Shown here piece by piece: positions 1-64,000 of a stretch of 64,000 bases of DNA (position 1 is its first letter; each line of letters begins with the position of its first letter). Source of the stretch: Streptomyces sp. Mut1 (GTDB lineage: Bacteria > Actinomycetota > Actinomycetes > Streptomycetales > Streptomycetaceae); NCBI RefSeq assembly GCF_030719295.1, contig NZ_CP120997.1, positions 3,286,001-3,350,000 of the forward strand, read 5' to 3'. Below the pieces are notes generated by a model. That model had not been told where the DNA came from, made no database searches, and worked only from the letters and a program-made list of their open reading frames with translations. A program made the position numbers and the translations under genes.

Positions 1-234
1 GATGACCTCGGGGTGGGAATGGCCGAGGATCATCGGCCCCCACGAGCACACGAGGTCGACGTACTCACGTCCGTCCGCGTCGGTCAGGTACGGACCGGTA
101 CCGGACACCATGAACCGGGGCGTACCGCCCACGGCCCGGAACGCACGGACGGGAGAGTTCACGCCGCCGGGCGTCACGAGGGACGCGCGGTCGAAAAGCG
201 TCTGCGAAACTGGGGCGTCATAGGGAAAGCTCAC
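1..234 (-). CDS. hemL: Glutamate-1-semialdehyde 2,1-aminomutase, N-terminal part (runs off the window)
   Basis: Only the first ~78 residues are inside the window. The minus-strand translation begins [17 protein letters not shown], continues through [17 protein letters not shown] and reaches [15 protein letters not shown], the highly conserved start of the PLP-dependent aminomutase that makes 5-aminolevulinate from glutamate-1-semialdehyde. It therefore acts directly after HemA (encoded at 47.4-48.8 kb) and before HemB (43.6 kb). I chose the GTG at 234 because it gives the usual MSxPYDAP start; an in-frame ATG at 243 is the alternative. Neither has a strong Shine-Dalgarno sequence. Divergent from the next gene. 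Confidence 0.93.
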
Positions 235-373
235 ACATGCCATGGTGTCAGAGCCACGGACGGTCTTTGCGGACAGGTGTTTCACCGCACGCCCGTGGGG
301 GAGGTCACTGACACGATGATCGGGTTGCACGGCGGGGGCTGTGCCTCCCAGTGAGTAGTCGGGTGGATGAGAT

Positions 374-967
374 ATGCATCGCGGTGGCGGAGTGGGCGAA
401 GGGACCGACGGCCCGGGGCCCGAGCCTGCCCGGCGTGGTCGGCACCGGCGCGAGGCCGAGCGCAAACAGGCCATACAGGCCGGTGAGGCGCAGACGAGCG
501 ATGGAGCCGGGAGCAGGAGTGGTGGCCGGGTGGGGGTGACCTACAAGTATTTCGGGGCTCCCGACGGGGCCACCGCCGCCCGTGTGCCCATTTCCATGCG
601 CCCGGAGGAGCTCGGCGGGGACGAGCTGGGCATGGGCGGCATGTTCACCAAGATCAAGCCGGAGACGGTGGCCGCGATGGTCCTCACCGGCATACAGGGC
701 ATACCTCTGCACAAGGTCCCGCCGCTGGAGCTGGTCGTCCTGCACCCCGACTACGCGGTGGTCAAGCTTCCGATGACGGTCGTGGACCCGCTGCGCGGCG
801 TGGGCGAGGAATCGGTCGGCGCCGCCGCCTTCATCTGGTCCACGGTCCCGGACCGCGGCGGCCCGCGCGACGCGTTCAACGTCTACCAGCTGCTCCACGA
901 GTGGCAGGACTTCTCGCACCGGCTGCACGACGCGGGGCACCAGGCGTACTGCCTGGTGTGGCCGTGA
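374..967 (+). CDS. Conserved hypothetical protein
   Basis: I do not recognise a named domain. The part from residue 55 ([20 protein letters not shown]) to the end looks like a compact soluble protein with strand/helix alternation and ends AYCLVWP. The first ~54 residues are rich in Arg, Gly and Pro and look less protein-like, so translation may really begin at the in-frame GTG at 536, giving about 143 residues. It is divergent from hemL and convergent with the MFS gene. No function is inferred. Confidence 0.6.
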
Positions 968-1063
968 CCCTGGGCGCACCCGAGGACGGGCGGGAGCTTC
1001 GGCTCCCCTTCCGGGGCGGTGCCCGCCCCGGAGGAGAGCTGTCCGGGCCGGCGCCCGCCGGCT

Positions 1064-2416
1064 TCACGCCACCCGCCGCCGCGCGAGCGTGATGGTGACC
1101 GCCCCGGCCACACAGGCGACCGCCGCTGTCAGGTAGGCCAGGTGGTAGCCGGTCAGCTGGTCGTCGCTGGTCGCCGCGACCAGGACCATGACCGCGACTC
1201 CGACGCTGGAGCCGATCTGCTGGGCCACGACGTTCACGGCACCGGCGACCGCGTGCCCCTCCGGCTCGACCCCGGTGAGACCGGCGGACGTCATCGAGGG
1301 GAAGTTCAGCCCCTGCCCGATGCCGCTGATCACCAGGCCCGGCAGCACGTGCAGCGCGTAGCTGCCGTGATGCGGTGTGCTCATCCACAGCCCCGTTCCC
1401 ACGCCGATCAGGACGAGTCCGACGGCCATCAGCGCGTGCGGGGTGTACGTGGCCAGCAGGCGCCCGGTGGCGTAGTTGGCGGTGAGAAACACGGCCAACG
1501 ACATCGGCACCAGCGCCAGACCGGATTCGAGCGGGGAGTACTTCAGCATCCCCTGCAGATACAGCGGCGCGAAGAACAGCATCCCGACCGAGCCCATGTA
1601 CTGGAGGAACGCCGCCAGACTCGCCGCCCGCACCGACGGGATACGGAAGAGGCCGAGGGGAAGCACCGGGTCGGCGGTGCGCAGTTCACGTACGACGAAG
1701 AGCACCAGGAAGACCACCGCGGCGCTGAGCGCGCTCCAGACCACCGCGCCGCTGCTGCTCACGCCGACGACCAGCAGGGTCAGACCGAGCGTGCCCGATA
1801 TCGCCCCCGGCAGGTCCAGCCGCCCGCCGCGCGCGACACCGGCGGGCAGTCCCGCGCGCGTCGTGGCCAGCACCGCGACCCCCACCACGACCGAGAACCA
1901 CAGCACCGAGCGCCAGCCGAAGAACTGGGTGAGCACACCGCCCAGCAGCACACCGCCGCTGAAGCTCGCGGCGCCCACCGCCGCGTACACGCTGAACGCC
2001 CGGTTACGGGCCGGGCCGGCCGGAAACACCTCGGTCAGCAGGGCCAGTGCGGCCGGACCGGACAGGGCCGCGCCGATGCCCTGCGCCGCCCGCGCGCCGA
2101 GCAGCACCGCGATGTCCGGTGCCAGGGCGCCGGCCAGCGCGGCCACGGTGAACAGGGCGATCCCGGCCTCGAACACCCGCCGCCGGCCGAACACATCGGC
2201 CAGCCGGCCGCCCACCAGCAGGAAGCCGGCGAACGCGACGGCATACGCGATCATGACCCACTGGAGCGTGGCGTCGTCCAGGCGGAACCGTTCCCCGACG
2301 GACGGCAGGGCCGCGTTGAGCACCCCGAGCCCGCTCACGTCCAGTGCGAGTGCCCCGGCCAGCACTCCGAGTGCCAGGCCCGGCCGTCGGCGTGGCACCA
2401 CCCCCGTACCCGTCAC
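1064..2416 (-). CDS. MFS drug-efflux-type transporter (DHA2-like)
   Basis: The 450-residue product is almost wholly hydrophobic, with 12-14 predicted membrane segments. It carries MFS signature stretches: GGRLADVFGRRRVFEAG in loop 2-3 (motif A) and a motif-C-like GGVLLGGVLTQFFGWR. It should be a proton-driven exporter in the cytoplasmic membrane. The start is fixed by GGGAGG placed five bases before the GTG at 2416; the longer upstream reading (to 2683) is Arg-rich and not credible. It lies 1.2 kb from the PKS-NRPS operon and points away from it. It could export that product, but nothing in the sequence proves the link; it could equally belong to the hemL flank. Confidence 0.88.
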   Translation of the reverse strand: MTGTGVVPRRRPGLALGVLAGALALDVSGLGVLNAALPSVGERFRLDDATLQWVMIAYAVAFAGFLLVGGRLADVFGRRRVFEAGIALFTVAALAGALAPDIAVLLGARAAQGIGAALSGPAALALLTEVFPAGPARNRAFSVYAAVGAASFSGGVLLGGVLTQFFGWRSVLWFSVVVGVAVLATTRAGLPAGVARGGRLDLPGAISGTLGLTLLVVGVSSSGAVVWSALSAAVVFLVLFVVRELRTADPVLPLGLFRIPSVRAASLAAFLQYMGSVGMLFFAPLYLQGMLKYSPLESGLALVPMSLAVFLTANYATGRLLATYTPHALMAVGLVLIGVGTGLWMSTPHHGSYALHVLPGLVISGIGQGLNFPSMTSAGLTGVEPEGHAVAGAVNVVAQQIGSSVGVAVMVLVAATSDDQLTGYHLAYLTAAVACVAGAVTITLARRRVA

Positions 2417-3643
2417 GCGGCCCTCCCGGCGAACGCGCCACCGTCGAAGGACGCGACCGCTGGACGCCGCGGTGAACATCCGGGTAAGGGCGCGTCGGCA
2501 CCGGACGCCCGCGCGGTGGCGAGTCCCGGCTGTCCGGTTCCCCTCACCGGGACGCGGCTGCCGGCCGACACCGCTCTGTGGTCCATGGATTTCATGCCGA
2601 GCATGCTGCAATGCCGCCCACCGCCTGTCCAGGCCGCGCCGGTGAATAGGGCGCCGGAGTCCGGTCCGAACCGCTTCACCCAACCATTCGTCGGCCGAAA
2701 ATTAGCGAATAAATGTGGCGCGGGTTCAAATCCGGTCACCTCCGACACACCCACAACGGACATTTTCACGGGGAAGGGATAGAGCCCGGTTTGTGTTGCC
2801 GACGGCCGAAATGCATCGGCGGCGAGGGCCGGATTCACGTCGGCATTGACCCGTGTTGAGCGTGGATGCCCACCGTTGCCCACGGCGTCCGGACCATCTG
2901 CCGGCGGCGAGGGGAAAGACAGCGAATCCCACGCCTCAGGGTCTAAATCGCGCCACCGTACCTTCCGCACCTCCGGGCACTCTTGTCTCGCCATTCCTCG
3001 AATGGCAGTCTGATTCCCGCCGGTCGGGCAAGTGCCGCCGTCCACGTCAATCCGCATACCCCTTGACCTGGACGGATCGAATCCAGACACATGCCGGCCG
3101 GCAGCGCGGATGAGGTGTTCGGCTCCGCCCGCACGTCGGCAAGGACGGCGCGGTCGCGGATCAGCTCGGCCAGGCGTACCACGGTGGTTGGATCGCCGGG
3201 CAGTGATCCTGAATCAGGTCGCGATCTGATTCAGCCAGGACGGCTTGACGGGGGTTGGGTCTCAGTGCGCGTATTCGTATTTCGGCAACCATGTCCTTCT
3301 GTCTCGGACGGGACGGACCGTCCGGAACGACACGGACCTCATTGCCCCTGAGGGGCCCCTCCTGAGGGTGCCCGGAGGGCTTCCCCACATGTAACCGCAC
3401 ACGGCACCCGCCTACGGCGGAAGCAAATCTTCCGGTACGTTTCCCTGCTCATGACCGGCCATCCGGACACCGGCTGATCATTTCCAGCGCCACCGGCCCG
3501 GCCTCGCTTTCCGGCCTCGACGCTTTTGTGTCACGCCCGCTTCGGTCCCACCGCTATCGCATGGCTGACGGAGTTTCCGCGCCCTTGATCAGCCGGCCGC
3601 AAGCTCCACCCGTACATTTCATTTGTCCTGCCGAGGAGCCGAA
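2417..3643. other. 1.2-kb intergenic region between the MFS gene and the PKS-NRPS operon
   Basis: No convincing gene is present. It is less GC-rich than its surroundings around 2690-2830. It contains a tRNA T-arm-like stretch (2719-2746), the paired CTGAATCAG/CTGATTCAG repeat (3209-3234) and a GAGGGGCCCCTC palindrome near 3350-3361. A minus-strand reading at 2943-3182 (start VRLAELIRDRAVLADVRAE) looks partly protein-like and could be a decayed gene. The promoter of the biosynthetic operon must lie here or near 3400-3620. Confidence 0.6.
3209..3234. promoter_or_regulatory. Inverted repeat upstream of the PKS-NRPS operon (candidate operator)
   Basis: CTGAATCAG (3209-3217) and its exact reverse complement CTGATTCAG (3226-3234) are separated by 8 bases. 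The left arm is itself part of the near-palindrome CCTGAATCAGG. The geometry fits a dimeric regulator. It sits 410 bp before the PKS start; which regulator binds, if any, is unknown. Confidence 0.4.
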
Positions 3644-6600
3644 ATGCCCCACGAGCGCGCAGCAAGAGATGTGCACGCCACATCAGACTTCCTCCTGTCC
3701 CGTATTGCCGATGTGATGGACCTGCCCAGGGACACAGTGGACCGGTGGGCACCGATGCACCAGTACGGCCTGGACTCGCTGAAGCTCTCGACCATTTCGG
3801 CCTCACTGTCCGAATTCCTCGGCCGGAAGGTTCCGCTCACCTGGATGTGGCAGTACCCGACCGTCGACGCGCTGGCCCGTGCGCTCGTGGACGGTCCCCG
3901 GGCGGCGGATCCCGCGCCGGGCAGCGGCGAGCGGCGGGTGGCGGCGCACGAGCCCATCGCGATCGTGGGCATCGGCTGCCGGTTCCCCGGCGGCCCGGAC
4001 CCCACCTCGTTCTGGCAGCTGCTCTCCGAGGGCCGCGACGCCGTCGGACCGGTGCCGGCGGCCCGGCGCGAGCTTCTGGGCGACGCGGTGCGCTGGGGCG
4101 GCTTCATCGACGACATCGACCGCTTCGACCCGCTGTTCTTCGGCATCTCACCCCGCGAAGCCGTCCAGATGGACCCGCAGCAGCGTCTGGTGCTCGAACT
4201 GGCCTGGGAGGCACTGGAGGACGCGGGGGTCGCGCCCCACAGCCTCGTCGGCAGCGACACCGGCGTGTTCATGGCCTCCTGCTGGGGCGACTACGCGGCG
4301 CTGGCGCACTACCGCGGCCCCGACGCCCGGATCACCCCGCACACCGCGACCGGCATGCACGACGGCATCATCGCCAACCGCGTCTCCTACGCCCTCGGAC
4401 TGCAAGGCCCCAGCATGGCCATCGACGCGGCCTGCGCCGGATCGCTGGTCTCCGTGCACGTGGGATGCCAGTCGATCTGGATGGGCGAGAGCGAACTCGT
4501 GCTCGCCGGCGGGGTGAATCTGAGCTTCGTCTCCGACTACTACACCGCCATGGCCCAGATGGGCGCGCTCGCCCCGGACGGCCGCTGCAAGTCGTTCGAC
4601 GCACGGGCCGACGGCTACGTCCGCGGAGAGGGCGCCGGAGTCGTCCTGCTCGCCCCGCTGAGCGTGGCCCTGGAACGCGATCTTCCGGTCTACTGCCTGA
4701 TCAAGGGCAGCTCGTCCAACAACGACGGCCTGAGCAACGGCATGACCGCGCCGAACCCCCAGGCCCAGGAGCTGATGCTCCGCAACGCCTACCGCCGGGC
4801 CGGCATCGCGCCGTCCCTCGTGGACTACATCGAGTGCCACGGCTCCGCGACGCCCCTCGGTGACCCGATCGAGGCCAATGCCATCGGCGCCGTCCTGGGC
4901 GGGGACCGCACGGAGCCGCTGCGGCTCGGCTCCGTCAAGTCCAACGTCGGGCACCTGGAAGCGGCAGCCGGCATCGTCGGCCTGGTCAAACTGGCGCTGT
5001 CGATCCGCAACGGGGTGCTGCCGCCGAGCCTGCACTACGCCGCCCCGAACCCGCAGATCATGTTCGACGCGTACAACCTGACCGTCCAGGACCGGCTGAC
5101 GCCGTGGCCCCGGCGGTCCGACGCGCGCCGGGCGGGCGTCAGTTCGTTCGGCTTCGGCGGGGCGATATGCCATGTCGCCGTCGAGGAGCTGCCCCGGCCC
5201 GAGACCTCGCTCCTCCTGCTGGCCGAGGACTCCGGGCAAGCCCTGGCCGCGCGTGCCCGCGCACTGCGTGACGACAACGACCTGCGGGCGGTCTGCGCCC
5301 GGACGCCCGGTGACGGTGGCTTCCGGCTCGCGGCGGCGGCCCGCGACATGACCGAACTCCGGGCCCAGCTCGACGCCTTCACCGCCGGCACGGCCATGGA
5401 CGGGCTGAGCGTCGGGGAGCCGGCCGGACGCGGGCCGCGCGTGGCGTTCCTGTTCTCGGGCAACGGCTCGCAGTGGTTGGGCATGGGCAGGCAACTGCTC
5501 GCCGGTATGCCCGTGTTCCGGCGGTCCATGACGCGTTCCGACAAGCGGATGCGGAAGCTGCTGGGCTTCTCGCTCGTCGACCAGATGCTGGCCGCCGACG
5601 GCCGCATCGACGACATGGACGTCTTCCAGCCGCTGCTGTTCTGCATCCAGGTCGCGCTGGCCGACGCCTGGCGGTCGCTGGGGGTCGAGCCGGACGTCGT
5701 CGTGGGCCAGAGCGTCGGTGAGTTCGCGGCCTCGCACATCGCCGGCGCACTCGACTTCGAGGACGCCTCCCGCCTGGCCGCGGGCCACGGCAGGCTCCTC
5801 CAGCAGCTGGCCGTCGGGCGGGGCGAGGGCATCGTCGTGACGACCGACGCCGACGCGGTCAGGAAGTACCTGACCGGCCGGCTCGCGGTCGCCGGCCGCA
5901 ACGGCCCGAACTCCACCCTGGTCACCGGCACACCGCAGGAGATCGACACACTGGTCGGGCAGCTCACCGAAGAGGGCATCACGAGCCACCGGGTACGGAT
6001 GGGCCACGCACCGCACTCGTCGCTGGTCGACCACGTCCTCGACCCGCTGAGGGTCGAACTCGACGGCATCCGGCCCCGGACGACCCGCGTCCCGATGGTC
6101 TCGACCGTGACGGGTGAACTGGTCGACGGGGCGGAGCTCGGGCCGGACTACTGGGCGGACAACCTGCGCGGGGAGATCCGCGTCGTGGATGCCCTGACGG
6201 CTCTGCGCGACCACGACATCGACGCGGTGATCGAGCTCAGCCCGCATCCCGTACTCCTCAAGTCCGTGGCGGAGATCCTGCCCGCGGCCACGCTGCCCTC
6301 GCTCCGGCGGGGCGCCGACGAGGCCCGGACACTGCTCGGCTCGCTCGGCGCGCTGCACGCCGCCGGCCACCCCGTCACGCCCGGCCCGTTCACCGCGGGG
6401 GACCGGGGGCGGCACGTCACACCCGGCCGGGGCGACACCGCGCCCGACGACCGGGTGCGTCTTGTCCCGGTCACGGCGCGCACGGCGGACGCGCTGGCCG
6501 ACACCTGCCGTGAGCTGTCCAGCCACGTCGAACGCGACACGGGCCTGCGGGTCTGCGACCTCGCCTACACGCTCGCGGCCAGGCGCACCCACCACAGCCA

Positions 6601-9600
6601 CCGGATCGCGCTGTTCGCCCGTAACCGTCAGGACGTCCTGGACGGGCTCGCCCGGGTCGCTTCCGGTCAGCCGCACCCCGATGTCGTCACGGGCACCGTC
6701 GCCGGCAACACCGACCGGCGGGTGGCGCTGGTGTTCTCCGGCGGCGGCACGCAGTGGGTCGGCATGGGCCGGGAGCTCCTGCGCTCGCACGCCGGATTCC
6801 GCGCCTCGATGCAAGCCTGCGACGCCGCCGTGCGAGCGGCGGGCGGCTGCTCGGTGCTCGACGAACTCGCCGCCCCGCCCGACCGGGCCAGGTTCGAGGA
6901 AATGGACTTCCAGCAGCCGGTCCTGTTCGCCCTCCAGGTCTCCCTGGCGCAGGTCTGGCTCGGACTCGGCGTCGAACCGACCGCCGTCGTCGGACACAGC
7001 CTGGGTGAGGTGGCGGCCGCCTGTGTCGCGGGATCACTGTCGCTGGAGGACGCCGCCCGCGTGGTGGTCGCCCGGTCGCACCTGCTGGAACGGAAGGCCG
7101 CCGCGGGTGCCATGATCTCGGTCGACCTGCCGGAGCGGGATCTGCTGCCGAGGATCGCCCCGTACGCCGAGCACGCGGCGATCGCCGTGGTGAACAGCCC
7201 CACGAGCGCGGCGGTGTCCGGCACGCCCGACGCCATCGGCGCCCTGGAGGCCGACCTCGCCCGGGACGGCGTCCCGACCAGGCGGATCCGGGTCGAACGG
7301 CCCGTGCACAGCCCCGGCATGGACCCCCTGATCGAGCCGCTGCGCGAGAGCATCGCCGGCATCACCCCGCTGGCGAACACCATCGAGTTCCGATCCACGG
7401 CACTGGCCGGCACGGTGAACCCGGTCGCCGACGTCGACTACTGGGTGCACAACCTGCGCAACCAGGTCCGGTTCGCCGAGACGATCGGCGCGCTCGTCGA
7501 CGAAGGCATCGGGACGCTGATCGAGATCGGCCCGCACGAGACGCTGCGCGGCGCGGTCGAGGAGATCGCGCTGACGCGCGGTGCCGAGGTGCACGCGATC
7601 AGCTCGCTGCGGCGCGACGAGAGCGACGTCCGCTGCCTGCTGGAGGCCGCCGCTTCGCTGTACGTCAGGGGGCTCCCACTGACCTACGACTCGCTGTTCG
7701 ACGACGACGTCGAGGTCGTGGAGACGCCGCTCGTCCAGTGGCAGAAGGAGCGCTACTGGCTGGACACCGCACCCGAGCCCGGCACCGCGCCGGTCCGGGC
7801 TGCCGCCGCGGGCGCGACCGCGCAGGCACCGGACCACGAGCCGGTGGCGGCGCCCGTGGCCGCACCCGTGGAGAGCAGGCCGCTGGAGGACGTCGTCCTC
7901 GGCGAGATCGCCGACGCGCTCGGCGTACCGGCCGCCCGATTCCACGAAGGCGCCGCCCTCAGGGACTTCGGCCTGGACTCGATGCTGGCGATACGCCTCA
8001 TCAACAGGCTCCAGGCACTCTTCGGGCAGCGGGTGTCGCCGGTGGTGTTCCTGGACGGCCGCTCCATATCCGAGGTGGTCGACCACATCGTCACGACGAT
8101 CGGCCGCCCGCCCGCGGCCCCGGCCGCCGGGCCCGGTACGGCCGAGCCGGAGCGGCCGGCCGCCCGGCCGGAACCGGCCCGGACCGCGCGGCTGCCCGGC
8201 GAGGCGGTGCCCGTACCGGCTCGAAGGCCCCGGGACAGGCCGGCCGGCACCTTCCTCGACGATCTGCCCGAGCTCGACGCCGAGGAGCTGCTGGAGGAGC
8301 TGGCAGCGCGCGGGCTCCTGGACCCGACCGACGCGCCGGCGGCCGAGCAGCTCCGCGCCGACAGTCTCGGTCTCGAACTGGCACCCGCGTCACACGGCCA
8401 GACGTCCCTGTGGTTCATGCAGCAGGTCGACCCAGACGCCGTCCCCTACAACTTCATGGTGACCGCCCGGATCCGGGCCGCGGTGGACGAGGAGGCGCTC
8501 CAGGACGCCGTACGGGCCGTGGTGGAGCGCCACCCCGCCCTGCGCACCCTCTTCGTCGAGGCCGGCGGCAGCCCGGTCCAGGTCATCCTGGACGAACCGG
8601 TCTACGAGTTCACCGTCGTGGACAGCACGGACCTGGACGACGAACAGGCCCGCGAGGAGCTTGCGGAATACGGCCACCTGCCGCTCGACCTGGACAACGG
8701 GCCACTGGTGCGGGTGGTGCTGATGAACCGCGGCCCGGCGGATCACTACCTGCTGGTCCTGGTCCACCACATCGCGTCGGACGCCGCGTCGGCCGACGTC
8801 ATGATCCGTGAACTCCAGGAGTTCTACGGCGGCGTCGACCCGGCTCGGAGCGCTCCCGTGGCCCCCTACACCGAGTTCGTGGCGGCGGAACGGGAGTGGC
8901 TGGCCGGACCGGCGGCCGGGGCAGCGCTGGAGTGGTGGTCGCGGAAGCTGGCCGATCCGCCCCCGCACCTGGATCTGTCCGCCAAGGAGCGCCCGCCCGG
9001 TGTCACCTACGAGGGCCGCGACCTCACCTTCCGCTGGAGTGCCGAGGAGTCCATGCTGCTCCGGGAGTTCGCGGTACGCGAGGGCGTGTCGGTCAGCACC
9101 GTCGTACTGGCCGGATTCTTCGCCACGCTCAACCGGGCGGCGCTGGTCGAGGACTCCGTACTGGCCACCGCCATCGCCCAACGCGGCGAACCCGGCTGGG
9201 AGTCGGCCGTCGGCTACTACCTGAACACGGTGCTGGTACGCGCCGAACCGTCCGGCGAGCGCAGCTTCCGCGACCTGCTGAGCGAGGTCCACACCTTCTC
9301 GCTCGGCCTGCTGGAACACATGGACTACCCCCTCGACCTGCTGGCGTCCCACCTCAAGCCGGCCAGGGCCGAGGGCCGGTCGCCGTGGTTCGACGTGGTG
9401 GTGAACTGGCTGTCCTCGGACGCCTTCCCCCGCTCCGTGAAGCTCTTCCACGGCGTCGGCTCCACCATCGCGCCCGGCAGCGCCCTGCCGCTCGAACCGC
9501 TGCCGGTGCGCCGGCACCTCGCCAAATTCGACCTGGAGATCTCGATGGCCGACATCGACGGCGAGGTGGCCGGCCACATCCAGTACAAACCGAGCTACCT

Positions 9601-9727
9601 GGAGAGGCAGACCGTGACGGCACTGCTCGCGCTCTTCCGCACCGTACTCTTCGACTCGATCGCCCAACCCGGCCTGCCGCTGCGGGAGATCGCGCCGAGC
9701 GGACGCCCCGAGGGGGCGGACAAGTGA
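3644..9727 (+). CDS. Hybrid PKS-NRPS megasynthase, ACP-KS-AT-AT-ACP-C (SalA-like)
   Basis: A 2027-residue cytosolic assembly-line protein. Domains by position: ACP1 (Ser45 in YGLDSLKL), KS (about 103-520; Cys264 in DAACAGS, His399 in ECHGSAT, His437 in NVGHLEA), AT1 (about 600-880; Ser690 in GQSVGE), AT2 (about 1027-1320; Ser1119 in GHSLGE), ACP2 (Ser1446 in FGLDSM) and a condensation domain (about 1580-2000; H1708-H-x3-D1713 in HHIASDA). There is no KR, DH, ER or TE, so the beta-keto group survives. The likely role is loading a starter on ACP1, one extension by KS onto ACP2, then amide formation by C with the aminoacyl-PCP of the next gene. AT1 has His715 where the carboxylate-binding Arg is expected, 25 residues after Ser690; AT2 keeps Arg1144. 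The start at 3644 has GAGGAG five bases upstream. Domain order recalls SalA of salinosporamide biosynthesis. Confidence 0.93.
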   Translation: MPHERAARDVHATSDFLLSRIADVMDLPRDTVDRWAPMHQYGLDSLKLSTISASLSEFLGRKVPLTWMWQYPTVDALARALVDGPRAADPAPGSGERRVAAHEPIAIVGIGCRFPGGPDPTSFWQLLSEGRDAVGPVPAARRELLGDAVRWGGFIDDIDRFDPLFFGISPREAVQMDPQQRLVLELAWEALEDAGVAPHSLVGSDTGVFMASCWGDYAALAHYRGPDARITPHTATGMHDGIIANRVSYALGLQGPSMAIDAACAGSLVSVHVGCQSIWMGESELVLAGGVNLSFVSDYYTAMAQMGALAPDGRCKSFDARADGYVRGEGAGVVLLAPLSVALERDLPVYCLIKGSSSNNDGLSNGMTAPNPQAQELMLRNAYRRAGIAPSLVDYIECHGSATPLGDPIEANAIGAVLGGDRTEPLRLGSVKSNVGHLEAAAGIVGLVKLALSIRNGVLPPSLHYAAPNPQIMFDAYNLTVQDRLTPWPRRSDARRAGVSSFGFGGAICHVAVEELPRPETSLLLLAEDSGQALAARARALRDDNDLRAVCARTPGDGGFRLAAAARDMTELRAQLDAFTAGTAMDGLSVGEPAGRGPRVAFLFSGNGSQWLGMGRQLLAGMPVFRRSMTRSDKRMRKLLGFSLVDQMLAADGRIDDMDVFQPLLFCIQVALADAWRSLGVEPDVVVGQSVGEFAASHIAGALDFEDASRLAAGHGRLLQQLAVGRGEGIVVTTDADAVRKYLTGRLAVAGRNGPNSTLVTGTPQEIDTLVGQLTEEGITSHRVRMGHAPHSSLVDHVLDPLRVELDGIRPRTTRVPMVSTVTGELVDGAELGPDYWADNLRGEIRVVDALTALRDHDIDAVIELSPHPVLLKSVAEILPAATLPSLRRGADEARTLLGSLGALHAAGHPVTPGPFTAGDRGRHVTPGRGDTAPDDRVRLVPVTARTADALADTCRELSSHVERDTGLRVCDLAYTLAARRTHHSHRIALFARNRQDVLDGLARVASGQPHPDVVTGTVAGNTDRRVALVFSGGGTQWVGMGRELLRSHAGFRASMQACDAAVRAAGGCSVLDELAAPPDRARFEEMDFQQPVLFALQVSLAQVWLGLGVEPTAVVGHSLGEVAAACVAGSLSLEDAARVVVARSHLLERKAAAGAMISVDLPERDLLPRIAPYAEHAAIAVVNSPTSAAVSGTPDAIGALEADLARDGVPTRRIRVERPVHSPGMDPLIEPLRESIAGITPLANTIEFRSTALAGTVNPVADVDYWVHNLRNQVRFAETIGALVDEGIGTLIEIGPHETLRGAVEEIALTRGAEVHAISSLRRDESDVRCLLEAAASLYVRGLPLTYDSLFDDDVEVVETPLVQWQKERYWLDTAPEPGTAPVRAAAAGATAQAPDHEPVAAPVAAPVESRPLEDVVLGEIADALGVPAARFHEGAALRDFGLDSMLAIRLINRLQALFGQRVSPVVFLDGRSISEVVDHIVTTIGRPPAAPAAGPGTAEPERPAARPEPARTARLPGEAVPVPARRPRDRPAGTFLDDLPELDAEELLEELAARGLLDPTDAPAAEQLRADSLGLELAPASHGQTSLWFMQQVDPDAVPYNFMVTARIRAAVDEEALQDAVRAVVERHPALRTLFVEAGGSPVQVILDEPVYEFTVVDSTDLDDEQAREELAEYGHLPLDLDNGPLVRVVLMNRGPADHYLLVLVHHIASDAASADVMIRELQEFYGGVDPARSAPVAPYTEFVAAEREWLAGPAAGAALEWWSRKLADPPPHLDLSAKERPPGVTYEGRDLTFRWSAEESMLLREFAVREGVSVSTVVLAGFFATLNRAALVEDSVLATAIAQRGEPGWESAVGYYLNTVLVRAEPSGERSFRDLLSEVHTFSLGLLEHMDYPLDLLASHLKPARAEGRSPWFDVVVNWLSSDAFPRSVKLFHGVGSTIAPGSALPLEPLPVRRHLAKFDLEISMADIDGEVAGHIQYKPSYLERQTVTALLALFRTVLFDSIAQPGLPLREIAPSGRPEGADK

Positions 9728-11544
9728 CCGCCACCCTGCACTCCGAATTCATCGGGCAAGCGGTCAAGGACCCCCTGGCGCCCGCGGTCTACTCCGAGGC
9801 CGGCGTCCTGAGCTACGGCGAACTGGAGGCGCGCTCCCGGTTGCTGGCCGAACGGCTCGTCGCGGACGGTGCCGGTCCCGGTGTCCCGGTGGGCATCTGC
9901 GTCGAGCGGACACCCGACCTGCTGGTCGCCGTCCTGGCCGCTCTGCGCGCCGGCTCCTGCTACCTGCCGCTGGACCCCGCGTATCCGGCCGAGCGGCTGT
10001 CCTTCATGGTCCGCGACAGCGGGACCCGCCTGCTGCTGACCACCCCCGCCTCCCGGGCCAACTGCCCGGCCGGCCCGACCGTGGTCCTGCTGGACGGGAC
10101 CGTGACGACCGAGCCCGGTGAGAAGCCCGTGCCGGTCGTGCCCGGCGACACCGCGTACATCATCTACACCTCGGGTTCCACCGGCCGGCCCAAGGGCGTG
10201 GCCATCCACCACAGCGGCTGCGTCGCCATGCTGTCCGCGATGGACCGGATCTTCGACGGCTGCGACCTCAGCGGCGTCTCGGCGGCGAGCTCGGTCTGCT
10301 TCGACATGTCCGTGATGGAGATCTTCGGCGCGCTGTGCCGCGGCGGCGCCGTCGTCCTGGTGGAGAGCGCCGTCCACCTGCCGGAGAGCCGGTACGCCGA
10401 CAGGATCACCCACCTCAACGTCGTCCCCTCGGTGATGAACGGACTGCTCGACGCCTCCTGTCTGCCACCGAACGTGCGGACCGTCGTGTTCGGCGGCGAA
10501 CCCCTGCGGCGCAAGCTGGTGGACCGGGCCTACCGGGAGACCGGCGCCGAGCGAGTCTTCAACGCCTACGGCCCCACCGAGGGGACCGTCTTCTGCTCGT
10601 TCAAGCTCGTGGCGCGGGACGGGACCGGTGAGCCCTCCATCGGCACACCGTCGGCGGGCGTCCGCGCCTATGTGCTCGACGAGAACCTGCGGAAGCTGCC
10701 GGCCGGCGCGTCCGGCGAGCTCTGCATCGGCGGTGCCGGCCTCGCCCACGGCTACGTCAACCGGCCCCGCACCACGGCCGAACGGTTCGTGCCGGACCCG
10801 TTCATGGACGGCGAGCGCATGTACCGCACCGGTGACGTCGTCTCGTTCACCGACGACGGCGAGCTCCGCTTCGGCGGCCGCTCCGACCACCAGGTCAAAC
10901 TGCGCGGCTACCGCATCGAGCTGGAGGAGGTAGAGGCCCGGCTGACCGGGTGCCCCGGCGTCCGGGAGGCCGCCGCGACCGTGACGGGCCGCAGGCTCGT
11001 CGGTTACGTCGTGCCCGAGGGCGGCGCACGGAGCGGCGTCCGGCTGGACGGCGCTCTCCAGGCCGCCATCACCGGGAAGCTCGCCACCGAGCTGCCCGAC
11101 TACATGGTGCCCGCGACGATCGTGTTCCTGGACGCGCTGCCGCTGGCCCCGGGCGGAAAGCTCGACCGTGCCGCGCTCCCCGAGCCCCCCGCCGCCGACA
11201 CCGGCCGCCCCCTGAGGGCCGCGGGCACACCGACCGAGGTGGCGCTGTCCGAGATCTGGGGTCAGCTCCTGGACCTCGAACCGGCGAGCATCGACGTCCG
11301 GTCCGCCTTCTACGACCTCGGCGGCGACTCGCTGCTGCTCATCCGGCTGGCCCGGCTGATGACCCGGCGGTTCGGCCGCCGCGTCCGGGTGCCCGACCTG
11401 TTCAGCTTCCGCGACATCTCCTCCCTCGGCCGCTGGCTCGACGACGAGAGCGGGGCCACCCCCGAGGTGGTCACGTCGGCCCGCCGCCGGGCCGGCGCCC
11501 GCCGCGCCGCCCTGCGCGGCCGCGGCGGCTCCACCGGCAGCTGA
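9724..11544 (+). CDS. NRPS adenylation-thiolation protein, A-PCP (SalB-like)
   Basis: A 606-residue protein that activates one amino acid as its adenylate and loads it on its own PCP. Core motifs are visible: YIIYTSGSTGRPKG (A3), FDMSVMEIFGALCRGG (A4), NAYGPTEGT (A5), YRTGD (A7), RGYRIELEEVE (A8), PGGKLDRAAL with Lys479 (A10), then LGGDSLLL with Ser536 in the PCP. By manual alignment to the GrsA pocket I read the specificity code as D-M-M-N-V-G-A-V-F-K, which matches no standard code I know. The GTG start overlaps the previous stop (GTGA), so the two are translationally coupled. The preceding protein ends in a C domain, which fits transfer of the polyketide onto this aminoacyl-PCP. No TE or C domain follows. 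Confidence 0.93.
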   Translation: MTATLHSEFIGQAVKDPLAPAVYSEAGVLSYGELEARSRLLAERLVADGAGPGVPVGICVERTPDLLVAVLAALRAGSCYLPLDPAYPAERLSFMVRDSGTRLLLTTPASRANCPAGPTVVLLDGTVTTEPGEKPVPVVPGDTAYIIYTSGSTGRPKGVAIHHSGCVAMLSAMDRIFDGCDLSGVSAASSVCFDMSVMEIFGALCRGGAVVLVESAVHLPESRYADRITHLNVVPSVMNGLLDASCLPPNVRTVVFGGEPLRRKLVDRAYRETGAERVFNAYGPTEGTVFCSFKLVARDGTGEPSIGTPSAGVRAYVLDENLRKLPAGASGELCIGGAGLAHGYVNRPRTTAERFVPDPFMDGERMYRTGDVVSFTDDGELRFGGRSDHQVKLRGYRIELEEVEARLTGCPGVREAAATVTGRRLVGYVVPEGGARSGVRLDGALQAAITGKLATELPDYMVPATIVFLDALPLAPGGKLDRAALPEPPAADTGRPLRAAGTPTEVALSEIWGQLLDLEPASIDVRSAFYDLGGDSLLLIRLARLMTRRFGRRVRVPDLFSFRDISSLGRWLDDESGATPEVVTSARRRAGARRAALRGRGGSTGS

Positions 11545-11579
11545 GCAACCCCACTCACGACCCGAAGAGGAGCCTCCCC

Positions 11580-13364
11580 ATGACCGAGAGCCCCGAGCAG
11601 GAGTACGACCCGGGCGATGTGGCCGTCATAGGCATGTCGTGCCGGGCGCCCGGCGCCGCCACCAAGGAGCAGTTCTGGGACAACCTGGTGCACGGCAGGG
11701 AGACCGTGTCGTTCCTTTCCAAGGACGAGATCCTGGTCGACGAGACGCTGATCCACAGCCCGTTCTACGTGCGGGCCTGCGGTCTGCTCGACGGCTACGA
11801 CCGGTTCGATCCCTCGGTGTTCGGCATCAGCGACCGGATGGCGAACGCGATGACCCCGGAGAACCGGCTGTTCCTGGAGAGCGCGTGGGAGTCGCTGGAG
11901 GACGGTGGCTACGACCCGGACCGGGTCGAGGCCGAGGTCGGGATCTACGGCGCCAACAACCCGCAGACCGCCGCGCTCTACAGCTCCCCGCCCGACCGGG
12001 TGTCGGTCGGCCCCGAGGCGATCGAGGCGAGCCTGGCCTGGTCGCCGGACACCATGACGTCCAACGCCCTGTACTACATGGGCCTGACCGGCGAGGCCGT
12101 CACCCTCGCCGCCGTCTGCGCCGGCTTCCACTACTCGGTGCACCTGGCCTGCCAGTCGCTGCTGCTCGGCCAGACCGACATGGCGATCGCCGGTGGCGCC
12201 ATGGTCCGTCTGCCGCACCCCCGCGGGCACCTGTGGGAGGAGAACCGCGTCCTGTCCAGGGACGGCCACTGCCGCCCGTTCGACGCCAACGGCACCGGTA
12301 CCGCGCTGTCCAGCGGCGTCGTCACGCTGCTGCTCAAGCCGGTGTCGCAGGCCGTCGCCGACCGCGACCACATCTACGCCGTGGTCAAGGGTTCGGCCGT
12401 CAACAACAACGGTGTCAGCGCGATGGCTTACGGCCTGGCGCAGCCCGAGCGGCTGAGCGCGTGCATCGCCAGTGCCATGGAGGTCGGCGGTGTCACACCC
12501 GACACCGTGTCCATGTACGAGGCCAACGGTCTCGGTCTGCCGGTCACCGACGAGCTGGAGGTCCACGCGGCGACCATGGCGTTCGGCAAGCAGACCGGCA
12601 CCAGCTCGATCGGCGGGGTCAAGGGCAACGTCGGTCACGGCGGTGTGGTGTCGGGCGGCTTCGGCACGATGAAGGCCGTGATGTCGCTCTACCACAGGAA
12701 GCTGGCACGGACGGTCAACCTGACGGACGTCAACGAGGACCTCGACTTCCCCAGCACCCCGTTCCTGCCGCAGCTCGAATCGGCCGACTGGGCGCCGGAG
12801 TCCGGCATCCGCCGTGCGGGCATCACCTCGATCGGCGGCGGTGGCTACAACGCGCACCTGGTGCTGGAGGAGCCGCCGCCCGCCGCCGGCCGGGCTCCCG
12901 AGGCCACCGGCCGGCCCCGGCTGGCCACCCTGTCCGCCATGGACGACGAGGCGCTGGCCGACCAGCGGGCGAGGCTGAGGGAATGGCTCGTCGAGAACCC
13001 CGGACTGCGTCTCGACGACATCGTCTTCAGCCTCACCATGGGCCGCAGGGTGATGGACCGCCGGTGGGCGGCCGTGGTCCGCAGCAGGGAGGAGCTGGTC
13101 GAGGCGCTGTCCGGCGGCGCGTTCGCCGGCCGGGCCGTCACCACCGCCGACGCGCCGCGGGTGAACGCGGTCTCCTTCCGCCACACCGACGACGGGATCG
13201 TGCTGTCCGACGGGGACACCCGGGCGCTCCCCGATCTGGCCGCCGCGTGGGTGAGCGGCCGGCGGGTGGACTTCGCCTCCCTGCACGCCGGGGAGACCAG
13301 TCACCGTGTTCCGCTGCCGACCTACCCGTTCCGGCCGCGCCGGTTCTGGCGTACGGACTGGTGA
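11580..13364 (+). CDS. Free-standing ketosynthase, SalC-like, with altered active site
   Basis: A 594-residue thiolase-fold KS with no ACP or AT. VIGMSCRAPGA opens the domain; the nucleophile Cys180 lies in AAVCAGFHYS; the usual EAHGTGT region reads EANGLGLPVTD, placing Asn316 at the first catalytic His; the second His is kept (His353 in NVGHGG). The C-terminal 150 residues form the usual KS-AT-linker-like tail ending PLPTYPFRPRRFW. Loss of one His argues against normal decarboxylative elongation. SalC of salinosporamide biosynthesis, known to form the gamma-lactam-beta-lactone by intramolecular aldol and lactonisation, is also a free-standing KS directly after SalA-SalB, so I infer the same release role. 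GAGGAG sits before the ATG; the gene lies 35 bp after the A-PCP gene. Confidence 0.88.
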   Translation: MTESPEQEYDPGDVAVIGMSCRAPGAATKEQFWDNLVHGRETVSFLSKDEILVDETLIHSPFYVRACGLLDGYDRFDPSVFGISDRMANAMTPENRLFLESAWESLEDGGYDPDRVEAEVGIYGANNPQTAALYSSPPDRVSVGPEAIEASLAWSPDTMTSNALYYMGLTGEAVTLAAVCAGFHYSVHLACQSLLLGQTDMAIAGGAMVRLPHPRGHLWEENRVLSRDGHCRPFDANGTGTALSSGVVTLLLKPVSQAVADRDHIYAVVKGSAVNNNGVSAMAYGLAQPERLSACIASAMEVGGVTPDTVSMYEANGLGLPVTDELEVHAATMAFGKQTGTSSIGGVKGNVGHGGVVSGGFGTMKAVMSLYHRKLARTVNLTDVNEDLDFPSTPFLPQLESADWAPESGIRRAGITSIGGGGYNAHLVLEEPPPAAGRAPEATGRPRLATLSAMDDEALADQRARLREWLVENPGLRLDDIVFSLTMGRRVMDRRWAAVVRSREELVEALSGGAFAGRAVTTADAPRVNAVSFRHTDDGIVLSDGDTRALPDLAAAWVSGRRVDFASLHAGETSHRVPLPTYPFRPRRFWRTDW

Positions 13365-13366
13365 CC

Positions 13367-14602
13367 ATGAGCACACCGGCACCGGACACCGTGGACCTCG
13401 GCGACCCGGACACCTTCGCGGACCACGACCTGGACGAGTTCTGGCGCACCGTGCGGGACACCGCTCCGGTGTACTGGAACCCCCCGGCCGACGGCCGCGG
13501 CGGATTCTGGGTGCTCTCCCGCCACGACGACATCATGGCCACCTACCGGGACGACGTGAACTTCACGTCGGAGCGCGGCAACGTGCTCGTCACGCTGCTG
13601 GGCGGCGGTGACGCGGGGGCCGGCCGGATGCTGGCCGTGACCGACGGGCACCGGCACCACGAACTGCGCAAGATCCTCCAGCGGGTGCTCTCGCCCAGGG
13701 TGCTCGACGAGGTCGCGCGGGCCGTGCGGGCCGGCACCCGGCAGCTGATCCGCGAGGCCGCCGGGGCCGGCGGCCTCGACTTCGCCGGACAGATCGCCGG
13801 CCGGATTCCGATGACCACGATCTCGAACCTCCTCGGTGTGCCCGAGGAGGACCGGGACTACCTGCTGGCCCGGACGAAGGCCGCGCTGTCCACGGACGAC
13901 GAGGACATCGACGAGGTCGACTCCGAGATGGCCCGCAACGAGCTCCTGATGTACTTCATGGACATCGTCGAGGAGCGGCGCGAGTCACCGGGCGACGACG
14001 TGATCAGCATGCTGATCGCCAGTTCCATCGACGGGGTGCCGCTGTCGGACGAGGACGTCGTCCTCAACTGCTACAGCCTGATCATCGGCGGCGACGAGAC
14101 CAGCCGGCTCACCATGATCGACTGTGTCCGTACGCTCGCCTCCCACCCCGAGCAGTGGCGGCGGCTCAAGCACGGCGAGGTCGCGATCGACACCGCGGTG
14201 GACGAGGTGCTGCGCTGGGCGTCGCCCACGATGCACTTCGGGCGCAGCGTCGTCCGGCCGGCCGAACTGCACGGCGTACGGCTGCGGCCCGGCGAGATCG
14301 TCACGCTCTGGCACGCCTCGGGCAACCGGGACGAGCGGATCTTCGACCGGCCGGGGGAATTCGACCTCGGCCGCACCCCCAACAAGCACATCGCCTTCGG
14401 CTACGGCCCGCACTTCTGCGTCGGCTCGTTCCTCGCGAAGGTGGAGATCTCCGAACTGCTCATGGCCCTGCGGGACTTCACCACCGGTTTCGAGCAGACC
14501 GGACAGGCGCGGCCTATCCGGTCCAACTTCCTGACCGGGTTCTCCACGCTGCCCGTGCGGTTCCACCCCGATCACTCCGGACTGAAAGAGGCCGACCGAT
14601 GA
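13367..14602 (+). CDS. Cytochrome P450, probably hydroxylating carrier-bound amino acid (SalD-like)
   Basis: A 411-residue soluble bacterial P450. The I-helix oxygen-binding motif is GGDETSR, the ExxR motif is EVLR, and the heme-ligand loop is FGYGPHFCVG with Cys351. It begins two bases after the KS stop, so it is cotranscribed and probably coupled. P450s in this position of PKS-NRPS operons commonly hydroxylate the side chain of the PCP-tethered amino acid, and SalD does this for the salinosporamide precursor. I therefore infer beta-hydroxylation of the amino acid loaded by the A-PCP protein. The substrate is not shown by the sequence. Confidence 0.9.
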   Translation: MSTPAPDTVDLGDPDTFADHDLDEFWRTVRDTAPVYWNPPADGRGGFWVLSRHDDIMATYRDDVNFTSERGNVLVTLLGGGDAGAGRMLAVTDGHRHHELRKILQRVLSPRVLDEVARAVRAGTRQLIREAAGAGGLDFAGQIAGRIPMTTISNLLGVPEEDRDYLLARTKAALSTDDEDIDEVDSEMARNELLMYFMDIVEERRESPGDDVISMLIASSIDGVPLSDEDVVLNCYSLIIGGDETSRLTMIDCVRTLASHPEQWRRLKHGEVAIDTAVDEVLRWASPTMHFGRSVVRPAELHGVRLRPGEIVTLWHASGNRDERIFDRPGEFDLGRTPNKHIAFGYGPHFCVGSFLAKVEISELLMALRDFTTGFEQTGQARPIRSNFLTGFSTLPVRFHPDHSGLKEADR

Positions 14603-14649
14603 GTGGTAATCCCTTCGCCGGCGAGGGCGACCGGCTGGAGCACGAGTGA
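14599..14649 (+). CDS. 16-residue ORF resembling a truncated MbtH-like protein
   Basis: The reading is MSGNPFAGEGDRLEHE, then TGA. Its ATG overlaps the P450 stop (ATGA) and its stop overlaps the GTG of the next gene (GTGA), with an AGAGG motif seven to eight bases upstream, so it is probably translated. The first residues match the typical MbtH start (MS-x-NPF-x-x-E-G/D); the rest of MbtH (the VLVN and SLWP motifs) is absent in all frames downstream. I read it as a vestige of an MbtH gene now serving, at most, to couple translation. The match is short, so chance is possible. Confidence 0.5.
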   Translation: MSGNPFAGEGDRLEHE

Positions 14650-15341
14650 ACATCTACATCTCAGGACGAGGAGCATTCGCGGTGCAGGTCGCGGAGGCCC
14701 TGCTGGACGAAGGGCACAAGATCTCCGGCGTGGCCGCACCCCGGCTGCGCCAGGGGCAGTCGGACGAGAGCAACGCGTCGTCCTGGGACCGCCTGCGCAC
14801 CTGGGCCTACCCCCGGAGCATCGCGTGGACGGACTCGGCCGAACTGCGCGCGGCGCACGTCCCGGACGGGGTGGATGTGATCGTCGCCGCGCATTCGCAC
14901 GCCTTCCTCGGCCGCCGCACACGTGCCAGGGCCTCCGTCGCCACGATCGGCTACCACCCCAGCCTGCTGCCGTTGCACCGCGGCCGGGACGCGATCCGCT
15001 GGACGATCCGCGACGGTGACAGGGTGACGGGCGGCAGCGTGTACCACCTCACCGAACGCACCGACGGCGGGCCGCTCGCCGCCCAGGAGCACCTGTTCGT
15101 GCCCCCGGGTTCGACCGCGCAGAGCCTGTGGCGCGAGCATCTGGCGCCGCTCGGTGTGCGGTTGCTGCTGCGCGTGGTCGCGGATCTCGCCGGGGGCAGG
15201 CGCGTCGAGGTCCCGCAGGACGAGCGGTTCGCGACCTGGGAGCCCGCGATGGGCGCGCCGCCGCTGTTCAAGCCGGAGCTCATCGCGTTGCCCGGTACGA
15301 CGTCCGTCGAGGGCAGCAGGTGGGCCATTCACTCGCGCTGA
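14646..15341 (+). CDS. Formyltransferase-fold protein (methionyl-tRNA formyltransferase/ArnA-N family)
   Basis: 231 residues with the formyl_trans_N architecture. The catalytic region reads GYHPSLLPLHRG, with His104, and TERTDGGPLA, with Asp140; the 36-residue spacing equals that of His and Asp in ArnA and Fmt. The third catalytic residue, normally Asn two before His, is Gly102. A short extension follows the fold. The family transfers formyl from 10-formyltetrahydrofolate to amines; loss of Asn suggests an altered donor, altered substrate or weak activity. The GTG start overlaps the 16-residue ORF (GTGA), making it the last gene of the operon. Possible roles: N-formylation, or supply of a one-carbon starter to ACP1. 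Both are guesses. Confidence 0.78.
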   Translation: MNIYISGRGAFAVQVAEALLDEGHKISGVAAPRLRQGQSDESNASSWDRLRTWAYPRSIAWTDSAELRAAHVPDGVDVIVAAHSHAFLGRRTRARASVATIGYHPSLLPLHRGRDAIRWTIRDGDRVTGGSVYHLTERTDGGPLAAQEHLFVPPGSTAQSLWREHLAPLGVRLLLRVVADLAGGRRVEVPQDERFATWEPAMGAPPLFKPELIALPGTTSVEGSRWAIHSR

Positions 15342-15454
15342 AGGCGAGTGTGCGCCGGAAGGCCGCATCCGGCCATTCATTGGCCGGAGAGTGATCTTTA
15401 GGGCAGCGGGCAGACCTGCCGATGCAGGAGGCACCGACCCTGAAGGAGGCTGCC

Positions 15455-15730
15455 ATGGGCGACGTTCTGCCGGCCCTGTCCATCCCCGCGCTGGTCCTCG
15501 CCAGTGGTATGTACGCGGTGGCCGCGACCTGGTGGCGCCGCAGGCACCCGGCGCCGCCGTCGCCGTACACGCATCAGGCCGCCCGCCTCGCGGAGCGGGC
15601 GATGCTGGTGGACGCCGAGCGGATCGTGGACGAGGCGTACGGGACGCTCGGCGGCCTCTACGACGGGCAGCCCGCCCCGGCGCACCGGGCCGCCGCGCGG
15701 TCCTCGCACCAGGTGGGTGCCGCGTCCTAA
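15455..15730 (+). CDS. Small hypothetical protein with one membrane segment
   Basis: 91 residues. It opens MGDVLPALSIPALVLASG, a single hydrophobic segment followed by WWRRRH, which suggests an N-out or signal-anchor topology, then a hydrophilic helix (AARLAERAMLVDAERIVDEA). AAGGAGG lies six bases before the ATG, a near-ideal ribosome binding site. It lies 113 bp after the biosynthetic operon and could be the first gene outside it. I do not recognise the family. Confidence 0.65.
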   Translation: MGDVLPALSIPALVLASGMYAVAATWWRRRHPAPPSPYTHQAARLAERAMLVDAERIVDEAYGTLGGLYDGQPAPAHRAAARSSHQVGAAS

Positions 15731-15741
15731 AATCGGCCGTC

Positions 15742-16563
15742 ATGGCCGGTCAACGAGGTCCCCGGCGCGACACCCGCGGCATCGTCGACGCCCCCGAGCT
15801 GTTCGCGCACGTACAGTTCCGGCGCCGCGAGCCCGCCCCCGCGCTGCGGCCCTACCTGGAGCACTACTGGCTGATCGACTGGGACCTCCCCCAGCCGTAC
15901 GCTTCCCACCTCGTCCCGCACCCCAGCGTCAACCTCGTCTTCGAGCGGTACCCGGGCTGCGGCGACGAGGAGGCGGGGTACGCGGAGGTCTCGGGCATCG
16001 GCCTGGAGCTGTTCACGCAGAAACTGGAGGCGCGCGGGCGGGTCTGCGGGGTGCAGTTCCGGCCGGGCGGCTTCCGGCCCTTCGCGCCCGGGGCGCCCGT
16101 GTCGCGGTGGACCGGGCGGCGGCTCCCGGTGGCCGAGGTGTTCGCGCCGCCCGCCCCGGCCTCGGCCGTGCTGGACCCGGCGGACGAGGACGAGCGGGTC
16201 GCCGCGCTCGACGCGTACCTGCTGGCGCTCGGCCCCGGGCCCGACCCCCGGGCCGAGCGGGCGATGGCCCTGGTCGACCTGGTGCGCACCGACCGCACGG
16301 TGCTGCGGGTGGACGCGCTCGCCCGCGCCGAGGGGGTGTCGGTCCGCTCCCTGCAACGGCTGTTCGCCGCGTACGTGGGGGTGGGCCCCAAGTGGGTCAT
16401 CCTGCGCTACCGCATCCACGAGGCGCTGGAGCGCGCCGGATCGGACCCGGCCGTGGACTGGGCGGGCCTCGCCGCCGACCTCGGCTACAGCGACCAGGCG
16501 CACCTGGTCAGGGACTTCACGGCGACGATCGGCGTACCGCCCACGGCACTGACCGCCCCCTGA
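15742..16563 (+). CDS. AraC-family transcriptional regulator
   Basis: 273 residues. The C-terminal third has the double helix-turn-helix of the AraC/XylS family (VRTDRTVLRVDALARAEG, SVRSLQRLFAAYVGVGPKW, then DLGYSDQAHLVRDFTATIG). The N-terminal domain (ALRPYLEHYWLIDWDLP) is of the DUF6597 type often found with this HTH in actinobacteria. It starts 11 bp after the small membrane ORF. It may regulate that gene or the nearby operon; no binding site can be assigned. Confidence 0.9.
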   Translation: MAGQRGPRRDTRGIVDAPELFAHVQFRRREPAPALRPYLEHYWLIDWDLPQPYASHLVPHPSVNLVFERYPGCGDEEAGYAEVSGIGLELFTQKLEARGRVCGVQFRPGGFRPFAPGAPVSRWTGRRLPVAEVFAPPAPASAVLDPADEDERVAALDAYLLALGPGPDPRAERAMALVDLVRTDRTVLRVDALARAEGVSVRSLQRLFAAYVGVGPKWVILRYRIHEALERAGSDPAVDWAGLAADLGYSDQAHLVRDFTATIGVPPTALTAP

Positions 16564-16620
16564 CCCGCCGGCCAAGGGCCGACTGTCAGTGGCCCGCCCT
16601 ACAGTGCCGGTGTGACTACT

Positions 16621-16640
16621 CCCCCGCATGAATGCGGGGG
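16621..16640. repeat. Subterminal hairpin at the tnpB-side end of the IS605 element
   Basis: A perfect 9-bp stem with a two-base loop. In this family such imperfect or perfect palindromes are bound by TnpA as single-stranded hairpins. The same minus-strand region downstream of tnpB is where the omega RNA of TnpB elements is encoded, so this hairpin is probably part of its scaffold, with the guide copied from flanking DNA just beyond 16612. Confidence 0.7.
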
Positions 16641-16647
16641 CTTCTCG

Positions 16648-17862
16648 TCAAGCTGGCTGAGCTTGACGACGGGCCAGCCCGGCCCGCAGAACATTGGAAG
16701 CCCCCACGATGTCGGCGTGCGCCTGATGGCCGCACGAGACGCAGTGGAACTTCTCTTGGGTGGGCCGGTTCTCCGCCGCGACATGCCCGCACTCGGGGCA
16801 GGTCCGGGAGGTGTTGCGGGGGTCCACAGCAATCACGTCACGTCCGGCGCTTTCAGCCTTGGCGGTGAGGATCGTCAGGAACACCCCCCAACCGGCATCC
16901 GAGATCGAACGGTTCAGACCCGCCTTCGCGGCGGCCCCGTTGGGCAGGGAGTTGCCCGGCTTGTCGGGATCCGGCTTCGGTGCGGGAGCCTTGCCCATGT
17001 TGCGGATCTTGAGATCCTCGTGCGCGATGAAATCGTGCTCACGAACGAGACCCAACGCGGTCTTGTGTGCGTGGTCGAGGCGCTGGCGGCGGACCTTGCG
17101 GTGCAGGTCGGCAACTCGCTGGACGGCCCGCTGGTGGTTGGCGGTCCGCTTGTCGCGGCGGACCCGGCCGAACCGGCTGAGCTTCTGCTGTGTGGTCTCC
17201 AGCTTGGCGGCGGCCTTCCTGCCGTGACGCGGGTTCTCGACGTGCTCACCGTTGGAGGTGGTGAGGAACGAGGCGACGCCCATGTCGACGCCGACCACGG
17301 AGCCCGTCGCCGGAAGCGGCTCGGGTTGTTCCTGCTCGGCCGTGAGCACCACGTACCAGCGCTTGCCTTCGCGCTTGGCAGACACGGTCTTTACCTTGCC
17401 GATCACCGGTCGGTGCTGCTTGACCTTGACGTGCCCGACACCCTGGAACCGTACGCGGGTCTGCGGGTCGTGCGGGGTGGAGTCCCAGCGGCAGCCGTCG
17501 CCATCCTTGGGGAAGTCCACGGTGTCGAACCAGTTCGCCCCGCGAAAGCGCGGGTAGCCGGGAGTGTCCCCGGACTTGATCCGGCGGAAGAACGCGGCGA
17601 ATGCCTTGTCCAACCGGCGCAAGGTCGCCTGCTGGGAAGAGAACGACCACCGGCCCTGACGGTCCGGGTCGAACGCCCGGATCTCCTTGAGCTGTGCGGA
17701 CTGCTGCCCGTATTTGATGCTCGTCTTCGAGGTATGCCGGTAGGCGTCGCGGCGCTCCTGCAAGGCCCCGTTATAGAGGTCGCAGTGATCGCGCAGCATC
17801 TCTCCGAGCATGGTGGCCTGGCCCACGGTGGGCCGCATGAGGAACTTGTACGCACGGATCAT
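16648..17862 (-). CDS. tnpB: TnpB, RNA-guided endonuclease of the IS605 element
   Basis: 404 residues, the usual TnpB size. It has the N-terminal HTH_OrfB region (IRAYKFLMRPTVGQ), the RuvC-like core with Asp in VVGVDMGVASF, Glu in IAHEDLKIRNM and a final Asp in HADIVGASNV, and a zinc ribbon CPECGH ... CVSCGH. All catalytic and zinc residues are present, so it appears intact. Known TnpB proteins are omega-RNA-guided DNA nucleases that help retain the element. The ATG at 17862 is preceded by AAGGAGGTGG; the longer reading to 17919 is disfavoured. Confidence 0.93.
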   Translation of the reverse strand: MIRAYKFLMRPTVGQATMLGEMLRDHCDLYNGALQERRDAYRHTSKTSIKYGQQSAQLKEIRAFDPDRQGRWSFSSQQATLRRLDKAFAAFFRRIKSGDTPGYPRFRGANWFDTVDFPKDGDGCRWDSTPHDPQTRVRFQGVGHVKVKQHRPVIGKVKTVSAKREGKRWYVVLTAEQEQPEPLPATGSVVGVDMGVASFLTTSNGEHVENPRHGRKAAAKLETTQQKLSRFGRVRRDKRTANHQRAVQRVADLHRKVRRQRLDHAHKTALGLVREHDFIAHEDLKIRNMGKAPAPKPDPDKPGNSLPNGAAAKAGLNRSISDAGWGVFLTILTAKAESAGRDVIAVDPRNTSRTCPECGHVAAENRPTQEKFHCVSCGHQAHADIVGASNVLRAGLARRQAQPA

Positions 17863-17912
17863 CCAGCCCACCTCCTTCCAGGTCGACGCGATCACCTTAC
17901 TAGACTTGGTGT

Positions 17913-18344
17913 ATGTCACCGCGCTGGGAACCAGATGCCGATATCCGCAGGGGGCGTCATGTCACCTTCCATCTACATGCTCACTTGGTGTTTGTCACCA
18001 AGTACCGGAAGGGGATCTTCGATGACGCCATGCTTCAGCGGTGCGAAGAGATCATGCGGGAGGTGTGCGACAAGTTCGAGGTGGAGCTGCGGGAGTTCAA
18101 CGGCGAGGCCGACCACGTGCATCTCCTGGTGCACTACCCGTCCAAGCTCGCCCTCTCCAGGCTGGTCAACAGCCTCAAGGGGGTCAGCTCCCGGTACCTG
18201 CGCGCCGAGTACACCGGCCGCGTCAACCGGACCGGTATGGGATCGGTCTTCTGGTCACGCTCATACTTCGCAGCATCCTGTGGCGGAGCGCCGCTGTCGA
18301 TCGTCCGTCAGTACATCGAGGGACAGCGTCGCCCCTTGTCCTGA
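17913..18344 (+). CDS. tnpA: TnpA, IS200-type Y1 single-strand transposase
   Basis: 143 residues, typical of Y1 HUH transposases. The HUH motif is HVHLLVHYP and the nucleophilic Tyr lies in IVRQYIEGQ; LVFVTKYRKGIF and SSRYLRAEY are family-typical. It cuts and rejoins single-stranded element ends at the subterminal hairpins. It is divergent from tnpB, so a shared promoter region lies within 17863-17912. No frameshift was seen, so the element may be mobile. Confidence 0.93.
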   Translation: MSPRWEPDADIRRGRHVTFHLHAHLVFVTKYRKGIFDDAMLQRCEEIMREVCDKFEVELREFNGEADHVHLLVHYPSKLALSRLVNSLKGVSSRYLRAEYTGRVNRTGMGSVFWSRSYFAASCGGAPLSIVRQYIEGQRRPLS

Positions 18345-18385
18345 CGTCACCGAACAACGGTGCTCCGCACCGTTCCGTTTTCCCG

Positions 18386-18403
18386 CCCCGGCTGAAGCCG
18401 GGG
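18386..18403. repeat. Subterminal hairpin at the tnpA-side end of the IS605 element
   Basis: A perfect 8-bp stem CCCCGGCT/AGCCGGGG with loop GA, similar in form but not identical to the other end. A second small stem, ACGGTGC/GCACCGT, precedes it just after the tnpA stop. Confidence 0.7.
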
Positions 18404-18422
18404 ATACCCAACGGAGGACCTG

Positions 18423-18953
18423 ATGGAACGCACCGCAGCATCTTCCGTACGGATCGAGCCCTGGTCGGACGACGACCTGGACCTCCTCCGCCGCGCCAAC
18501 GCACCCGAGCTGATGGACCACCTCGGCGGCCCCGAGTCGCAGGAGCAGCTCATGGGGCGGCACGCCCGCTATGTCGCGCTGAGCGCGGATCGTACGGGCC
18601 GGGGCAGGATGTTCCGGATCGTGCTGGACGGCGAGGCCGGTTCCGTGGGCACCATCGGTTTCTGGGAGCGGACCTGGCGGGACCAGGAGGTGTACGAGAC
18701 GGGCTGGACGGTCCTCCCGGAGTTCCAGGGCCGGGGCATCGCGTCGGCCGCGACGCGCGCGGTGGCCGACGCGGCGCGCGCCGAGCACAAGCACCGCTAT
18801 CTGCACGCCTACCCGTCCGTGGAGAACGGCCCGTCGAACGGCGTGTGCCGCAAGGCGGGCTTCACGCTGCTCGGCGAGTGCGAGGTCGAGTACCCGCCGG
18901 GGCACCCGCTCCTCACGAACGACTGGCGCCTGGACCTGCGCCCGGCCGGCTGA
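18423..18953 (+). CDS. GNAT-family N-acetyltransferase
   Basis: 176 residues with the GNAT acetyl-CoA binding loop LPEFQGRGIASAATRAV and a typical C-terminal strand with ENGPSNGVCRKAGF, which places it near the RimJ-like GNATs. The acceptor is unknown. GGAGG lies close to the ATG. The IS605 element ends about 13 bp upstream, so the gene has lost whatever promoter lay immediately before it and may now depend on read-through from tnpA. Confidence 0.88.
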   Translation: MERTAASSVRIEPWSDDDLDLLRRANAPELMDHLGGPESQEQLMGRHARYVALSADRTGRGRMFRIVLDGEAGSVGTIGFWERTWRDQEVYETGWTVLPEFQGRGIASAATRAVADAARAEHKHRYLHAYPSVENGPSNGVCRKAGFTLLGECEVEYPPGHPLLTNDWRLDLRPAG

Positions 18954-19093
18954 CGGGAAGGCAGCTCGGGGGAAGGCGCCTCCGGGGGGCGGGGCGGCTC
19001 AATTCGGTTGACGGGCGCGGGCTCCTCCCGCATATTTATCTGCGCCACGCAGACAATGGGTGACGCGGAAGAACTACCGAGGAGACCAGCCCC

Positions 19094-19933
19094 ATGCTCA
19101 CGCTCGTCACCGGATGCCGCGGCCGCGTCGGCTCCGCGCTCACCGCCCTCCTGCACCGCGGCGGCCACGCCGTCCGCGCCGCTTCGCGCAACCCCGCCGG
19201 CCTCGCCCTGCCGGCCGGCGTCCCGGCCGTGGCCTGCGATCTCGGCGACCCCGCCACCTTCCCGGCCGCCCTGGAGGGCGTCGGCTCCGTCTTCCTGTAC
19301 GCCGAGCCCGCGCACATCGACGCCTTCCTCACCGCCGCACGGGCCGCCGGAGTACGGCACATCGTGCTGCTCTCCTCCAGCTCGGTCCTCGCCCCGGACC
19401 CGGCGTCCAACCCCGTCGCCGCCTCGCACCACACGGTCGAGCAGGCCCTGACCGCCTCGCCCCTGACCACGACGCTCCTGCGCCCCGGCCCCTTCGCCAG
19501 CAACGCCTACCAGTGGTCGGGCGCCTTCCGGTCCGGGCACCCCGTCGACCTGCCCCACCCCCGCAGCGAGGGCGCCCCCCTCCACGAGACCGACATCGCC
19601 GAGGCGGCCCTCGCCGCGCTCACCGACCCGGCGTTCCAGGGCGCCGCGTACCACCTCACGGGCCCCGAATCCCTCAGCGCCGCCGAGCAGGTCGCCGTCC
19701 TGGCCGCCGCCTCCGGCACCCCAGCCACCGTCAACGAGGTGAGCCCGGCAGCCTGGAAGGAGGCGGTGTCCCCCTTCGTGCCGGCCGAGGTCGCCGACGG
19801 CCTGCTCGCCTACTGGGCGCTCACCGACGGCACCCCGGCCGAAGTGACCGGCGAGGTCGAGAGACTGACCGGCCGCCCGGCCCGCACCTTCGCCTCCTGG
19901 GCCGCCGACCACGCCGCATCCTTCCGCGCTTAA
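19094..19933 (+). CDS. NmrA-like NAD(P)-binding protein
   Basis: 279 residues, atypical SDR of the NmrA/HSCARG type. The dinucleotide-binding motif is TGCRGRVGSALTALL at the N terminus; the Tyr of classical SDRs is not in place, as is usual for this group. Relatives act as quinone reductases or redox-sensing regulators; the sequence does not say which. GAGGAG lies before the ATG. It is monocistronic or leads the next gene, 40 bp downstream. Confidence 0.85.
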   Translation: MLTLVTGCRGRVGSALTALLHRGGHAVRAASRNPAGLALPAGVPAVACDLGDPATFPAALEGVGSVFLYAEPAHIDAFLTAARAAGVRHIVLLSSSSVLAPDPASNPVAASHHTVEQALTASPLTTTLLRPGPFASNAYQWSGAFRSGHPVDLPHPRSEGAPLHETDIAEAALAALTDPAFQGAAYHLTGPESLSAAEQVAVLAAASGTPATVNEVSPAAWKEAVSPFVPAEVADGLLAYWALTDGTPAEVTGEVERLTGRPARTFASWAADHAASFRA

Positions 19934-19973
19934 ATCCGTGGGCGGCGCGCCGCCCCGATGGCATCCTGACCAG

Positions 19974-20711
19974 GTGAACGGACCGGAGATCCACCTCGAA
20001 GTCGCCCCCGAACTCAGGCTTTTCGTGGCCCACGGGCGCCGGCAGGGGCGGACGCCGGTGACCACCGACGGCGTGTCCACGCTCGGCCACGTCGTGGAGT
20101 CCCTCGGCATCCCGCTCACCGAGGCGGGCCGCCTCCTCGTCGACGGCAGCCCGGTCACCGCCGCGCACATCCCGGCGGCGGGGGAACTGGTCGAGGTGCG
20201 CCCGGTGTCACGCCCGCAGAGCGTGCCCGGCGCGCCCCTGCGCTTCCTGCTCGACGTCCACCTCGGGACGCTCGCCCGGCGGCTGCGGCTGCTCGGCGTC
20301 GATGCCGCGTACGAGAGCGAGGACATCGGCGATCCGGCCCTGGCCGCGCTCTCGGCGAAGGAACGTCGCGTCCTGCTCTCCCGGGACCGCGGACTGCTGC
20401 ACCGCCGGGAGATCTGGGCGGGGGCGTACGTGTACAGCGACCGGCCGGAGGAGCAACTGCGGGACGTGCTGGGCCGGTTCGCGCCGGCCCTCGCACCGTG
20501 GACCCGGTGCACCGCCTGCAACGGACGGCTGAGGACGGCCGACAAGGACACGGTCGGCCCGCACCTGGAGCACGGCACGCGGCGCTCGTACGACGTCTTC
20601 GCGCAGTGCGCCGCGTGCGAGCGGGTCTACTGGCGCGGCGCGCACCACGCCCGCCTGGAGGCGATCGTCACGGAGGCGGTCCGCGACTTCGGCACCGCGA
20701 CCGCCGGCTGA
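19974..20711 (+). CDS. Mut7-C RNase-domain protein with N-terminal ubiquitin-like domain
   Basis: About 245 residues. An N-terminal beta-grasp domain (LRLFVAHGRRQGRTPV ... AGELVEVRPV) is followed by the Mut7-C PIN-like domain starting FLLDVHLGTLARRLRLLG and containing LLSRDRGLLHRRE. A zinc ribbon is built from CTAC and CAAC. Mut7-C proteins are putative RNases of unknown target; the ubiquitin-like fusion is common in actinobacteria. I prefer the GTG at 19974; an upstream start at 19938 is possible. Confidence 0.85.
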   Translation: MNGPEIHLEVAPELRLFVAHGRRQGRTPVTTDGVSTLGHVVESLGIPLTEAGRLLVDGSPVTAAHIPAAGELVEVRPVSRPQSVPGAPLRFLLDVHLGTLARRLRLLGVDAAYESEDIGDPALAALSAKERRVLLSRDRGLLHRREIWAGAYVYSDRPEEQLRDVLGRFAPALAPWTRCTACNGRLRTADKDTVGPHLEHGTRRSYDVFAQCAACERVYWRGAHHARLEAIVTEAVRDFGTATAG

Positions 20712-20713
20712 CG

Positions 20714-21211
20714 CTAAGGGCTGTCCGGCGCGTCGCCCTCCGCCCGCAGCCGGGCGATCTGCACCGCGCTCAGCTCCGCCGTCCGCCGCATGTGGGTGAG
20801 GAGCAGGGCGATCTCGTCGTCGTCGTACGCGTCGAACAGGCCGTCCCAGCCGCCGGTCAGCCGCCCCCAGACCGCGCCGAACTCCGCCATCCGCTCGGGC
20901 ACGGTCGTCACGAGCACCCGCCGCCGGTCCGCCGTGTCCCGGGCGCGCGTCACATAACCGGCCCGCTCCAGGCGGTCCACCAGCCGGGTCGCGGAGCCGG
21001 TGGTGAGCCCGGTCAGCTCGGCGACGCGGCCCGTGGTGACGGGTGCCGCCTCCAGCCCGAGCAGGTTGAGGCACTGGAGGTCGGTCGGGTGGAGCCCCAG
21101 CCGGTCGGCTACGGCCTGGTTGAACAGCGCGTACGCGGCCATGTAGCGCCGCGACGCGGTGGACAGCTCGGCCAGCAGCGTGCTGCGGCGGGGGGACGGC
21201 TTGGGCGGCAT
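20714..21211 (-). CDS. MarR-family transcriptional regulator
   Basis: 165 residues, winged helix-turn-helix. The recognition region is [39 protein letters not shown], with the DxRR wing typical of MarR. The start at 21211 gives MPPKPSPRR, matching the usual family length. It is convergent with the Mut7-C gene, with only two bases between the stops. Ligand and operator are unknown. Confidence 0.92.
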
Positions 21212-21265
21212 GCGGAGAGTGTACGAAGCGGAGACCGGGCGTCCGGCCCCCAACGAGCCGGACCC

Positions 21266-21368
21266 TCGGAACACGTACGGGCTCTGCGGCCCTCAGGACA
21301 CGCGGGTCCCCGGTCGTCAGAACACGTACAGGTCCCCGGTCCTCAGAACACGTACGGGTCCCCGGTCG
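21266..21368. repeat. Four tandem copies of a ~26-bp unit spanning the stop codon of the next gene
   Basis: Copies lie at 21343-21368, 21317-21342, 21293-21316 (24 bp) and a diverged one at 21266-21292 (27 bp). Read on the minus strand, the first copy encodes the last codons of the secreted-protein gene (GDPYVF and stop). The next two repeat this reading as GDLYVF-stop and a shorter GDPRVS-stop. The array therefore arose by duplication of the 3' end of the gene. Confidence 0.85.
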
Positions 21369-21867
21369 CCGGGGCCAGCACCTCGTGCTCGCTGTTCTTC
21401 GCGTTCCGGTCCGTGGCCCCGCCGTTCCACGCGGTGTCGATCCGCACGACGACCTCGTCCGGCCGGCCCCGCAGCTTGAGGTGGAGGGCCAGCCGCCGCT
21501 GCTGGGAACCGTCGGCCCGCAGCGGGCCGGTCCGGCACAGCACGGTCCGCGGGTCGGCCCGCAGGCACGCGCCGGGCAGCTCCTGCCCCTCGGCCGGCGG
21601 CACGGACACCCGCAGCCGCACGGTGACCCCGGGCAGGTCCGAGGGCCCGTCGTTCTCGCTGCGCAGCCAGATCCCGAGTACGTCGCCCCGGAGCGAGACG
21701 TGGCCGTGGTGCGACACGTCCGCCTCGGGCACGAGGGTGCGCACCACCGGCGAACCGGCGCCCGGCGCGCCCACGGCCGTGGCCGTCCCGCCCGCGACCG
21801 GAGTCGTCGCCACCGCCGTCACCGCCGCGGCGGTCACCCCGAGCAGAGCCTTACACGTCAGAAGCAT
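21343..21867 (-). CDS. Secreted hypothetical protein
   Basis: 174 residues. An N-terminal signal peptide is visible ([20 protein letters not shown], then Ala/Gly/Thr-rich). The mature part has beta-strand-like segments ([22 protein letters not shown]) and two Cys likely to pair ([13 protein letters not shown]). It may be an extracellular or cell-envelope beta domain. I do not recognise the family. Its last codons plus stop are the first unit of a tandem repeat, so an upstream frame change would extend the protein little. Confidence 0.7.
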
Positions 21868-21957
21868 GCCCTGAAGATACCGATCACCCCGAATTGCGCG
21901 TATTTACCGACCGGTTCGGCGCGTCTGGCGGTACGCGACGCATGGCACCCTGCTGCC

Positions 21958-22293
21958 ATGTCGGTCCTCCGTTCCACCGCCCTGTTCGTCCTCGCCGCGC
22001 TCTTCGAGATCGGCGGTGCCTGGCTCGTCTGGCAGGGGGTGCGCGAACACCGGGGCTGGGCCTGGATCGGCGCCGGGGTCATCGCGCTGGGCACGTACGG
22101 CTTCGTGGCGACGCTCCAGCCGGACGGCGAGTTCGGGCGGGTGCTCGCGGCGTACGGCGGGGTCTTCGTGGCGGGCTCGATCGCCTGGGGGATGGCCGCC
22201 GACGGCTACCGCCCGGACCGCTGGGACGTGACGGGCGCGCTGATCTGCCTGGCCGGGATGGCCGTGATCATGTACGCCCCCCGCAACCACTGA
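21958..22293 (+). CDS. YnfA/UPF0060 family small membrane protein
   Basis: 111 residues with four membrane helices. The family signatures [12 protein letters not shown] and [11 protein letters not shown], and the C-terminal [14 protein letters not shown], are clear. YnfA proteins are SMR-like inner-membrane proteins; some act in small-molecule efflux. It is divergent from the secreted-protein gene. Confidence 0.93.
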
Positions 22294-22351
22294 CCGGCCA
22301 CGCCCCCGCATATCCTGGCCGGGTACCGATCAGCTGTCCGAGGAGCCCGTC

Positions 22352-23110
22352 ATGGCCGCATCCCCCATCGCCGTCATCACCGGAGCGAGCAGCGGCATCG
22401 GCGCCGCGACCGCCCGGCAGCTGGCGGCCGCCGGCTATCGCGTCGTGCTCACCGCCCGCCGCAAGGACCGCATCGAGGCGCTGGCCGCCGAGATCACCGA
22501 GGCGGGCCACGAGGCGACGGCCTACGCCCTGGACGTCACGGACCGCGCGGCGGTCGACGAGTTCGCCACCGCGTTCCGCGGCCTCGCCGTCCTCGTCAAC
22601 AACGCGGGCGGCGCGCTCGGAGCCGACCCGGTCGCCACGGGTGACCCGCAGGACTGGCGCCAGATGTACGAGACCAACGTCATCGGCACGCTCAACGTGA
22701 CCCAGGCGCTGCTTCCGGCCCTCACCGCGAGCGGCGACGGCACGGTGGTGATCCTCTCCTCGACCGCGGGCTTCGCCACCTACGAGGGCGGCGCCGGCTA
22801 CGTGGCCGCCAAGCACGGCGAACACGTCCTGGCCGAGACCCTGCGCCTGGAGATCGTCGGCACCCCGGTCCGCGTCATCGAGGTCGCCCCCGGCATGGTC
22901 AGGACCGAGGAGTTCTCCACCACCCGCTTCCGGGGCGACGCCGAGAAGGCCGCCAAGGTCTACGCGGGCGTCGATGCCCCCCTCAGCGCCGACGACGTGG
23001 CCGACACGATCACCTGGGCCGTGACCCGCCCCAGCCACGTCAACATCGACCTGCTGGTGGTCCGCCCCCGCGCCCAGGCGTCCAACTCGAAGGTGCACCG
23101 CACGAGCTGA
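22352..23110 (+). CDS. Short-chain dehydrogenase/reductase (YdfG-like classical SDR)
   Basis: 252 residues. It has the cofactor motif TGASSGIGAATA, NNAGG, the catalytic Ser in LSSTAGF and the YxxxK motif in GYVAAKHGEHV. ARRKDR after the second strand suggests NADP(H) preference. It is closest in pattern to the YdfG-type 3-hydroxy acid dehydrogenases. The gene stands alone and converges on rtcB. Confidence 0.9.
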   Translation: MAASPIAVITGASSGIGAATARQLAAAGYRVVLTARRKDRIEALAAEITEAGHEATAYALDVTDRAAVDEFATAFRGLAVLVNNAGGALGADPVATGDPQDWRQMYETNVIGTLNVTQALLPALTASGDGTVVILSSTAGFATYEGGAGYVAAKHGEHVLAETLRLEIVGTPVRVIEVAPGMVRTEEFSTTRFRGDAEKAAKVYAGVDAPLSADDVADTITWAVTRPSHVNIDLLVVRPRAQASNSKVHRTS

Positions 23111-23164
23111 GCCGCACGAGCCGAGCCGGGCGGGCTGAGCCGCATGAGCCGAGCCGGGCGGGCC
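23109..23164. repeat. Two tandem 28-bp repeats overlapping the SDR stop codon
   Basis: 23109-23136 and 23137-23164 differ at two positions (C/T). The second copy supplies the left arm of the terminator that follows. Confidence 0.8.
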
Positions 23165-23183
23165 CTGCGGGACCCGGCTCGGC
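23148..23183. terminator. Bidirectional hairpin between the convergent SDR and rtcB genes
   Basis: GCCGAGCCGGG (23148-23158) pairs with CCCGGCTCGGC (23173-23183) across a 14-base loop. There is no clear T-tract, which is common in Streptomyces. Confidence 0.65.
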
Positions 23184-23217
23184 CACGCCCCGACCCCGCC
23201 CCGACCCCGCCCCCGGC

Positions 23218-24411
23218 TCAGCCCTTCACGCAGATGACCTGCTTCAGCTTCGCGACGACCTCGACCAGGTCGCGCTGCTGGTCGATGACCTTCTCGATCG
23301 GCTTGTAGGCGCCCGGGATCTCGTCCACGACACCCGAGTCCTTGCGGCACTCCACGCCCCGGGTCTGGTCCGCCAGGTCCTTGACCGAGAACCGCTTCTT
23401 CGCCGCGTTCCGGCTCATCTTCCGGCCCGCGCCGTGCGAGGCGGAGTTGAAGGACTTGGCGTTGCCGAGGCCCTTCACGATGTACGAACCGGTGCCCATC
23501 GAGCCGGGGATGATCCCGAAGTCGCCGGAGCCGGCCCGGATCGCGCCCTTGCGGGTGACCAGCAGGTCCATCCCCTCGTACCGCTCCTCCGACACGTAGT
23601 TGTGGTGGCAGGAGATGACCGGTTCGAAGGTGACCTTGGCCTTCTTGAACTCCTTGCGGACGACGTTCTGGAAGAGCGCCATCATGACCGCGCGGTTGTG
23701 CTTCGCGTACTCCTGCGCCCAGAACAGATCGTTGCGGTAGTCGCGCATGGGCTCGGTGTCCGCGAGGAAGACCGCGAGGTCCCGGTCGACCAGGCCCTGG
23801 TTGTGCGAGAGCTTCTGCGCCTCGCCGATGTGGAAGTCGGCCAGCTCCTTGCCGATGTTCCGGGACCCGGAGTGCAGCATCAGCCAGACCGAACCCGACT
23901 CATCGAGACAGAACTCGATGAAGTGGTTTCCCGATCCGAGCGTCCCCATCTGCTTCGTGGCCCGCTCCTGACGGAATTTGACCGCTTCGGCCACCCCGTC
24001 GAACCGCCCCCAGAAGTCGTCCCAGCCGGACGCGCCGAGCCCGTACAGACCGGACGGGTCCACCGGCTCGTCGTGCATCCCGCGGCCCACCGGAATGGCC
24101 TGCTCGATCTTCGAGCGGAGCCCCGACAGGTCCCCGGGCAGATCGTTGGCGGTCAGCGAGGTCTTCACCGCGGACATGCCGCAGCCGATGTCCACGCCGA
24201 CCGCGGCCGGACAGACCGCCCCGTGCATCGCGATCACCGAGCCGACCGTGGCGCCCTTGCCGAAATGGACGTCGGGCATGACGGCCAGGCCCTTGATCCA
24301 CGGCAGCGTGGCGACGTTGCGCAGCTGCTGCATCGCCGCGTCCTCGACCGAGGCCGGATCGGCCCACATACGGATGGGAACCTTCGCCCCCGGTACTTCT
24401 ACATACGACAT
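23218..24411 (-). CDS. rtcB: RNA-splicing ligase RtcB
   Basis: 397 residues, GTP- and Mn-dependent 3'-phosphate/5'-OH RNA ligase used in tRNA and RNA repair. Visible signatures are MPDVHFGKGATVGS, VGVDIGCGMSA with the metal-binding Cys, GSGNHFIEF with the metal-binding His, HSGSRNIGKE, SCHHNYVSEE and SHGAGRKMSR, the last holding the guanylylated His. The ATG at 24411 gives MSYVEVPGAKVPI, the usual start, with GAGGGG upstream. It stands alone; no RtcA or archease lies nearby. Confidence 0.96.
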   Translation of the reverse strand: MSYVEVPGAKVPIRMWADPASVEDAAMQQLRNVATLPWIKGLAVMPDVHFGKGATVGSVIAMHGAVCPAAVGVDIGCGMSAVKTSLTANDLPGDLSGLRSKIEQAIPVGRGMHDEPVDPSGLYGLGASGWDDFWGRFDGVAEAVKFRQERATKQMGTLGSGNHFIEFCLDESGSVWLMLHSGSRNIGKELADFHIGEAQKLSHNQGLVDRDLAVFLADTEPMRDYRNDLFWAQEYAKHNRAVMMALFQNVVRKEFKKAKVTFEPVISCHHNYVSEERYEGMDLLVTRKGAIRAGSGDFGIIPGSMGTGSYIVKGLGNAKSFNSASHGAGRKMSRNAAKKRFSVKDLADQTRGVECRKDSGVVDEIPGAYKPIEKVIDQQRDLVEVVAKLKQVICVKG

Positions 24412-24572
24412 AACCCCTCGATTCCCCCGAAAAGTCTGAAAGCGCAAAACCGGCGCCAAGATCGGCAAAGAGGTCGGCCGACCGGCATTCACAGCGGCGC
24501 GTGCGATACACATTGTGTCCATCGGCCGCCATCGGGCGGCAACCGTTTTTCGCACGAAGGGAGCCCAGGACC

Positions 24573-25442
24573 GTGCGACGAATGGCGTACGCGACCGGCG
24601 CCGTGCTCATCGCAGCGCTCGCCGCCGGCTGCTCCGGCGGCTCCGGAAGCGGCGATTCCGCCCCCGACGGCAAGCCGGGTAACACGACCTCCTCGCCCGC
24701 TCCGCCGGGCAAGTACCGCACCCTCCCCGACGCCTGCCGCGCCATCCCGCTGGCCACGCTCAAGGACCTCCTGCCCGGCACCGCCGACATGCCCGAGGCC
24801 CAGCAGGAGAAGGTGTTCGAGGGCGCCCCCACGGTCACCTACGACACGGACCGCCGGATCGGCTGCCGCTGGAAGTCGGACGCCCCCGAGGGCGCCCGCA
24901 GCATCCACCTGGACTTCGAGCGCGTCGTCTCCTACGACACGTCCGTGAGCGACGACGACCGCGCCCGCGAGGTGTACGCGAAGAAGGAGGCGGCGGCCGA
25001 CCTCCCGACGGCGGGCGCGACCGGCGACACCCCCGGCGCCACCCCGACCGGCTCCGGCAAGTCGGCCTCGGACGCGACCGGGGACACGAGCGGAGCGGAC
25101 GCGACCGGCGACGCGAGCGCGGACACCGACGGCAAGACACCGGACGGAACCGCCGACGGCGGCGCGTCCGACGGGGAGACCGGCGGCAGCCCCGCAGAGA
25201 ACCTCCAGCCCCGGCCGCTCGACAAGCTCGGCGACAGCGCGTTCCTGGACGACGCGCTCCCCCGGGCGGGTTCCACCGCGCGGCACCGCACGGTGAGCGT
25301 GGTATTCCGCACATCCAACGTCATCGTCACCATCGAGTACACCGCCCAGCCGGCCCTTTCCACCCAGGCCCCCGACGGCAAGGAACTCCAGGAGAAGGCG
25401 CAGGCCCTGGCCCGGCAGCTGGTCGAATCGTTCAACGCCTGA
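24573..25442 (+). CDS. DUF3558-like lipoprotein
   Basis: 289 residues. The signal peptide ends with the lipobox LAAGC, so the mature protein should be lipid-anchored outside the membrane. The folded part begins YRTLPDACRAIPLATL, has conserved Cys in GCRWKSD, then a 70-residue Thr/Gly/Asp-rich insertion (about 150-215), then a beta-rich end. I chose the GTG at 24573; ATG at 24582 is equally possible. The next gene is a shorter relative, so the pair probably arose by duplication. Confidence 0.85.
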   Translation: MRRMAYATGAVLIAALAAGCSGGSGSGDSAPDGKPGNTTSSPAPPGKYRTLPDACRAIPLATLKDLLPGTADMPEAQQEKVFEGAPTVTYDTDRRIGCRWKSDAPEGARSIHLDFERVVSYDTSVSDDDRAREVYAKKEAAADLPTAGATGDTPGATPTGSGKSASDATGDTSGADATGDASADTDGKTPDGTADGGASDGETGGSPAENLQPRPLDKLGDSAFLDDALPRAGSTARHRTVSVVFRTSNVIVTIEYTAQPALSTQAPDGKELQEKAQALARQLVESFNA

Positions 25443-25619
25443 CCCCGCCGGAACCCGGCCCGGACCGCTCTCCGGGCCGCCCGGCCGAGGCGGCATCCGC
25501 CCGCCGTCCGTCGTACCGTGGCCCCTCGGAGCCACCGGCGGCCACCCGCCGCCGCCCGCTCCGCACGGCTACCGCCGCGCAACCGTCCCCCGACCGCCGC
25601 GCCACCGACTGAAGGAACC

Positions 25620-26411
25620 ATGCACCGATCAGCCCCGCGACTCACCCGCATACTCGCCTGCGCAGCCGTCCCGGTGATGCTCGTCGTCGCCGGCTGCTCG
25701 TCGGACTCCGACGGCAAGAAGGACGCCGACGCGTCCGCCTCCGCGTCGCCGCAGGTGACGAAGTCGGAACCGACCGTCGAGGCCGCGAAGTTCGCCGAGC
25801 TGCCGGACCCCTGCTCGTCGGTCGCGGCGAAGACCGTCAAGTCCCTGGTCCCCTCGGCCAAGAGCAAGAACGGCACCCGCGGCAAGTCCAGCGACTCCTC
25901 CGCCCGGGGCAGCTGCTCCTGGAACGGCCTGGCCGACAAGGGCGTCAAGGGTTCCCAGTACCGCTGGCTCGACGTCGGCTTCACCCGCTTCGCCTCGGAC
26001 CAGACCCTGGGCAGCGGCGCCGCGCGCGCCGGCGAGGACTTCACCAAGCAGGTCGGCAAGACCGAGGCGACGGACGGCGCGAAGAACGTCAAGTCCGAGC
26101 CCGTCACCGGCATCGGCGACCAGGCGACCAAGGTCACGTACGACCAGTCCAAGGCGGACGAGGACTTCAGGTACACGACGATCGTCGCCCGTACGGGCAA
26201 CGTCGTGGTCGTCGTCAACTACAACGGCGCGGGTTACGCCGGGTCGAAGACGCCCACCGCGGAGACGATCCTGAAGGGCGCCACGATGGCGGTCAAGGAC
26301 GCGGTCGCCGCCGTCGCCGACGCCAACGGGAGCAAGGAGACCGGCGCCTCGCCCGAGACGAAGACCTCCAACTCCCCCAGTTCCTCGGCCACCACCAAGA
26401 AGTCGGACTGA
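25620..26411 (+). CDS. DUF3558-like lipoprotein, paralogue of the preceding gene
   Basis: 263 residues with the lipobox VVAGC. The domain pattern repeats that of the preceding gene (LPDPCSSVAAKTVKSLVP, GSCSWNG, GNVVVVVNYNGAG), but the low-complexity Ser/Thr/Lys stretch sits at the C terminus instead of in the middle. AAGGAA precedes the ATG. An extracytoplasmic binding role is plausible; none is shown. Confidence 0.85.
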   Translation: MHRSAPRLTRILACAAVPVMLVVAGCSSDSDGKKDADASASASPQVTKSEPTVEAAKFAELPDPCSSVAAKTVKSLVPSAKSKNGTRGKSSDSSARGSCSWNGLADKGVKGSQYRWLDVGFTRFASDQTLGSGAARAGEDFTKQVGKTEATDGAKNVKSEPVTGIGDQATKVTYDQSKADEDFRYTTIVARTGNVVVVVNYNGAGYAGSKTPTAETILKGATMAVKDAVAAVADANGSKETGASPETKTSNSPSSSATTKKSD

Positions 26412-26544
26412 CGGGCCTTCTCCCCTCCCCCCGCGACACCTCTCGCACACATGTGCCAGGCTGTGCCCGCCGGAAACAAGCCACGGCAACAGGCCACAGC
26501 AGCCGGCGAGAGCACAGGACAAGGGAACAGGGAGGGGATGGGGG

Positions 26545-27930
26545 GTGGCTGCGATGCAGCTGACGCGCACGCATCGCGTGCTGATCGGGCTGGTGGTGGC
26601 CGGTGCGGTCCTGATCGCCGCGATCGGCTTCGCCGGTTCCTACGCGGCGGTGCGCGAACTGGCCCTTCAGAAGGGGTTCGGGGACTTCTCGCTGGTCTTC
26701 CCGATCGGCATCGACGCGGGCATCTGCGTCCTGCTGGCCCTGGACCTGCTGCTGACGTGGCTGCGCATCCCCTTCCCGCTGCTGCGCCAGACGGCCTGGC
26801 TCCTGACGGCCGCGACGATCGCGTTCAACGGCGCCGCCGCCTGGCCCGACCCGCTCGGCGTCGGCATGCACGCCGTGATCCCGGTGCTCTTCGTGGTCTC
26901 CGTCGAGGCCGCCCGCCACGCGGTGGGCCGGATCGCGGACATCACCGCCGACAAGCACATGGAAGGCGTCCGCCTCACCCGCTGGCTCCTCTCCCCCGTC
27001 CCCACCTTCCGCCTCTGGCGCCGCATGAAGCTGTGGGAGCTGCGCAGTTACGAGCAGGTCATCAAGCTCGAACAGGACCGGCTGATCTATCAGGCCCGCC
27101 TCCAGGCCCGCTACGGCCGCAACTGGCGCCGCAAGGCCCCCGTCGAGTCCCTGATGCCGCTCCGCCTCGCGAAGTACGGCGTACCGCTGGCCGAGACCGG
27201 CCCCGCGGGTCTGGCAGCCGCCGGCATCGAACCGGCCCTCCTCCCCCCGGCCCCCGCCCCGGCCGCCGCAGCCCCCGCGGTGGAGACGGCCCAGCAGCAC
27301 CCCGAACTCCCCCAGGCCGCACACCAGCCGCAGCAGCAGCACCAGCAGCCGCCGGCCGACCCTCAGCAGCCCCAGGAGCACCCCCAGCAGCCCGCCCCCG
27401 CGCAGAACGAGGAGAACCCCTGGTTCCCCGCGCAGGCGACCGCCAAGGTCTACGAGGGCACGTACAACCCCGACTACGAAGGCCCCGAGCCCACCCCGCT
27501 CCAGGTCCCCTCGGGTCCGGGCGGCCGCACCCGCCCCCTGGGCAACGTGGGCACGGTCGGCAGCACCGCCCCCGAACAGCAGCTCCCCTTCCCGGAACAG
27601 CTCCCGGGGCAGCTCCCGGAACAGCTCGCGCAGCAGCAGCTTCCGCAGCAGCAGCTCGCGGAGCAGCCCGTCGCCGAGGCCGCCGAGGAGTGGGCCGAGG
27701 AATGGGCGCAGGAGGACGCGGAGTTCAGCGAGATCGCGTACGAGGTGTTCGCGGCGTTCGTGACCGAGAACAACGACTACCCGAGCATCGCGGTGCTGGA
27801 CATACACCTGTCGGACGGGCACAACGTGCGGCACCCGCGCAGCGAGGCGCTGATCCGGCAGCTGATGCCGCTGTTCAAGGAGCGCTACGCGGCGGAGCAG
27901 GCAGAACTCGAAGCCGACCACATCGCATAA
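26545..27930 (+). CDS. DUF2637 (SpdB-like) membrane protein with Gln/Pro-rich linker
   Basis: 461 residues. The first ~125 residues form four membrane helices of the DUF2637 type (VLIGLVVAGAVLIAAIGFAG, then SLVFPIGIDAGICVLLALDLL). A cytosolic basic helix region follows (LWRRMKLWELRSYEQV), then a long Pro/Gln-rich linker (about 230-380) and a C-terminal helical domain (EVFAAFVTENNDYPSIAVLDIHL) that looks DNA-binding-like. DUF2637 proteins occur with conjugation and spread genes and in the core genome; this one has no plasmid genes around it. GTG 26545 or ATG 26554 may be used. Confidence 0.85.
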   Translation: MAAMQLTRTHRVLIGLVVAGAVLIAAIGFAGSYAAVRELALQKGFGDFSLVFPIGIDAGICVLLALDLLLTWLRIPFPLLRQTAWLLTAATIAFNGAAAWPDPLGVGMHAVIPVLFVVSVEAARHAVGRIADITADKHMEGVRLTRWLLSPVPTFRLWRRMKLWELRSYEQVIKLEQDRLIYQARLQARYGRNWRRKAPVESLMPLRLAKYGVPLAETGPAGLAAAGIEPALLPPAPAPAAAAPAVETAQQHPELPQAAHQPQQQHQQPPADPQQPQEHPQQPAPAQNEENPWFPAQATAKVYEGTYNPDYEGPEPTPLQVPSGPGGRTRPLGNVGTVGSTAPEQQLPFPEQLPGQLPEQLAQQQLPQQQLAEQPVAEAAEEWAEEWAQEDAEFSEIAYEVFAAFVTENNDYPSIAVLDIHLSDGHNVRHPRSEALIRQLMPLFKERYAAEQAELEADHIA

Positions 27931-27986
27931 GCACCAAGCACCACGCACCACGCACCACGCACCTGGCACCTGGCACCTGGCACCTG
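27931..27986. repeat. Eight perfect-phase heptanucleotide repeats (GCACCNN)
   Basis: Directly after the stop codon come one GCACCAA, three GCACCAC and four GCACCTG units with no interruption. The array ends nine bases before a terminator hairpin. Confidence 0.9.
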
Positions 27987-27994
27987 GCAGACCG

Positions 27995-28025
27995 AAGGGC
28001 CGCCCCCACCGAGGGAGCGGCCCTT
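27995..28025. terminator. Hairpin between the convergent DUF2637 gene and lysS
   Basis: AAGGGCCGC (27995-28003) pairs with GCGGCCCTT (28017-28025). Read either way it ends in a short A/T-flanked stem, so it can serve both genes. Confidence 0.8.
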
Positions 28026-28036
28026 CACACATCCGC

Positions 28037-29803
28037 TTACGCGCCGAGCAGCCTGCGCACCCGGTCCGCCCCCACCGCGAGCAGCAGCGTGGGCAGGCGG
28101 GGCCCCGTGTCGCGGCTGACGAGCAGCCGGTAGAGCAGGGCGAAGAAGGACCGCTGGGCGGTCTTCAGCTCGGGCGTCGGCTTGGCGTCGGGCTCCAGTC
28201 CGGCGAGGACCTTCGGCACGCCGTAGACGAGCGTGGTCAGCCCGTCCAGGGACCAGTGCGTGTCCAGCCCCTCGACCAGCAGCCGCAGCGACTCGCGGCC
28301 CTGCTCGTCGAGCGAGCCCAGCAGGTCCTTGTCCGGCTCGTCGCGGACGACGGTGCGGGCCTCGGCCGGGACCTGGGTGGTGATCCAGGACTCGGCGCGG
28401 TCGAGCCGCGGCCGGGCCTCGTCCAGCGAGGTCAGCGGGTTCGCCGGGTCCAGCTCGCTGAGGATGCGCAGCGTCTGGTCCTGCGCACCGGCCGTGATGT
28501 CGGCGACGGAGGCGAGCGTGCGGTACGGCAGCGGGCGCGGCGTGCTCGGCAGCTCACCGGCCGCGGTGCCGATCGCGCGGGCGTACGCGGCGGCGTCGGC
28601 CGGCAGCACGGAGCCGTCGGCGACCTTGCGGCCCAGTGAGTCCCACTCGTCGTAGAGCCGCTGGATCTCCTGGTCGAAGGCGATCTTGAAGGACTGGTTG
28701 GGCTTGCGGCGGGCGTAGAGCCAGCGCAGCAGCGGCGCCTCCATGATCTTCAGCGCGTCGGCCGGGGTCGGCACGCCGCCCTTGCTGGAGGACATCTTGG
28801 CCATGCCGGAGATGCCGACGAAGGCGTACATCGGGCCGATCGGCTGGACGCCGTCGAAGATCTCGCGGACGATCTGGCCGCCGACGACGAAGGAGGAGCC
28901 GGGCGAGGAGTGGTCGACGCCGGAGGGCTCGAAGATCACGCCCTCGTAGGCCCAGCGCATCGGCCAGTCGACCTTCCAGACCAGCTTGCCGCGGTTGAAC
29001 TCGCTCAGGCGGACCGTTTCGGCGAAGCCACAGGCCGAGCAGGTGTAGTTCAGCTCGGTGGAGTCGTCGTCGTACGAGGTGACGGTGGTGAGGTCCTTCT
29101 CGCAGTTGCCGCAGTAGGGCTTGTACGGGAAGTAACCGGCGGAACCGCCGCTGCCGTCGTCCTCGCTCGCCGCGCCGGAACCGGCCTCGGCCTCCAGCTC
29201 GGCTTCGTCCACCTTCTTCTGCTGCTGCGGCTTCTTGCCGCCCTTGGCACCGCCGGCCGCCGGGTCCTTCTTGGTGCGGTAGCGGTCGAGGACGGCGTCG
29301 ATGTCGGCGCGGTGGCGCATCGCGTGCAGGATCTGCTCGCGGTAGGTGCCCGCGAGGTACTGCTCGGTCTGGCTGATGCCGTCGTACTCGACGCCCAGCT
29401 CGTCCAGGGACGCGGTCATCGCGGCCTTGAAGTGCTCGGCCCAGTTCGGATACGGGGACCCGGCGGGCGCGGGCACCGAGGTCAGCGGCTTGCCGATGTG
29501 CTCGGCCCAGCTCTCGTCCACGCCCGGGACGCCGTTCGGCACCTTGCGGTAGCGGTCGTAGTCGTCCCAGGAGATCAGGTGCCGCACGGTGTGGCCGCGG
29601 CGGCGGATCTCGTCGGCGACCAGGTGCGGGGTCATGACCTCGCGGAGGTTGCCGAGGTGGATCGGGCCCGACGGGGAGAGGCCGGAGGCGACGACGACCG
29701 GTTTGCCAGGCGCACGACGCTCCGATTCGGCGATGACCTCGTCCGCGAAGCGGGAGACCCAGTCGGTCTCGGTGCTGCTCTGACTCTGAGCCACGGTCGG
29801 CAC
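28037..29803 (-). CDS. lysS: Lysyl-tRNA synthetase, class I
   Basis: 588 residues, Rossmann-fold class I LysRS rather than the class II type of most bacteria. HIGH-type motif is SGPIHLGNL, KMSKS-type motif is KMSSSKGG. A zinc-binding pair is seen in YCGNCEK and YTCSACGF. A Lys/Gly/Glu-rich insertion (about 205-245) is typical of Streptomyces orthologues. I chose the GTG at 29803 (start VPTVAQS, as in relatives); ATG at 29827 is the alternative. Divergent from argS. Confidence 0.95.
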   Translation of the reverse strand: MPTVAQSQSSTETDWVSRFADEVIAESERRAPGKPVVVASGLSPSGPIHLGNLREVMTPHLVADEIRRRGHTVRHLISWDDYDRYRKVPNGVPGVDESWAEHIGKPLTSVPAPAGSPYPNWAEHFKAAMTASLDELGVEYDGISQTEQYLAGTYREQILHAMRHRADIDAVLDRYRTKKDPAAGGAKGGKKPQQQKKVDEAELEAEAGSGAASEDDGSGGSAGYFPYKPYCGNCEKDLTTVTSYDDDSTELNYTCSACGFAETVRLSEFNRGKLVWKVDWPMRWAYEGVIFEPSGVDHSSPGSSFVVGGQIVREIFDGVQPIGPMYAFVGISGMAKMSSSKGGVPTPADALKIMEAPLLRWLYARRKPNQSFKIAFDQEIQRLYDEWDSLGRKVADGSVLPADAAAYARAIGTAAGELPSTPRPLPYRTLASVADITAGAQDQTLRILSELDPANPLTSLDEARPRLDRAESWITTQVPAEARTVVRDEPDKDLLGSLDEQGRESLRLLVEGLDTHWSLDGLTTLVYGVPKVLAGLEPDAKPTPELKTAQRSFFALLYRLLVSRDTGPRLPTLLLAVGADRVRRLLGA

Positions 29804-29971
29804 GTCCTTCTCTCGGGTAGGACTCATAGGGGCACCGCCCATTCTCCCAGGTGCGGCCCGCAGCGCGAAAACGGCTTTACGGGGCCCCGCGGCACGGGCG
29901 GAAAACCCGTTTACACGCCGTGGGATACTTGAGGTCATCCCTTGTACCCCTACGGAAACGGCAGCCAGCTC

Positions 29972-31741
29972 ATGGCCTCGGTCAATTCCCTCGCTTCCAC
30001 GCTCCAGCAGCAGCTGGCGGACGCCCTGACGGCAGCACTGCCGGAGGCCGGCACCGCGGACCCGCTGCTGCGCCGAAGCGACCGGGCCGACTTCCAGGCC
30101 AACGGCATCCTGGCGCTCGCCAAGAAGCTCAAGGGCAATCCGCGCGAGCTGGCCGACCGGGTCACGGCCGCCCTCCCGGCCTCCGAGCTGATCAAGGACA
30201 TCGAGGTCTCCGGCCCCGGCTTCCTGAACGTCACGCTCGCCGACCGGGCGATCACCGAGACCCTCGCGGCGCGCGCCGCCGACGGCGACCGGCTCGGCAT
30301 CCCGGCGAACGACGCGGCGGGCACCACGGTCATCGACTACGCCCAGCCGAACGTGGCCAAGGAGATGCACGTGGGCCACCTGCGGTCCGCCGTGATCGGT
30401 GACGCGATGGTGCGGATCCTGGAGTTCACCGGCGAGTCCGTGGTCCGGCGCCACCACATCGGTGACTGGGGCACCCAGTTCGGCATGCTCATCCAGTACC
30501 TCACCGAGCACCCGGACCAGCTGGACCACGAGGGCGGCAAGAAGGACGGCGAGGCCGCCATGTCCTCGCTCAACCGGCTCTACAAGGCGTCCAGGGCCCT
30601 GTTCGACTCGGACGAGGAGTTCAAGGCCCGCTCCCGGGACCGGGTGGTCGCCCTCCAGGCCGGGGACGCGGAGACGCTGGCCATGTGGCAGCGGTTCGTG
30701 GACGAGTCGAAGATCTACTTCTACTCGGTCTTCGACAAGCTCGACATGGAGATCAGCGACCCCGACATCGTCGGCGAGTCCGGGTACAACGACATGCTGG
30801 AGGAGACCTGCCGCATCCTGGAGGAGACGGGCGTCGCCGTCCGCTCCGAGGGTGCGCTCTGCGTCTTCTTCGACGACGTGCTGGGCCCCGACGGCAACAA
30901 GGTCCCGCTGATCGTCAAGAAGACCAACGGCGGCTACGGCTACGCGGCGACCGACCTCTCCGCGATCCGCGACCGGGTGCGGAACCTCAAGGCGGACACC
31001 CTGCTGTACGTGGTGGACGCGCGGCAGTCGCTGCACTTCAAGATGGTCTTCGAGACGGCCCGCCGGGCCGGCTGGCTGAACGACGACGTGAAGGCGCACC
31101 AGCTCGCGTTCGGCACGGTGCTCGGCAAGGACGGCAAGCCGTTCAAGACCCGTGAGGGCGTCACGGTCCGGCTGGAGGACCTGCTGGACGAGGCGGTCGA
31201 GCGGGCGACGGCCGTGGTCCGGGAGAAGGCCGAGAAGGTGGGCCTGTCCGAGGACGAGATCGTGGAGAACGGCCGGTACGTCGGCGTGGGCGCCGTGAAG
31301 TACGCGGACCTGTCGACCTCCGCCGTGCGGGACTACAAGTTCGACCTGGACCAGATGGTGTCGCTGAACGGCGACACGTCGGTGTACCTCCAGTACGCGT
31401 ACGCGCGCATCCGGTCGATCCTGCGCAGGGCGGGCGACGCGAAGCCGGTCGCGCACCCGGAGCTGGAGCTGGCCCCGGCCGAGCGGGCGCTCGGCCTGCA
31501 CCTGGACCAGTTCGGCGAGGCGCTGGCCGAGGTCGCCGCGAACTACGAGCCGCACAAGCTGGCCGCGTACCTCTACCAACTGGCGTCGCACTTCACGACG
31601 TTCTACGACCAGTGCCACGTCCTGAGCGAGGACAACCCGGCCGAGGTCGTGGAGAACCGGCTGTTCCTCTGCGACCTCACCGCCCGCACCCTGCACAAGG
31701 GCATGGCGCTGCTCGGCATCCGGACGCCCGAGCGGCTCTGA
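29972..31741 (+). CDS. argS: Arginyl-tRNA synthetase
   Basis: 589 residues, class I. The N-terminal Arg_tRNA_synt_N domain (start [15 protein letters not shown]) precedes the catalytic core with [16 protein letters not shown] (HIGH) and the C-terminal DALR anticodon-binding domain ([14 protein letters not shown] onward). The KMSKS position is weak, as is usual for ArgRS. The ATG at 29972 is preferred over 29942 because it matches the family start. A strong terminator follows. Confidence 0.96.
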
Positions 31742-31772
31742 GCACACGGCACGGCCCGCGCGAGCGGAAGGC

Positions 31773-31817
31773 GGCGGGGCCCGGCGGCACTTCGGTGCCG
31801 CCGGGCCCCGCCTTTTT
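31773..31817 (+). terminator. Rho-independent terminator of argS
   Basis: A perfect 18-bp GC-rich stem (31773-31790 with 31795-31812), a TTCG tetraloop, then TTTTT. Confidence 0.95.
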
Positions 31818-31845
31818 CGGCTACCCCGGAATTCCCCGGCTACCC

Positions 31846-31859
31846 CCGAAATATTTCGG
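31846..31859. promoter_or_regulatory. Perfect 14-bp palindrome before the RsbW-like gene
   Basis: CCGAAATATTTCGG lies 70-83 bp upstream of the ATG in an unusually AT-rich patch. It could be an operator or part of the promoter. No known consensus is matched. Confidence 0.4.
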
Positions 31860-31928
31860 ATACGGAACGGTCCCGGGGGCAAAAGAAGAATCCAGACCGT
31901 TGGACGAACCTTTCCCTGGGGGCGAAAG

Positions 31929-32345
31929 ATGAGTGACCCTCGCACAGCGCCTGACCCGCCTTCGCCCGAGGCCATTACCGAGGCCGTGCCCCCACCGGCG
32001 AAAGCGGCCGACGCCCGCGCGGCGGCCGCCGCGTTCGTGGAGTCGCTCGACCCTCCGCCCTCCCCCTCGGCCGTCCAGGACCTGCTGCTGCTCGCCTCGG
32101 AACTGGTCACGAACGCGGTACGCCACGCGGGAGCCGTCACGGCGCTGGCGTTCGGAGCGGACGAGAAGGCGCTGTACGTACAGGTCGCGGACCCCAGCCC
32201 GGACCGCCCGCGCCGGCGCGTCCCGGATATGACGGGCGCGGCCGGCGGTTTCGGCTGGCCGCTGGTCCTGAAATTGGCCAGGAAAGTCACCGTCCGGAAC
32301 CACATGGGCCAGGGAAAGATCATCAGCGCGACAATGGCCCGCTGA
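31929..32345 (+). CDS. RsbW-like ATP-binding protein (HATPase_c_2)
   Basis: 138 residues. The N-box is LASELVTNAVRHAG and the G-box-like region is GGFGWPLVLKLA; the GHKL fold is single-domain, as in anti-sigma kinases of the RsbW/SpoIIAB type. In Streptomyces many such orphan proteins exist, with partner sigma or anti-anti-sigma factors encoded elsewhere. No partner gene is adjacent. Confidence 0.9.
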   Translation: MSDPRTAPDPPSPEAITEAVPPPAKAADARAAAAAFVESLDPPPSPSAVQDLLLLASELVTNAVRHAGAVTALAFGADEKALYVQVADPSPDRPRRRVPDMTGAAGGFGWPLVLKLARKVTVRNHMGQGKIISATMAR

Positions 32346-32484
32346 CCCTCCACTCGCTTTCCGGGGAAAGCGAAAGGCGCACCCCGGGGCATCGTCGCCC
32401 GAATGGCGTTGACCGCGCGCCCCGCCGCAGGGGATGGTGGCGCGTCCGGTGAGCACCGGACGTGTCACCAGGGGTGGGGATCAC

Positions 32485-33996
32485 ATGCAGGACACCGGGC
32501 AGACGAACACGCCCGAAACGGCACCGCCGCCGGAGGAGCCGAGACCGGAGCCCGGGGCACGGGCCGCGTCCGAGGCCGCCGCGGCAGCCGTCCGGGAAGC
32601 CCTCCGGAGCGAGCGCCCGGCGGACGCCCGCAAACAGGCCACCGCCGCGCTGGAGGCGTACGGCCCCGACCCCGACCTGTACCTCCTGCTGGGCCGGGCG
32701 CACGTCGCCGAGGACGAGGACGACCACGACGACGAGGCCGAACGCGCCTACCGCCGGGGGCTCGACGCCTTTCCCGACCACCTGGCCCTGCTCACCGCGT
32801 ACGCCGAACTCTGCCGGGCGGCCGACGCGCTGGACCGCCCCGGCCGCCACGCCCGCGCCGACCGCCTCATGGCCCGCGTCGCCGAACTGGCCCCCGGCTC
32901 ACCGGAAGCGCTCCGGCTCAGCAACCCGGCCCCGGTCTGGGCCGCACAGCCCCCGACGCCCCGCCTCTCCGCCTCCCACACCCAGCGCCACGACGTCCGC
33001 AGCGCCCTGGCCGCCGCTCCGAACCTGGCGGAGGCGGCCCGCCGAGCCGACGAGGAGGCGGGGCAGCACCCGTACGACCTGCGTCTCGCCATCCGTGCCG
33101 AAACGCTCACCGCGTTCCTCCGCCCCGGCCGGAGGCTGCTCCTGGGCCAGGTCAGGGCCCCGTATCTGAGCGTGCTCGCCGTCCTGGCCGTGGGCGCCCT
33201 GGCCCTCGTCCCCGAGTCGGCCGCGCCCTGGTCGATGTGGGCGGGGGCCGCCGCGCTCCTCACCCTCGTCCCGTACCGCCTGCTCGCCGTCCTGGAGAGC
33301 GGCGCCCGTTCCCGCGCCGTCCACCGCACACCGCCGCTCCCGGAGGGCGCGCCCGAACCGGCGAGTCCCCTGCCCCCGCCGCCCCCGCCCGGCGCCCGGG
33401 ACTTCGTGCTGCTGGGCACGGCCCTCACCCTGGCGGTGTTCGCGGTGGTCTCGCCGCTGGCGTTCAAGTACCCGGCGGACACGAGCTATCCGCACTACAC
33501 GGCGACGGCACCGAAGACGTTCCGGGGCGCCCCGCTGTTCTCCGCCGTCCCGGTGGTGGACGGCGTCAGCTCGGACATGGCCTCGCTGTGGACCCGGGCC
33601 CTGAACGCCGAGGGCGCGTTCGCCTACGTCTACGGCGAACTCGCGGACCGGGATGGCCCCATCGGCCCGGCCGCCCTCGTCTTCGGCGCGGTGGGCGACT
33701 TCCGCAACACCCCCGACAAGGCCCTCAAGGGCTACGAACTGGGGCTCGCCGAGTCGGACTCGACCATCGACGGGGTCTGGAAGCCGGACCCGGGTCCGGA
33801 CGGCCGCCGGCTCCGCTGCGTCTCGTACGCGGACGACTCGGAGACCCCCGGCTCCCGCGTGGCGTGCAGCTGGGTGGACAACGGGAGTTACGGCACGGTC
33901 GTCATGAACGAGCCCGGTCTCGACCACGAGACCGCCACGAAGGCCGTCCGCACGGCCTTGGACGCGGCTCTGCTTCGCGATGATCGCGCACTGTAA
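32485..33996 (+). CDS. TPR-containing membrane protein
   Basis: 503 residues. A cytosolic N-terminal half has TPR-like repeats (PDPDLYLLLGRAHVAEDEDD, ERAYRRGLDAFPDHLALLTAYAELC with its pair). Two membrane segments follow around residues 228-270 (YLSVLAVLAVGALALVP and WAGAAALLTLVPYRLLAVL) and a third near 325-345. The C-terminal ~150 residues, probably extracellular, contain two Cys (LRCVSYAD, VACSW). Function unknown. The ATG at 32485 is preferred to the GTG at 32434. Confidence 0.8.
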   Translation: MQDTGQTNTPETAPPPEEPRPEPGARAASEAAAAAVREALRSERPADARKQATAALEAYGPDPDLYLLLGRAHVAEDEDDHDDEAERAYRRGLDAFPDHLALLTAYAELCRAADALDRPGRHARADRLMARVAELAPGSPEALRLSNPAPVWAAQPPTPRLSASHTQRHDVRSALAAAPNLAEAARRADEEAGQHPYDLRLAIRAETLTAFLRPGRRLLLGQVRAPYLSVLAVLAVGALALVPESAAPWSMWAGAAALLTLVPYRLLAVLESGARSRAVHRTPPLPEGAPEPASPLPPPPPPGARDFVLLGTALTLAVFAVVSPLAFKYPADTSYPHYTATAPKTFRGAPLFSAVPVVDGVSSDMASLWTRALNAEGAFAYVYGELADRDGPIGPAALVFGAVGDFRNTPDKALKGYELGLAESDSTIDGVWKPDPGPDGRRLRCVSYADDSETPGSRVACSWVDNGSYGTVVMNEPGLDHETATKAVRTALDAALLRDDRAL

Positions 33997-33998
33997 CC

Positions 33999-34023
33999 AC
34001 CCGTACACGTATCTTGTACGGGT
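33999..34023. promoter_or_regulatory. Inverted repeat before the XRE regulator
   Basis: ACCCGTACA (33999-34007) and TGTACGGGT (34015-34023) form a perfect 9-bp inverted repeat with a 7-base spacer, 45 bp before the XRE start. It is placed well for autoregulation; it could also form a weak terminator for the upstream gene, whose stop is three bases away. Confidence 0.5.
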
Positions 34024-34067
34024 CGGGCGCGCGTGAAGAAGGGGCCCGGGTGGGGAGTGGGCTCCGT

Positions 34068-34889
34068 ATGCAAAAGAACAACCGCCTGCGCAAAGACGCG
34101 ACGGCCAAGAAGCTCGTGGGCGCGCTGGTCGCCCGGTTCCGTCGGGCGAGCGGCCTGACTCAGCATCAACTCGCTGACGAGGCCAACGTCCAGCCGGAAA
34201 CCATCGCCTCCATCGAGCAGGGCCGCCGGAACCTGGTTCCCGCGCTGGCCCGTGTCCTGGACGCCATCCTGGACACCAAGGGGGCGCTCATCACGGCGCT
34301 GGAACACCTGCCGGAGACCGACCTGATCCCGGTCTGGGCCGAGGAGTACATGGACCTGGAGCAGGAGGCGCTGTCCCTGTCCTGGTACGACAACCAGCTG
34401 CTGCCGGGCCTGCTCCAGACCGAGGCGTACGCCCGCGCGGTCTTCCGCAACCGCGTCCCCGTCTTCAGCGAGGAGCAGATCGCGGACCAGACCGCGAACC
34501 GGCTGAAGCGCCAGGAGATCATGCACCGCGACAACCCGCCGACGATCAGCTTCGTGATCTGGGAGCCTGCGGTAAGGCTGCAACTCCTCAGCGGCGAGGA
34601 GCACATGGAGCAGCTGCGCCATCTCCGCCGCTGCGCCGACCTCCCGGGCGTCTGCATCCAGATCCTGCCCCTGAGCCATCGCATGCACGCCGGTCTGGAC
34701 GGCCCCTTCATCCTGTTGGAAACCCCGGACTTCCAACGCGTCGCGTACTCCGAAACACAGCGCGGCAGCCTGCTCGTCTCCAACCCCGACGAGGTCAGCA
34801 TCCTCGCGCAGAAATATGCGATGCTGCGAGCCCAGGCCCTCACCCCGGAAGAGACGAGGGCCCTGTTGGACCGTCTGCTGGGAGAGTAA
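34068..34889 (+). CDS. WhiJ-like XRE-family regulator (HTH plus DUF5753)
   Basis: 273 residues. The N-terminal XRE HTH reads FRRASGLTQHQLADEANVQPETIASIEQGRR; residues ~95-270 form the DUF5753 ligand or protein-binding domain (LLPGLLQTEAYARAVF, LPLSHRMHAGLDGPFILLE). Streptomyces genomes have many such regulators paired with a DUF397 protein, WhiJ being the studied example; the DUF397 partner is thought to counteract the regulator. The next gene overlaps by one base (TAATG), confirming the pair. Confidence 0.93.
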   Translation: MQKNNRLRKDATAKKLVGALVARFRRASGLTQHQLADEANVQPETIASIEQGRRNLVPALARVLDAILDTKGALITALEHLPETDLIPVWAEEYMDLEQEALSLSWYDNQLLPGLLQTEAYARAVFRNRVPVFSEEQIADQTANRLKRQEIMHRDNPPTISFVIWEPAVRLQLLSGEEHMEQLRHLRRCADLPGVCIQILPLSHRMHAGLDGPFILLETPDFQRVAYSETQRGSLLVSNPDEVSILAQKYAMLRAQALTPEETRALLDRLLGE

Positions 34890-35188
34890 TGAGCACCGCA
34901 CGTAAGTGGTTCAAGTCCAGCTACAGCGGCGACGAAGGCGGGCAGTGCCTCGAAGTCGCCTACGACTGGTTCAAGTCGAGTTACAGCGGCAGCGAAGGCG
35001 GCGCCTGCCTCGAAGTCGCTTACAACTGGGTCAAGTCCAGCCACAGCGGCAGCGAGGGCGGCCAGTGCGTCGAGGTCGCCGCGCACCCCACCGCCGTGCA
35101 CGTACGTGACTCCAAGAACCTGGAGGGCCCCGTCTTCACCGTCGCGCCCGCCGCCTGGGCCGCGTTCACCGGGCATGTGGGGCGCTGA
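34889..35188 (+). CDS. DUF397 protein with three tandem N-terminal repeats
   Basis: 99 residues. The usual DUF397 protein has one W-x-KSSYSG...CVEVA motif followed by a VRDSK segment. Here the 20-residue unit starting WFKSSYSG occurs three times (residues 7-66) before the single VRDSKNLEGPVFTVAP. The copies are close (DEGGQCLEVA, SEGGACLEVA, SEGGQCVEVA). The start codon overlaps the XRE stop, so the two are coupled. Probable partner/antagonist of that regulator. Confidence 0.93.
   Translation: MSTARKWFKSSYSGDEGGQCLEVAYDWFKSSYSGSEGGACLEVAYNWVKSSHSGSEGGQCVEVAAHPTAVHVRDSKNLEGPVFTVAPAAWAAFTGHVGR
34907..35086 (+). repeat. Three in-frame 60-bp tandem repeats inside the DUF397 gene
   Basis: Units at 34907-34966, 34967-35026 and 35027-35086. 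Differences are mostly at third codon positions, so the reading has been kept under selection after duplication. Confidence 0.93.
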
Positions 35189-35226
35189 GAAGTCCACTGT
35201 CAGTGGGGGCACTTAGAGTCACCGAT

Positions 35227-36024
35227 ATGGCGACGCTCCCGAATGCACTTCGTTCACCGGCCGATGCCGGGCTGGAACTCCCGCCCGGCACGCTCGTGGA
35301 CACCACGATCGACGAGACCTGGCACGAACCCCTCCTCTGGTACGCGGACGGGCCCGCGACCCCCGGGGTCTGGGCCGAGCTGCGCACCGCCGGGCGGCCG
35401 GCCGGTCTGCTGCCGGTCCTGGTCGACGGCGGCAGGCGTGCCGCGTGGCCGGAGGACTGGGACCTGGACCCGGCGAGTACGTCGTATCCGGGCGATCATG
35501 ACGCCGAGACCGTGCTGACCAGGGCATGGGAGGCGCACGAGAGCGACGAGCCGGGTCTCGTGGACTCGGACGGCGCGTGGCCGGGCCTGGCGCCGAGCCC
35601 GTCCGAGGCGGGACCGGACGAGCCGGACGCCCTCGCGGCCGAGATCGCGGACCAGCTGACCGCTCCGGGGAGCCCGATGGCGGGGATACGGATCGCGCTG
35701 GTCCCCGCGCGCCGCAGCGCGGACATACCGGCGGCGATCGGCTGGTCCGGCCCGGCGAATCATGAGAACGACGTGGCGAGGCTCAGCGCAGTGCTGCGCT
35801 CCTGGGAGGACCGGTACGGGGCCCGGGTCCTCGTGCTCGGGTTCGACACCCTGGTGCTCTCGGTGAGCCGCCCGCCCACGACGCTCGCCGAGGCGGAGGC
35901 GCTGGCGGCGGAGCACTTCGCGTTCTGCCCGGACAACATCCAGCAGTCCAGCCTCGACACGCTCCGCGCGTACGCGGAGACGGCGCTCCTCAAGCAGGAG
36001 ACGTGGGCGTTCTGGTGGGACTGA
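35227..36024 (+). CDS. DUF4253 domain protein
   Basis: 265 residues. The C-terminal half carries the DUF4253 pattern (VLRSWEDRYGARVLVLGFDTLVLSVSRPP, then AEALAAEHFAFCPDNIQQS and the final WAFWWD). The N-terminal half is variable. Function unknown; the family is common in Streptomyces and often sits near toxin/immunity or regulator genes. ATG at 35227 chosen. Confidence 0.85.
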   Translation: MATLPNALRSPADAGLELPPGTLVDTTIDETWHEPLLWYADGPATPGVWAELRTAGRPAGLLPVLVDGGRRAAWPEDWDLDPASTSYPGDHDAETVLTRAWEAHESDEPGLVDSDGAWPGLAPSPSEAGPDEPDALAAEIADQLTAPGSPMAGIRIALVPARRSADIPAAIGWSGPANHENDVARLSAVLRSWEDRYGARVLVLGFDTLVLSVSRPPTTLAEAEALAAEHFAFCPDNIQQSSLDTLRAYAETALLKQETWAFWWD

Positions 36025-36066
36025 GCCGGGCCACCCCGCCCCGCACCACCGTGGACCAGATCCTGC

Positions 36067-36082
36067 ATTGGTCTTGACCAAT
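36067..36082. promoter_or_regulatory. DasR-like (dre) operator before the surface-protein gene
   Basis: ATTGGTCTTGACCAAT is a perfect 7-2-7 inverted repeat and matches the dre core TGGTCTAGACCA except at one central position. DasR is the N-acetylglucosamine-responsive GntR regulator of chitin use in Streptomyces. The site is 75-90 bp before the start codon at 36157. Confidence 0.7.
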
Positions 36083-36156
36083 TTTCGCGAGTATGGGAAT
36101 GATGACCGGAGTCGCCACAGAACCTTCATAACTGCTCCGCGGGAGAACCACGCACT

Positions 36157-37425
36157 ATGCGCATACCCACCACTGCCGCCCTCGCGGCGCTCGGCGGTGC
36201 CCTCGTCCTCGGGCTCACCGTCGCTCCGGCCGCCCAGGCCACCCCCGCCCCGGCGGACTGCACCACGGACGCCTTCGGGGTCGCCGGCAAGTACGGCGAG
36301 TTCGTCCTCGGGGACGACGTCCACTCGCCCGACGCGGAGGGCGCGGTGGCCGTCGGCGGCAACGCGGACTTCCGGGGCGGGTTCAGCGTGGCCAACGAGC
36401 TGTCGGCCGCCGAGGTCGACGCGCTGCCCGGCCGGGCGTCGCTCGTCGTGCGCGGTGACCTGCTCAACGGCGGTTCCGCGACCGTCGTGATGAAGGGCAA
36501 CGCGGTGGTCGGCGGCCAGGTCAAGGACCGTGCCGTCGAGCTGCACAACGGCAGCTTCAGCCAGAAGGCCGACCTGATCGACTTCGACGGCGAGTTCGCC
36601 AAGCTGCGGTCCTACTCCGCGGCGCTGGCCGGGGAGTCCGCGACCGCGGGCACCGAGGTGCGGCTCGACGGCGACCGGCTGACGCTGACCGGCACGGACA
36701 GCGGACGCAACGTCTTCTCCGTACCGGCGGACCGGCTGGAGAAGGCGAAGGAGGTCTTCATCAAGGTCCCGGCCGGGGCGACGACGATCGTCAACGTCAG
36801 CGGCCAGGAGTACGACATGGCGACGGCCCGCACGACGGGCTTCTTCCTCTCGGGCGGACAGGACTTCGTCCTGGACGACAAGCTCCAGAGCGCGTCCGGC
36901 GGCGCGGTCCGGGCCAAGCTCCTGTGGAGCTTCCCGGACGCCACGAAGGTCGTCAAGAACAGCCAGGCCGCCTGGCCGGGCAGCGTGCTCGCGCCCCACG
37001 CCCACCTGGAGCTGGGCACGGCCGCGCCGGTCAACGGCTCGGTGTGGGTGGCCTCGCTGCACGGCTCGGGCGGTGCGGAGACGCACCACTTCCCGTTCAC
37101 GGGCTGCCTGCCCGAGGTTCCCGGTACGGAGACCCCGTCGCCCAGCACGACCCCGAGCGGTACGCCCGGGACGACGCCCCCGGCGACCGGCACGCCGTCG
37201 GCCTCGGTGACCCCGCCGTCCGGCAGCGCCACCCCGTCCGACACCCCGTCGGGCTCCGCGACGCCGGGCGCCCCGGCCCCGTCCGCCAGCCCCTCGCAGC
37301 CGGGTGAGGGCGACCTGGCGACGACCGGCAGCAGCAACATGATCCCGATCACCATCGGCGGCGCCGCAGTCGTCGCCGCGGGTGCGGGCCTGGTCGTCAT
37401 GGCCCGCCGCCGCAAGCGCGCCTGA
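36157..37425 (+). CDS. Choice-of-anchor A surface protein with LAXTG sortase signal
   Basis: 422 residues. Order: signal peptide (about 1-28, ending PAAQA), choice-of-anchor A domain (about 38-325, GGNADFRGGFSVANEL, PGSVLAPHAHLEL), Pro/Ser/Thr-rich stalk (about 330-385), then LATTG, a hydrophobic segment and RRRKRA. LAXTG is the signal used by class E sortases of Streptomyces, so the protein should be covalently linked to the cell wall. Related domains occur in adhesins. A dre-like operator upstream suggests control by DasR. Confidence 0.9.
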   Translation: MRIPTTAALAALGGALVLGLTVAPAAQATPAPADCTTDAFGVAGKYGEFVLGDDVHSPDAEGAVAVGGNADFRGGFSVANELSAAEVDALPGRASLVVRGDLLNGGSATVVMKGNAVVGGQVKDRAVELHNGSFSQKADLIDFDGEFAKLRSYSAALAGESATAGTEVRLDGDRLTLTGTDSGRNVFSVPADRLEKAKEVFIKVPAGATTIVNVSGQEYDMATARTTGFFLSGGQDFVLDDKLQSASGGAVRAKLLWSFPDATKVVKNSQAAWPGSVLAPHAHLELGTAAPVNGSVWVASLHGSGGAETHHFPFTGCLPEVPGTETPSPSTTPSGTPGTTPPATGTPSASVTPPSGSATPSDTPSGSATPGAPAPSASPSQPGEGDLATTGSSNMIPITIGGAAVVAAGAGLVVMARRRKRA

Positions 37426-37444
37426 CCCCGGCGGGACGCGGCCC

Positions 37445-38347
37445 TCAGGACGACTTCACGAGATCCCTGAGGGCCGCGATCCGGTCGCGGACCCGGGGGC
37501 CGGACGGATCGGCCTGCGGGTCGGCCCCGGCGGGCTCCCGGCAGCCCCGGCACAGCCCGTCCGGCAGCGCGTCGACCGGCCCCGGGACGCCGCACTCCAC
37601 GCACTCCACCTTGGCCGGATGCGTGACGCCACCGGCCCGCTCCGGGGCGGGGCGGTAGACGGGCGGAAGCTTGTCGCCCAGGCGACGGCGGACGAACCCG
37701 AAGGGCGCCTCCACCGAGGCGGGCAGCCCGGCGGTGAGCGTACGGACGAAGTAGCCGACGTCCACGCCACGGGCGAACCACTGCTCGGCGAGGGGTTCCA
37801 GGGCGACGCAGTGGGCATGGGAGAGCGCGAGCCGCGTATCGACACGCCCGAGTTCGGCCAGGGCGAGGTACGCGGTCGAGCGCCCGCCCTCCTCCGGATC
37901 GGCGACGCGCTGCGCGGGCACGGCGGAAGCGGCCGGAGCCTCCACAGGCGCCGGTGCGGGTGCGGGCGCCGCGACCACGGACTCGACCTCCGGCGCGACC
38001 ACCGTCAACGAGCCCAGAAACTCCGCCCACCACTCGTTGTCGTGGGCGGTCCGCGACCAGAACGTCCGGAAAACCCACCGCACTTGGCCCTGCCCGTCCA
38101 CCAAGGCGCACCGCACGCGCCGCAGATGCCCGGCCACGGAGAGCGCGGTCATCGCGGAGGCCACGGCCTGCTGCCCGTACAGCGGGATCTGCTTGGCGAG
38201 AGCCTTGACGCTCATCACGGCCCCTTCGGGCAGCCGCTCGACGAAGGCGGCGATGTAGCGCTCGCGCAGCGGCAGCGAGGCGAAGTCATCGGGGCGGGCC
38301 GGATGTTGAGCGGGCACGGCACGCTTGCCGTAGCCGGACTGGGCCAT
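37445..38347 (-). CDS. MarR-like helix-turn-helix protein with zinc-ribbon-like C terminus
   Basis: 300 residues. A winged-helix region (MSVKALAKQIPLYGQQAVASAM, LSVAGHLRRVR) precedes an Ala/Pro-rich linker and a helical domain. Near the end lies ECVECGVPG ... GLCRGCRE, a CxxC pair set that can bind zinc. Streptomyces relatives are usually called MarR-type regulators, but the zinc ribbon is unlike MarR itself. The ATG at 38347 is chosen; it converges with the surface-protein gene. Confidence 0.75.
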   Translation of the reverse strand: MAQSGYGKRAVPAQHPARPDDFASLPLRERYIAAFVERLPEGAVMSVKALAKQIPLYGQQAVASAMTALSVAGHLRRVRCALVDGQGQVRWVFRTFWSRTAHDNEWWAEFLGSLTVVAPEVESVVAAPAPAPAPVEAPAASAVPAQRVADPEEGGRSTAYLALAELGRVDTRLALSHAHCVALEPLAEQWFARGVDVGYFVRTLTAGLPASVEAPFGFVRRRLGDKLPPVYRPAPERAGGVTHPAKVECVECGVPGPVDALPDGLCRGCREPAGADPQADPSGPRVRDRIAALRDLVKSS

Positions 38348-38805
38348 GGGGCATGGGGTGGGACTAAAGTTCTGAACAACCACGAGATCGGCTCTTTCTG
38401 TGGTGGTCGAGCTCTGGCCAGACCCCGGCAAGGCTTGAGAGGCCTCGTCGGGGTCGTTTGATTTCCCGCACCGTAAGCAGTGGCCACGCTGCGTCGCAAG
38501 CCGTCACCATTAGTCATACATGCAGACCGTGACGGGTCAGGGAGGTCGGGAGGGTTTCCCCAACCCCGTCTCTACCCACCCATCAAAAGAAGGCGCTCGA
38601 ACCTCGGGGCTCGCATCTCGAAGCCCGAGTCCCGAGCCTCAAGCCTCGGGCCGCCCACACCCCTCGTACGCTCGAACGAGTGAACCGCCCACCCCGGTCC
38701 ACGGTCCCGAGACCCGAGACCCGAGCTTCGGGCGGAGTGACATGATCGAAGCGAGCTGAATCCGAGAGCGGGACACCCACGCAATACACCCACGAGGGGG
38801 CCACA
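38348..38805. other. Intergenic region with degenerate CCCGAG repeats
   Basis: 458 bp without a gene. From about 38590 to 38740 the sequence is built of scattered short copies of CCCGAG/CTCGGG, including ACCCGAG directly repeated near 38711-38724. They can fold on each other. Promoters for the flanking divergent genes must lie here. Confidence 0.6.
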
Positions 38806-40332
38806 GTGCGGGATCAACTCCTTGGAAGTCGGTACCGGTTGGTGCGGCGGCTCGGTGAGGGCGGCATGGGTGAGGTCTGGGAGGCGCAGGACGAGAAGCT
38901 GGACCGGCGGGTCGCGGTCAAGCTGATCTCGTTACTCGCGGGAGGCGGAAGCCGGGGCAGAGAGGCGCGCGCCCGGTTCCTGCGCGAGGCCCGGCTCACG
39001 GCCCGCCTCCAGCACCCGCACATCGTGACCGTCCACGATCTCGGCGAGAGCGGCCCCGAGACCGGCAACGCCCCGTTCCTGGTGATGGAACTGGTCAGGG
39101 GCGAAGGGCTGGATGCCAAGCTGGAGCGGGGCGCCATCGACCCGCAGGACGCGGCCCGCTGGGGCGCCGAAATCGGCGAGGCCCTGGCGGAGGCACACGC
39201 GGCGGGCGTCCTGCACCGCGACATCAAGCCGTCCAACATCTTCATCACGCACACCGGCACGGTGAAGGTCCTCGACTTCGGCGTAGCACGCGCGGCCGAC
39301 CCGTACGCCACCGCCGACCGCCTCACCCAGACCGGGTTCATCGTCGGCACGCCCCCGTACATGGCTCCCGAGCAGGCACGCGGCCACCCGGAACCGGGCA
39401 GCGACCTCTACGCGCTGGGCTGCCTGCTCTTCGAACTGCTCACCGCCCGCCTGCCGTTCCAGGCCCCCGACAGCATCGGCTACCTGACGGCCCACCTCAC
39501 CGACGAACCCCCCGCGCCCAGCTCGATCCGGCCGGGCCTCCCCTCCTCCTGGGACACACTCGTACTGAAGCTCCTCAGCAAGGACCCGTCCGAGCGCCAC
39601 ACCACGGCCGCCGACGCCTCCCGGGCCCTGCGGCGGCTCGACGCGGCGGCACCCACGAAGGTGCTGCCGCCACCGCGGGACGCGCCGCGCAGGCCGCCCG
39701 CCGCCGCCAAACACACACCCGTGGGCGGGCCCTGGCTGCCGGGTGGGGTCTGGCTGTTGACCGTGGTGGCGACGGCCATCCTGGTCTCGGTCAACATCGA
39801 CGGCCACGGAGACGACGGAGACGCGGCGAGCGGCGCCCTCGTCGTCGGCCTCGCCACGGCCTGGCTCGTCGGCCATTTCGTCGTCATGTCACGGCCGGCA
39901 TGGCGTACGAGCGTGACAAAAGTGACCCGCTTCGCCCTGCCCCTGCTCCTGCTGGCCGTCTACGCCGTGGCGGTCACGAGCAATGCCGAAGCCCCTTGGC
40001 CTCACGGGCCCTACTGGGTGGCCGTGAGCATCTCGACGGCCGCCCTGACGAGCCTTCTGGCGTTCTCCGCCGCTCTGACCGACCGGACCGGGCACGGACT
40101 CCGCAGGGCGGGCTACACCCTTGCGGCCCTCAACACCATCGCCGTCCTCGACACCGTCTTCCAGCAGACGGGCATCGCCGTCACGGTCTCCCCGCACATC
40201 ACCTTCGTCGCCCCGCAACCGGTCTCGGCCGGTGTGGCCGTCCTGGCCGTCGCGGTGTACTGCGTCCGCGAGATCGCGACCCGCCGGTCAGCCCCGGACG
40301 CTCAGCGCTTCTCCCAGACCGAGGTGTCGTAG
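38806..40332 (+). CDS. Transmembrane Ser/Thr protein kinase (Hanks type)
   Basis: 508 residues. Kinase domain about 9-265: glycine loop GEGGMGEVW, VAVKLI with the ATP Lys, HRDIKPSN catalytic loop, DFGVA, and GTPPYMAPEQ. After a Pro-rich linker come about six hydrophobic segments (305-495), with no extracellular PASTA domain, so the kinase is anchored by a polytopic tail. The GTG start is preceded by GAGGGGG. Codon 43 is TTA (38932-38934), the rare Leu codon read by the bldA tRNA, so translation should be developmentally limited. Its 3' end overlaps the next, convergent gene by 31 bp. Confidence 0.93.
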   Translation: MRDQLLGSRYRLVRRLGEGGMGEVWEAQDEKLDRRVAVKLISLLAGGGSRGREARARFLREARLTARLQHPHIVTVHDLGESGPETGNAPFLVMELVRGEGLDAKLERGAIDPQDAARWGAEIGEALAEAHAAGVLHRDIKPSNIFITHTGTVKVLDFGVARAADPYATADRLTQTGFIVGTPPYMAPEQARGHPEPGSDLYALGCLLFELLTARLPFQAPDSIGYLTAHLTDEPPAPSSIRPGLPSSWDTLVLKLLSKDPSERHTTAADASRALRRLDAAAPTKVLPPPRDAPRRPPAAAKHTPVGGPWLPGGVWLLTVVATAILVSVNIDGHGDDGDAASGALVVGLATAWLVGHFVVMSRPAWRTSVTKVTRFALPLLLLAVYAVAVTSNAEAPWPHGPYWVAVSISTAALTSLLAFSAALTDRTGHGLRRAGYTLAALNTIAVLDTVFQQTGIAVTVSPHITFVAPQPVSAGVAVLAVAVYCVREIATRRSAPDAQRFSQTEVS

Positions 40333-41687
40333 CGGTAGTAGTACTCCGGCCGCCCCGCGATGCTGCTAGTACGGAACGGCTTGCCGCCGTCGTCGATGCG
40401 CAGGATGCCCTTGCGGCCGCCGCTGCTCCACTCCAGCTCCAGGTACCAGCTGACGTCGTGGCCCTCCACATGCGCGTCCAGGTCGAAGACCTCCACATCG
40501 CGGGACGAGACCTGGAACGGGAAGTCCTTCGCGGGCACGACCTGGTCGCCCTGGGTGCCCGCCACCGGGGTCAGCGTGGGCCGGTTGCTGTCCAGATCGA
40601 TATCGAAGGACTGGGGCTCGATACCGCTTCCGCAGCCCTCGCCCATGGAGAACGCGGGCCGTTGCAGGGGCGCCCGCTGACTCAGCACGCGCACATGCAG
40701 GTCGGTCAGCACGACGGCCTCCCGCGAGGTGCCCTGCACGGTCAGCTCCAGCTTCATGGCGCCGCCCTCCACCCCGCCGAGCGAACGCGCCCAGCCCCGG
40801 GTGCTGGTGGGCGAGGGCGGGGGCGGCACGGTGCCCGGGTCCTGGGTGAGCAGATAGAACTGCCCGCAGGGCTCCTCCCAGTTGTACGAGCTGATGGTGA
40901 CGGTCGGCGGGGCTCCGGTGCCGCTCCCGGTGGTGGCCGACGCGGAGACGGAGGACCGCGCGGTCGGGCCGGCCGCCTCGGTGCTGCTCGCGGATTCACT
41001 GGCCTTCGCCGACGCGGAGGCGGAGGTGGACGCGGAAGGGCTCTGCGGCGACTCGGAGACGGCGTCCGCCCCCTTGCCCTCCTCCGTGCTCCGCCCGCCG
41101 GGCATCTCGACGGCGGCGTCCGAGCCGGTCTCCTTGAGCTGCCCGACGACGACGGCGGTGGGCACGGTGAGCGCGACGACCGCTGCGGCGGCGAGCAGCA
41201 CCCGCGTACGGGCGGAGGCGCGGCGCCAACGCGAGGAGCGCTCGGGGGCAGGGTGTTCGGGGGTGACCTCGGGGGCCGGTTCGGGCGCGGGCGCGGCGGG
41301 CGCGGGCTCGACCGGTACCGGAACTTCCGATTCCGGCACTCGCTCCGGTTCCGGCACCCGCTCCGATTGCGGCACCGGTACCGGCTGCGGCTCCGCGACG
41401 GGCGTGTCCGGCGCGGGCGCGGCGTCCGGCTTCCCCCGCCGCCGCGCCGCGTCGGCGAGGATCCACCGGCGGTGCAGGTCCACGAGTTCGTCGTCCGTGG
41501 CCCCGCAGAGACGGGCGAACCGGTCCACGGAGGCGTACTCACTGGGGACCGCGTCCCCGTTGCAGTACCGGTGGAGCGTCGACGTGCTGACGTGCAGCCT
41601 TCCCGCCAGCACGCCGTAACTGCGTCCCGAACGGTCCTTCAGTTTCTTCAGCAGGCCCGCGAAATCCTCGGCCTCCGGCGTCGCCAC
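40302..41687 (-). CDS. XRE-type HTH protein with one membrane segment and extracytoplasmic domain
   Basis: 461 residues. The N-terminal HTH (YGVLAGRLHVSTSTLHRYCNG, then ASVDRFARLCGATDDEL) is followed by a Pro/Glu-rich linker, one membrane helix (about 163-182, VLLAAAAVVALTVPTAVVVG), a Ser/Ala-rich stretch and a C-terminal domain of about 200 residues outside the cell with paired Cys (EEPCGQF, GEGCGSG). This one-component layout could carry an outside signal to DNA. It converges on the kinase gene and overlaps it. Confidence 0.85.
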   Translation of the reverse strand: MATPEAEDFAGLLKKLKDRSGRSYGVLAGRLHVSTSTLHRYCNGDAVPSEYASVDRFARLCGATDDELVDLHRRWILADAARRRGKPDAAPAPDTPVAEPQPVPVPQSERVPEPERVPESEVPVPVEPAPAAPAPEPAPEVTPEHPAPERSSRWRRASARTRVLLAAAAVVALTVPTAVVVGQLKETGSDAAVEMPGGRSTEEGKGADAVSESPQSPSASTSASASAKASESASSTEAAGPTARSSVSASATTGSGTGAPPTVTISSYNWEEPCGQFYLLTQDPGTVPPPPSPTSTRGWARSLGGVEGGAMKLELTVQGTSREAVVLTDLHVRVLSQRAPLQRPAFSMGEGCGSGIEPQSFDIDLDSNRPTLTPVAGTQGDQVVPAKDFPFQVSSRDVEVFDLDAHVEGHDVSWYLELEWSSGGRKGILRIDDGGKPFRTSSIAGRPEYYYRYDTSVWEKR

Positions 41688-41860
41688 TACGGCGTTCCCC
41701 CTCCTGGTCGTCCCGGATCACCGTTCCAGGGACGTGGAATCTGCCCAGGTCACAGTACGCGCAGGCATTCCAGCATCCCCAATGGTGTGGCGGGCGTTGC
41801 GGCCGGAATCCGCCGTGCCGCAAGCTCGAATCACACCACAGCGACCGGGGGACCGACGCA

Positions 41861-41959
41861 GTGCGAACGCTCTTCCGCATCGAGTTGACCGATGCGCTGG
41901 CGATCGGAGTGGTGATCGTGACGACAGCGATCGTCCTGCTCCTGATCTGCCACAACTGA
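41861..41959 (+). CDS. 32-residue single-span membrane peptide
   Basis: GTG start with GGGGGA nine to ten bases upstream. The product begins MRTLFRIELTDALAIG and continues as a single hydrophobic helix ending LLLICHN. The gene lies 55 bp before the DUF4232 lipoprotein gene and on the same strand, so both may share one transcript. Function unknown; the size and topology resemble small membrane regulators. Confidence 0.55.
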   Translation: MRTLFRIELTDALAIGVVIVTTAIVLLLICHN

Positions 41960-42014
41960 CCAAAGCTCAGTTCAGCCCGCACCACACACAAGACCACCTA
42001 CGGGGAGATCCACC

Positions 42015-42725
42015 ATGCGCAGCAACCGCATCCGCACCACCGTTCTCGCAGCCACCGCCCTGCTCGCGGCGCTCTCGCTCACGGCATGCAACGGGGACGA
42101 CGTCACCGACACCGGCAAGCCGGCCGCGAGCCCGACGGCGGACCAGGACGGCGGCCAGTCGAAGGAGCCCTCGGCGCCGGCCAAGGACTCGACGTCCCCG
42201 ACCGACACCGAGTCCGAACCGGCCGCCGACGCCAAGCCGAAGGTCCCTACCGCGGACCCGGCCACGAAGACCAAGGCCCCGGCCACCGACAGCAAGCCGA
42301 AGACCGCCGTCACCTGCGACGGCTCGAACACGAAGGTCACCGTCACGAAGGTGAGCCGCCCGGTCAACCACCTGCTGCTCACGGCCACCAACACGGGTGA
42401 CCGCCCCTGCTACGCGTACTACGCGCCGATGCTCCGCTTCGACGGCGCGCAGGCCGTGTTCCAGGTCAACCGGGACAGCCAGCCTCAGGCCGTGGTGACG
42501 CTCGACCCGGGTCAGTCGGCGTACGCGGCGATCAGCCTGACCGGCGAGCCGAACGGCAAGAAGCCGTTCACGAGCAAGCACCTCGGGGTCACCTTCGCCG
42601 ACCGGAGCAACGGCCCGGTCAACTCCTCGACGGCCGAGCTGACGCTGCCCGGCACGACGTACTGGGACGACAACGGCTTCGTCACCTACTGGCAGAGCGA
42701 GATGGACGACGCGCTCACCTACTGA
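42015..42725 (+). CDS. DUF4232 lipoprotein
   Basis: 236 residues. Lipobox LTAC after a clear signal peptide, a ~65-residue Thr/Ser/Lys-rich linker, then the DUF4232 beta domain (VTCDGSNTKVTVTKVSRP, LTATNTGDRPCYAYYAP) with two Cys likely to form a disulfide. It should sit on the outer face of the membrane. The role of the family is unknown. Confidence 0.9.
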   Translation: MRSNRIRTTVLAATALLAALSLTACNGDDVTDTGKPAASPTADQDGGQSKEPSAPAKDSTSPTDTESEPAADAKPKVPTADPATKTKAPATDSKPKTAVTCDGSNTKVTVTKVSRPVNHLLLTATNTGDRPCYAYYAPMLRFDGAQAVFQVNRDSQPQAVVTLDPGQSAYAAISLTGEPNGKKPFTSKHLGVTFADRSNGPVNSSTAELTLPGTTYWDDNGFVTYWQSEMDDALTY

Positions 42726-42800
42726 CCGGACGGCCCGAATCCGCCGCCCCCGCCTGCCCCCCTGCCCCGCCTCTCCCGCCGATCCCGGCGAGGGGGCGGG

Positions 42801-43484
42801 TCAGGCGTTGGCAGCCTCGCTCAGGACCCGGGCGAGTTCGCCGGGGCGGGTGGCCATCGGCCAGTGGCCCGAGTCGAGGTCCACGTACTCGACCCGGGTG
42901 GCGCGGGCCAGCTCGGGAATCTCCCCGGCGGCGATCCACTCCTTGGCCTGGGCCGGGGTGAACTCGGGGCAGACCACCACGACGGGGATGTCGAAGCGGC
43001 GCTCGTCGGTCAGCCGCACGACTCCCCTGGCGACGGCCTCGGGGACGGAAACGGCGGCCGCAGCGAAACGGTCCCGGGCCGGCTGGTCCAGGTCCGCGGC
43101 GTCCGGCCCCTCGAAGGGACCCCACCCAGGGAAGGGCATGACGCCGCCCTCGATCGCGAAGAAATCGGCGTAGGCCCGCCCGTCGGCGGCGGGGAAGCCG
43201 CCGATCAGAGCGACCTTGGCCACCTTCTCCGGCCGTGCGTCACCGGCCATCCAGGCCAGGGTCGACGCTGCGGAGTGCCCCACCACCAGAGGCTTCCCGG
43301 GCGCCGCGTCCACCGCGGCGAGCACCGCTGCCAGCTGGTCGTCGAGCGTCGCGGAGACGGCGCCGTCACCCTGCCCCGGCAGCGTGAGCGGCACGGGACG
43401 GTGGCCGAGCCGGGTGAGTTCGGGCACGACGTCGTCCCAGGCGGATCCGTCGAGCCACAAGCCGCCGATGAGCAGGATGTCCAC
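42801..43484 (-). CDS. Alpha/beta hydrolase
   Basis: 227 residues, alpha/beta-hydrolase fold. The nucleophile elbow is VVGHSAAS (Ser), an early strand and oxyanion region is LLIGGLWLDGSAW, and the C-terminal His lies in DSGHWPMATRPGELA. Substrate unknown. GTG start. Monocistronic, between the DUF4232 gene and hemB. Confidence 0.88.
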   Translation of the reverse strand: MDILLIGGLWLDGSAWDDVVPELTRLGHRPVPLTLPGQGDGAVSATLDDQLAAVLAAVDAAPGKPLVVGHSAASTLAWMAGDARPEKVAKVALIGGFPAADGRAYADFFAIEGGVMPFPGWGPFEGPDAADLDQPARDRFAAAAVSVPEAVARGVVRLTDERRFDIPVVVVCPEFTPAQAKEWIAAGEIPELARATRVEYVDLDSGHWPMATRPGELARVLSEAANA

Positions 43485-43633
43485 AGCGGTTCTCCCGGAG
43501 AGTCGTCGGATCTGGTGGCCGGCACGCTACCGGGAGGCTCTGACACCGGGCCCCGGACAGCTCGCGACCCGGCGCACCCGCTTTCGGCCCCGGGCGGCTC
43601 TCATGGCCCTGATCGACTGGCCGTAGCCGGCCC

Positions 43634-44629
43634 TCAGCCCCGCAGCCGCTGCGCGACCTCCGTCGCCCAGTACGTGAGGATCATCTGCGCACCCGCCCGG
43701 CGGATGCCCGTCAGGCTCTCCAGGATCGCCGCGTCCCGGTCGATCCAGCCCTTCTCCGCCGCGGCCTCGATCATCGCGTACTCGCCGCTGATCTGGTACG
43801 CGGCGACCGGCACGTCCGACGCCTCGGCGACCTTCGCCAGGATGTCCAGGTACGGGCCGGCCGGCTTGACCATGACCATGTCCGCGCCCTCTTCGAGGTC
43901 GAGCGCCAGCTCGCGCAGCGACTCGCGGATGTTGGCCGGGTCCTGCTGGTAGGTCTTGCGGTCGCCCTTGAGCGAGGAGCCGACGGCCTCGCGGAACGGG
44001 CCGTAGAACGCGGAGGAGTACTTCGCGGTGTACGCGAGGACCGACACGTCCTCGTGGCCCGTCTGGTCCAGCGCGTCACGGATGACACCGACCTGGCCGT
44101 CCATCATGCCGCTGGGGCCGACCACATGGGCGCCCGCGTCGGCCTGCACCTGGGCCATCTCCGCGTACCGCTCCAGCGTCGCGTCGTTGTCGACACGGCC
44201 GTCCTCGGTCAGCACACCGCAGTGGCCGTGGTCGGTGAACTCGTCCAGGCACAGGTCCGACATGACGAGGAGATCGTCGCCGACCTCCTCGCGCACCGCG
44301 CGCAGCGCGACCTGGAGGATGCCGTCCGGGTCGGTGCCCGCCGTGCCCCGGCCGTCCTTCTTCCCGTCCAGCGGCACACCGAACAGCATGATCCCCGAGA
44401 CGCCGGCCGACACCGCGTCCACGGCGGCCTTCCGCAGGGTGTCCAGGGTGTGCTGCTGCACGCCGGGCATGGCCGAGATGGCGACCGGGGTGTCGATGCC
44501 CTCGCGCACGAACGCGGGCAGGATCAGGTTCGCCGGGTCGAGCCGTGTCTCGGCGACCATCCGCCGCATCACGGGGGTCGTCCGCAGCCGCCGGGGGCGG
44601 GAGCCGGGGAAGTTTCCGTACACAGTCAT
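43634..44629 (-). CDS. hemB: Delta-aminolevulinic acid dehydratase (porphobilinogen synthase)
   Basis: 331 residues; condenses two 5-aminolevulinates to porphobilinogen. Schiff-base Lys are in [14 protein letters not shown] and [12 protein letters not shown]. The metal-site region reads [14 protein letters not shown]: it keeps two of the three Cys of zinc enzymes, with Asp in place of the second. It follows the rex-hemACD operon on the same strand but is separated from it by a strong terminator, so it needs its own promoter. Confidence 0.97.
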
Positions 44630-44698
44630 CCTTCGAGACTAGACCCGTACACCTCACGCTCTTGCCGACACCTCTGCCGGGAAAGCGGCCGGAACACG

Positions 44699-44739
44699 GC
44701 GGGGCCCGGCCGCTTCGGGAAGAAGCGGCCGGGCCCCGC
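44699..44739. terminator. Terminator of the rex-hemACD operon
   Basis: A perfect 18-bp GC-rich stem, 44699-44716 with 44722-44739, and a five-base loop. It lies 15 bp past the hemD stop. Confidence 0.88.
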
Positions 44740-44753
44740 ACACAGCTCCGCGG

Positions 44754-46421
44754 TCAGGTCGTCGTACGACGCCTCCGCGCACCCGGACGCCGCTCGCTCG
44801 GCCGCGTCACCGGGTCACCGGCCTCCCGCGCCGCGTCCCGGCGCCGCGCACCGAAATCCGCCAGCGCCTCGGCCAGCTTGTGCACCGAAGGCTCCGGCGA
44901 CAGGACGTCCACGCGCAGCCCGTGCTCCTCGGCGGTCTTCGCCGTGGCGGGGCCGATACACGCGATGACCGTCACGTTGTGCGGCTTGCCCGCGATGCCG
45001 ACCAGGTTGCGCACGGTCGAGGACGAGGTGAACAGCACCGCGTCGAACCCGCCGCCCTTGATCGCCTCACGCGTCTCGGCCGGCGGCGGCGAGGCGCGGA
45101 CCGTGCGGTACGCGGTGACGTCGTCCACCTCCCAGCCCAGCTCGATCAGCCCGGCCACCAGCGTCTCGGTGGCGATGTCGGCGCGCGGCAGGAAGACCCG
45201 GTCGATCGGGTCGAAGACCGGGTCGTACGGCGGCCAGTCATCCAGCAGCCCGGCCGCCGACTGCTCGCCCGACGGCACCAGATCCGGCTTCACACCGAAG
45301 TCGATGAGCGCGGCGGCGGTCTGCTCGCCGACGGCCGCGACCTTGATCCCGGCGAAGGCACGGGCATCGAGCCCGTACTCCTCGAACTTCTCCCGCACCG
45401 CCTTCACGGCGTTCACGCTGGTGAAGGCGATCCACTCGTACCGGCCCGTGACCAGGCCCTTGACCGCCCGCTCCATCTGCTGGGGCGTACGCGGCGGCTC
45501 GACGGCGATCGTCGGCACCTCGTGCGGCACCGCACCGTAGGAACGCAGCTGGTCGGAGAGCGAGGCCGCCTGCTCCCTCGTACGCGGCACGAGGACCTTC
45601 CAGCCGAACATCGGCTTGGACTCGAACCACGAGAGCTGGTCGCGCTGGGCGGCGGAGCTGCGCTCCCCGACCACGGCTATGACCGGCTGGTGCCCCTCGG
45701 GCGACGGCAGGACCTTGCCCTGCTTGAAGACCTGGGCGATCGTCCCGAGGGTCGCCGTCCAGGTGCGCTGGCGCGTCGTCGTACCGGCCGCTGTCACGGT
45801 CAGCGGCGTGTCGGGCTTGCGGCCCGCCGAGACCAGCTCACCGGCGGCCGAGGCCACCGCGTCGAGCGACGTCGACAGGACGCACGTGGCGTCGCTCGTA
45901 CCGACCTCGCTCCAGCAGCGGTCGCTCGCCGTACGCGCGTCGATGAACCGTACGTCCGCGCCCTGGGCGTCCCGCAGCGGCACCCCGGCGTACGCGGGCA
46001 CCCCCACGGCGTTGGCGATGCCCGGCACGACCTCGAAGGGGATGCCGGCCGCGGCGCAGGCCAGCATCTCGCCGGCCGCGTTCCCGTCCATGCCGGGGTC
46101 TCCGGCGACGGCGCGCACGACCCGCCTGCCGCCCTTCGCGGCCTCCATGACAAGATTGGCCGCGTCCCTGAGAACGGGTACCCCGGCGGCCGTTGACTGC
46201 GCGTCAACAACCGCCAGCTCAGGGGTGCTTACCCCTGCCCGCGCATGGCAGCGAACGACGCCGAGAACGTCCGGCTCGGCGACAAGAACGTCCGCGCTCG
46301 CAAGCGCCTCGACGGCGCGCAGAGTCAGCAGTCCCGGGTCGCCGGGACCGGCGCCGAGGAAGGTGACGTGCCCTGCGGACAGGACCGGGAAATCGGATGC
46401 GGCGGGGCCGGTGGGGCTCAC
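44754..46421 (-). CDS. hemD: Fused uroporphyrinogen-III methylase-like and synthase protein
   Basis: 555 residues. The N-terminal half is a tetrapyrrole-methylase fold (VTFLGAGPGDPGLLTLRA, VPGIANAVGVPAYAGVPL); the C-terminal half (from about 275, WKVLVPRTREQAASLSDQL, to ~525) is HemD, closing hydroxymethylbilane into uroporphyrinogen III. The fusion is standard for actinobacteria, where it may also feed siroheme and cobalamin. The GTG start overlaps the hemC stop (GTGA), which fixes the start; a basic tail (RRPGARRRRTTT) ends the protein. Confidence 0.95.
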   Translation of the reverse strand: MSPTGPAASDFPVLSAGHVTFLGAGPGDPGLLTLRAVEALASADVLVAEPDVLGVVRCHARAGVSTPELAVVDAQSTAAGVPVLRDAANLVMEAAKGGRRVVRAVAGDPGMDGNAAGEMLACAAAGIPFEVVPGIANAVGVPAYAGVPLRDAQGADVRFIDARTASDRCWSEVGTSDATCVLSTSLDAVASAAGELVSAGRKPDTPLTVTAAGTTTRQRTWTATLGTIAQVFKQGKVLPSPEGHQPVIAVVGERSSAAQRDQLSWFESKPMFGWKVLVPRTREQAASLSDQLRSYGAVPHEVPTIAVEPPRTPQQMERAVKGLVTGRYEWIAFTSVNAVKAVREKFEEYGLDARAFAGIKVAAVGEQTAAALIDFGVKPDLVPSGEQSAAGLLDDWPPYDPVFDPIDRVFLPRADIATETLVAGLIELGWEVDDVTAYRTVRASPPPAETREAIKGGGFDAVLFTSSSTVRNLVGIAGKPHNVTVIACIGPATAKTAEEHGLRVDVLSPEPSVHKLAEALADFGARRRDAAREAGDPVTRPSERRPGARRRRTTT

Positions 46422-47380
46422 TGTGCTCGCTCCCCCATAAGACCGGCCGCGCCCTTGGCAAGCATCTCGGCCGCGAGTTCGCGACCGATAGCCGCCGCGT
46501 CGTCGTGCGACGTGGGAACGGGACCGGTGGTGGACAGCTGCACCAGCGAGGAACCGTCGGTGGAACCGACGACACCGCGCAGGCGCAGTTCGTTGACAGC
46601 CTGACCGTCGGCGAGAAGGTCGGCCAGCGCACCCACAGGTGCGGAGCAGCCGGCCTCCAGGGCGGCGAGCAGGGCACGCTCGGCGGTCACGGCGGCCCGG
46701 GTGTACGGGTCGTCGAGCTCGGCGAGCGCGGCGGCGAGGTCGGTGCCGGAGGCAGCGCACTCGATCGCCAGTGCTCCCTGACCGGGAGCGGGCAGCACGG
46801 TGTCGACCGACAGATGGTCGGTCACCTCACCGCCGCGGCCCAGACGGTTGAGCCCGGCGGCGGCGAGAACCACCGCGTCCAGCTCACCGTTGCGTACAAA
46901 ACCGATGCGCGTATCGACGTTGCCCCGGATCGGGACGGTCTCGATGTCGAGGCCGTGGCTGCGGGCGTACGCGTTGAGCTGGGCCATGCGGCGCGGCGAA
47001 CCGGTGCCGATGCGGGAGCCGGACGGCAGCTGCGCGAACGTCAGCCCGTCCCGCGCCACCAGCACGTCACGCGGGTCCTCGCGCACCGGCACGGCCGCCA
47101 GGACCAGGCCCTCGGGCTGCGTGGTCGGCAGGTCCTTCAGCGAGTGGACCGCGAAGTCCACCTCGCCGCGCAGCAGCGCGTCGCGCAGCGCGGCGACGAA
47201 CACGCCGGTCCCGCCGATCTGCGCCAGGTGCTCCCGGGAGATGTCGCCGTAGGTGGTGATCTCCACGAGTTCGACGGCGCGCCCGGTCACCTCGCTGACC
47301 GCCTCGGCGACGTGGCCGGACTGCGCCATCGCGAGCTTGCTGCGCCTGGTCCCCAGCCTCAGGGGTGAGTTGTCGGTCAT
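46418..47380 (-). CDS. hemC: Porphobilinogen deaminase (hydroxymethylbilane synthase)
   Basis: 320 residues; joins four porphobilinogens. LRLGTRRSKLAMAQ at the start, VHSLKDLPT, GTGSPRRMAQL, and the dipyrromethane-cofactor Cys in LEAGCSAPVGA. Its ATG overlaps the hemA stop (ATGA) and its stop overlaps hemD, so the operon is tightly coupled. Confidence 0.97.
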   Translation of the reverse strand: MTDNSPLRLGTRRSKLAMAQSGHVAEAVSEVTGRAVELVEITTYGDISREHLAQIGGTGVFVAALRDALLRGEVDFAVHSLKDLPTTQPEGLVLAAVPVREDPRDVLVARDGLTFAQLPSGSRIGTGSPRRMAQLNAYARSHGLDIETVPIRGNVDTRIGFVRNGELDAVVLAAAGLNRLGRGGEVTDHLSVDTVLPAPGQGALAIECAASGTDLAAALAELDDPYTRAAVTAERALLAALEAGCSAPVGALADLLADGQAVNELRLRGVVGSTDGSSLVQLSTTGPVPTSHDDAAAIGRELAAEMLAKGAAGLMGERAQ

Positions 47381-48777
47381 GACCGCCCTCGATTCGGGTC
47401 GTTCAGGTCTGCCCGGGAGACGGCGGCGACCGTCTGCGGGTCGAGGTCGAAGAGTTCACGCAGCGCGTCCGCGTACCCGGCGCCGCCGGGCTCGCTGGCG
47501 AGCTGCTTGACCCGCACGGTGGGCGCGTGCAGGAGCTTGTCGACCACGCGGCGCACGGTCTGGGTGATCTCGGCGCGCTGCTTCTCGTCCAGGTCGGGGA
47601 GGCGTCCGTCCAGCCGTGCGATCTCGTCCGCCACCACTCCTGCGGCCATCGTGCGCAGGGCGACGACGGTCGGGGTGATGTGGGCGGCGCGCTGGGCGGC
47701 ACCGAAAGCGGCGACCTCGTCGGCGACGATGGTGCGCACCTGGTCCACATCGGCGGCCATCGGGGCGTCGGCGGACGCCTCCGCGAGCGACTCGATGTCG
47801 ACGAGGCGCACACCGTCGAGGCGGGCGGCGCCCCCGTCGATGTCGCGCGGCATGGCGAGGTCCAGCAGGGCCAGCCGCACCGGTCCGGTGGACTGCGCCG
47901 GGATCAGGCCGGACGCCTCGCCCCCGGCGGGTACGCGGTCCGCGCCGAGCGCCCCGGCGACGGCCTCGGCGGTGAGCACGAGGCCGGTGGCGCCGGTGCA
48001 GGAGACGACGATGTCGGCACGTGTAAGTTCACCGGGAACCTCGGCCATCTCCACGGCGTGCGCGCGCGTGCCCGTGGAGCCGGGCTGGTTCAGGATCTCG
48101 GCGAGGCGCTCCGCGCGGGCCCGGGTGCGGTTGGCGACGACGATCTCGGCGACGCCCGTGCGGGCCAGGGTCGCGGCGGCCAGCGAGGACATCGAGCCGG
48201 CGCCGATGACCAGGGCGCGCTTGCCCGTGGCCCAGGCGGCGGTGTCGCCGCCGTCGGCGAGCTGTTCCAGGCCGAAGGTGACGAGCGACTGCCCGGCCCG
48301 GTCGATCCCGGTCTCGCTGTGGGCGCGCTTGCCGACCCGCAGGGCCTGCTGGAACAGGTCGTTGAGCAGCCGGCCCGCGGTGTGCAGCTCCTGGCCCAGG
48401 GCCAGCGCGTCCTTGATCTGGCCGAGGATCTGGCCCTCGCCCACGACCATCGAGTCCAGCCCGCAGGCCACCGAGAAGAGGTGGTGGACGGCCCGGTCCT
48501 CGTAGTGCACATAGAGATACGGAGTCAGCTCGTCCAGCCCGACGCCGCTGTGCTGGGCGAGCAGGGTGGACAGCTCGGCGACGCCCGCGTGGAACTTGTC
48601 CACGTCGGCGTACAGCTCGATGCGGTTGCAGGTCGCGAGGACGGCGGCCTCGGCCGCGGGCTCGGCGGCCAGGGTGTCCTGGAGCAGCTTGGCCTGGGTG
48701 TCGGCGGCCAGCGAGGCCCGCTCCAGTACGGAGACGGGGGCGCTGCGGTGGCTCAGACCCACGAGGAGCAGGCTCAT
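47377..48777 (-). CDS. hemA: Glutamyl-tRNA reductase
   Basis: 466 residues; NADPH-dependent reduction of glutamyl-tRNA to glutamate-1-semialdehyde, the first committed step of heme synthesis by the C5 route. Catalytic Cys lies in LATCNRIELYAD; GEGQILGQIKDAL and the NADPH-binding VIGAGSMSSLAA are clear. The ATG overlaps the rex stop. HemL at the left edge of the window takes the product further. Confidence 0.97.
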   Translation of the reverse strand: MSLLLVGLSHRSAPVSVLERASLAADTQAKLLQDTLAAEPAAEAAVLATCNRIELYADVDKFHAGVAELSTLLAQHSGVGLDELTPYLYVHYEDRAVHHLFSVACGLDSMVVGEGQILGQIKDALALGQELHTAGRLLNDLFQQALRVGKRAHSETGIDRAGQSLVTFGLEQLADGGDTAAWATGKRALVIGAGSMSSLAAATLARTGVAEIVVANRTRARAERLAEILNQPGSTGTRAHAVEMAEVPGELTRADIVVSCTGATGLVLTAEAVAGALGADRVPAGGEASGLIPAQSTGPVRLALLDLAMPRDIDGGAARLDGVRLVDIESLAEASADAPMAADVDQVRTIVADEVAAFGAAQRAAHITPTVVALRTMAAGVVADEIARLDGRLPDLDEKQRAEITQTVRRVVDKLLHAPTVRVKQLASEPGGAGYADALRELFDLDPQTVAAVSRADLNDPNRGRS

Positions 48778-49565
48778 GCCGGCATCACGGCGGGCATGTC
48801 CCCGTCGGGTCCCTTCCGGCCGGTGTTCGTGCTGGTGGTGTTGGTGGTGTTGGTGGCGCGCACGGGCGGCGCGGCCGGGTCGGGACCGGCGTCGCCGCCT
48901 TCCTCACCGGCCTTGCGCTGCTCGTGGAAGGCGAGGATCTGCAGCTCGATGGAGAGGTCGACCTTGCGCACGTCGACGCCGTCGGGCACCGAGAGGACGG
49001 TCGGGGCGAAGTTCAGGATCGAGGTGACGCCCGCGGCGACGAGCCGGTCGCAGACCTGCTGGGCGGCGCCGGGCGGGGTGGTGATCACACCGATCGAGAC
49101 GCCGTTCTCGCTGATGATGCGGTCCAGGTCGTCCGCGTGCTGGACGGGGATGCCGGCGACGGGCGTACCCGCCATCGCCGGATCGGCGTCGATCAGCGCG
49201 GCGACGCGGAACCCGCGCGAGGCGAAGCCGCCGTAGTTGGCCAGGGCGGCGCCGAGGTTGCCGATGCCGACGATCGCGACCGGCCAGTCCTGGGTGAGGC
49301 CCAGCTCACGCGAGATCTGGTAGACGAGGTACTCGACGTCGTAGCCGACGCCGCGCGTCCCGTACGAGCCGAGATAGCTGAAGTCCTTGCGCAGCTTCGC
49401 GGAGTTGACCCCTGCCGCCGCGGCCAGCTCCTCGGAGGAGACCGTGGGGACCGAGCGCTCGGAGAGCGCGGTCAGCGCGCGGAGATACAACGGAAGTCGG
49501 GCGACGGTGGCCTCGGGAATTCCTCGGCTACGGGTCGCCGGTCGGTGATTTCGGCCAGTTGCCAC
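48774..49565 (-). CDS. rex: Redox-sensing transcriptional repressor Rex
   Basis: 263 residues. N-terminal winged helix (LPLYLRALTALSERSVPTVS, VNSAKLRKDFSYLGSYGTRG) and a C-terminal Rossmann domain with GIGNLGAALANYGGF that binds NAD(H). Rex represses its targets when NADH is low and leaves DNA when NADH rises. The C-terminal tail is a low-complexity Asn/Thr stretch (TNTTNTTSTNTG), longer than needed for function. GTG at 49565 gives the usual VATGRNHRPATRSRG start. First gene of rex-hemACD; autoregulated through the operator at 49641-49660. Confidence 0.97.
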   Translation of the reverse strand: MATGRNHRPATRSRGIPEATVARLPLYLRALTALSERSVPTVSSEELAAAAGVNSAKLRKDFSYLGSYGTRGVGYDVEYLVYQISRELGLTQDWPVAIVGIGNLGAALANYGGFASRGFRVAALIDADPAMAGTPVAGIPVQHADDLDRIISENGVSIGVITTPPGAAQQVCDRLVAAGVTSILNFAPTVLSVPDGVDVRKVDLSIELQILAFHEQRKAGEEGGDAGPDPAAPPVRATNTTNTTSTNTGRKGPDGDMPAVMPA

Positions 49566-49640
49566 GGTGCTCCTGCGGGATGAGCGGGGCTGCAGGCGGC
49601 CGTATGTCCCAGGACCGCCCCGTCGAATGCAGGCTATGTC

Positions 49641-49660
49641 TTTGTGAACGCGTGCACAAA
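49641..49660. promoter_or_regulatory. Rex operator (ROP site) of the rex-hemACD operon
   Basis: TTTGTGAACGCGTGCACAAA is a near-perfect palindrome fitting the Rex consensus TTGTGAACG-NN-TTCACAA, with one changed base in the right arm. It lies 76-95 bp upstream of the rex start, as expected for the autoregulated operon described in Streptomyces coelicolor. Confidence 0.92.
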
Positions 49661-49837
49661 GATTGTGTCCGGTTTGTCCGGTCAAAGTGACCGGGGTCAC
49701 GCACATCCGTCGCGCGATCCAGGAACCATGGATCGCATCAGCCCGTTGCAGGCCCGAAGGGGGCAAAGCGGAACACACTCCTCACAGCTACGCCCCCGAG
49801 ACCACTCAAAACGCCCACGATGGTAACCGGGTTTCAC

Positions 49838-50113
49838 TCAGGAAAGCAGCGCGCTGCGCAGTCTTACGGGGTCGACCCGCCAGAACGTGTGCTGTTCGTT
49901 ATCTACGAGCACCACGGGGATCTGCTCCCAGTACTCCCGGTACAGCTCCTCGTCCTGGGTGATGTCCTTCTCCTCCCAGGACGCGCCGGTCTCCTCGCAC
50001 ACCGACCGCACCACCGCGCGGGCGTCGTCACAGAGGTGACAGCCCGGCTTCCCCACCAGGGTCACCACTCGCTCGGCGGGGTTCTTCTTCCTACGACGCA
50101 GCAGGGCACTCAT
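49838..50113 (-). CDS. Glutaredoxin-like protein (DUF836 type)
   Basis: 91 residues, thioredoxin fold. The CxxC motif is GKPGCHLCDDA and the cis-Pro region is QIPVVLVDNE. A basic N terminus (LLRRRKKNP) precedes the fold. The ATG at 50113 is chosen; the longer minus-strand reading is antisense to the next gene. Its place upstream of rex suggests a redox role, but partner thiols are unknown. Confidence 0.9.
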   Translation of the reverse strand: MSALLRRRKKNPAERVVTLVGKPGCHLCDDARAVVRSVCEETGASWEEKDITQDEELYREYWEQIPVVLVDNEQHTFWRVDPVRLRSALLS

Positions 50114-50230
50114 GCCTTCATTCTGCGGCCCCTCCCCAGGCCGCGCTCCCGGCCCCCGGGACACCAGGAGTTCACCCCACGGCATCACGGCGGGACCGGA
50201 AGGGCCGGGCCGACTGGCTATGCTCACCGC

Positions 50231-51178
50231 ATGGCCGCTCTTGGATGGCTCACCCCCCGCAGGCGCTCCGCGACCGCACGCAGCGTGCTGGCGGGCGAAG
50301 CGGCGGCGGAGGCCGCACGGAAGTCCTCGCTCGAAGCCGGGTCCGCCGATTCCGCCGAGGAGAAGAAGAGCGCCGAGCCGGAGGAGCCCGAGTTCCCCGT
50401 CGTCGGCGACGAACGGGCCGCCGCCTTCTTCGACCTCGACAACACCGTGATGCAGGGCGCCGCGATCTTCCACTTCGGCCGCGGCCTCTACAAGCGCAAG
50501 TTCTTCGAACGCCGCGAACTCACCCGGTTCGCCTGGCAGCAGGCCTGGTTCCGGCTGGCCGGCGTCGAGGACCCCGAACACATGCAGGACGCCCGCGACA
50601 GCGCCCTGTCCATCGTCAAGGGCCACCGCGTCTCCGAGCTGATGTCGATCGGCGAGGAGATCTACGACGAGTACATGGCCGACCGCATCTGGCCCGGCAC
50701 CCGCGCCCTCGCCCAGGCCCACCTCGACGCGGGGCAGAAGGTCTGGCTGGTCACCGCCGCCCCGGTGGAGACGGCCACGATCATCGCCCGCCGCCTCGGC
50801 CTGACCGGAGCGCTCGGCACGGTCGCCGAATCGGTCGACGGCGTGTACACCGGACGCCTGGTCGGCGAACCCCTGCACGGACCGGCGAAGGCCGAGGCGG
50901 TACGCGCGCTGGCGGCGGCGGAGGGCCTGGACCTGGCGCGCTGCGCCGCGTACAGCGACTCCCACAACGACATCCCGATGCTGTCGCTGGTCGGCCACCC
51001 GTACGCGATCAACCCGGACAGCAAGCTCCGCAAGCACGCCCGCGCCCTGGACTGGCGGCTGCGCGACTACCGCACGGGCCGCAAGGCGGCCAAGGTCGGC
51101 ATCCCGGCCGCGGCCGGCGTCGGCGCCCTCGCGGGCGGCACCGCGGCGGCCGTCGCCCTGCACCGCCGCCGCCGCTGA
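50231..51178 (+). CDS. HAD-IB family phosphatase (SerB-like)
   Basis: 315 residues. HAD motif I is FFDLDNTVM (nucleophile and acid Asp), motif II is VWLVTAAP, and motif IV is AYSDSHNDIPML. The N-terminal ~55 residues are a charged, variable extension, and the C terminus ends in a hydrophobic segment plus HRRRR (VGIPAAAGVGALAGGTAAAVAL), which suggests membrane attachment. Located immediately before bldN, as in other Streptomyces. Substrate not known. Confidence 0.9.
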   Translation: MAALGWLTPRRRSATARSVLAGEAAAEAARKSSLEAGSADSAEEKKSAEPEEPEFPVVGDERAAAFFDLDNTVMQGAAIFHFGRGLYKRKFFERRELTRFAWQQAWFRLAGVEDPEHMQDARDSALSIVKGHRVSELMSIGEEIYDEYMADRIWPGTRALAQAHLDAGQKVWLVTAAPVETATIIARRLGLTGALGTVAESVDGVYTGRLVGEPLHGPAKAEAVRALAAAEGLDLARCAAYSDSHNDIPMLSLVGHPYAINPDSKLRKHARALDWRLRDYRTGRKAAKVGIPAAAGVGALAGGTAAAVALHRRRR

Positions 51179-51390
51179 CCCCGGCGGACCCCTCTTCGGC
51201 ACCCTGCCGCCGACCACAACCCGTCGCACCCGCAGACAGATCCGGAAGTAATCCGATCAAGAAGCGATCATTTTGCGCTGCCTGATGCATCGAAAAGTAG
51301 GCACGGAAGCGACGTAATCGGTGATTTGAGCAACTGGGTGTAGCACAGCCTGTACGAAGCGTTATTCTCCTCAGACGCATTCCGGACCTG

Positions 51391-51410
51391 TCACTCACTA
51401 CGACGAGTGA
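51391..51410. promoter_or_regulatory. Inverted repeat before bldN (possible BldD-type operator)
   Basis: TCACTC (51391-51396) and GAGTGA (51405-51410) form an inverted repeat with an 8-base spacer, 46-65 bp before the bldN start. The half-sites resemble the TnAC/GTnA arms of the BldD consensus, though the spacing differs. bldN is a known BldD target in Streptomyces. Confidence 0.45.
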
Positions 51411-51455
51411 CGGATTCGCACTGCTCGTGATGGAAGCTCTGCCTCTGGGAGTCCC

Positions 51456-52232
51456 GTGTACCCACACGTCGGGGTTGACGCCTCGGGCCTGGCTACGCTG
51501 CGCGCATCGGTCGCCGACCGCCTGCGCGGCTTCGTCCCCACCGCGTACGCCGCACCCGCATTTGCCACCCCTGCACCTGCCGGCCCCTGCTACGCCCTGG
51601 CCGAACGCAGTGCGGCGGTCGGAAGACGCGGCAACCGCGGCGCCACGTCCACTACCACCGTCCGACGGCCCACCGCCGACAGCGACAGCGCGCGCATGAT
51701 GGAGCTCGTCGAGCGCGCCCAGGCCGGCGAGGCCGACGCCTTCGGCCGCCTCTACGACCAGTACAGCGACACCGTCTACCGCTACATCTACTACCGCGTG
51801 GGCAGCAAGGCGACGGCGGAGGACCTCACCAGCGAGACCTTCCTGCGCGCCCTGCGCCGCATCTCCACCTTCACCTGGCAGGGCCGCGACTTCGGCGCCT
51901 GGCTGGTCACGATCGCTCGCAACCTGGTCGCCGACCACTTCAAATCCAGTCGTTTCCGACTGGAAGTGACCACCGGCGAAATGCTCGACGCCAACGAGGT
52001 CGAGCGCAGTCCCGAGGACTCCGTCCTGGAGTCCCTCTCCAACGCCGCGCTGCTCGACGCCGTGCGCAGGCTCAACCCCCAGCAGCAGGAGTGCGTGACC
52101 CTGCGCTTCCTCCAGGGCCTCTCGGTCGCCGAGACCGCCCGCGTGATGGGCAAGAACGAGGGCGCGATCAAGACCCTCCAGTACCGGGCCGTCCGTACCC
52201 TCGCCCGGCTCCTCCCGGACGATGCCCGCTGA
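51456..52232 (+). CDS. bldN: Developmental ECF sigma factor BldN (with pro-sequence)
   Basis: 258 residues. Residues ~1-75 form the unusual pro-sequence (start MYPHVGVDASGLATLRASV). Region 2 follows (ARMMELVERAQAGEADAFGR, YRYIYYRVGS, AEDLTSETFLRAL, FGAWLVTIARNLVADHF), then region 4 (RRLNPQQQECVTLRFLQGLS, MGKNEGAIKTLQYRAVRTL). BldN drives genes for aerial-hypha formation, including chaplins and rodlins, after proteolytic removal of the pro-region. The GTG start and the downstream anti-sigma gene match the known locus. Confidence 0.96.
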   Translation: MYPHVGVDASGLATLRASVADRLRGFVPTAYAAPAFATPAPAGPCYALAERSAAVGRRGNRGATSTTTVRRPTADSDSARMMELVERAQAGEADAFGRLYDQYSDTVYRYIYYRVGSKATAEDLTSETFLRALRRISTFTWQGRDFGAWLVTIARNLVADHFKSSRFRLEVTTGEMLDANEVERSPEDSVLESLSNAALLDAVRRLNPQQQECVTLRFLQGLSVAETARVMGKNEGAIKTLQYRAVRTLARLLPDDAR

Positions 52233-52301
52233 CCCCATCTCCCCCGACCGGACCTGCCCCGGCGATATGTTCATCACGCACTGGTCCGATCATCTTTCGT
52301 G

Positions 52302-52330
52302 CGTAACCCAAGTGCCGCGCCACTCGTTGT
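52302..52330 (+). promoter_or_regulatory. Predicted sigma-BldN promoter of rsbN
   Basis: CGTAAC (52302-52307), a 17-base spacer, then CGTTGT (52325-52330). This matches the known sigma-BldN consensus CGTAAC-N16-CGTTGA at 11 of 12 positions with one extra spacer base. It lies 131 bp before the rsbN start, consistent with reported BldN control of its own anti-sigma factor. Confidence 0.75.
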
Positions 52331-52460
52331 GCCGGATGCAGGCCCCCTGTCGTCACACCATGTCCGCAGACGCTCACTCGATCGTGTGGAAGCGCTCAAG
52401 GTGTGCAACCTTCCGGATTCCCAGGGGAGTCGACCGTCATGACGAGAGGAGGTGCCGCCA

Positions 52461-53660
52461 GTGATCGCAAACGTTTCGGCACACCGGCGGGCGAACGCCT
52501 TCGCCCAGGCCCTGGAGGAGCAGTCGCTCTCCGGGGCGGCGGCCGTACAGCCCGAGGACCCGGCCGAACAGGCCGACCGAGGACCGCTGTTGGCCCTGGC
52601 GAACGGCCTCGGTGAGCTACCGAAGCCGCAGATGGACCCCGAGGTCAAAGTGGTGCAGCGAGCCCAGCTCGTCGCCGCCATGGAGGCCATGCTCGCCGAG
52701 GGGGGTGCATCCGCGGACCCTACGGTGCCCGAGCAACGGAGCAGGGGCAGCCACCGTGCCTCCCCGCTCCGCAAGCTGCGCCCGAGATCCCGCTGGGGAA
52801 AGGGGCTCGCCGCCGGCGGGCTCACGGTCGGTGTGGCCGCGGGAGCCTTCGGCGGAGTGGCCGCTGCCAGCTCCGACGCCCTCCCGGGTGACTCGCTCTA
52901 CGGCCTGAAGCGCGGCATGGAGGACATCCACCTCGGGCTCACCAACAACGACACCGACCGCGGCGAGATCTACCTCGACCAGGCGTCGACCCGGCTCAGC
53001 GAGGCCCGCCGCCTCATGGAGCGCGCCCGCTCGGGCCACCTCGACCACGAGCAGCTCGGCGAGATCAGGCGCGCGCTCAACGGCATGACCCACGACGCCA
53101 CCGAGGGCCACCGCCTCCTCCACGCCGCCTACGAACGGGACGGCGCCCTCGGCCCGATCCAGACCCTGGACAGCTTCTCCCGGTCCCACCGCGAAAGCTG
53201 GACCAGCCTCCGCGACCGCCTCCCCGTCCAGCTCACCGACGTCGGCGACCAGGTCAGCTCCGTCTTCGCCGCCATAGACGAGGAAGTCGCGCCGCTCCAG
53301 TCCCTGCTCCCCCGCCCCCCGGCGAAGAACGGCGACTCCCGGCGCACCGGCACCACCGGCACCGGCACGGACCCGTCCACCGACACCCGCGCCCCGTCGC
53401 CGTCCTCGTCCGCCCGCCACGACGACGGCGGCGGTACGGACACCAGCTCGTCGCCGCGCCCCTCGGACACCGGCAGCAGCCCCGCCGACGGCCTTCTCGG
53501 CGGCGGCACGGGCGGCCTGTTCGACCCGCCCTCCCCCGACGCGACCACCCCGCCGAAGGACACCCCGAGCACGCCCCCGACCCCGGACGTCACGCTGCCG
53601 CCGCTGATCCCCGGCCTCATCGGCGGCCTCGGGATCAACGCCGAGGACGACAAGGGCTGA
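52461..53660 (+). CDS. rsbN: Anti-sigma factor RsbN (membrane-bound, for BldN)
   Basis: 399 residues. A cytosolic N-terminal domain (ANVSAHRRANAFAQALEE, LLALANGLGELPKPQM) binds the sigma factor; one membrane helix lies near 115-140 (LAAGGLTVGVAAGAFGG); the outer part has a DUF5667-like helical region (GDSLYGLKRGMEDIHLGL onward) and a Pro/Ser/Thr/Asp-rich tail. The GTG at 52461 has AGGAGG eight to nine bases upstream; the GTG at 52452 lies inside that site and is not used. RsbN sequesters BldN until development. Confidence 0.95.
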   Translation: MIANVSAHRRANAFAQALEEQSLSGAAAVQPEDPAEQADRGPLLALANGLGELPKPQMDPEVKVVQRAQLVAAMEAMLAEGGASADPTVPEQRSRGSHRASPLRKLRPRSRWGKGLAAGGLTVGVAAGAFGGVAAASSDALPGDSLYGLKRGMEDIHLGLTNNDTDRGEIYLDQASTRLSEARRLMERARSGHLDHEQLGEIRRALNGMTHDATEGHRLLHAAYERDGALGPIQTLDSFSRSHRESWTSLRDRLPVQLTDVGDQVSSVFAAIDEEVAPLQSLLPRPPAKNGDSRRTGTTGTGTDPSTDTRAPSPSSSARHDDGGGTDTSSSPRPSDTGSSPADGLLGGGTGGLFDPPSPDATTPPKDTPSTPPTPDVTLPPLIPGLIGGLGINAEDDKG

Positions 53661-53688
53661 CCTCACCCCGCTGGTGCGGCGGCGGCCG

Positions 53689-54729
53689 TCAGAAGAACAC
53701 CGACCGCCGCTGCACCAGCAGCTTGTACAGCGTGTGCTGGATCTGCTCCCGCACCTGATCCGTCAGGTTGAACATCAGCATCGGGTCCTCGGCCGCCTCC
53801 AGCGGATAACCGTCCGTAGGAATCGGCTCCCCGAACTGGATCGTCCACTTCGTCGGCAACGGCACCGCCCCCAGCGGCCCCAGCCACGGAAACGTCGGCG
53901 TGATCGGGAAGTACGGGAAGCCCAGCAGCCGCGCCAGCGTCTTGGAGTTCCCGACCATCGGATAGATCTCCTCCGCGCCCACGATCGAGCACGGCACGAT
54001 CGGCACCCCGGCCTTCAGCGCCGTCGACACGAAACCGCCCCGCCCGAAGCGCTGGAGCTTGTACCGCTCGCCGAACGGCTTGCCGAGCCCCTTGAAGCCC
54101 TCCGGCATCACCCCGACGACCTCGCCGTCGCGCAGCAGCCGCTCCGCGTCCTCCGCGCACGCCAGCGTGTGCCCCGCCTTCCGGGCCAGCTCGTTGACCA
54201 CCGGCAGCATGAAGACCAGGTCCGCCGCGAGCAGCCGCAGATGCCGCCCCGCCGGATGGTGGTCGTGCACCGCGACCTGGAGCATCAGCCCGTCCAGCGG
54301 CAGCGCCCCGGAGTGGTTGGACACGATGAGCGCCCCGCCCTCGGCCGGAATGTTCTCGACGCCCTTCACCTCGACCCGGAAGTACTTCTCGTACACCGGC
54401 CGCAGCAACGACATCAGGACCTGGTCGGTCAGCTCCTCGTCGTAGCCGAACTCGTCCACGTCGTACTCGCCCGTGACCCGCCGCCGCAGGAAGGCGAGCC
54501 CGCCCGCGATCCGCCGGTCCCAGCCGCCCCGCTCCGCGCCCACAGGCCCCGCCCCGGCCTCCCGCGGGCCCTCCTGGGGCTCCCCGGGCGGCGGCGAGGC
54601 GTCGGGCTGTCCCGGAAGCGCGCTCACCGACCCCGTGCCGCGTACCGGAGGCCGCCGGCGCGCGGCGCGCGGCAGACCTCCCGACCGCGAACGGTCGTCG
54701 TCGAACGGAATGACCTTGGCATCCGCCAT
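53689..54729 (-). CDS. PlsC-like lysophospholipid acyltransferase family protein
   Basis: 346 residues. The HX4D motif is NHSGALPLD and the second acyltransferase motif is VMPEGFKGLGKPF. A long N-terminal Pro/Arg-rich extension (~1-95) precedes the domain. Likely transfers an acyl chain to a glycerolipid at the membrane. It lies 15 bp downstream of the epimerase gene and is probably cotranscribed with it. Confidence 0.9.
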   Translation of the reverse strand: MADAKVIPFDDDRSRSGGLPRAARRRPPVRGTGSVSALPGQPDASPPPGEPQEGPREAGAGPVGAERGGWDRRIAGGLAFLRRRVTGEYDVDEFGYDEELTDQVLMSLLRPVYEKYFRVEVKGVENIPAEGGALIVSNHSGALPLDGLMLQVAVHDHHPAGRHLRLLAADLVFMLPVVNELARKAGHTLACAEDAERLLRDGEVVGVMPEGFKGLGKPFGERYKLQRFGRGGFVSTALKAGVPIVPCSIVGAEEIYPMVGNSKTLARLLGFPYFPITPTFPWLGPLGAVPLPTKWTIQFGEPIPTDGYPLEAAEDPMLMFNLTDQVREQIQHTLYKLLVQRRSVFF

Positions 54730-54744
54730 CGTCGCTGCGCTCCT

Positions 54745-55806
54745 CTACCTGGCGCTCGGAGTCGGGTGGGTGTCGCCGCCCCGGTCCACGGCCGCGGCCA
54801 CCCGGTCCACGGCACGGCCCACCGCCTCGGGCGGCAGCAGCCCCGGCGCCCGGCTGCGCGCGAAGTCCGCGAACGCCTCCGCCGTGGAGTAACGCGGGGC
54901 GAACCCCAGCGTCTCGCGCATCTGGACCGTGGAGACCACCCTGCCATGGGTGAGCAGCCGGATCTGCTCCGGCGAGAAGTCCGCCATGCCGACCGACCGC
55001 AGCGCCTGCCCGACCCAGGTGACCGCGGGCAGCAGCATCGGCACCGTCGGCCGCCCCAGCCGCCGCGCACACTGCGAGAGCAGCAGCACGCCGTCCCCCG
55101 CGATGTTGAACGTGCCGCTGTTCAGCGTCCCGCGCCCCGGCTCGCTCGCCGCGATGCCCAGCACGTCGATGACGTCGTCCTCGTGGACGAACTGGAGCCT
55201 CGGGTCGTACCCGAAGACCGTCGGCAGCACCGGCAGCGACAGATAGTCAGCGAGCGGCGAGTCCGCGTCGGGCCCCAGGATGTTCGCGAACCTCAGCACG
55301 CACACGGCCACGTCCGGCCGGCGGCGCGCGAAGCCCCGTACGTACCCCTCGACCTCCGAGGCGTCCTTCGCGAAGCCGCCGCCGGGCAGCGACTTGGGCG
55401 GGGTCGTCTCGTGGAAGACCGCCGGATCGCGGGGCGCCGACCCGTACACGCCCGTACTGGACTTCACCACCAGCCGCTGCACGGCGGGCGCCTTCTGGCA
55501 GGCGCCGAGCAGCTGCATGGTGCCGATGACGTTGGTCTCCTTGACCGCCGTACGCCCCTGCGCCCCGAGCGCCATGCCGCTGACGTCCAGATGCACGACG
55601 GTGTCCACCGCGTGCTCGGCGAGCACCCGGGCGATGGCGGGCTGGCGGATGTCCGCGCGGACGAAGACGGCGTCGCCCAGCTCGTGCCCCGGCGCGACCG
55701 CGTCGACGGCGATCACCCGCTCCACGTCCGGATCACGCTGCACACGCCGCACGAAACGGCCGCCCAGCTGCCGGGCCGCCCCTGTGACGAGCACGACCTT
55801 CCCCAA
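54745..55806 (-). CDS. NAD-dependent epimerase/dehydratase (extended SDR)
   Basis: 353 residues. The N-terminal Rossmann motif is VLVTGAARQLGGRF rather than the classical GxxGxxG, and the usual YxxxK motif is not evident, so catalysis is uncertain. VVHLDVSGMALG and RFANILGPDADSPLADYL are family-typical. I chose the TTG at 55806 because it gives MGKVVLVTG, the start seen in relatives; a GTG at 55902 would add 32 residues. Forms a pair with the acyltransferase gene. Confidence 0.82.
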   Translation of the reverse strand: MGKVVLVTGAARQLGGRFVRRVQRDPDVERVIAVDAVAPGHELGDAVFVRADIRQPAIARVLAEHAVDTVVHLDVSGMALGAQGRTAVKETNVIGTMQLLGACQKAPAVQRLVVKSSTGVYGSAPRDPAVFHETTPPKSLPGGGFAKDASEVEGYVRGFARRRPDVAVCVLRFANILGPDADSPLADYLSLPVLPTVFGYDPRLQFVHEDDVIDVLGIAASEPGRGTLNSGTFNIAGDGVLLLSQCARRLGRPTVPMLLPAVTWVGQALRSVGMADFSPEQIRLLTHGRVVSTVQMRETLGFAPRYSTAEAFADFARSRAPGLLPPEAVGRAVDRVAAAVDRGGDTHPTPSAR

Positions 55807-55964
55807 GATCAGCGCCTTCCGTCGGTCTCCCGTGCGAGCGTCACCCGTGCGAGAGGTGAAGTACCCCAGGACGTCACCGTAGCGGGTGGACACCCCCCGC
55901 ACACAGCACCGCAGCCCTCCCGCCAGGACGGCGGAAGGGCTGCGGATTCACGAACTGCGTTCGC

Positions 55965-56063
55965 CTACTTCTTGTTGCGACGCTGAACGCGCGTGCGCTT
56001 GAGCAGCTTGCGGTGCTTCTTCTTGGCCATCCGCTTACGCCGCTTCTTGATAACAGAGCCCAC
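55965..56063 (-). CDS. Small ribosomal-associated protein bS22 (AURKAIP1/COX24 domain)
   Basis: 32 residues, extremely basic: it begins [20 protein letters not shown] and ends [10 protein letters not shown]. This is the conserved actinobacterial small-subunit peptide bS22, found bound to the 30S subunit in mycobacteria. GTG start with GAGGG upstream. Confidence 0.92.
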
Positions 56064-56173
56064 GACTACCCTCGCTCACTTCTTCTTCACTGGTGCGGGG
56101 CGTCTGGGCCCACACGACCTACGTCGGCCTAGCCTACCCGCCACCGCGTGAGGGGCGTAATCCGAGGGGAATG

Positions 56174-56386
56174 TCAGGCAGATGCCACCCCCACGAAGGA
56201 CTCGCGGAGATACTCGTGAACCGCTTGCTCCGGCACCCGGAAGGACCTGCCCACCCGGATCGCCGGCAGATGACCGCTGTGCACCAGGCGGTACACGGTC
56301 ATCTTCGACACCCGCATGACCGAGGCGACTTCCGCCACGGTCAGAAATTTGACCTCGTTGAGAGGCCTCTCGCTGTCAGCAGCCAT
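56174..56386 (-). CDS. Small MerR/excisionase-type DNA-binding protein (HTH_17)
   Basis: 70 residues, one winged HTH: FLTVAEVASVMRVSKMTVYRLVHSGHLPAIRVGRSFRVPEQAVHEYL. The domain is shared with excisionases and BldC-like proteins, but this one is chromosomal core in Streptomyces and has no integrase nearby. It is followed by the bS22 gene on the same strand, 110 bp on. Probably a regulator; targets unknown. Confidence 0.9.
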   Translation of the reverse strand: MAADSERPLNEVKFLTVAEVASVMRVSKMTVYRLVHSGHLPAIRVGRSFRVPEQAVHEYLRESFVGVASA

Positions 56387-56513
56387 GACTCACCTGTACC
56401 TTCCGCACGAGACGCGCACCGGCTTCCCCTCCGGTGACTCTTCGTCGTTGTGCGCTCACTCCCCAGGTTAGGGGCGGGTGATACGAGTGGGGAAGAGGAG
56501 AGACGATCGGCCG

Positions 56514-57329
56514 CTACTGTGACAGACACGCCCGATTGAGTACATAGCGCGTGAGCGGCAGGTAGTACGCGGACCGCACGGCGTCGTCCAGCGGAACGGC
56601 GACCGCCACCCGCCCCTCGGCCTCCCCGACGAACAGCGCCGGATCGTCCGTATCGGCCAGACCGATCGCCTCGATCCCCAGCTGACCTGCCCCGCAGACC
56701 CACCCGTGGTCCCCGACGACCAGTTCCGGCAAGGGCCCCCGGCCGGCCGCCGCGGCCTCCAGCGCGACCCTCACCGGCAGCGGCGAATGGGAGTGTGCGC
56801 CGGTGCCACCGCCGGAAGCCCCCGCGCCGGGTTCACACACCAGCGCGACTCCCCGTACGTAGTCGAGGTTGTACGTACGTACGCCAAACCGAGTCGTTAT
56901 GTCGATACATCGCCCCTGCGCCGGGGTGAGAACAGGGCATCCCACCGCCGACAAAGCGTCTGCCAGCGCCGCGTAGAAACCGAGCAGCCGGTGCGGATGC
57001 CCCGTCCCGAAGAGCACCGGCGCCCGCCGCACCGCCGCCTCCGCCAGCCGCTCGGCGAACGCGTCGAGCCCCGCCACCGTCCGCTCCGGGTCGATCACAT
57101 CGGGACCCGACACATGCGCGGGGTCGTCCGAGACCCCGCACCTGTCCGCCATCAGCCGCAACAGCTCCCGCTCGCCCCAGCCCCGACCGGGGTCGAGGCC
57201 GAGCGTCACCCGCGGGTCCCTGGCCGCGAACAGCCGATAACTCCGCAGACTCACCTCACGCGAGGTCGCCACGGGCCCGGCCAGCCGGGCCGCCAGCAGA
57301 TGCGCACGCAGCGCTCCGGTGCTCAACAC
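56514..57329 (-). CDS. Conserved actinobacterial phosphatase-like protein
   Basis: 271 residues from the GTG at 57329 (start VLSTGALRAHLLAARLAG); a start at 57368 would add 13 residues. I see FGTGHPHRLLGFYAALADAL, TPAQGRCIDITTRFGVRTY and ELVVGDHGWVCGAGQLG. Relatives are annotated as phosphatases, but no motif here proves a metal or nucleophile site, so the role is open. The gene lies between acuC and the HTH gene in the same direction. Confidence 0.75.
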   Translation of the reverse strand: MLSTGALRAHLLAARLAGPVATSREVSLRSYRLFAARDPRVTLGLDPGRGWGERELLRLMADRCGVSDDPAHVSGPDVIDPERTVAGLDAFAERLAEAAVRRAPVLFGTGHPHRLLGFYAALADALSAVGCPVLTPAQGRCIDITTRFGVRTYNLDYVRGVALVCEPGAGASGGGTGAHSHSPLPVRVALEAAAAGRGPLPELVVGDHGWVCGAGQLGIEAIGLADTDDPALFVGEAEGRVAVAVPLDDAVRSAYYLPLTRYVLNRACLSQ

Positions 57330-57422
57330 CCCACCGATGCTGCCCCACCCGCACCCCTCAGGGACCAAAAGCCGGATTTCGCCCCACAGTCGGCGTAACC
57401 CGTACTCACATCCCGTACGGAT

Positions 57423-58595
57423 TCAGGCCAGCATCCCCCGCAACGGGAACGCCGACCGCCGCGTCGCGAGCACCGCCTGGTCCAGCCGGTCCGCCGGGTC
57501 GTACCCGTCCTCCCACGACGCCCACGAAGGCGTACGCCCGTCCGTCATCCGCGCCGGACCCGGCTGCCGTGTCCGCGCGTACACCTCGTCCCGCCAGGAC
57601 GCCGGGATCACCGACTCCGGGTCCACCGGAGCGTGCGCGGCGATGCCCACCAGATGCGTCCAGGACCGCGGCACCACGTCCACCACCGCGTAACCGCCCC
57701 CGCCGAGCGCCACCCACCGCCCGTCGTCCGCGTAGCTGTGCGCCAGGTCGTGACAGGCCGCCATCACGGACCGCTGCGCGTCCAGCGACACCGCGAGATG
57801 CGCCAACGGGTCCTCGAAATGCGTGTCCGCCCCGTGCTGCGTCACCAGCACCTGCGGCCGGAAGTCCGCCAGCAGCTCCGGCACCACCGCGTGGAACGCC
57901 CGCAGCCAGCCCGCGTCCCCCGTACCGGCCGGCAGCGCCACATTGACCGCACCGCCCTCACCGGCCCCCGCCCCGGTCTCCTCCGGCCACCCCGTCTGCG
58001 GGAACAGCGTCCGGGGGTGCTCGTGCAGGGAGACGGTCAGGACCCTCGGGTCCTCCCAGAAGGCCGTCTGCACCCCGTCCCCGTGGTGCACGTCCACGTC
58101 GACGTACGCGACGCGCTCGGCGCCGAGTTCCAGGAGCCGCGCGATGGCGAGGGCCGGGTCGTTGTAGATGCAGAATCCGGCCGCGCCTCCGGGCATCGCG
58201 TGGTGCAGCCCGCCGGTGAAGTTCACCGCGTGCCGGGTCTCGCCCCGCCACACCGCCTCGGCGGCCGCCACGGACTGGCCGGCGATCAGCGCCGACACCT
58301 CGTGCATCCCGGCGAACGCCGGATCGTCCACGGTCCCGAGCCCGTACTTCTGGTCCGCCGCGCGGGGATCGGCCGACGCGGCCTTCACGGCCGCCACGTA
58401 GTCCGGCCGGTGCACGAGCCGCAGCGTGGAGTCCCCGGCCGGCTTGGCCGCCACCAGGTCCACCGCCCGGTCAAGACCGAACGCGCGCACCAGTCCCATC
58501 GTCAGGGCAAGCCTGACCGGGTCCATCGGATGACTGTCCCCGAAGTCGTATCCCGTTACTGCGTCATCCCACATCAGCTGTGCGCGGCCGCTCAT
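57423..58595 (-). CDS. acuC: AcuC-type histone deacetylase family protein
   Basis: 390 residues. Class I deacetylase signatures: GGLHHAMPGGAAGFCIYND with the His dyad, VDVDVHHGDGVQ with zinc ligands, and QHGADTHFEDPLAHL with the third ligand. AcuC proteins remove acetyl from acetyl-CoA synthetase, restoring its activity. Start at the ATG 58595. Its 5' end overlaps the MFS gene by 32 bp, so the two are cotranscribed. Confidence 0.93.
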   Translation of the reverse strand: MSGRAQLMWDDAVTGYDFGDSHPMDPVRLALTMGLVRAFGLDRAVDLVAAKPAGDSTLRLVHRPDYVAAVKAASADPRAADQKYGLGTVDDPAFAGMHEVSALIAGQSVAAAEAVWRGETRHAVNFTGGLHHAMPGGAAGFCIYNDPALAIARLLELGAERVAYVDVDVHHGDGVQTAFWEDPRVLTVSLHEHPRTLFPQTGWPEETGAGAGEGGAVNVALPAGTGDAGWLRAFHAVVPELLADFRPQVLVTQHGADTHFEDPLAHLAVSLDAQRSVMAACHDLAHSYADDGRWVALGGGGYAVVDVVPRSWTHLVGIAAHAPVDPESVIPASWRDEVYARTRQPGPARMTDGRTPSWASWEDGYDPADRLDQAVLATRRSAFPLRGMLA

Positions 58596-59772
58596 GCCCG
58601 CCACCGTATCGGGCAGGTTCCGTCCCGAACGACTTGGCGTACACGAGCGTCGCGAGCACCAGCACCATCGGCACCAGCATCGCGCCCCGGTAGCTCCAGG
58701 CGTCGCCGAGCGCCCCCACGAGCGGCGAGCCGACCAGGAAACCCACGTAGTTGAAGATGTTCAGCCGGGCGATCGCGGTGTCGCTCGCCCCGGGAAACAT
58801 CCGCCCGGCCGCGGCGAACGTCTGCGGCACGATCACGCACAGCCCGAGCCCCAGCATCGTGAACCCGAGCATCCCCGTCCACGCCCCGCCCGCCACGGCC
58901 ACCACACCGAACCCGGCCGCCGCCAGCACGGTCCCGGCCCGCACCACGGCCACCGCCCCGAACCGCCGCACCCCGAAGTCCCCGACGGCCCGCCCCAGCA
59001 GCGTCGTCACCATGTAGACGTTGTACGGAACCGTCGACAGCTGCTCCGAGCTCCCCAGCACGTCCTGGAGGTACTTCGCGCTCCAGTTGGAGACCGTCGA
59101 GTCCCCGATGTACGCGAAACACATCACCAGGCAGAGCGGCATAAGCAGCCGGAACGACACCGAAGCGCCCTTCCCGCCCCCGGCGCTCCGCTCCCCCTGC
59201 TCCTCGCCCCTGCTCCCCTCGACGTACCACCGGCTCCCGGCCAGCGCGACGGGCAGCAGCACCACGACCACCGGCAGATACGAGACCAGCAACGACAGGT
59301 CCCAGTGCGCCCCGGCCCACGCCATCGAAGCCCCGGTGATCCCGCCCAGGCTGTACGTCGCGTGGAACCCCAGCATGATGGAACGCCCGTACGCCCGCTG
59401 GAGGCTGACGCCCATCATGTTCATGGAGGCGTCCAGCGCCCCGACGGCCAGCCCGAACGCCCCGAGCGCGACGGCCGCCTCCCACACCTCGCTGCCGGCC
59501 CCGACCCCGAGGAGCGCGAGCAGGACGACGGGCTGCGCCCACCGCAGGACCACCCGCGGCCGCACCCGCGCGACCACCTTCTCGGTGAGGACGCTGCCCA
59601 CTCCGGCCAGGATCGGCACGGCGGCGAGGAACACCGGCAGCAGGCCGTCGGATATCCCGTACCGGTCCTGAATGGCGGGAATCCGCGTCACCAGAAGGGC
59701 GAAGGTGACCCCCTGCACGAAGAAGCTCAACGCGAGGGACGCCCTGCCGTGCCGCAACCGTGCATCTGTCAT
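58564..59772 (-). CDS. MFS transporter
   Basis: 402 residues, about 12 membrane segments. FFVQGVTFALLVTRIPAIQDRYG at the start and SMNMMGVSLQRAYGR resemble the YbjJ/FucP-like MFS members. The substrate is unknown. The stop lies inside the acuC coding sequence. Confidence 0.9.
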   Translation of the reverse strand: MTDARLRHGRASLALSFFVQGVTFALLVTRIPAIQDRYGISDGLLPVFLAAVPILAGVGSVLTEKVVARVRPRVVLRWAQPVVLLALLGVGAGSEVWEAAVALGAFGLAVGALDASMNMMGVSLQRAYGRSIMLGFHATYSLGGITGASMAWAGAHWDLSLLVSYLPVVVVLLPVALAGSRWYVEGSRGEEQGERSAGGGKGASVSFRLLMPLCLVMCFAYIGDSTVSNWSAKYLQDVLGSSEQLSTVPYNVYMVTTLLGRAVGDFGVRRFGAVAVVRAGTVLAAAGFGVVAVAGGAWTGMLGFTMLGLGLCVIVPQTFAAAGRMFPGASDTAIARLNIFNYVGFLVGSPLVGALGDAWSYRGAMLVPMVLVLATLVYAKSFGTEPARYGGGHERPRTADVG

Positions 59773-59814
59773 GGCCGCGAGCGTAGAGCCAGTTTCTACC
59801 CATGGGTAGACACG

Positions 59815-60459
59815 TCAGGCAAGCAATTCCGGCAGCTGTCCCATGTCGGAGAAGTAGCCGGTCACCCCGGTCAGCCGGTCCGCGGGCATCATCGATGTGA
59901 ACCCGTACACGTCCATGCCGGCCGCCCGCGCCGCCTCGACCCCGAGCGGGCTGTCCTCGATGACCACGCAGCGCTCGGGCGCGACCCCCATGCGCTCGGC
60001 CGCGTGCAGGAAGAGATCGGGCGCCGGCTTCCCCCGGCCCACGTCCTCCGCGCTGAAGATCCACTCTTCCTCGAACCACTGGTCGAGCCCCGTCCTGCGG
60101 TGGCTGACCCGGATGCGCTGGTGGCTGCTGGAGGACGCGACACAGTACGGAATACCGTCCGCGACGAGCTTGCCCAGCAGGTCATCGACCCCGGGCACCG
60201 GCTCCAGCTCCTGCTCGAACGCGGCGAAGACCCGCGAGTGGAGGGTGACGTCGAAGTCATCCGGCAGCTTCGCCCCGGTCCGCTCCTCCACGAGGTCGTG
60301 CACCCGGTGGACGGCGGACCCCATGTAGTCCCGCAGGGACTCCTCGTACGAGGTGGGGTGGCCCAGCTCCGTCAGGTAGCCGGCCAGGATGGTGTTGGAG
60401 ATCGGCTCGCTGTCCACGAGCACACCGTCGTTGTCGAAGATGACAAGTTCGTAGCGCAT
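59815..60459 (-). CDS. HAD-superfamily hydrolase (beta-phosphoglucomutase/phosphatase-like)
   Basis: 214 residues. Motif I is IFDNDGVLVDSEP; note Asn in place of the usual Phe-Asp-Leu-Asp arrangement, though both catalytic Asp are kept. ASSSSHQRIRV is motif II, GKPAPDLFLHAAERMG motif III and VIEDSPLGVEAARAAGM motif IV. Class I cap domain between. Substrate is probably a small sugar phosphate. First protein gene after the rrn operon on the same strand, insulated by a terminator. Confidence 0.92.
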   Translation of the reverse strand: MRYELVIFDNDGVLVDSEPISNTILAGYLTELGHPTSYEESLRDYMGSAVHRVHDLVEERTGAKLPDDFDVTLHSRVFAAFEQELEPVPGVDDLLGKLVADGIPYCVASSSSHQRIRVSHRRTGLDQWFEEEWIFSAEDVGRGKPAPDLFLHAAERMGVAPERCVVIEDSPLGVEAARAAGMDVYGFTSMMPADRLTGVTGYFSDMGQLPELLA

Positions 60460-60490
60460 GGCACGACCTTAAACGTTCAGAACGCAGAAA

Positions 60491-60517
60491 AGCCCCGTGC
60501 CACAAGGGCACGGGGCT
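60491..60517 (-). terminator. Terminator of the rRNA operon
   Basis: AGCCCCGTGCC (60491-60501) pairs with GGCACGGGGCT (60507-60517); on the minus strand the stem is followed by TTTTC. Confidence 0.92.
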
Positions 60518-60530
60518 CTTCCTAAAAGGA

Positions 60531-60649
60531 GTTCGGCGGCGTCCTACTCTCCCACAGGGTCCCCCCTGCAGTACCATCGGCGCTGAAAGGCTTAGCTTCC
60601 GGGTTCGGAATGTAACCGGGCGTTTCCCTAACGCAATGACCACCGAAAC
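60531..60649 (-). rRNA. rrf: 5S ribosomal RNA
   Basis: The minus strand reads GTTTCGGTGGTCATTGCGTT at the 5' end and closes GTAGGACGCCGCCGAAC; the ends pair to form helix I. The internal CCGAACCCGGAAGCTAAGCC is the universal 5S loop region. Ends estimated to a few bases. Confidence 0.95.
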
Positions 60650-60705
60650 ACTATGAAATAAACAACACCGGACAACAACACGGCAGTTCGTTATTTCAGA
60701 ACCAA

Positions 60706-60722
60706 CACAGTGGACGCGAGCA
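60706..60722 (-). other. 3' arm of the 23S rRNA processing stem
   Basis: These 17 bases are the exact reverse complement of 63856-63872. The pair closes a stem around 23S in the primary transcript, the usual RNase III processing site. Confidence 0.85.
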
Positions 60723-60730
60723 ACTGAGGA

Positions 60731-63851
<3,121 letters not shown>

Positions 63852-64000
63852 CAGATGCTCGCGTCCACTGTGCAGTTCTCAAACAACGACCAGCCACCCA
63901 TCACCCCACCCTTACCAGGTGAGTGCACTGGGGCCGGCAACCGAAGGACGACCATGACGGCCGCACCTTCAGATACCCAACAGCGTGCCCGACCCGACCG
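63852..64000 (-). other. Part of the 16S-23S spacer, with processing stem and boxA-like motif
   Basis: It includes the 5' arm of the 23S processing stem (63856-63872) and, on the minus strand just before it, TTTGAGAAC, a boxA-like antitermination motif. No tRNA gene is present in the part visible. The 16S gene lies beyond the window. Confidence 0.85.

Follow-up and report, generated by a model that had tools for sequence, protein, structure and literature searches.

The window analysed here, a 64,000-nucleotide stretch (C1:3286001-3350000) of an 8.0 Mb Streptomyces genome, very probably carries a gamma-lactam-beta-lactone cluster of the lactacystin type (lct) from which the MbtH gene has been lost and whose product would be made by the route proposed below. 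A preliminary description of this DNA had listed an ACP-KS-AT-AT-ACP-C protein, an A-PCP protein, a free-standing KS, a P450, a 16-codon ORF and a formyltransferase; Pfam searches recover all six at 3644-15341, coupled on the plus strand. The reading frames of A and B have 9724-9727 in common, those of D and E the ATGA at 14599-14602, and the catalytic motifs of A-D and F are in place. The window thus has the ACP-KS-AT-AT-ACP-C layout with a separate A-PCP and a P450, which defines the SalC-dependent gamma-lactam-beta-lactone class, and it ends in a formyltransferase (14646-15341), a feature of the lct type. The features are as follows.

~1064..2440, minus strand: divergently transcribed MFS transporter, a probable exporter whose start codon is uncertain (MFS_1, E 5.9e-38; DNA match in relatives)
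3644..9727, plus strand: protein A (SalA/LctA type), ACP1-KS-AT1-AT2-ACP2-C (Pfam; motifs)
9724..11544, plus strand: protein B (SalB/LctB type), A-PCP (Pfam AMP-binding and PP-binding; code DMMNVGAVFK)
11580..13364, plus strand: protein C, SalC-type free-standing KS cyclase (7s2x SalC match; tree; ketoacyl-synt and RhiE/CurL-like post-KS linker)
13367..14602, plus strand: protein D, cytochrome P450 (SalD/LctD type) (PF00067, E 3.2e-20; motifs)
14599..14649, plus strand: 16-codon MbtH gene remnant in the SalE/LctE position (N-terminus and place as in the MbtH of relatives; junction DNA)
14646..15341, plus strand: protein F, formyltransferase, LctF type (PF00551 Formyl_trans_N; FDH-like by sequence and predicted fold)
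976..15360, no strand: cassette missing from the same-species genome G155 (flanks 120 bp apart there)

The best match of protein C among solved structures is SalC (7s2x; 936 bits over residues 1-594), to which it is 68.0% identical over 593 positions and 73.5% over the first 430 residues; to modular KSs, those of the genome's own PKSs and of protein A, it is 32-34% identical. A tree separating a SalC-type enzyme from ordinary ketosynthases was the check suggested for this gene, and in the tree that we built (17 rows, pattern searches having given a usable KS in four of eight own-module loci and in one of five further A proteins) protein C and SalC form one clade with support of 100/100, apart from the modular KSs. 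The two groups of this tree are joined by long branches; the SalC grouping rests on the 73% identity and not on that join. Protein C shares with SalC of the Salinispora sal cluster the set Cys-Asn-His instead of Cys-His-His; the motif EAN, with Asn for the first catalytic His, is found in all 43 free KSs compared, and the second His in 42 of them, L042 being the exception. No listed NCBIfam match of protein C reached its curated cut-off. Because protein C groups with SalC, the scaffold class that had been proposed from the gene set is well supported at the sequence level.

Protein A has Pfam matches to PP-binding (twice), the N- and C-terminal parts of ketoacyl-synt, Acyl_transf_1 (twice) and Condensation, with KR, DH, ER and TE matches absent. 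Its motifs are GLDS (twice), AACAGS and HGSATP in the KS, GQSVGE..HAPHS in AT1, GHSLGE..RPVHSP in AT2 and HHIASDA in the C domain. The A-domain code of protein B, DMMNVGAVFK, was read off motif anchors, and leucine is a tentative, predicted assignment. Protein D carries GGDETS and FGYGPHFCVG and is probably a beta-hydroxylase of a carrier-bound amino acid.

Scanning genome contigs with the window's KS turned up 38 loci, among them 34 close ones (70-91%) in Streptomyces, Kitasatospora and Streptantibioticus. In an even sample of 392 Streptomyces genomes, 18, the window's own included, encode a SalC-type KS matched at an E value of 1e-180 or lower (16 with and 2 without a formyltransferase gene, hereafter FT+ and FT-); among the 17 others, 7 were duplicates by identical KS and 10 were taken in longer form. 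After the identical S. alfalfae copies L019 and L020 had been dropped, 43 rows were compared. Since relatives were found by likeness to the window's KS, FT+ clusters are favoured in the sample; they account for 38 of the 43 SalC-type loci; the gene was not found in L035, L036, L038, L082 and L083. The preliminary description had held that the formyltransferase and the lost MbtH gene set this operon apart from sal and cin, which stands. It is the novelty that has to be revised: with the gene this widespread, F does not make the cluster a new type and fits the lactacystin/omuralide branch, which has reportedly been characterised.

The two kinds of cluster differ in sequence motifs as well. The KS motif AACAGS occurs in 35/35 FT+ rows with data (the contigs of L009, L027 and L033, all FT+, stop before the KS and AT1 motifs) and in none of the five FT- rows, all of which have TACSSS or TACSAS; HGSATP is found in 33/35 FT+ rows (exceptions L023 and L042) and HGTGTP in 5/5 FT- rows; and the AT1 motif HAPHS is present in 35/35 FT+ rows with data and in 0/5 FT- rows, which have Y-type motifs throughout. 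In the A domain, all 37 FT+ rows other than L042 have NAYGPTE, while the five FT- rows and L042 have NGYGPTE, together with the code DLM(N/S)VGGVFK. The FT+/FT- split is a single clade split, and the co-variation of these motifs is one event, L042 aside.

The FT- clusters (the five above and L112 on the WZ-12 plasmid) share the A-B-C-D-MbtH core with the window, with A 57-62% and C 66-70% identical, but they keep MbtH (5/5 and L112) and lack F. MbtH follows the P450 in all five, and the gene after it in L035, L036 and L083 codes for an alpha/beta hydrolase; L036 also has a zinc-type dehydrogenase, possibly a crotonyl-CoA reductase. Three of the five clusters (L035, L036 and L038) have a gene for a proteasome beta subunit as a neighbour; none was seen in the available DNA of L082, L083 and L112, or in that of the 38 FT+ loci. 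The subunit of L035 has Phe45 and Val49, and those of L036 and L038 agree (positions read off the alignment); we take both to be salinosporamide-resistance changes, and an extra proteasome beta subunit with the cluster to be a sal feature. Judged by sequence, the FT- clusters look sal/cin-like. In the window's genome two proteasome-family matches lie side by side, far from the window; the beta subunit has Ile45 and Ala49, and a second beta subunit was not found.

Protein F, with 231 amino acids, has its best PDB sequence matches in hydrolase domains of 10-formyltetrahydrofolate dehydrogenase (FDH, ALDH1L1; 1s3i, E 1.6e-19). In a fold search with an AlphaFold model (mean pLDDT 74.9; residues 107-112, adjoining the active site, and 191-231 below 50) four FDH entries took ranks 1-4, with ArnA and Fmt close after, so that FDH is the best match by predicted fold as well. 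His104 and Asp140 of F align with FDH His106 and Asp142, and Gly102, replacing Asn, with FDH Ile104; all three are invariant in 38 aligned sequences, namely the window's and 37 chosen from 120 listed of 3342 homologues. F differs from ALDH1L1 in being a free protein without carrier or ALDH domains and in having Gly for Ile104. No curated NCBIfam cut-off was met by F. According to PMC4388273, His106 and Asp142 of FDH are catalytic and the Asn that is crucial in amine-formylating enzymes corresponds to Ile104; in PMC8748788 the N-terminal domain of ALDH1L1 passes formyl to a carrier phosphopantetheine, and for HypX formyl-CoA formation is proposed, not shown, in PMC6802093. The FDH kinship, Gly102 and the His/Asp pair, read from sequence and model, fit formyl transfer to a thiol, and F is probably the maker of a formyl thioester starter.

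Some observations count against an lct reading: the F family (3342 homologues at E up to 0.001) is wider than the lct clusters; at L113 a 73% identical F homologue has a PapA-like protein and a luciferase-like monooxygenase for neighbours, and protein A finds no match there across 19.9 kb; ArnA and Fmt are close to F by fold; and the MbtH gene is missing.

A salinosporamide- or cinnabaramide-type cluster, with an acetyl starter, cyclohexenylalanine and a larger extender, would make F a tailoring N- or O-formyltransferase. The A-B-C-D(-E) core is the same, the roles of SalA-SalB-SalC-SalD-SalE are shared with the window, and protein C is 68% identical to SalC. This reading nevertheless appears very improbable to us: protein A averages 61.4% identity to the five FT- clusters and its KS and AT1 motifs are unlike those of all five, the genome is without a second proteasome beta subunit, F is without the amine-transfer Asn, and the Pfam matches in 1-32 kb of the window include no recognisable precursor genes. 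A sal/cin cluster would lack a formyltransferase and have an MbtH gene; the window has the one and has lost the other.

The closest parallel is the cluster lctA-F of the lactacystin-producing Streptomyces, which a study in Commun Chem of about 2025 reportedly describes as encoding, in order, a PKS/NRPS hybrid, an NRPS, a KS-like cyclase, a P450, an MbtH protein and a formyltransferase. The window has this order, with MbtH reduced to a stub; the likeness is one of gene lists. LctF is said in the 2025 paper to make formyl-CoA, and lactacystin-type rings have no methyl at C-3, where the acetyl starter of salinosporamide leaves one. The MbtH gene between P450 and formyltransferase, an lct feature, is represented here by the 16-codon remnant only, and for this reason we call the cluster lct-type and not the lct cluster.

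What the sequences show is gene content, homology, motifs and their co-variation, and the loss of MbtH; which substrates are used, what each enzyme does, what the product is and that it is exported are inferred, as follows. F would move a formyl group from 10-formyl-tetrahydrofolate onto a phosphopantetheine thiol, that of CoA or ACP1; AT1 and ACP1 would load formyl as the starter, AT2 and ACP2 would provide methylmalonyl, and the KS of protein A would condense the two to methylmalonate semialdehyde on ACP2, there being no KR. The amino acid activated by protein B would be aliphatic and probably leucine, with an MbtH protein encoded elsewhere in the genome assisting, or no MbtH at all; D would hydroxylate the beta carbon of the B-bound amino acid, and the C domain of A would couple the two halves. 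Protein C would then receive the chain, cyclise it to the gamma-lactam through an intramolecular aldol attack at the aldehyde, and next form the beta-lactone, releasing omuralide, which a thiol could open to lactacystin; the MFS protein may export the product. The motif split and the FDH kinship appear to agree with formyl, methylmalonyl and leucine, and in PMC2866466 lactacystin has an isopropylcarbinol, that is, a leucine-like side chain, and salinosporamide a C-3 methyl.

The same scaffold might instead be built from a different amino acid or extender and yield a new congener, not lactacystin. Substrate choice is predicted only, and among FT+ clusters the A-domain code varies, starting with DMMN, DMMH, DLMN or DLMS; however, the window's full code is the commonest one, shared with 20 further FT+ rows (21/38), and we consider a congener unlikely.

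The lct-type cluster appears to lie on a discrete cassette. In G155, which has no SalC-type KS, window positions 1-975 and 15361-16614 lie 120 bp apart, so that the cassette spans 976-15360; the MFS gene is missing from this empty site too. AC1-42W (L010) has the cassette with the same downstream neighbours, its upstream match to the window starting only near 900. The cassette may either have been gained in the window's genome or lost in G155. No tRNA at the cassette was found in the window, and by eye there is no obvious direct repeat at the joins; one lct-type cluster is on a 2.8 Mb record named plasmid. Of 34 named loci, 25 have DNA matching the MFS gene next to the cluster (three of the 25 being copies from one S. 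alfalfae assembly), the match ending near 2386-2504; it is upstream in 24 and inverted, on the 3' side, in L024. The nine loci without a match are L009, L027 and L033, whose contigs are too short to tell, three FT- clusters, and L022, L028 and L042. A promoter and terminator scan of 2400-3700 gave 0 and 0.

The preliminary description had also called MbtH lost, and the 16-codon ORF, MSGNPFAGEGDRLEHE, indeed turns out to be the N-terminal stub of an MbtH gene; its start overlaps the stop of D and its stop overlaps the GTG of F. That the ORF is no accident follows from 17 of the 38 FT+ loci, which have in this position an MbtH protein of 62-78 amino acids resembling it at the N-terminus. Across the D-F interval of the 38 FT+ clusters, window included, these 17 intact genes contrast with 20 clusters in which MbtH at its usual place is decayed (L016, L022 and L077), a stub of 15-21 codons (the window, L009, L010 and L076) or gone (13, with D and F overlapping in 8 of them); L042 has an intact, FT--type copy adjoining its P450. 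Compared by eye with L012, the stretch lost from the window has a shared GCGAC at its join. In each of the four stubs the stop overlaps the start of F, which, as far as sequence can tell, hints at kept translational coupling, though the events are few. The fewest MbtH changes on a tree, decayed genes counted as lost, are 8 (42 rows, L042 excluded and L082 in the tree but unscored; a quick tree with some weak forks). Because MbtH is lost or decayed in so many FT+ clusters, it looks accessory to the lct type, not defining.

No convincing match to a relocated MbtH gene was found within the window by tblastn with three MbtH queries. Elsewhere in the genome, far from the window, there are 7 MbtH matches, and each of the 23 cluster-bearing genomes that were searched (in 19 the cluster has no sound MbtH gene, in 4 it has one) has 3-13, which in those 4 may include the cluster's own. 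We also looked for a compensating A-domain change in clusters without MbtH and do not claim one: between 17 rows with an intact and 17 with a lost gene (the FT- rows, L042 and 3 degenerate rows set aside; kinship ignored) the best column difference, 0.65, was reached in 9 of 300 label shuffles.

A less favourable view is that MbtH loss disabled protein B, and that the operon is a decaying, silent cluster which makes nothing. The shrinkage of MbtH to 16 codons, the 20/38 FT+ clusters without a sound copy at the usual place, the absence of the cassette from G155 and the breaks in the protein A alignment of L026, L077 and L080, relatives some of which may be decaying, could all be read in this way. 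Yet the remaining genes of the window are open with their catalytic motifs, MbtH loss extends over entire clades, for example L026/L027/L033/L037, where the motifs of B, C, D and F are preserved, and the genome has its 7 other MbtH matches; according to PMC7593251, MbtH-like proteins are often, not always, interchangeable. We regard a silent cluster as quite improbable.

A natural recombinant bears on how the lct-type cluster is put together. In L042 (Streptomyces sp. SID12501; gene order B-D-E-A-C-F) proteins A and C average 79.7 and 80.1% identity to FT+ clusters and 61.5 and 67.2% to FT- clusters, whereas B and D are nearer the FT- side (69.4 and 80.2%, against 62.2 and 72.0% to FT+) and cluster with L083 in trees (99/97 and 99/96); the KS tree likewise places its C nearer FT+. 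As L042 carries F, the formyltransferase goes with the starter-loading PKS half and not with the amino-acid half. With that second catalytic His missing from its C protein and HGTGTP in its A protein, this cluster may work differently. We tentatively speculate, and hold it to be possible though doubtful, that lct-type clusters consist of two exchangeable halves (A, C and F for starter and cyclase; B, D and MbtH for the amino acid), that the formyl-branch A domain no longer needs the cluster's MbtH and the gene was therefore lost many times, that the window's stub is kept only to couple P450 and formyltransferase translation, and that the product of L042 would be a formyl-primed hybrid, as yet unreported, whose amino-acid half resembles that of salinosporamide.

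The window's cluster is intact except for its MbtH gene, and its chemistry appears known and, as far as known, ordinary; what is new, and of modest evolutionary interest, is that MbtH survives here only as a stub and that many related clusters have a broken copy or none. The window adds a complete chromosomal, probably lactacystin-type cluster to a type that is not rare, given the 18 of 392 sampled Streptomyces genomes with a SalC-type KS. KS AACAGS, AT1 HAPHS and the formyltransferase are marks that may separate formyl-primed from acetyl-primed clusters, and the natural series of MbtH decay makes it testable when an A domain stops needing its own MbtH.

Three of the clusters that lack the formyltransferase F, the sal/cin-like FT- clusters at loci L035, L036 and L038, are each adjoined by a proteasome beta subunit gene:

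L035, 510-1370, minus strand: proteasome beta subunit gene
L036, 5-478: proteasome beta subunit gene, truncated by the edge of the locus
L038, 286-1131: proteasome beta subunit gene

These beta subunits look like resistant copies of the target; all three carry Phe45 and Val49.

One cluster combines both types, in a rearranged gene order:

L042 (Streptomyces sp. SID12501), 158-12717: natural recombinant cluster, order B-D-E-A-C-F

Here A, C and F are of the type found in lactacystin-type, F-containing clusters, while B and D are of the FT- type; the second catalytic His of its SalC-type KS is replaced by Asn. We regard this cluster as a candidate formyl-primed hybrid producer, or else as inactive.

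A homologue of F was found in L113, a stretch of genome G547:

L113, 9469-10296: formyltransferase, 73% identity to F

Next to it are genes for two other enzymes, one a PapA-like acyltransferase, the other a luciferase-like monooxygenase; no match to protein A was found across the 19.9 kb of L113. Judging from this homologue, the F family appears to have roles in further pathways.

The protein A alignment is interrupted or short in L026, L077, L080 and L035, despite the presence of flanking DNA, reflecting either sequence frameshifts or genuine decay. Clusters with an identical KS lie on three contigs of S. alfalfae XY25 (L018, L019 and L020), through either recent duplication or assembly redundancy.

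One element lies in the window itself:

16615-18422: IS200/IS605-type TnpB element (OrfB_IS605, Cas12f1-like TNB)

This element is missing from the corresponding spot in G155, a same-species genome without the cassette. Positions 60001-64000 have 57.7% G+C, compared to ~70-73% for the remaining 4-kb blocks, and are possibly foreign DNA; long ORFs are sparse past 60.5 kb.

SalC-like KSs P0224-P0238 mostly show 45-59% identity; P0227 is a 363-aa piece at 79%, and one of the set bears the name Candidatus Kentrum. From this set, it is possible that SalC-type cyclases occur beyond the actinobacteria.
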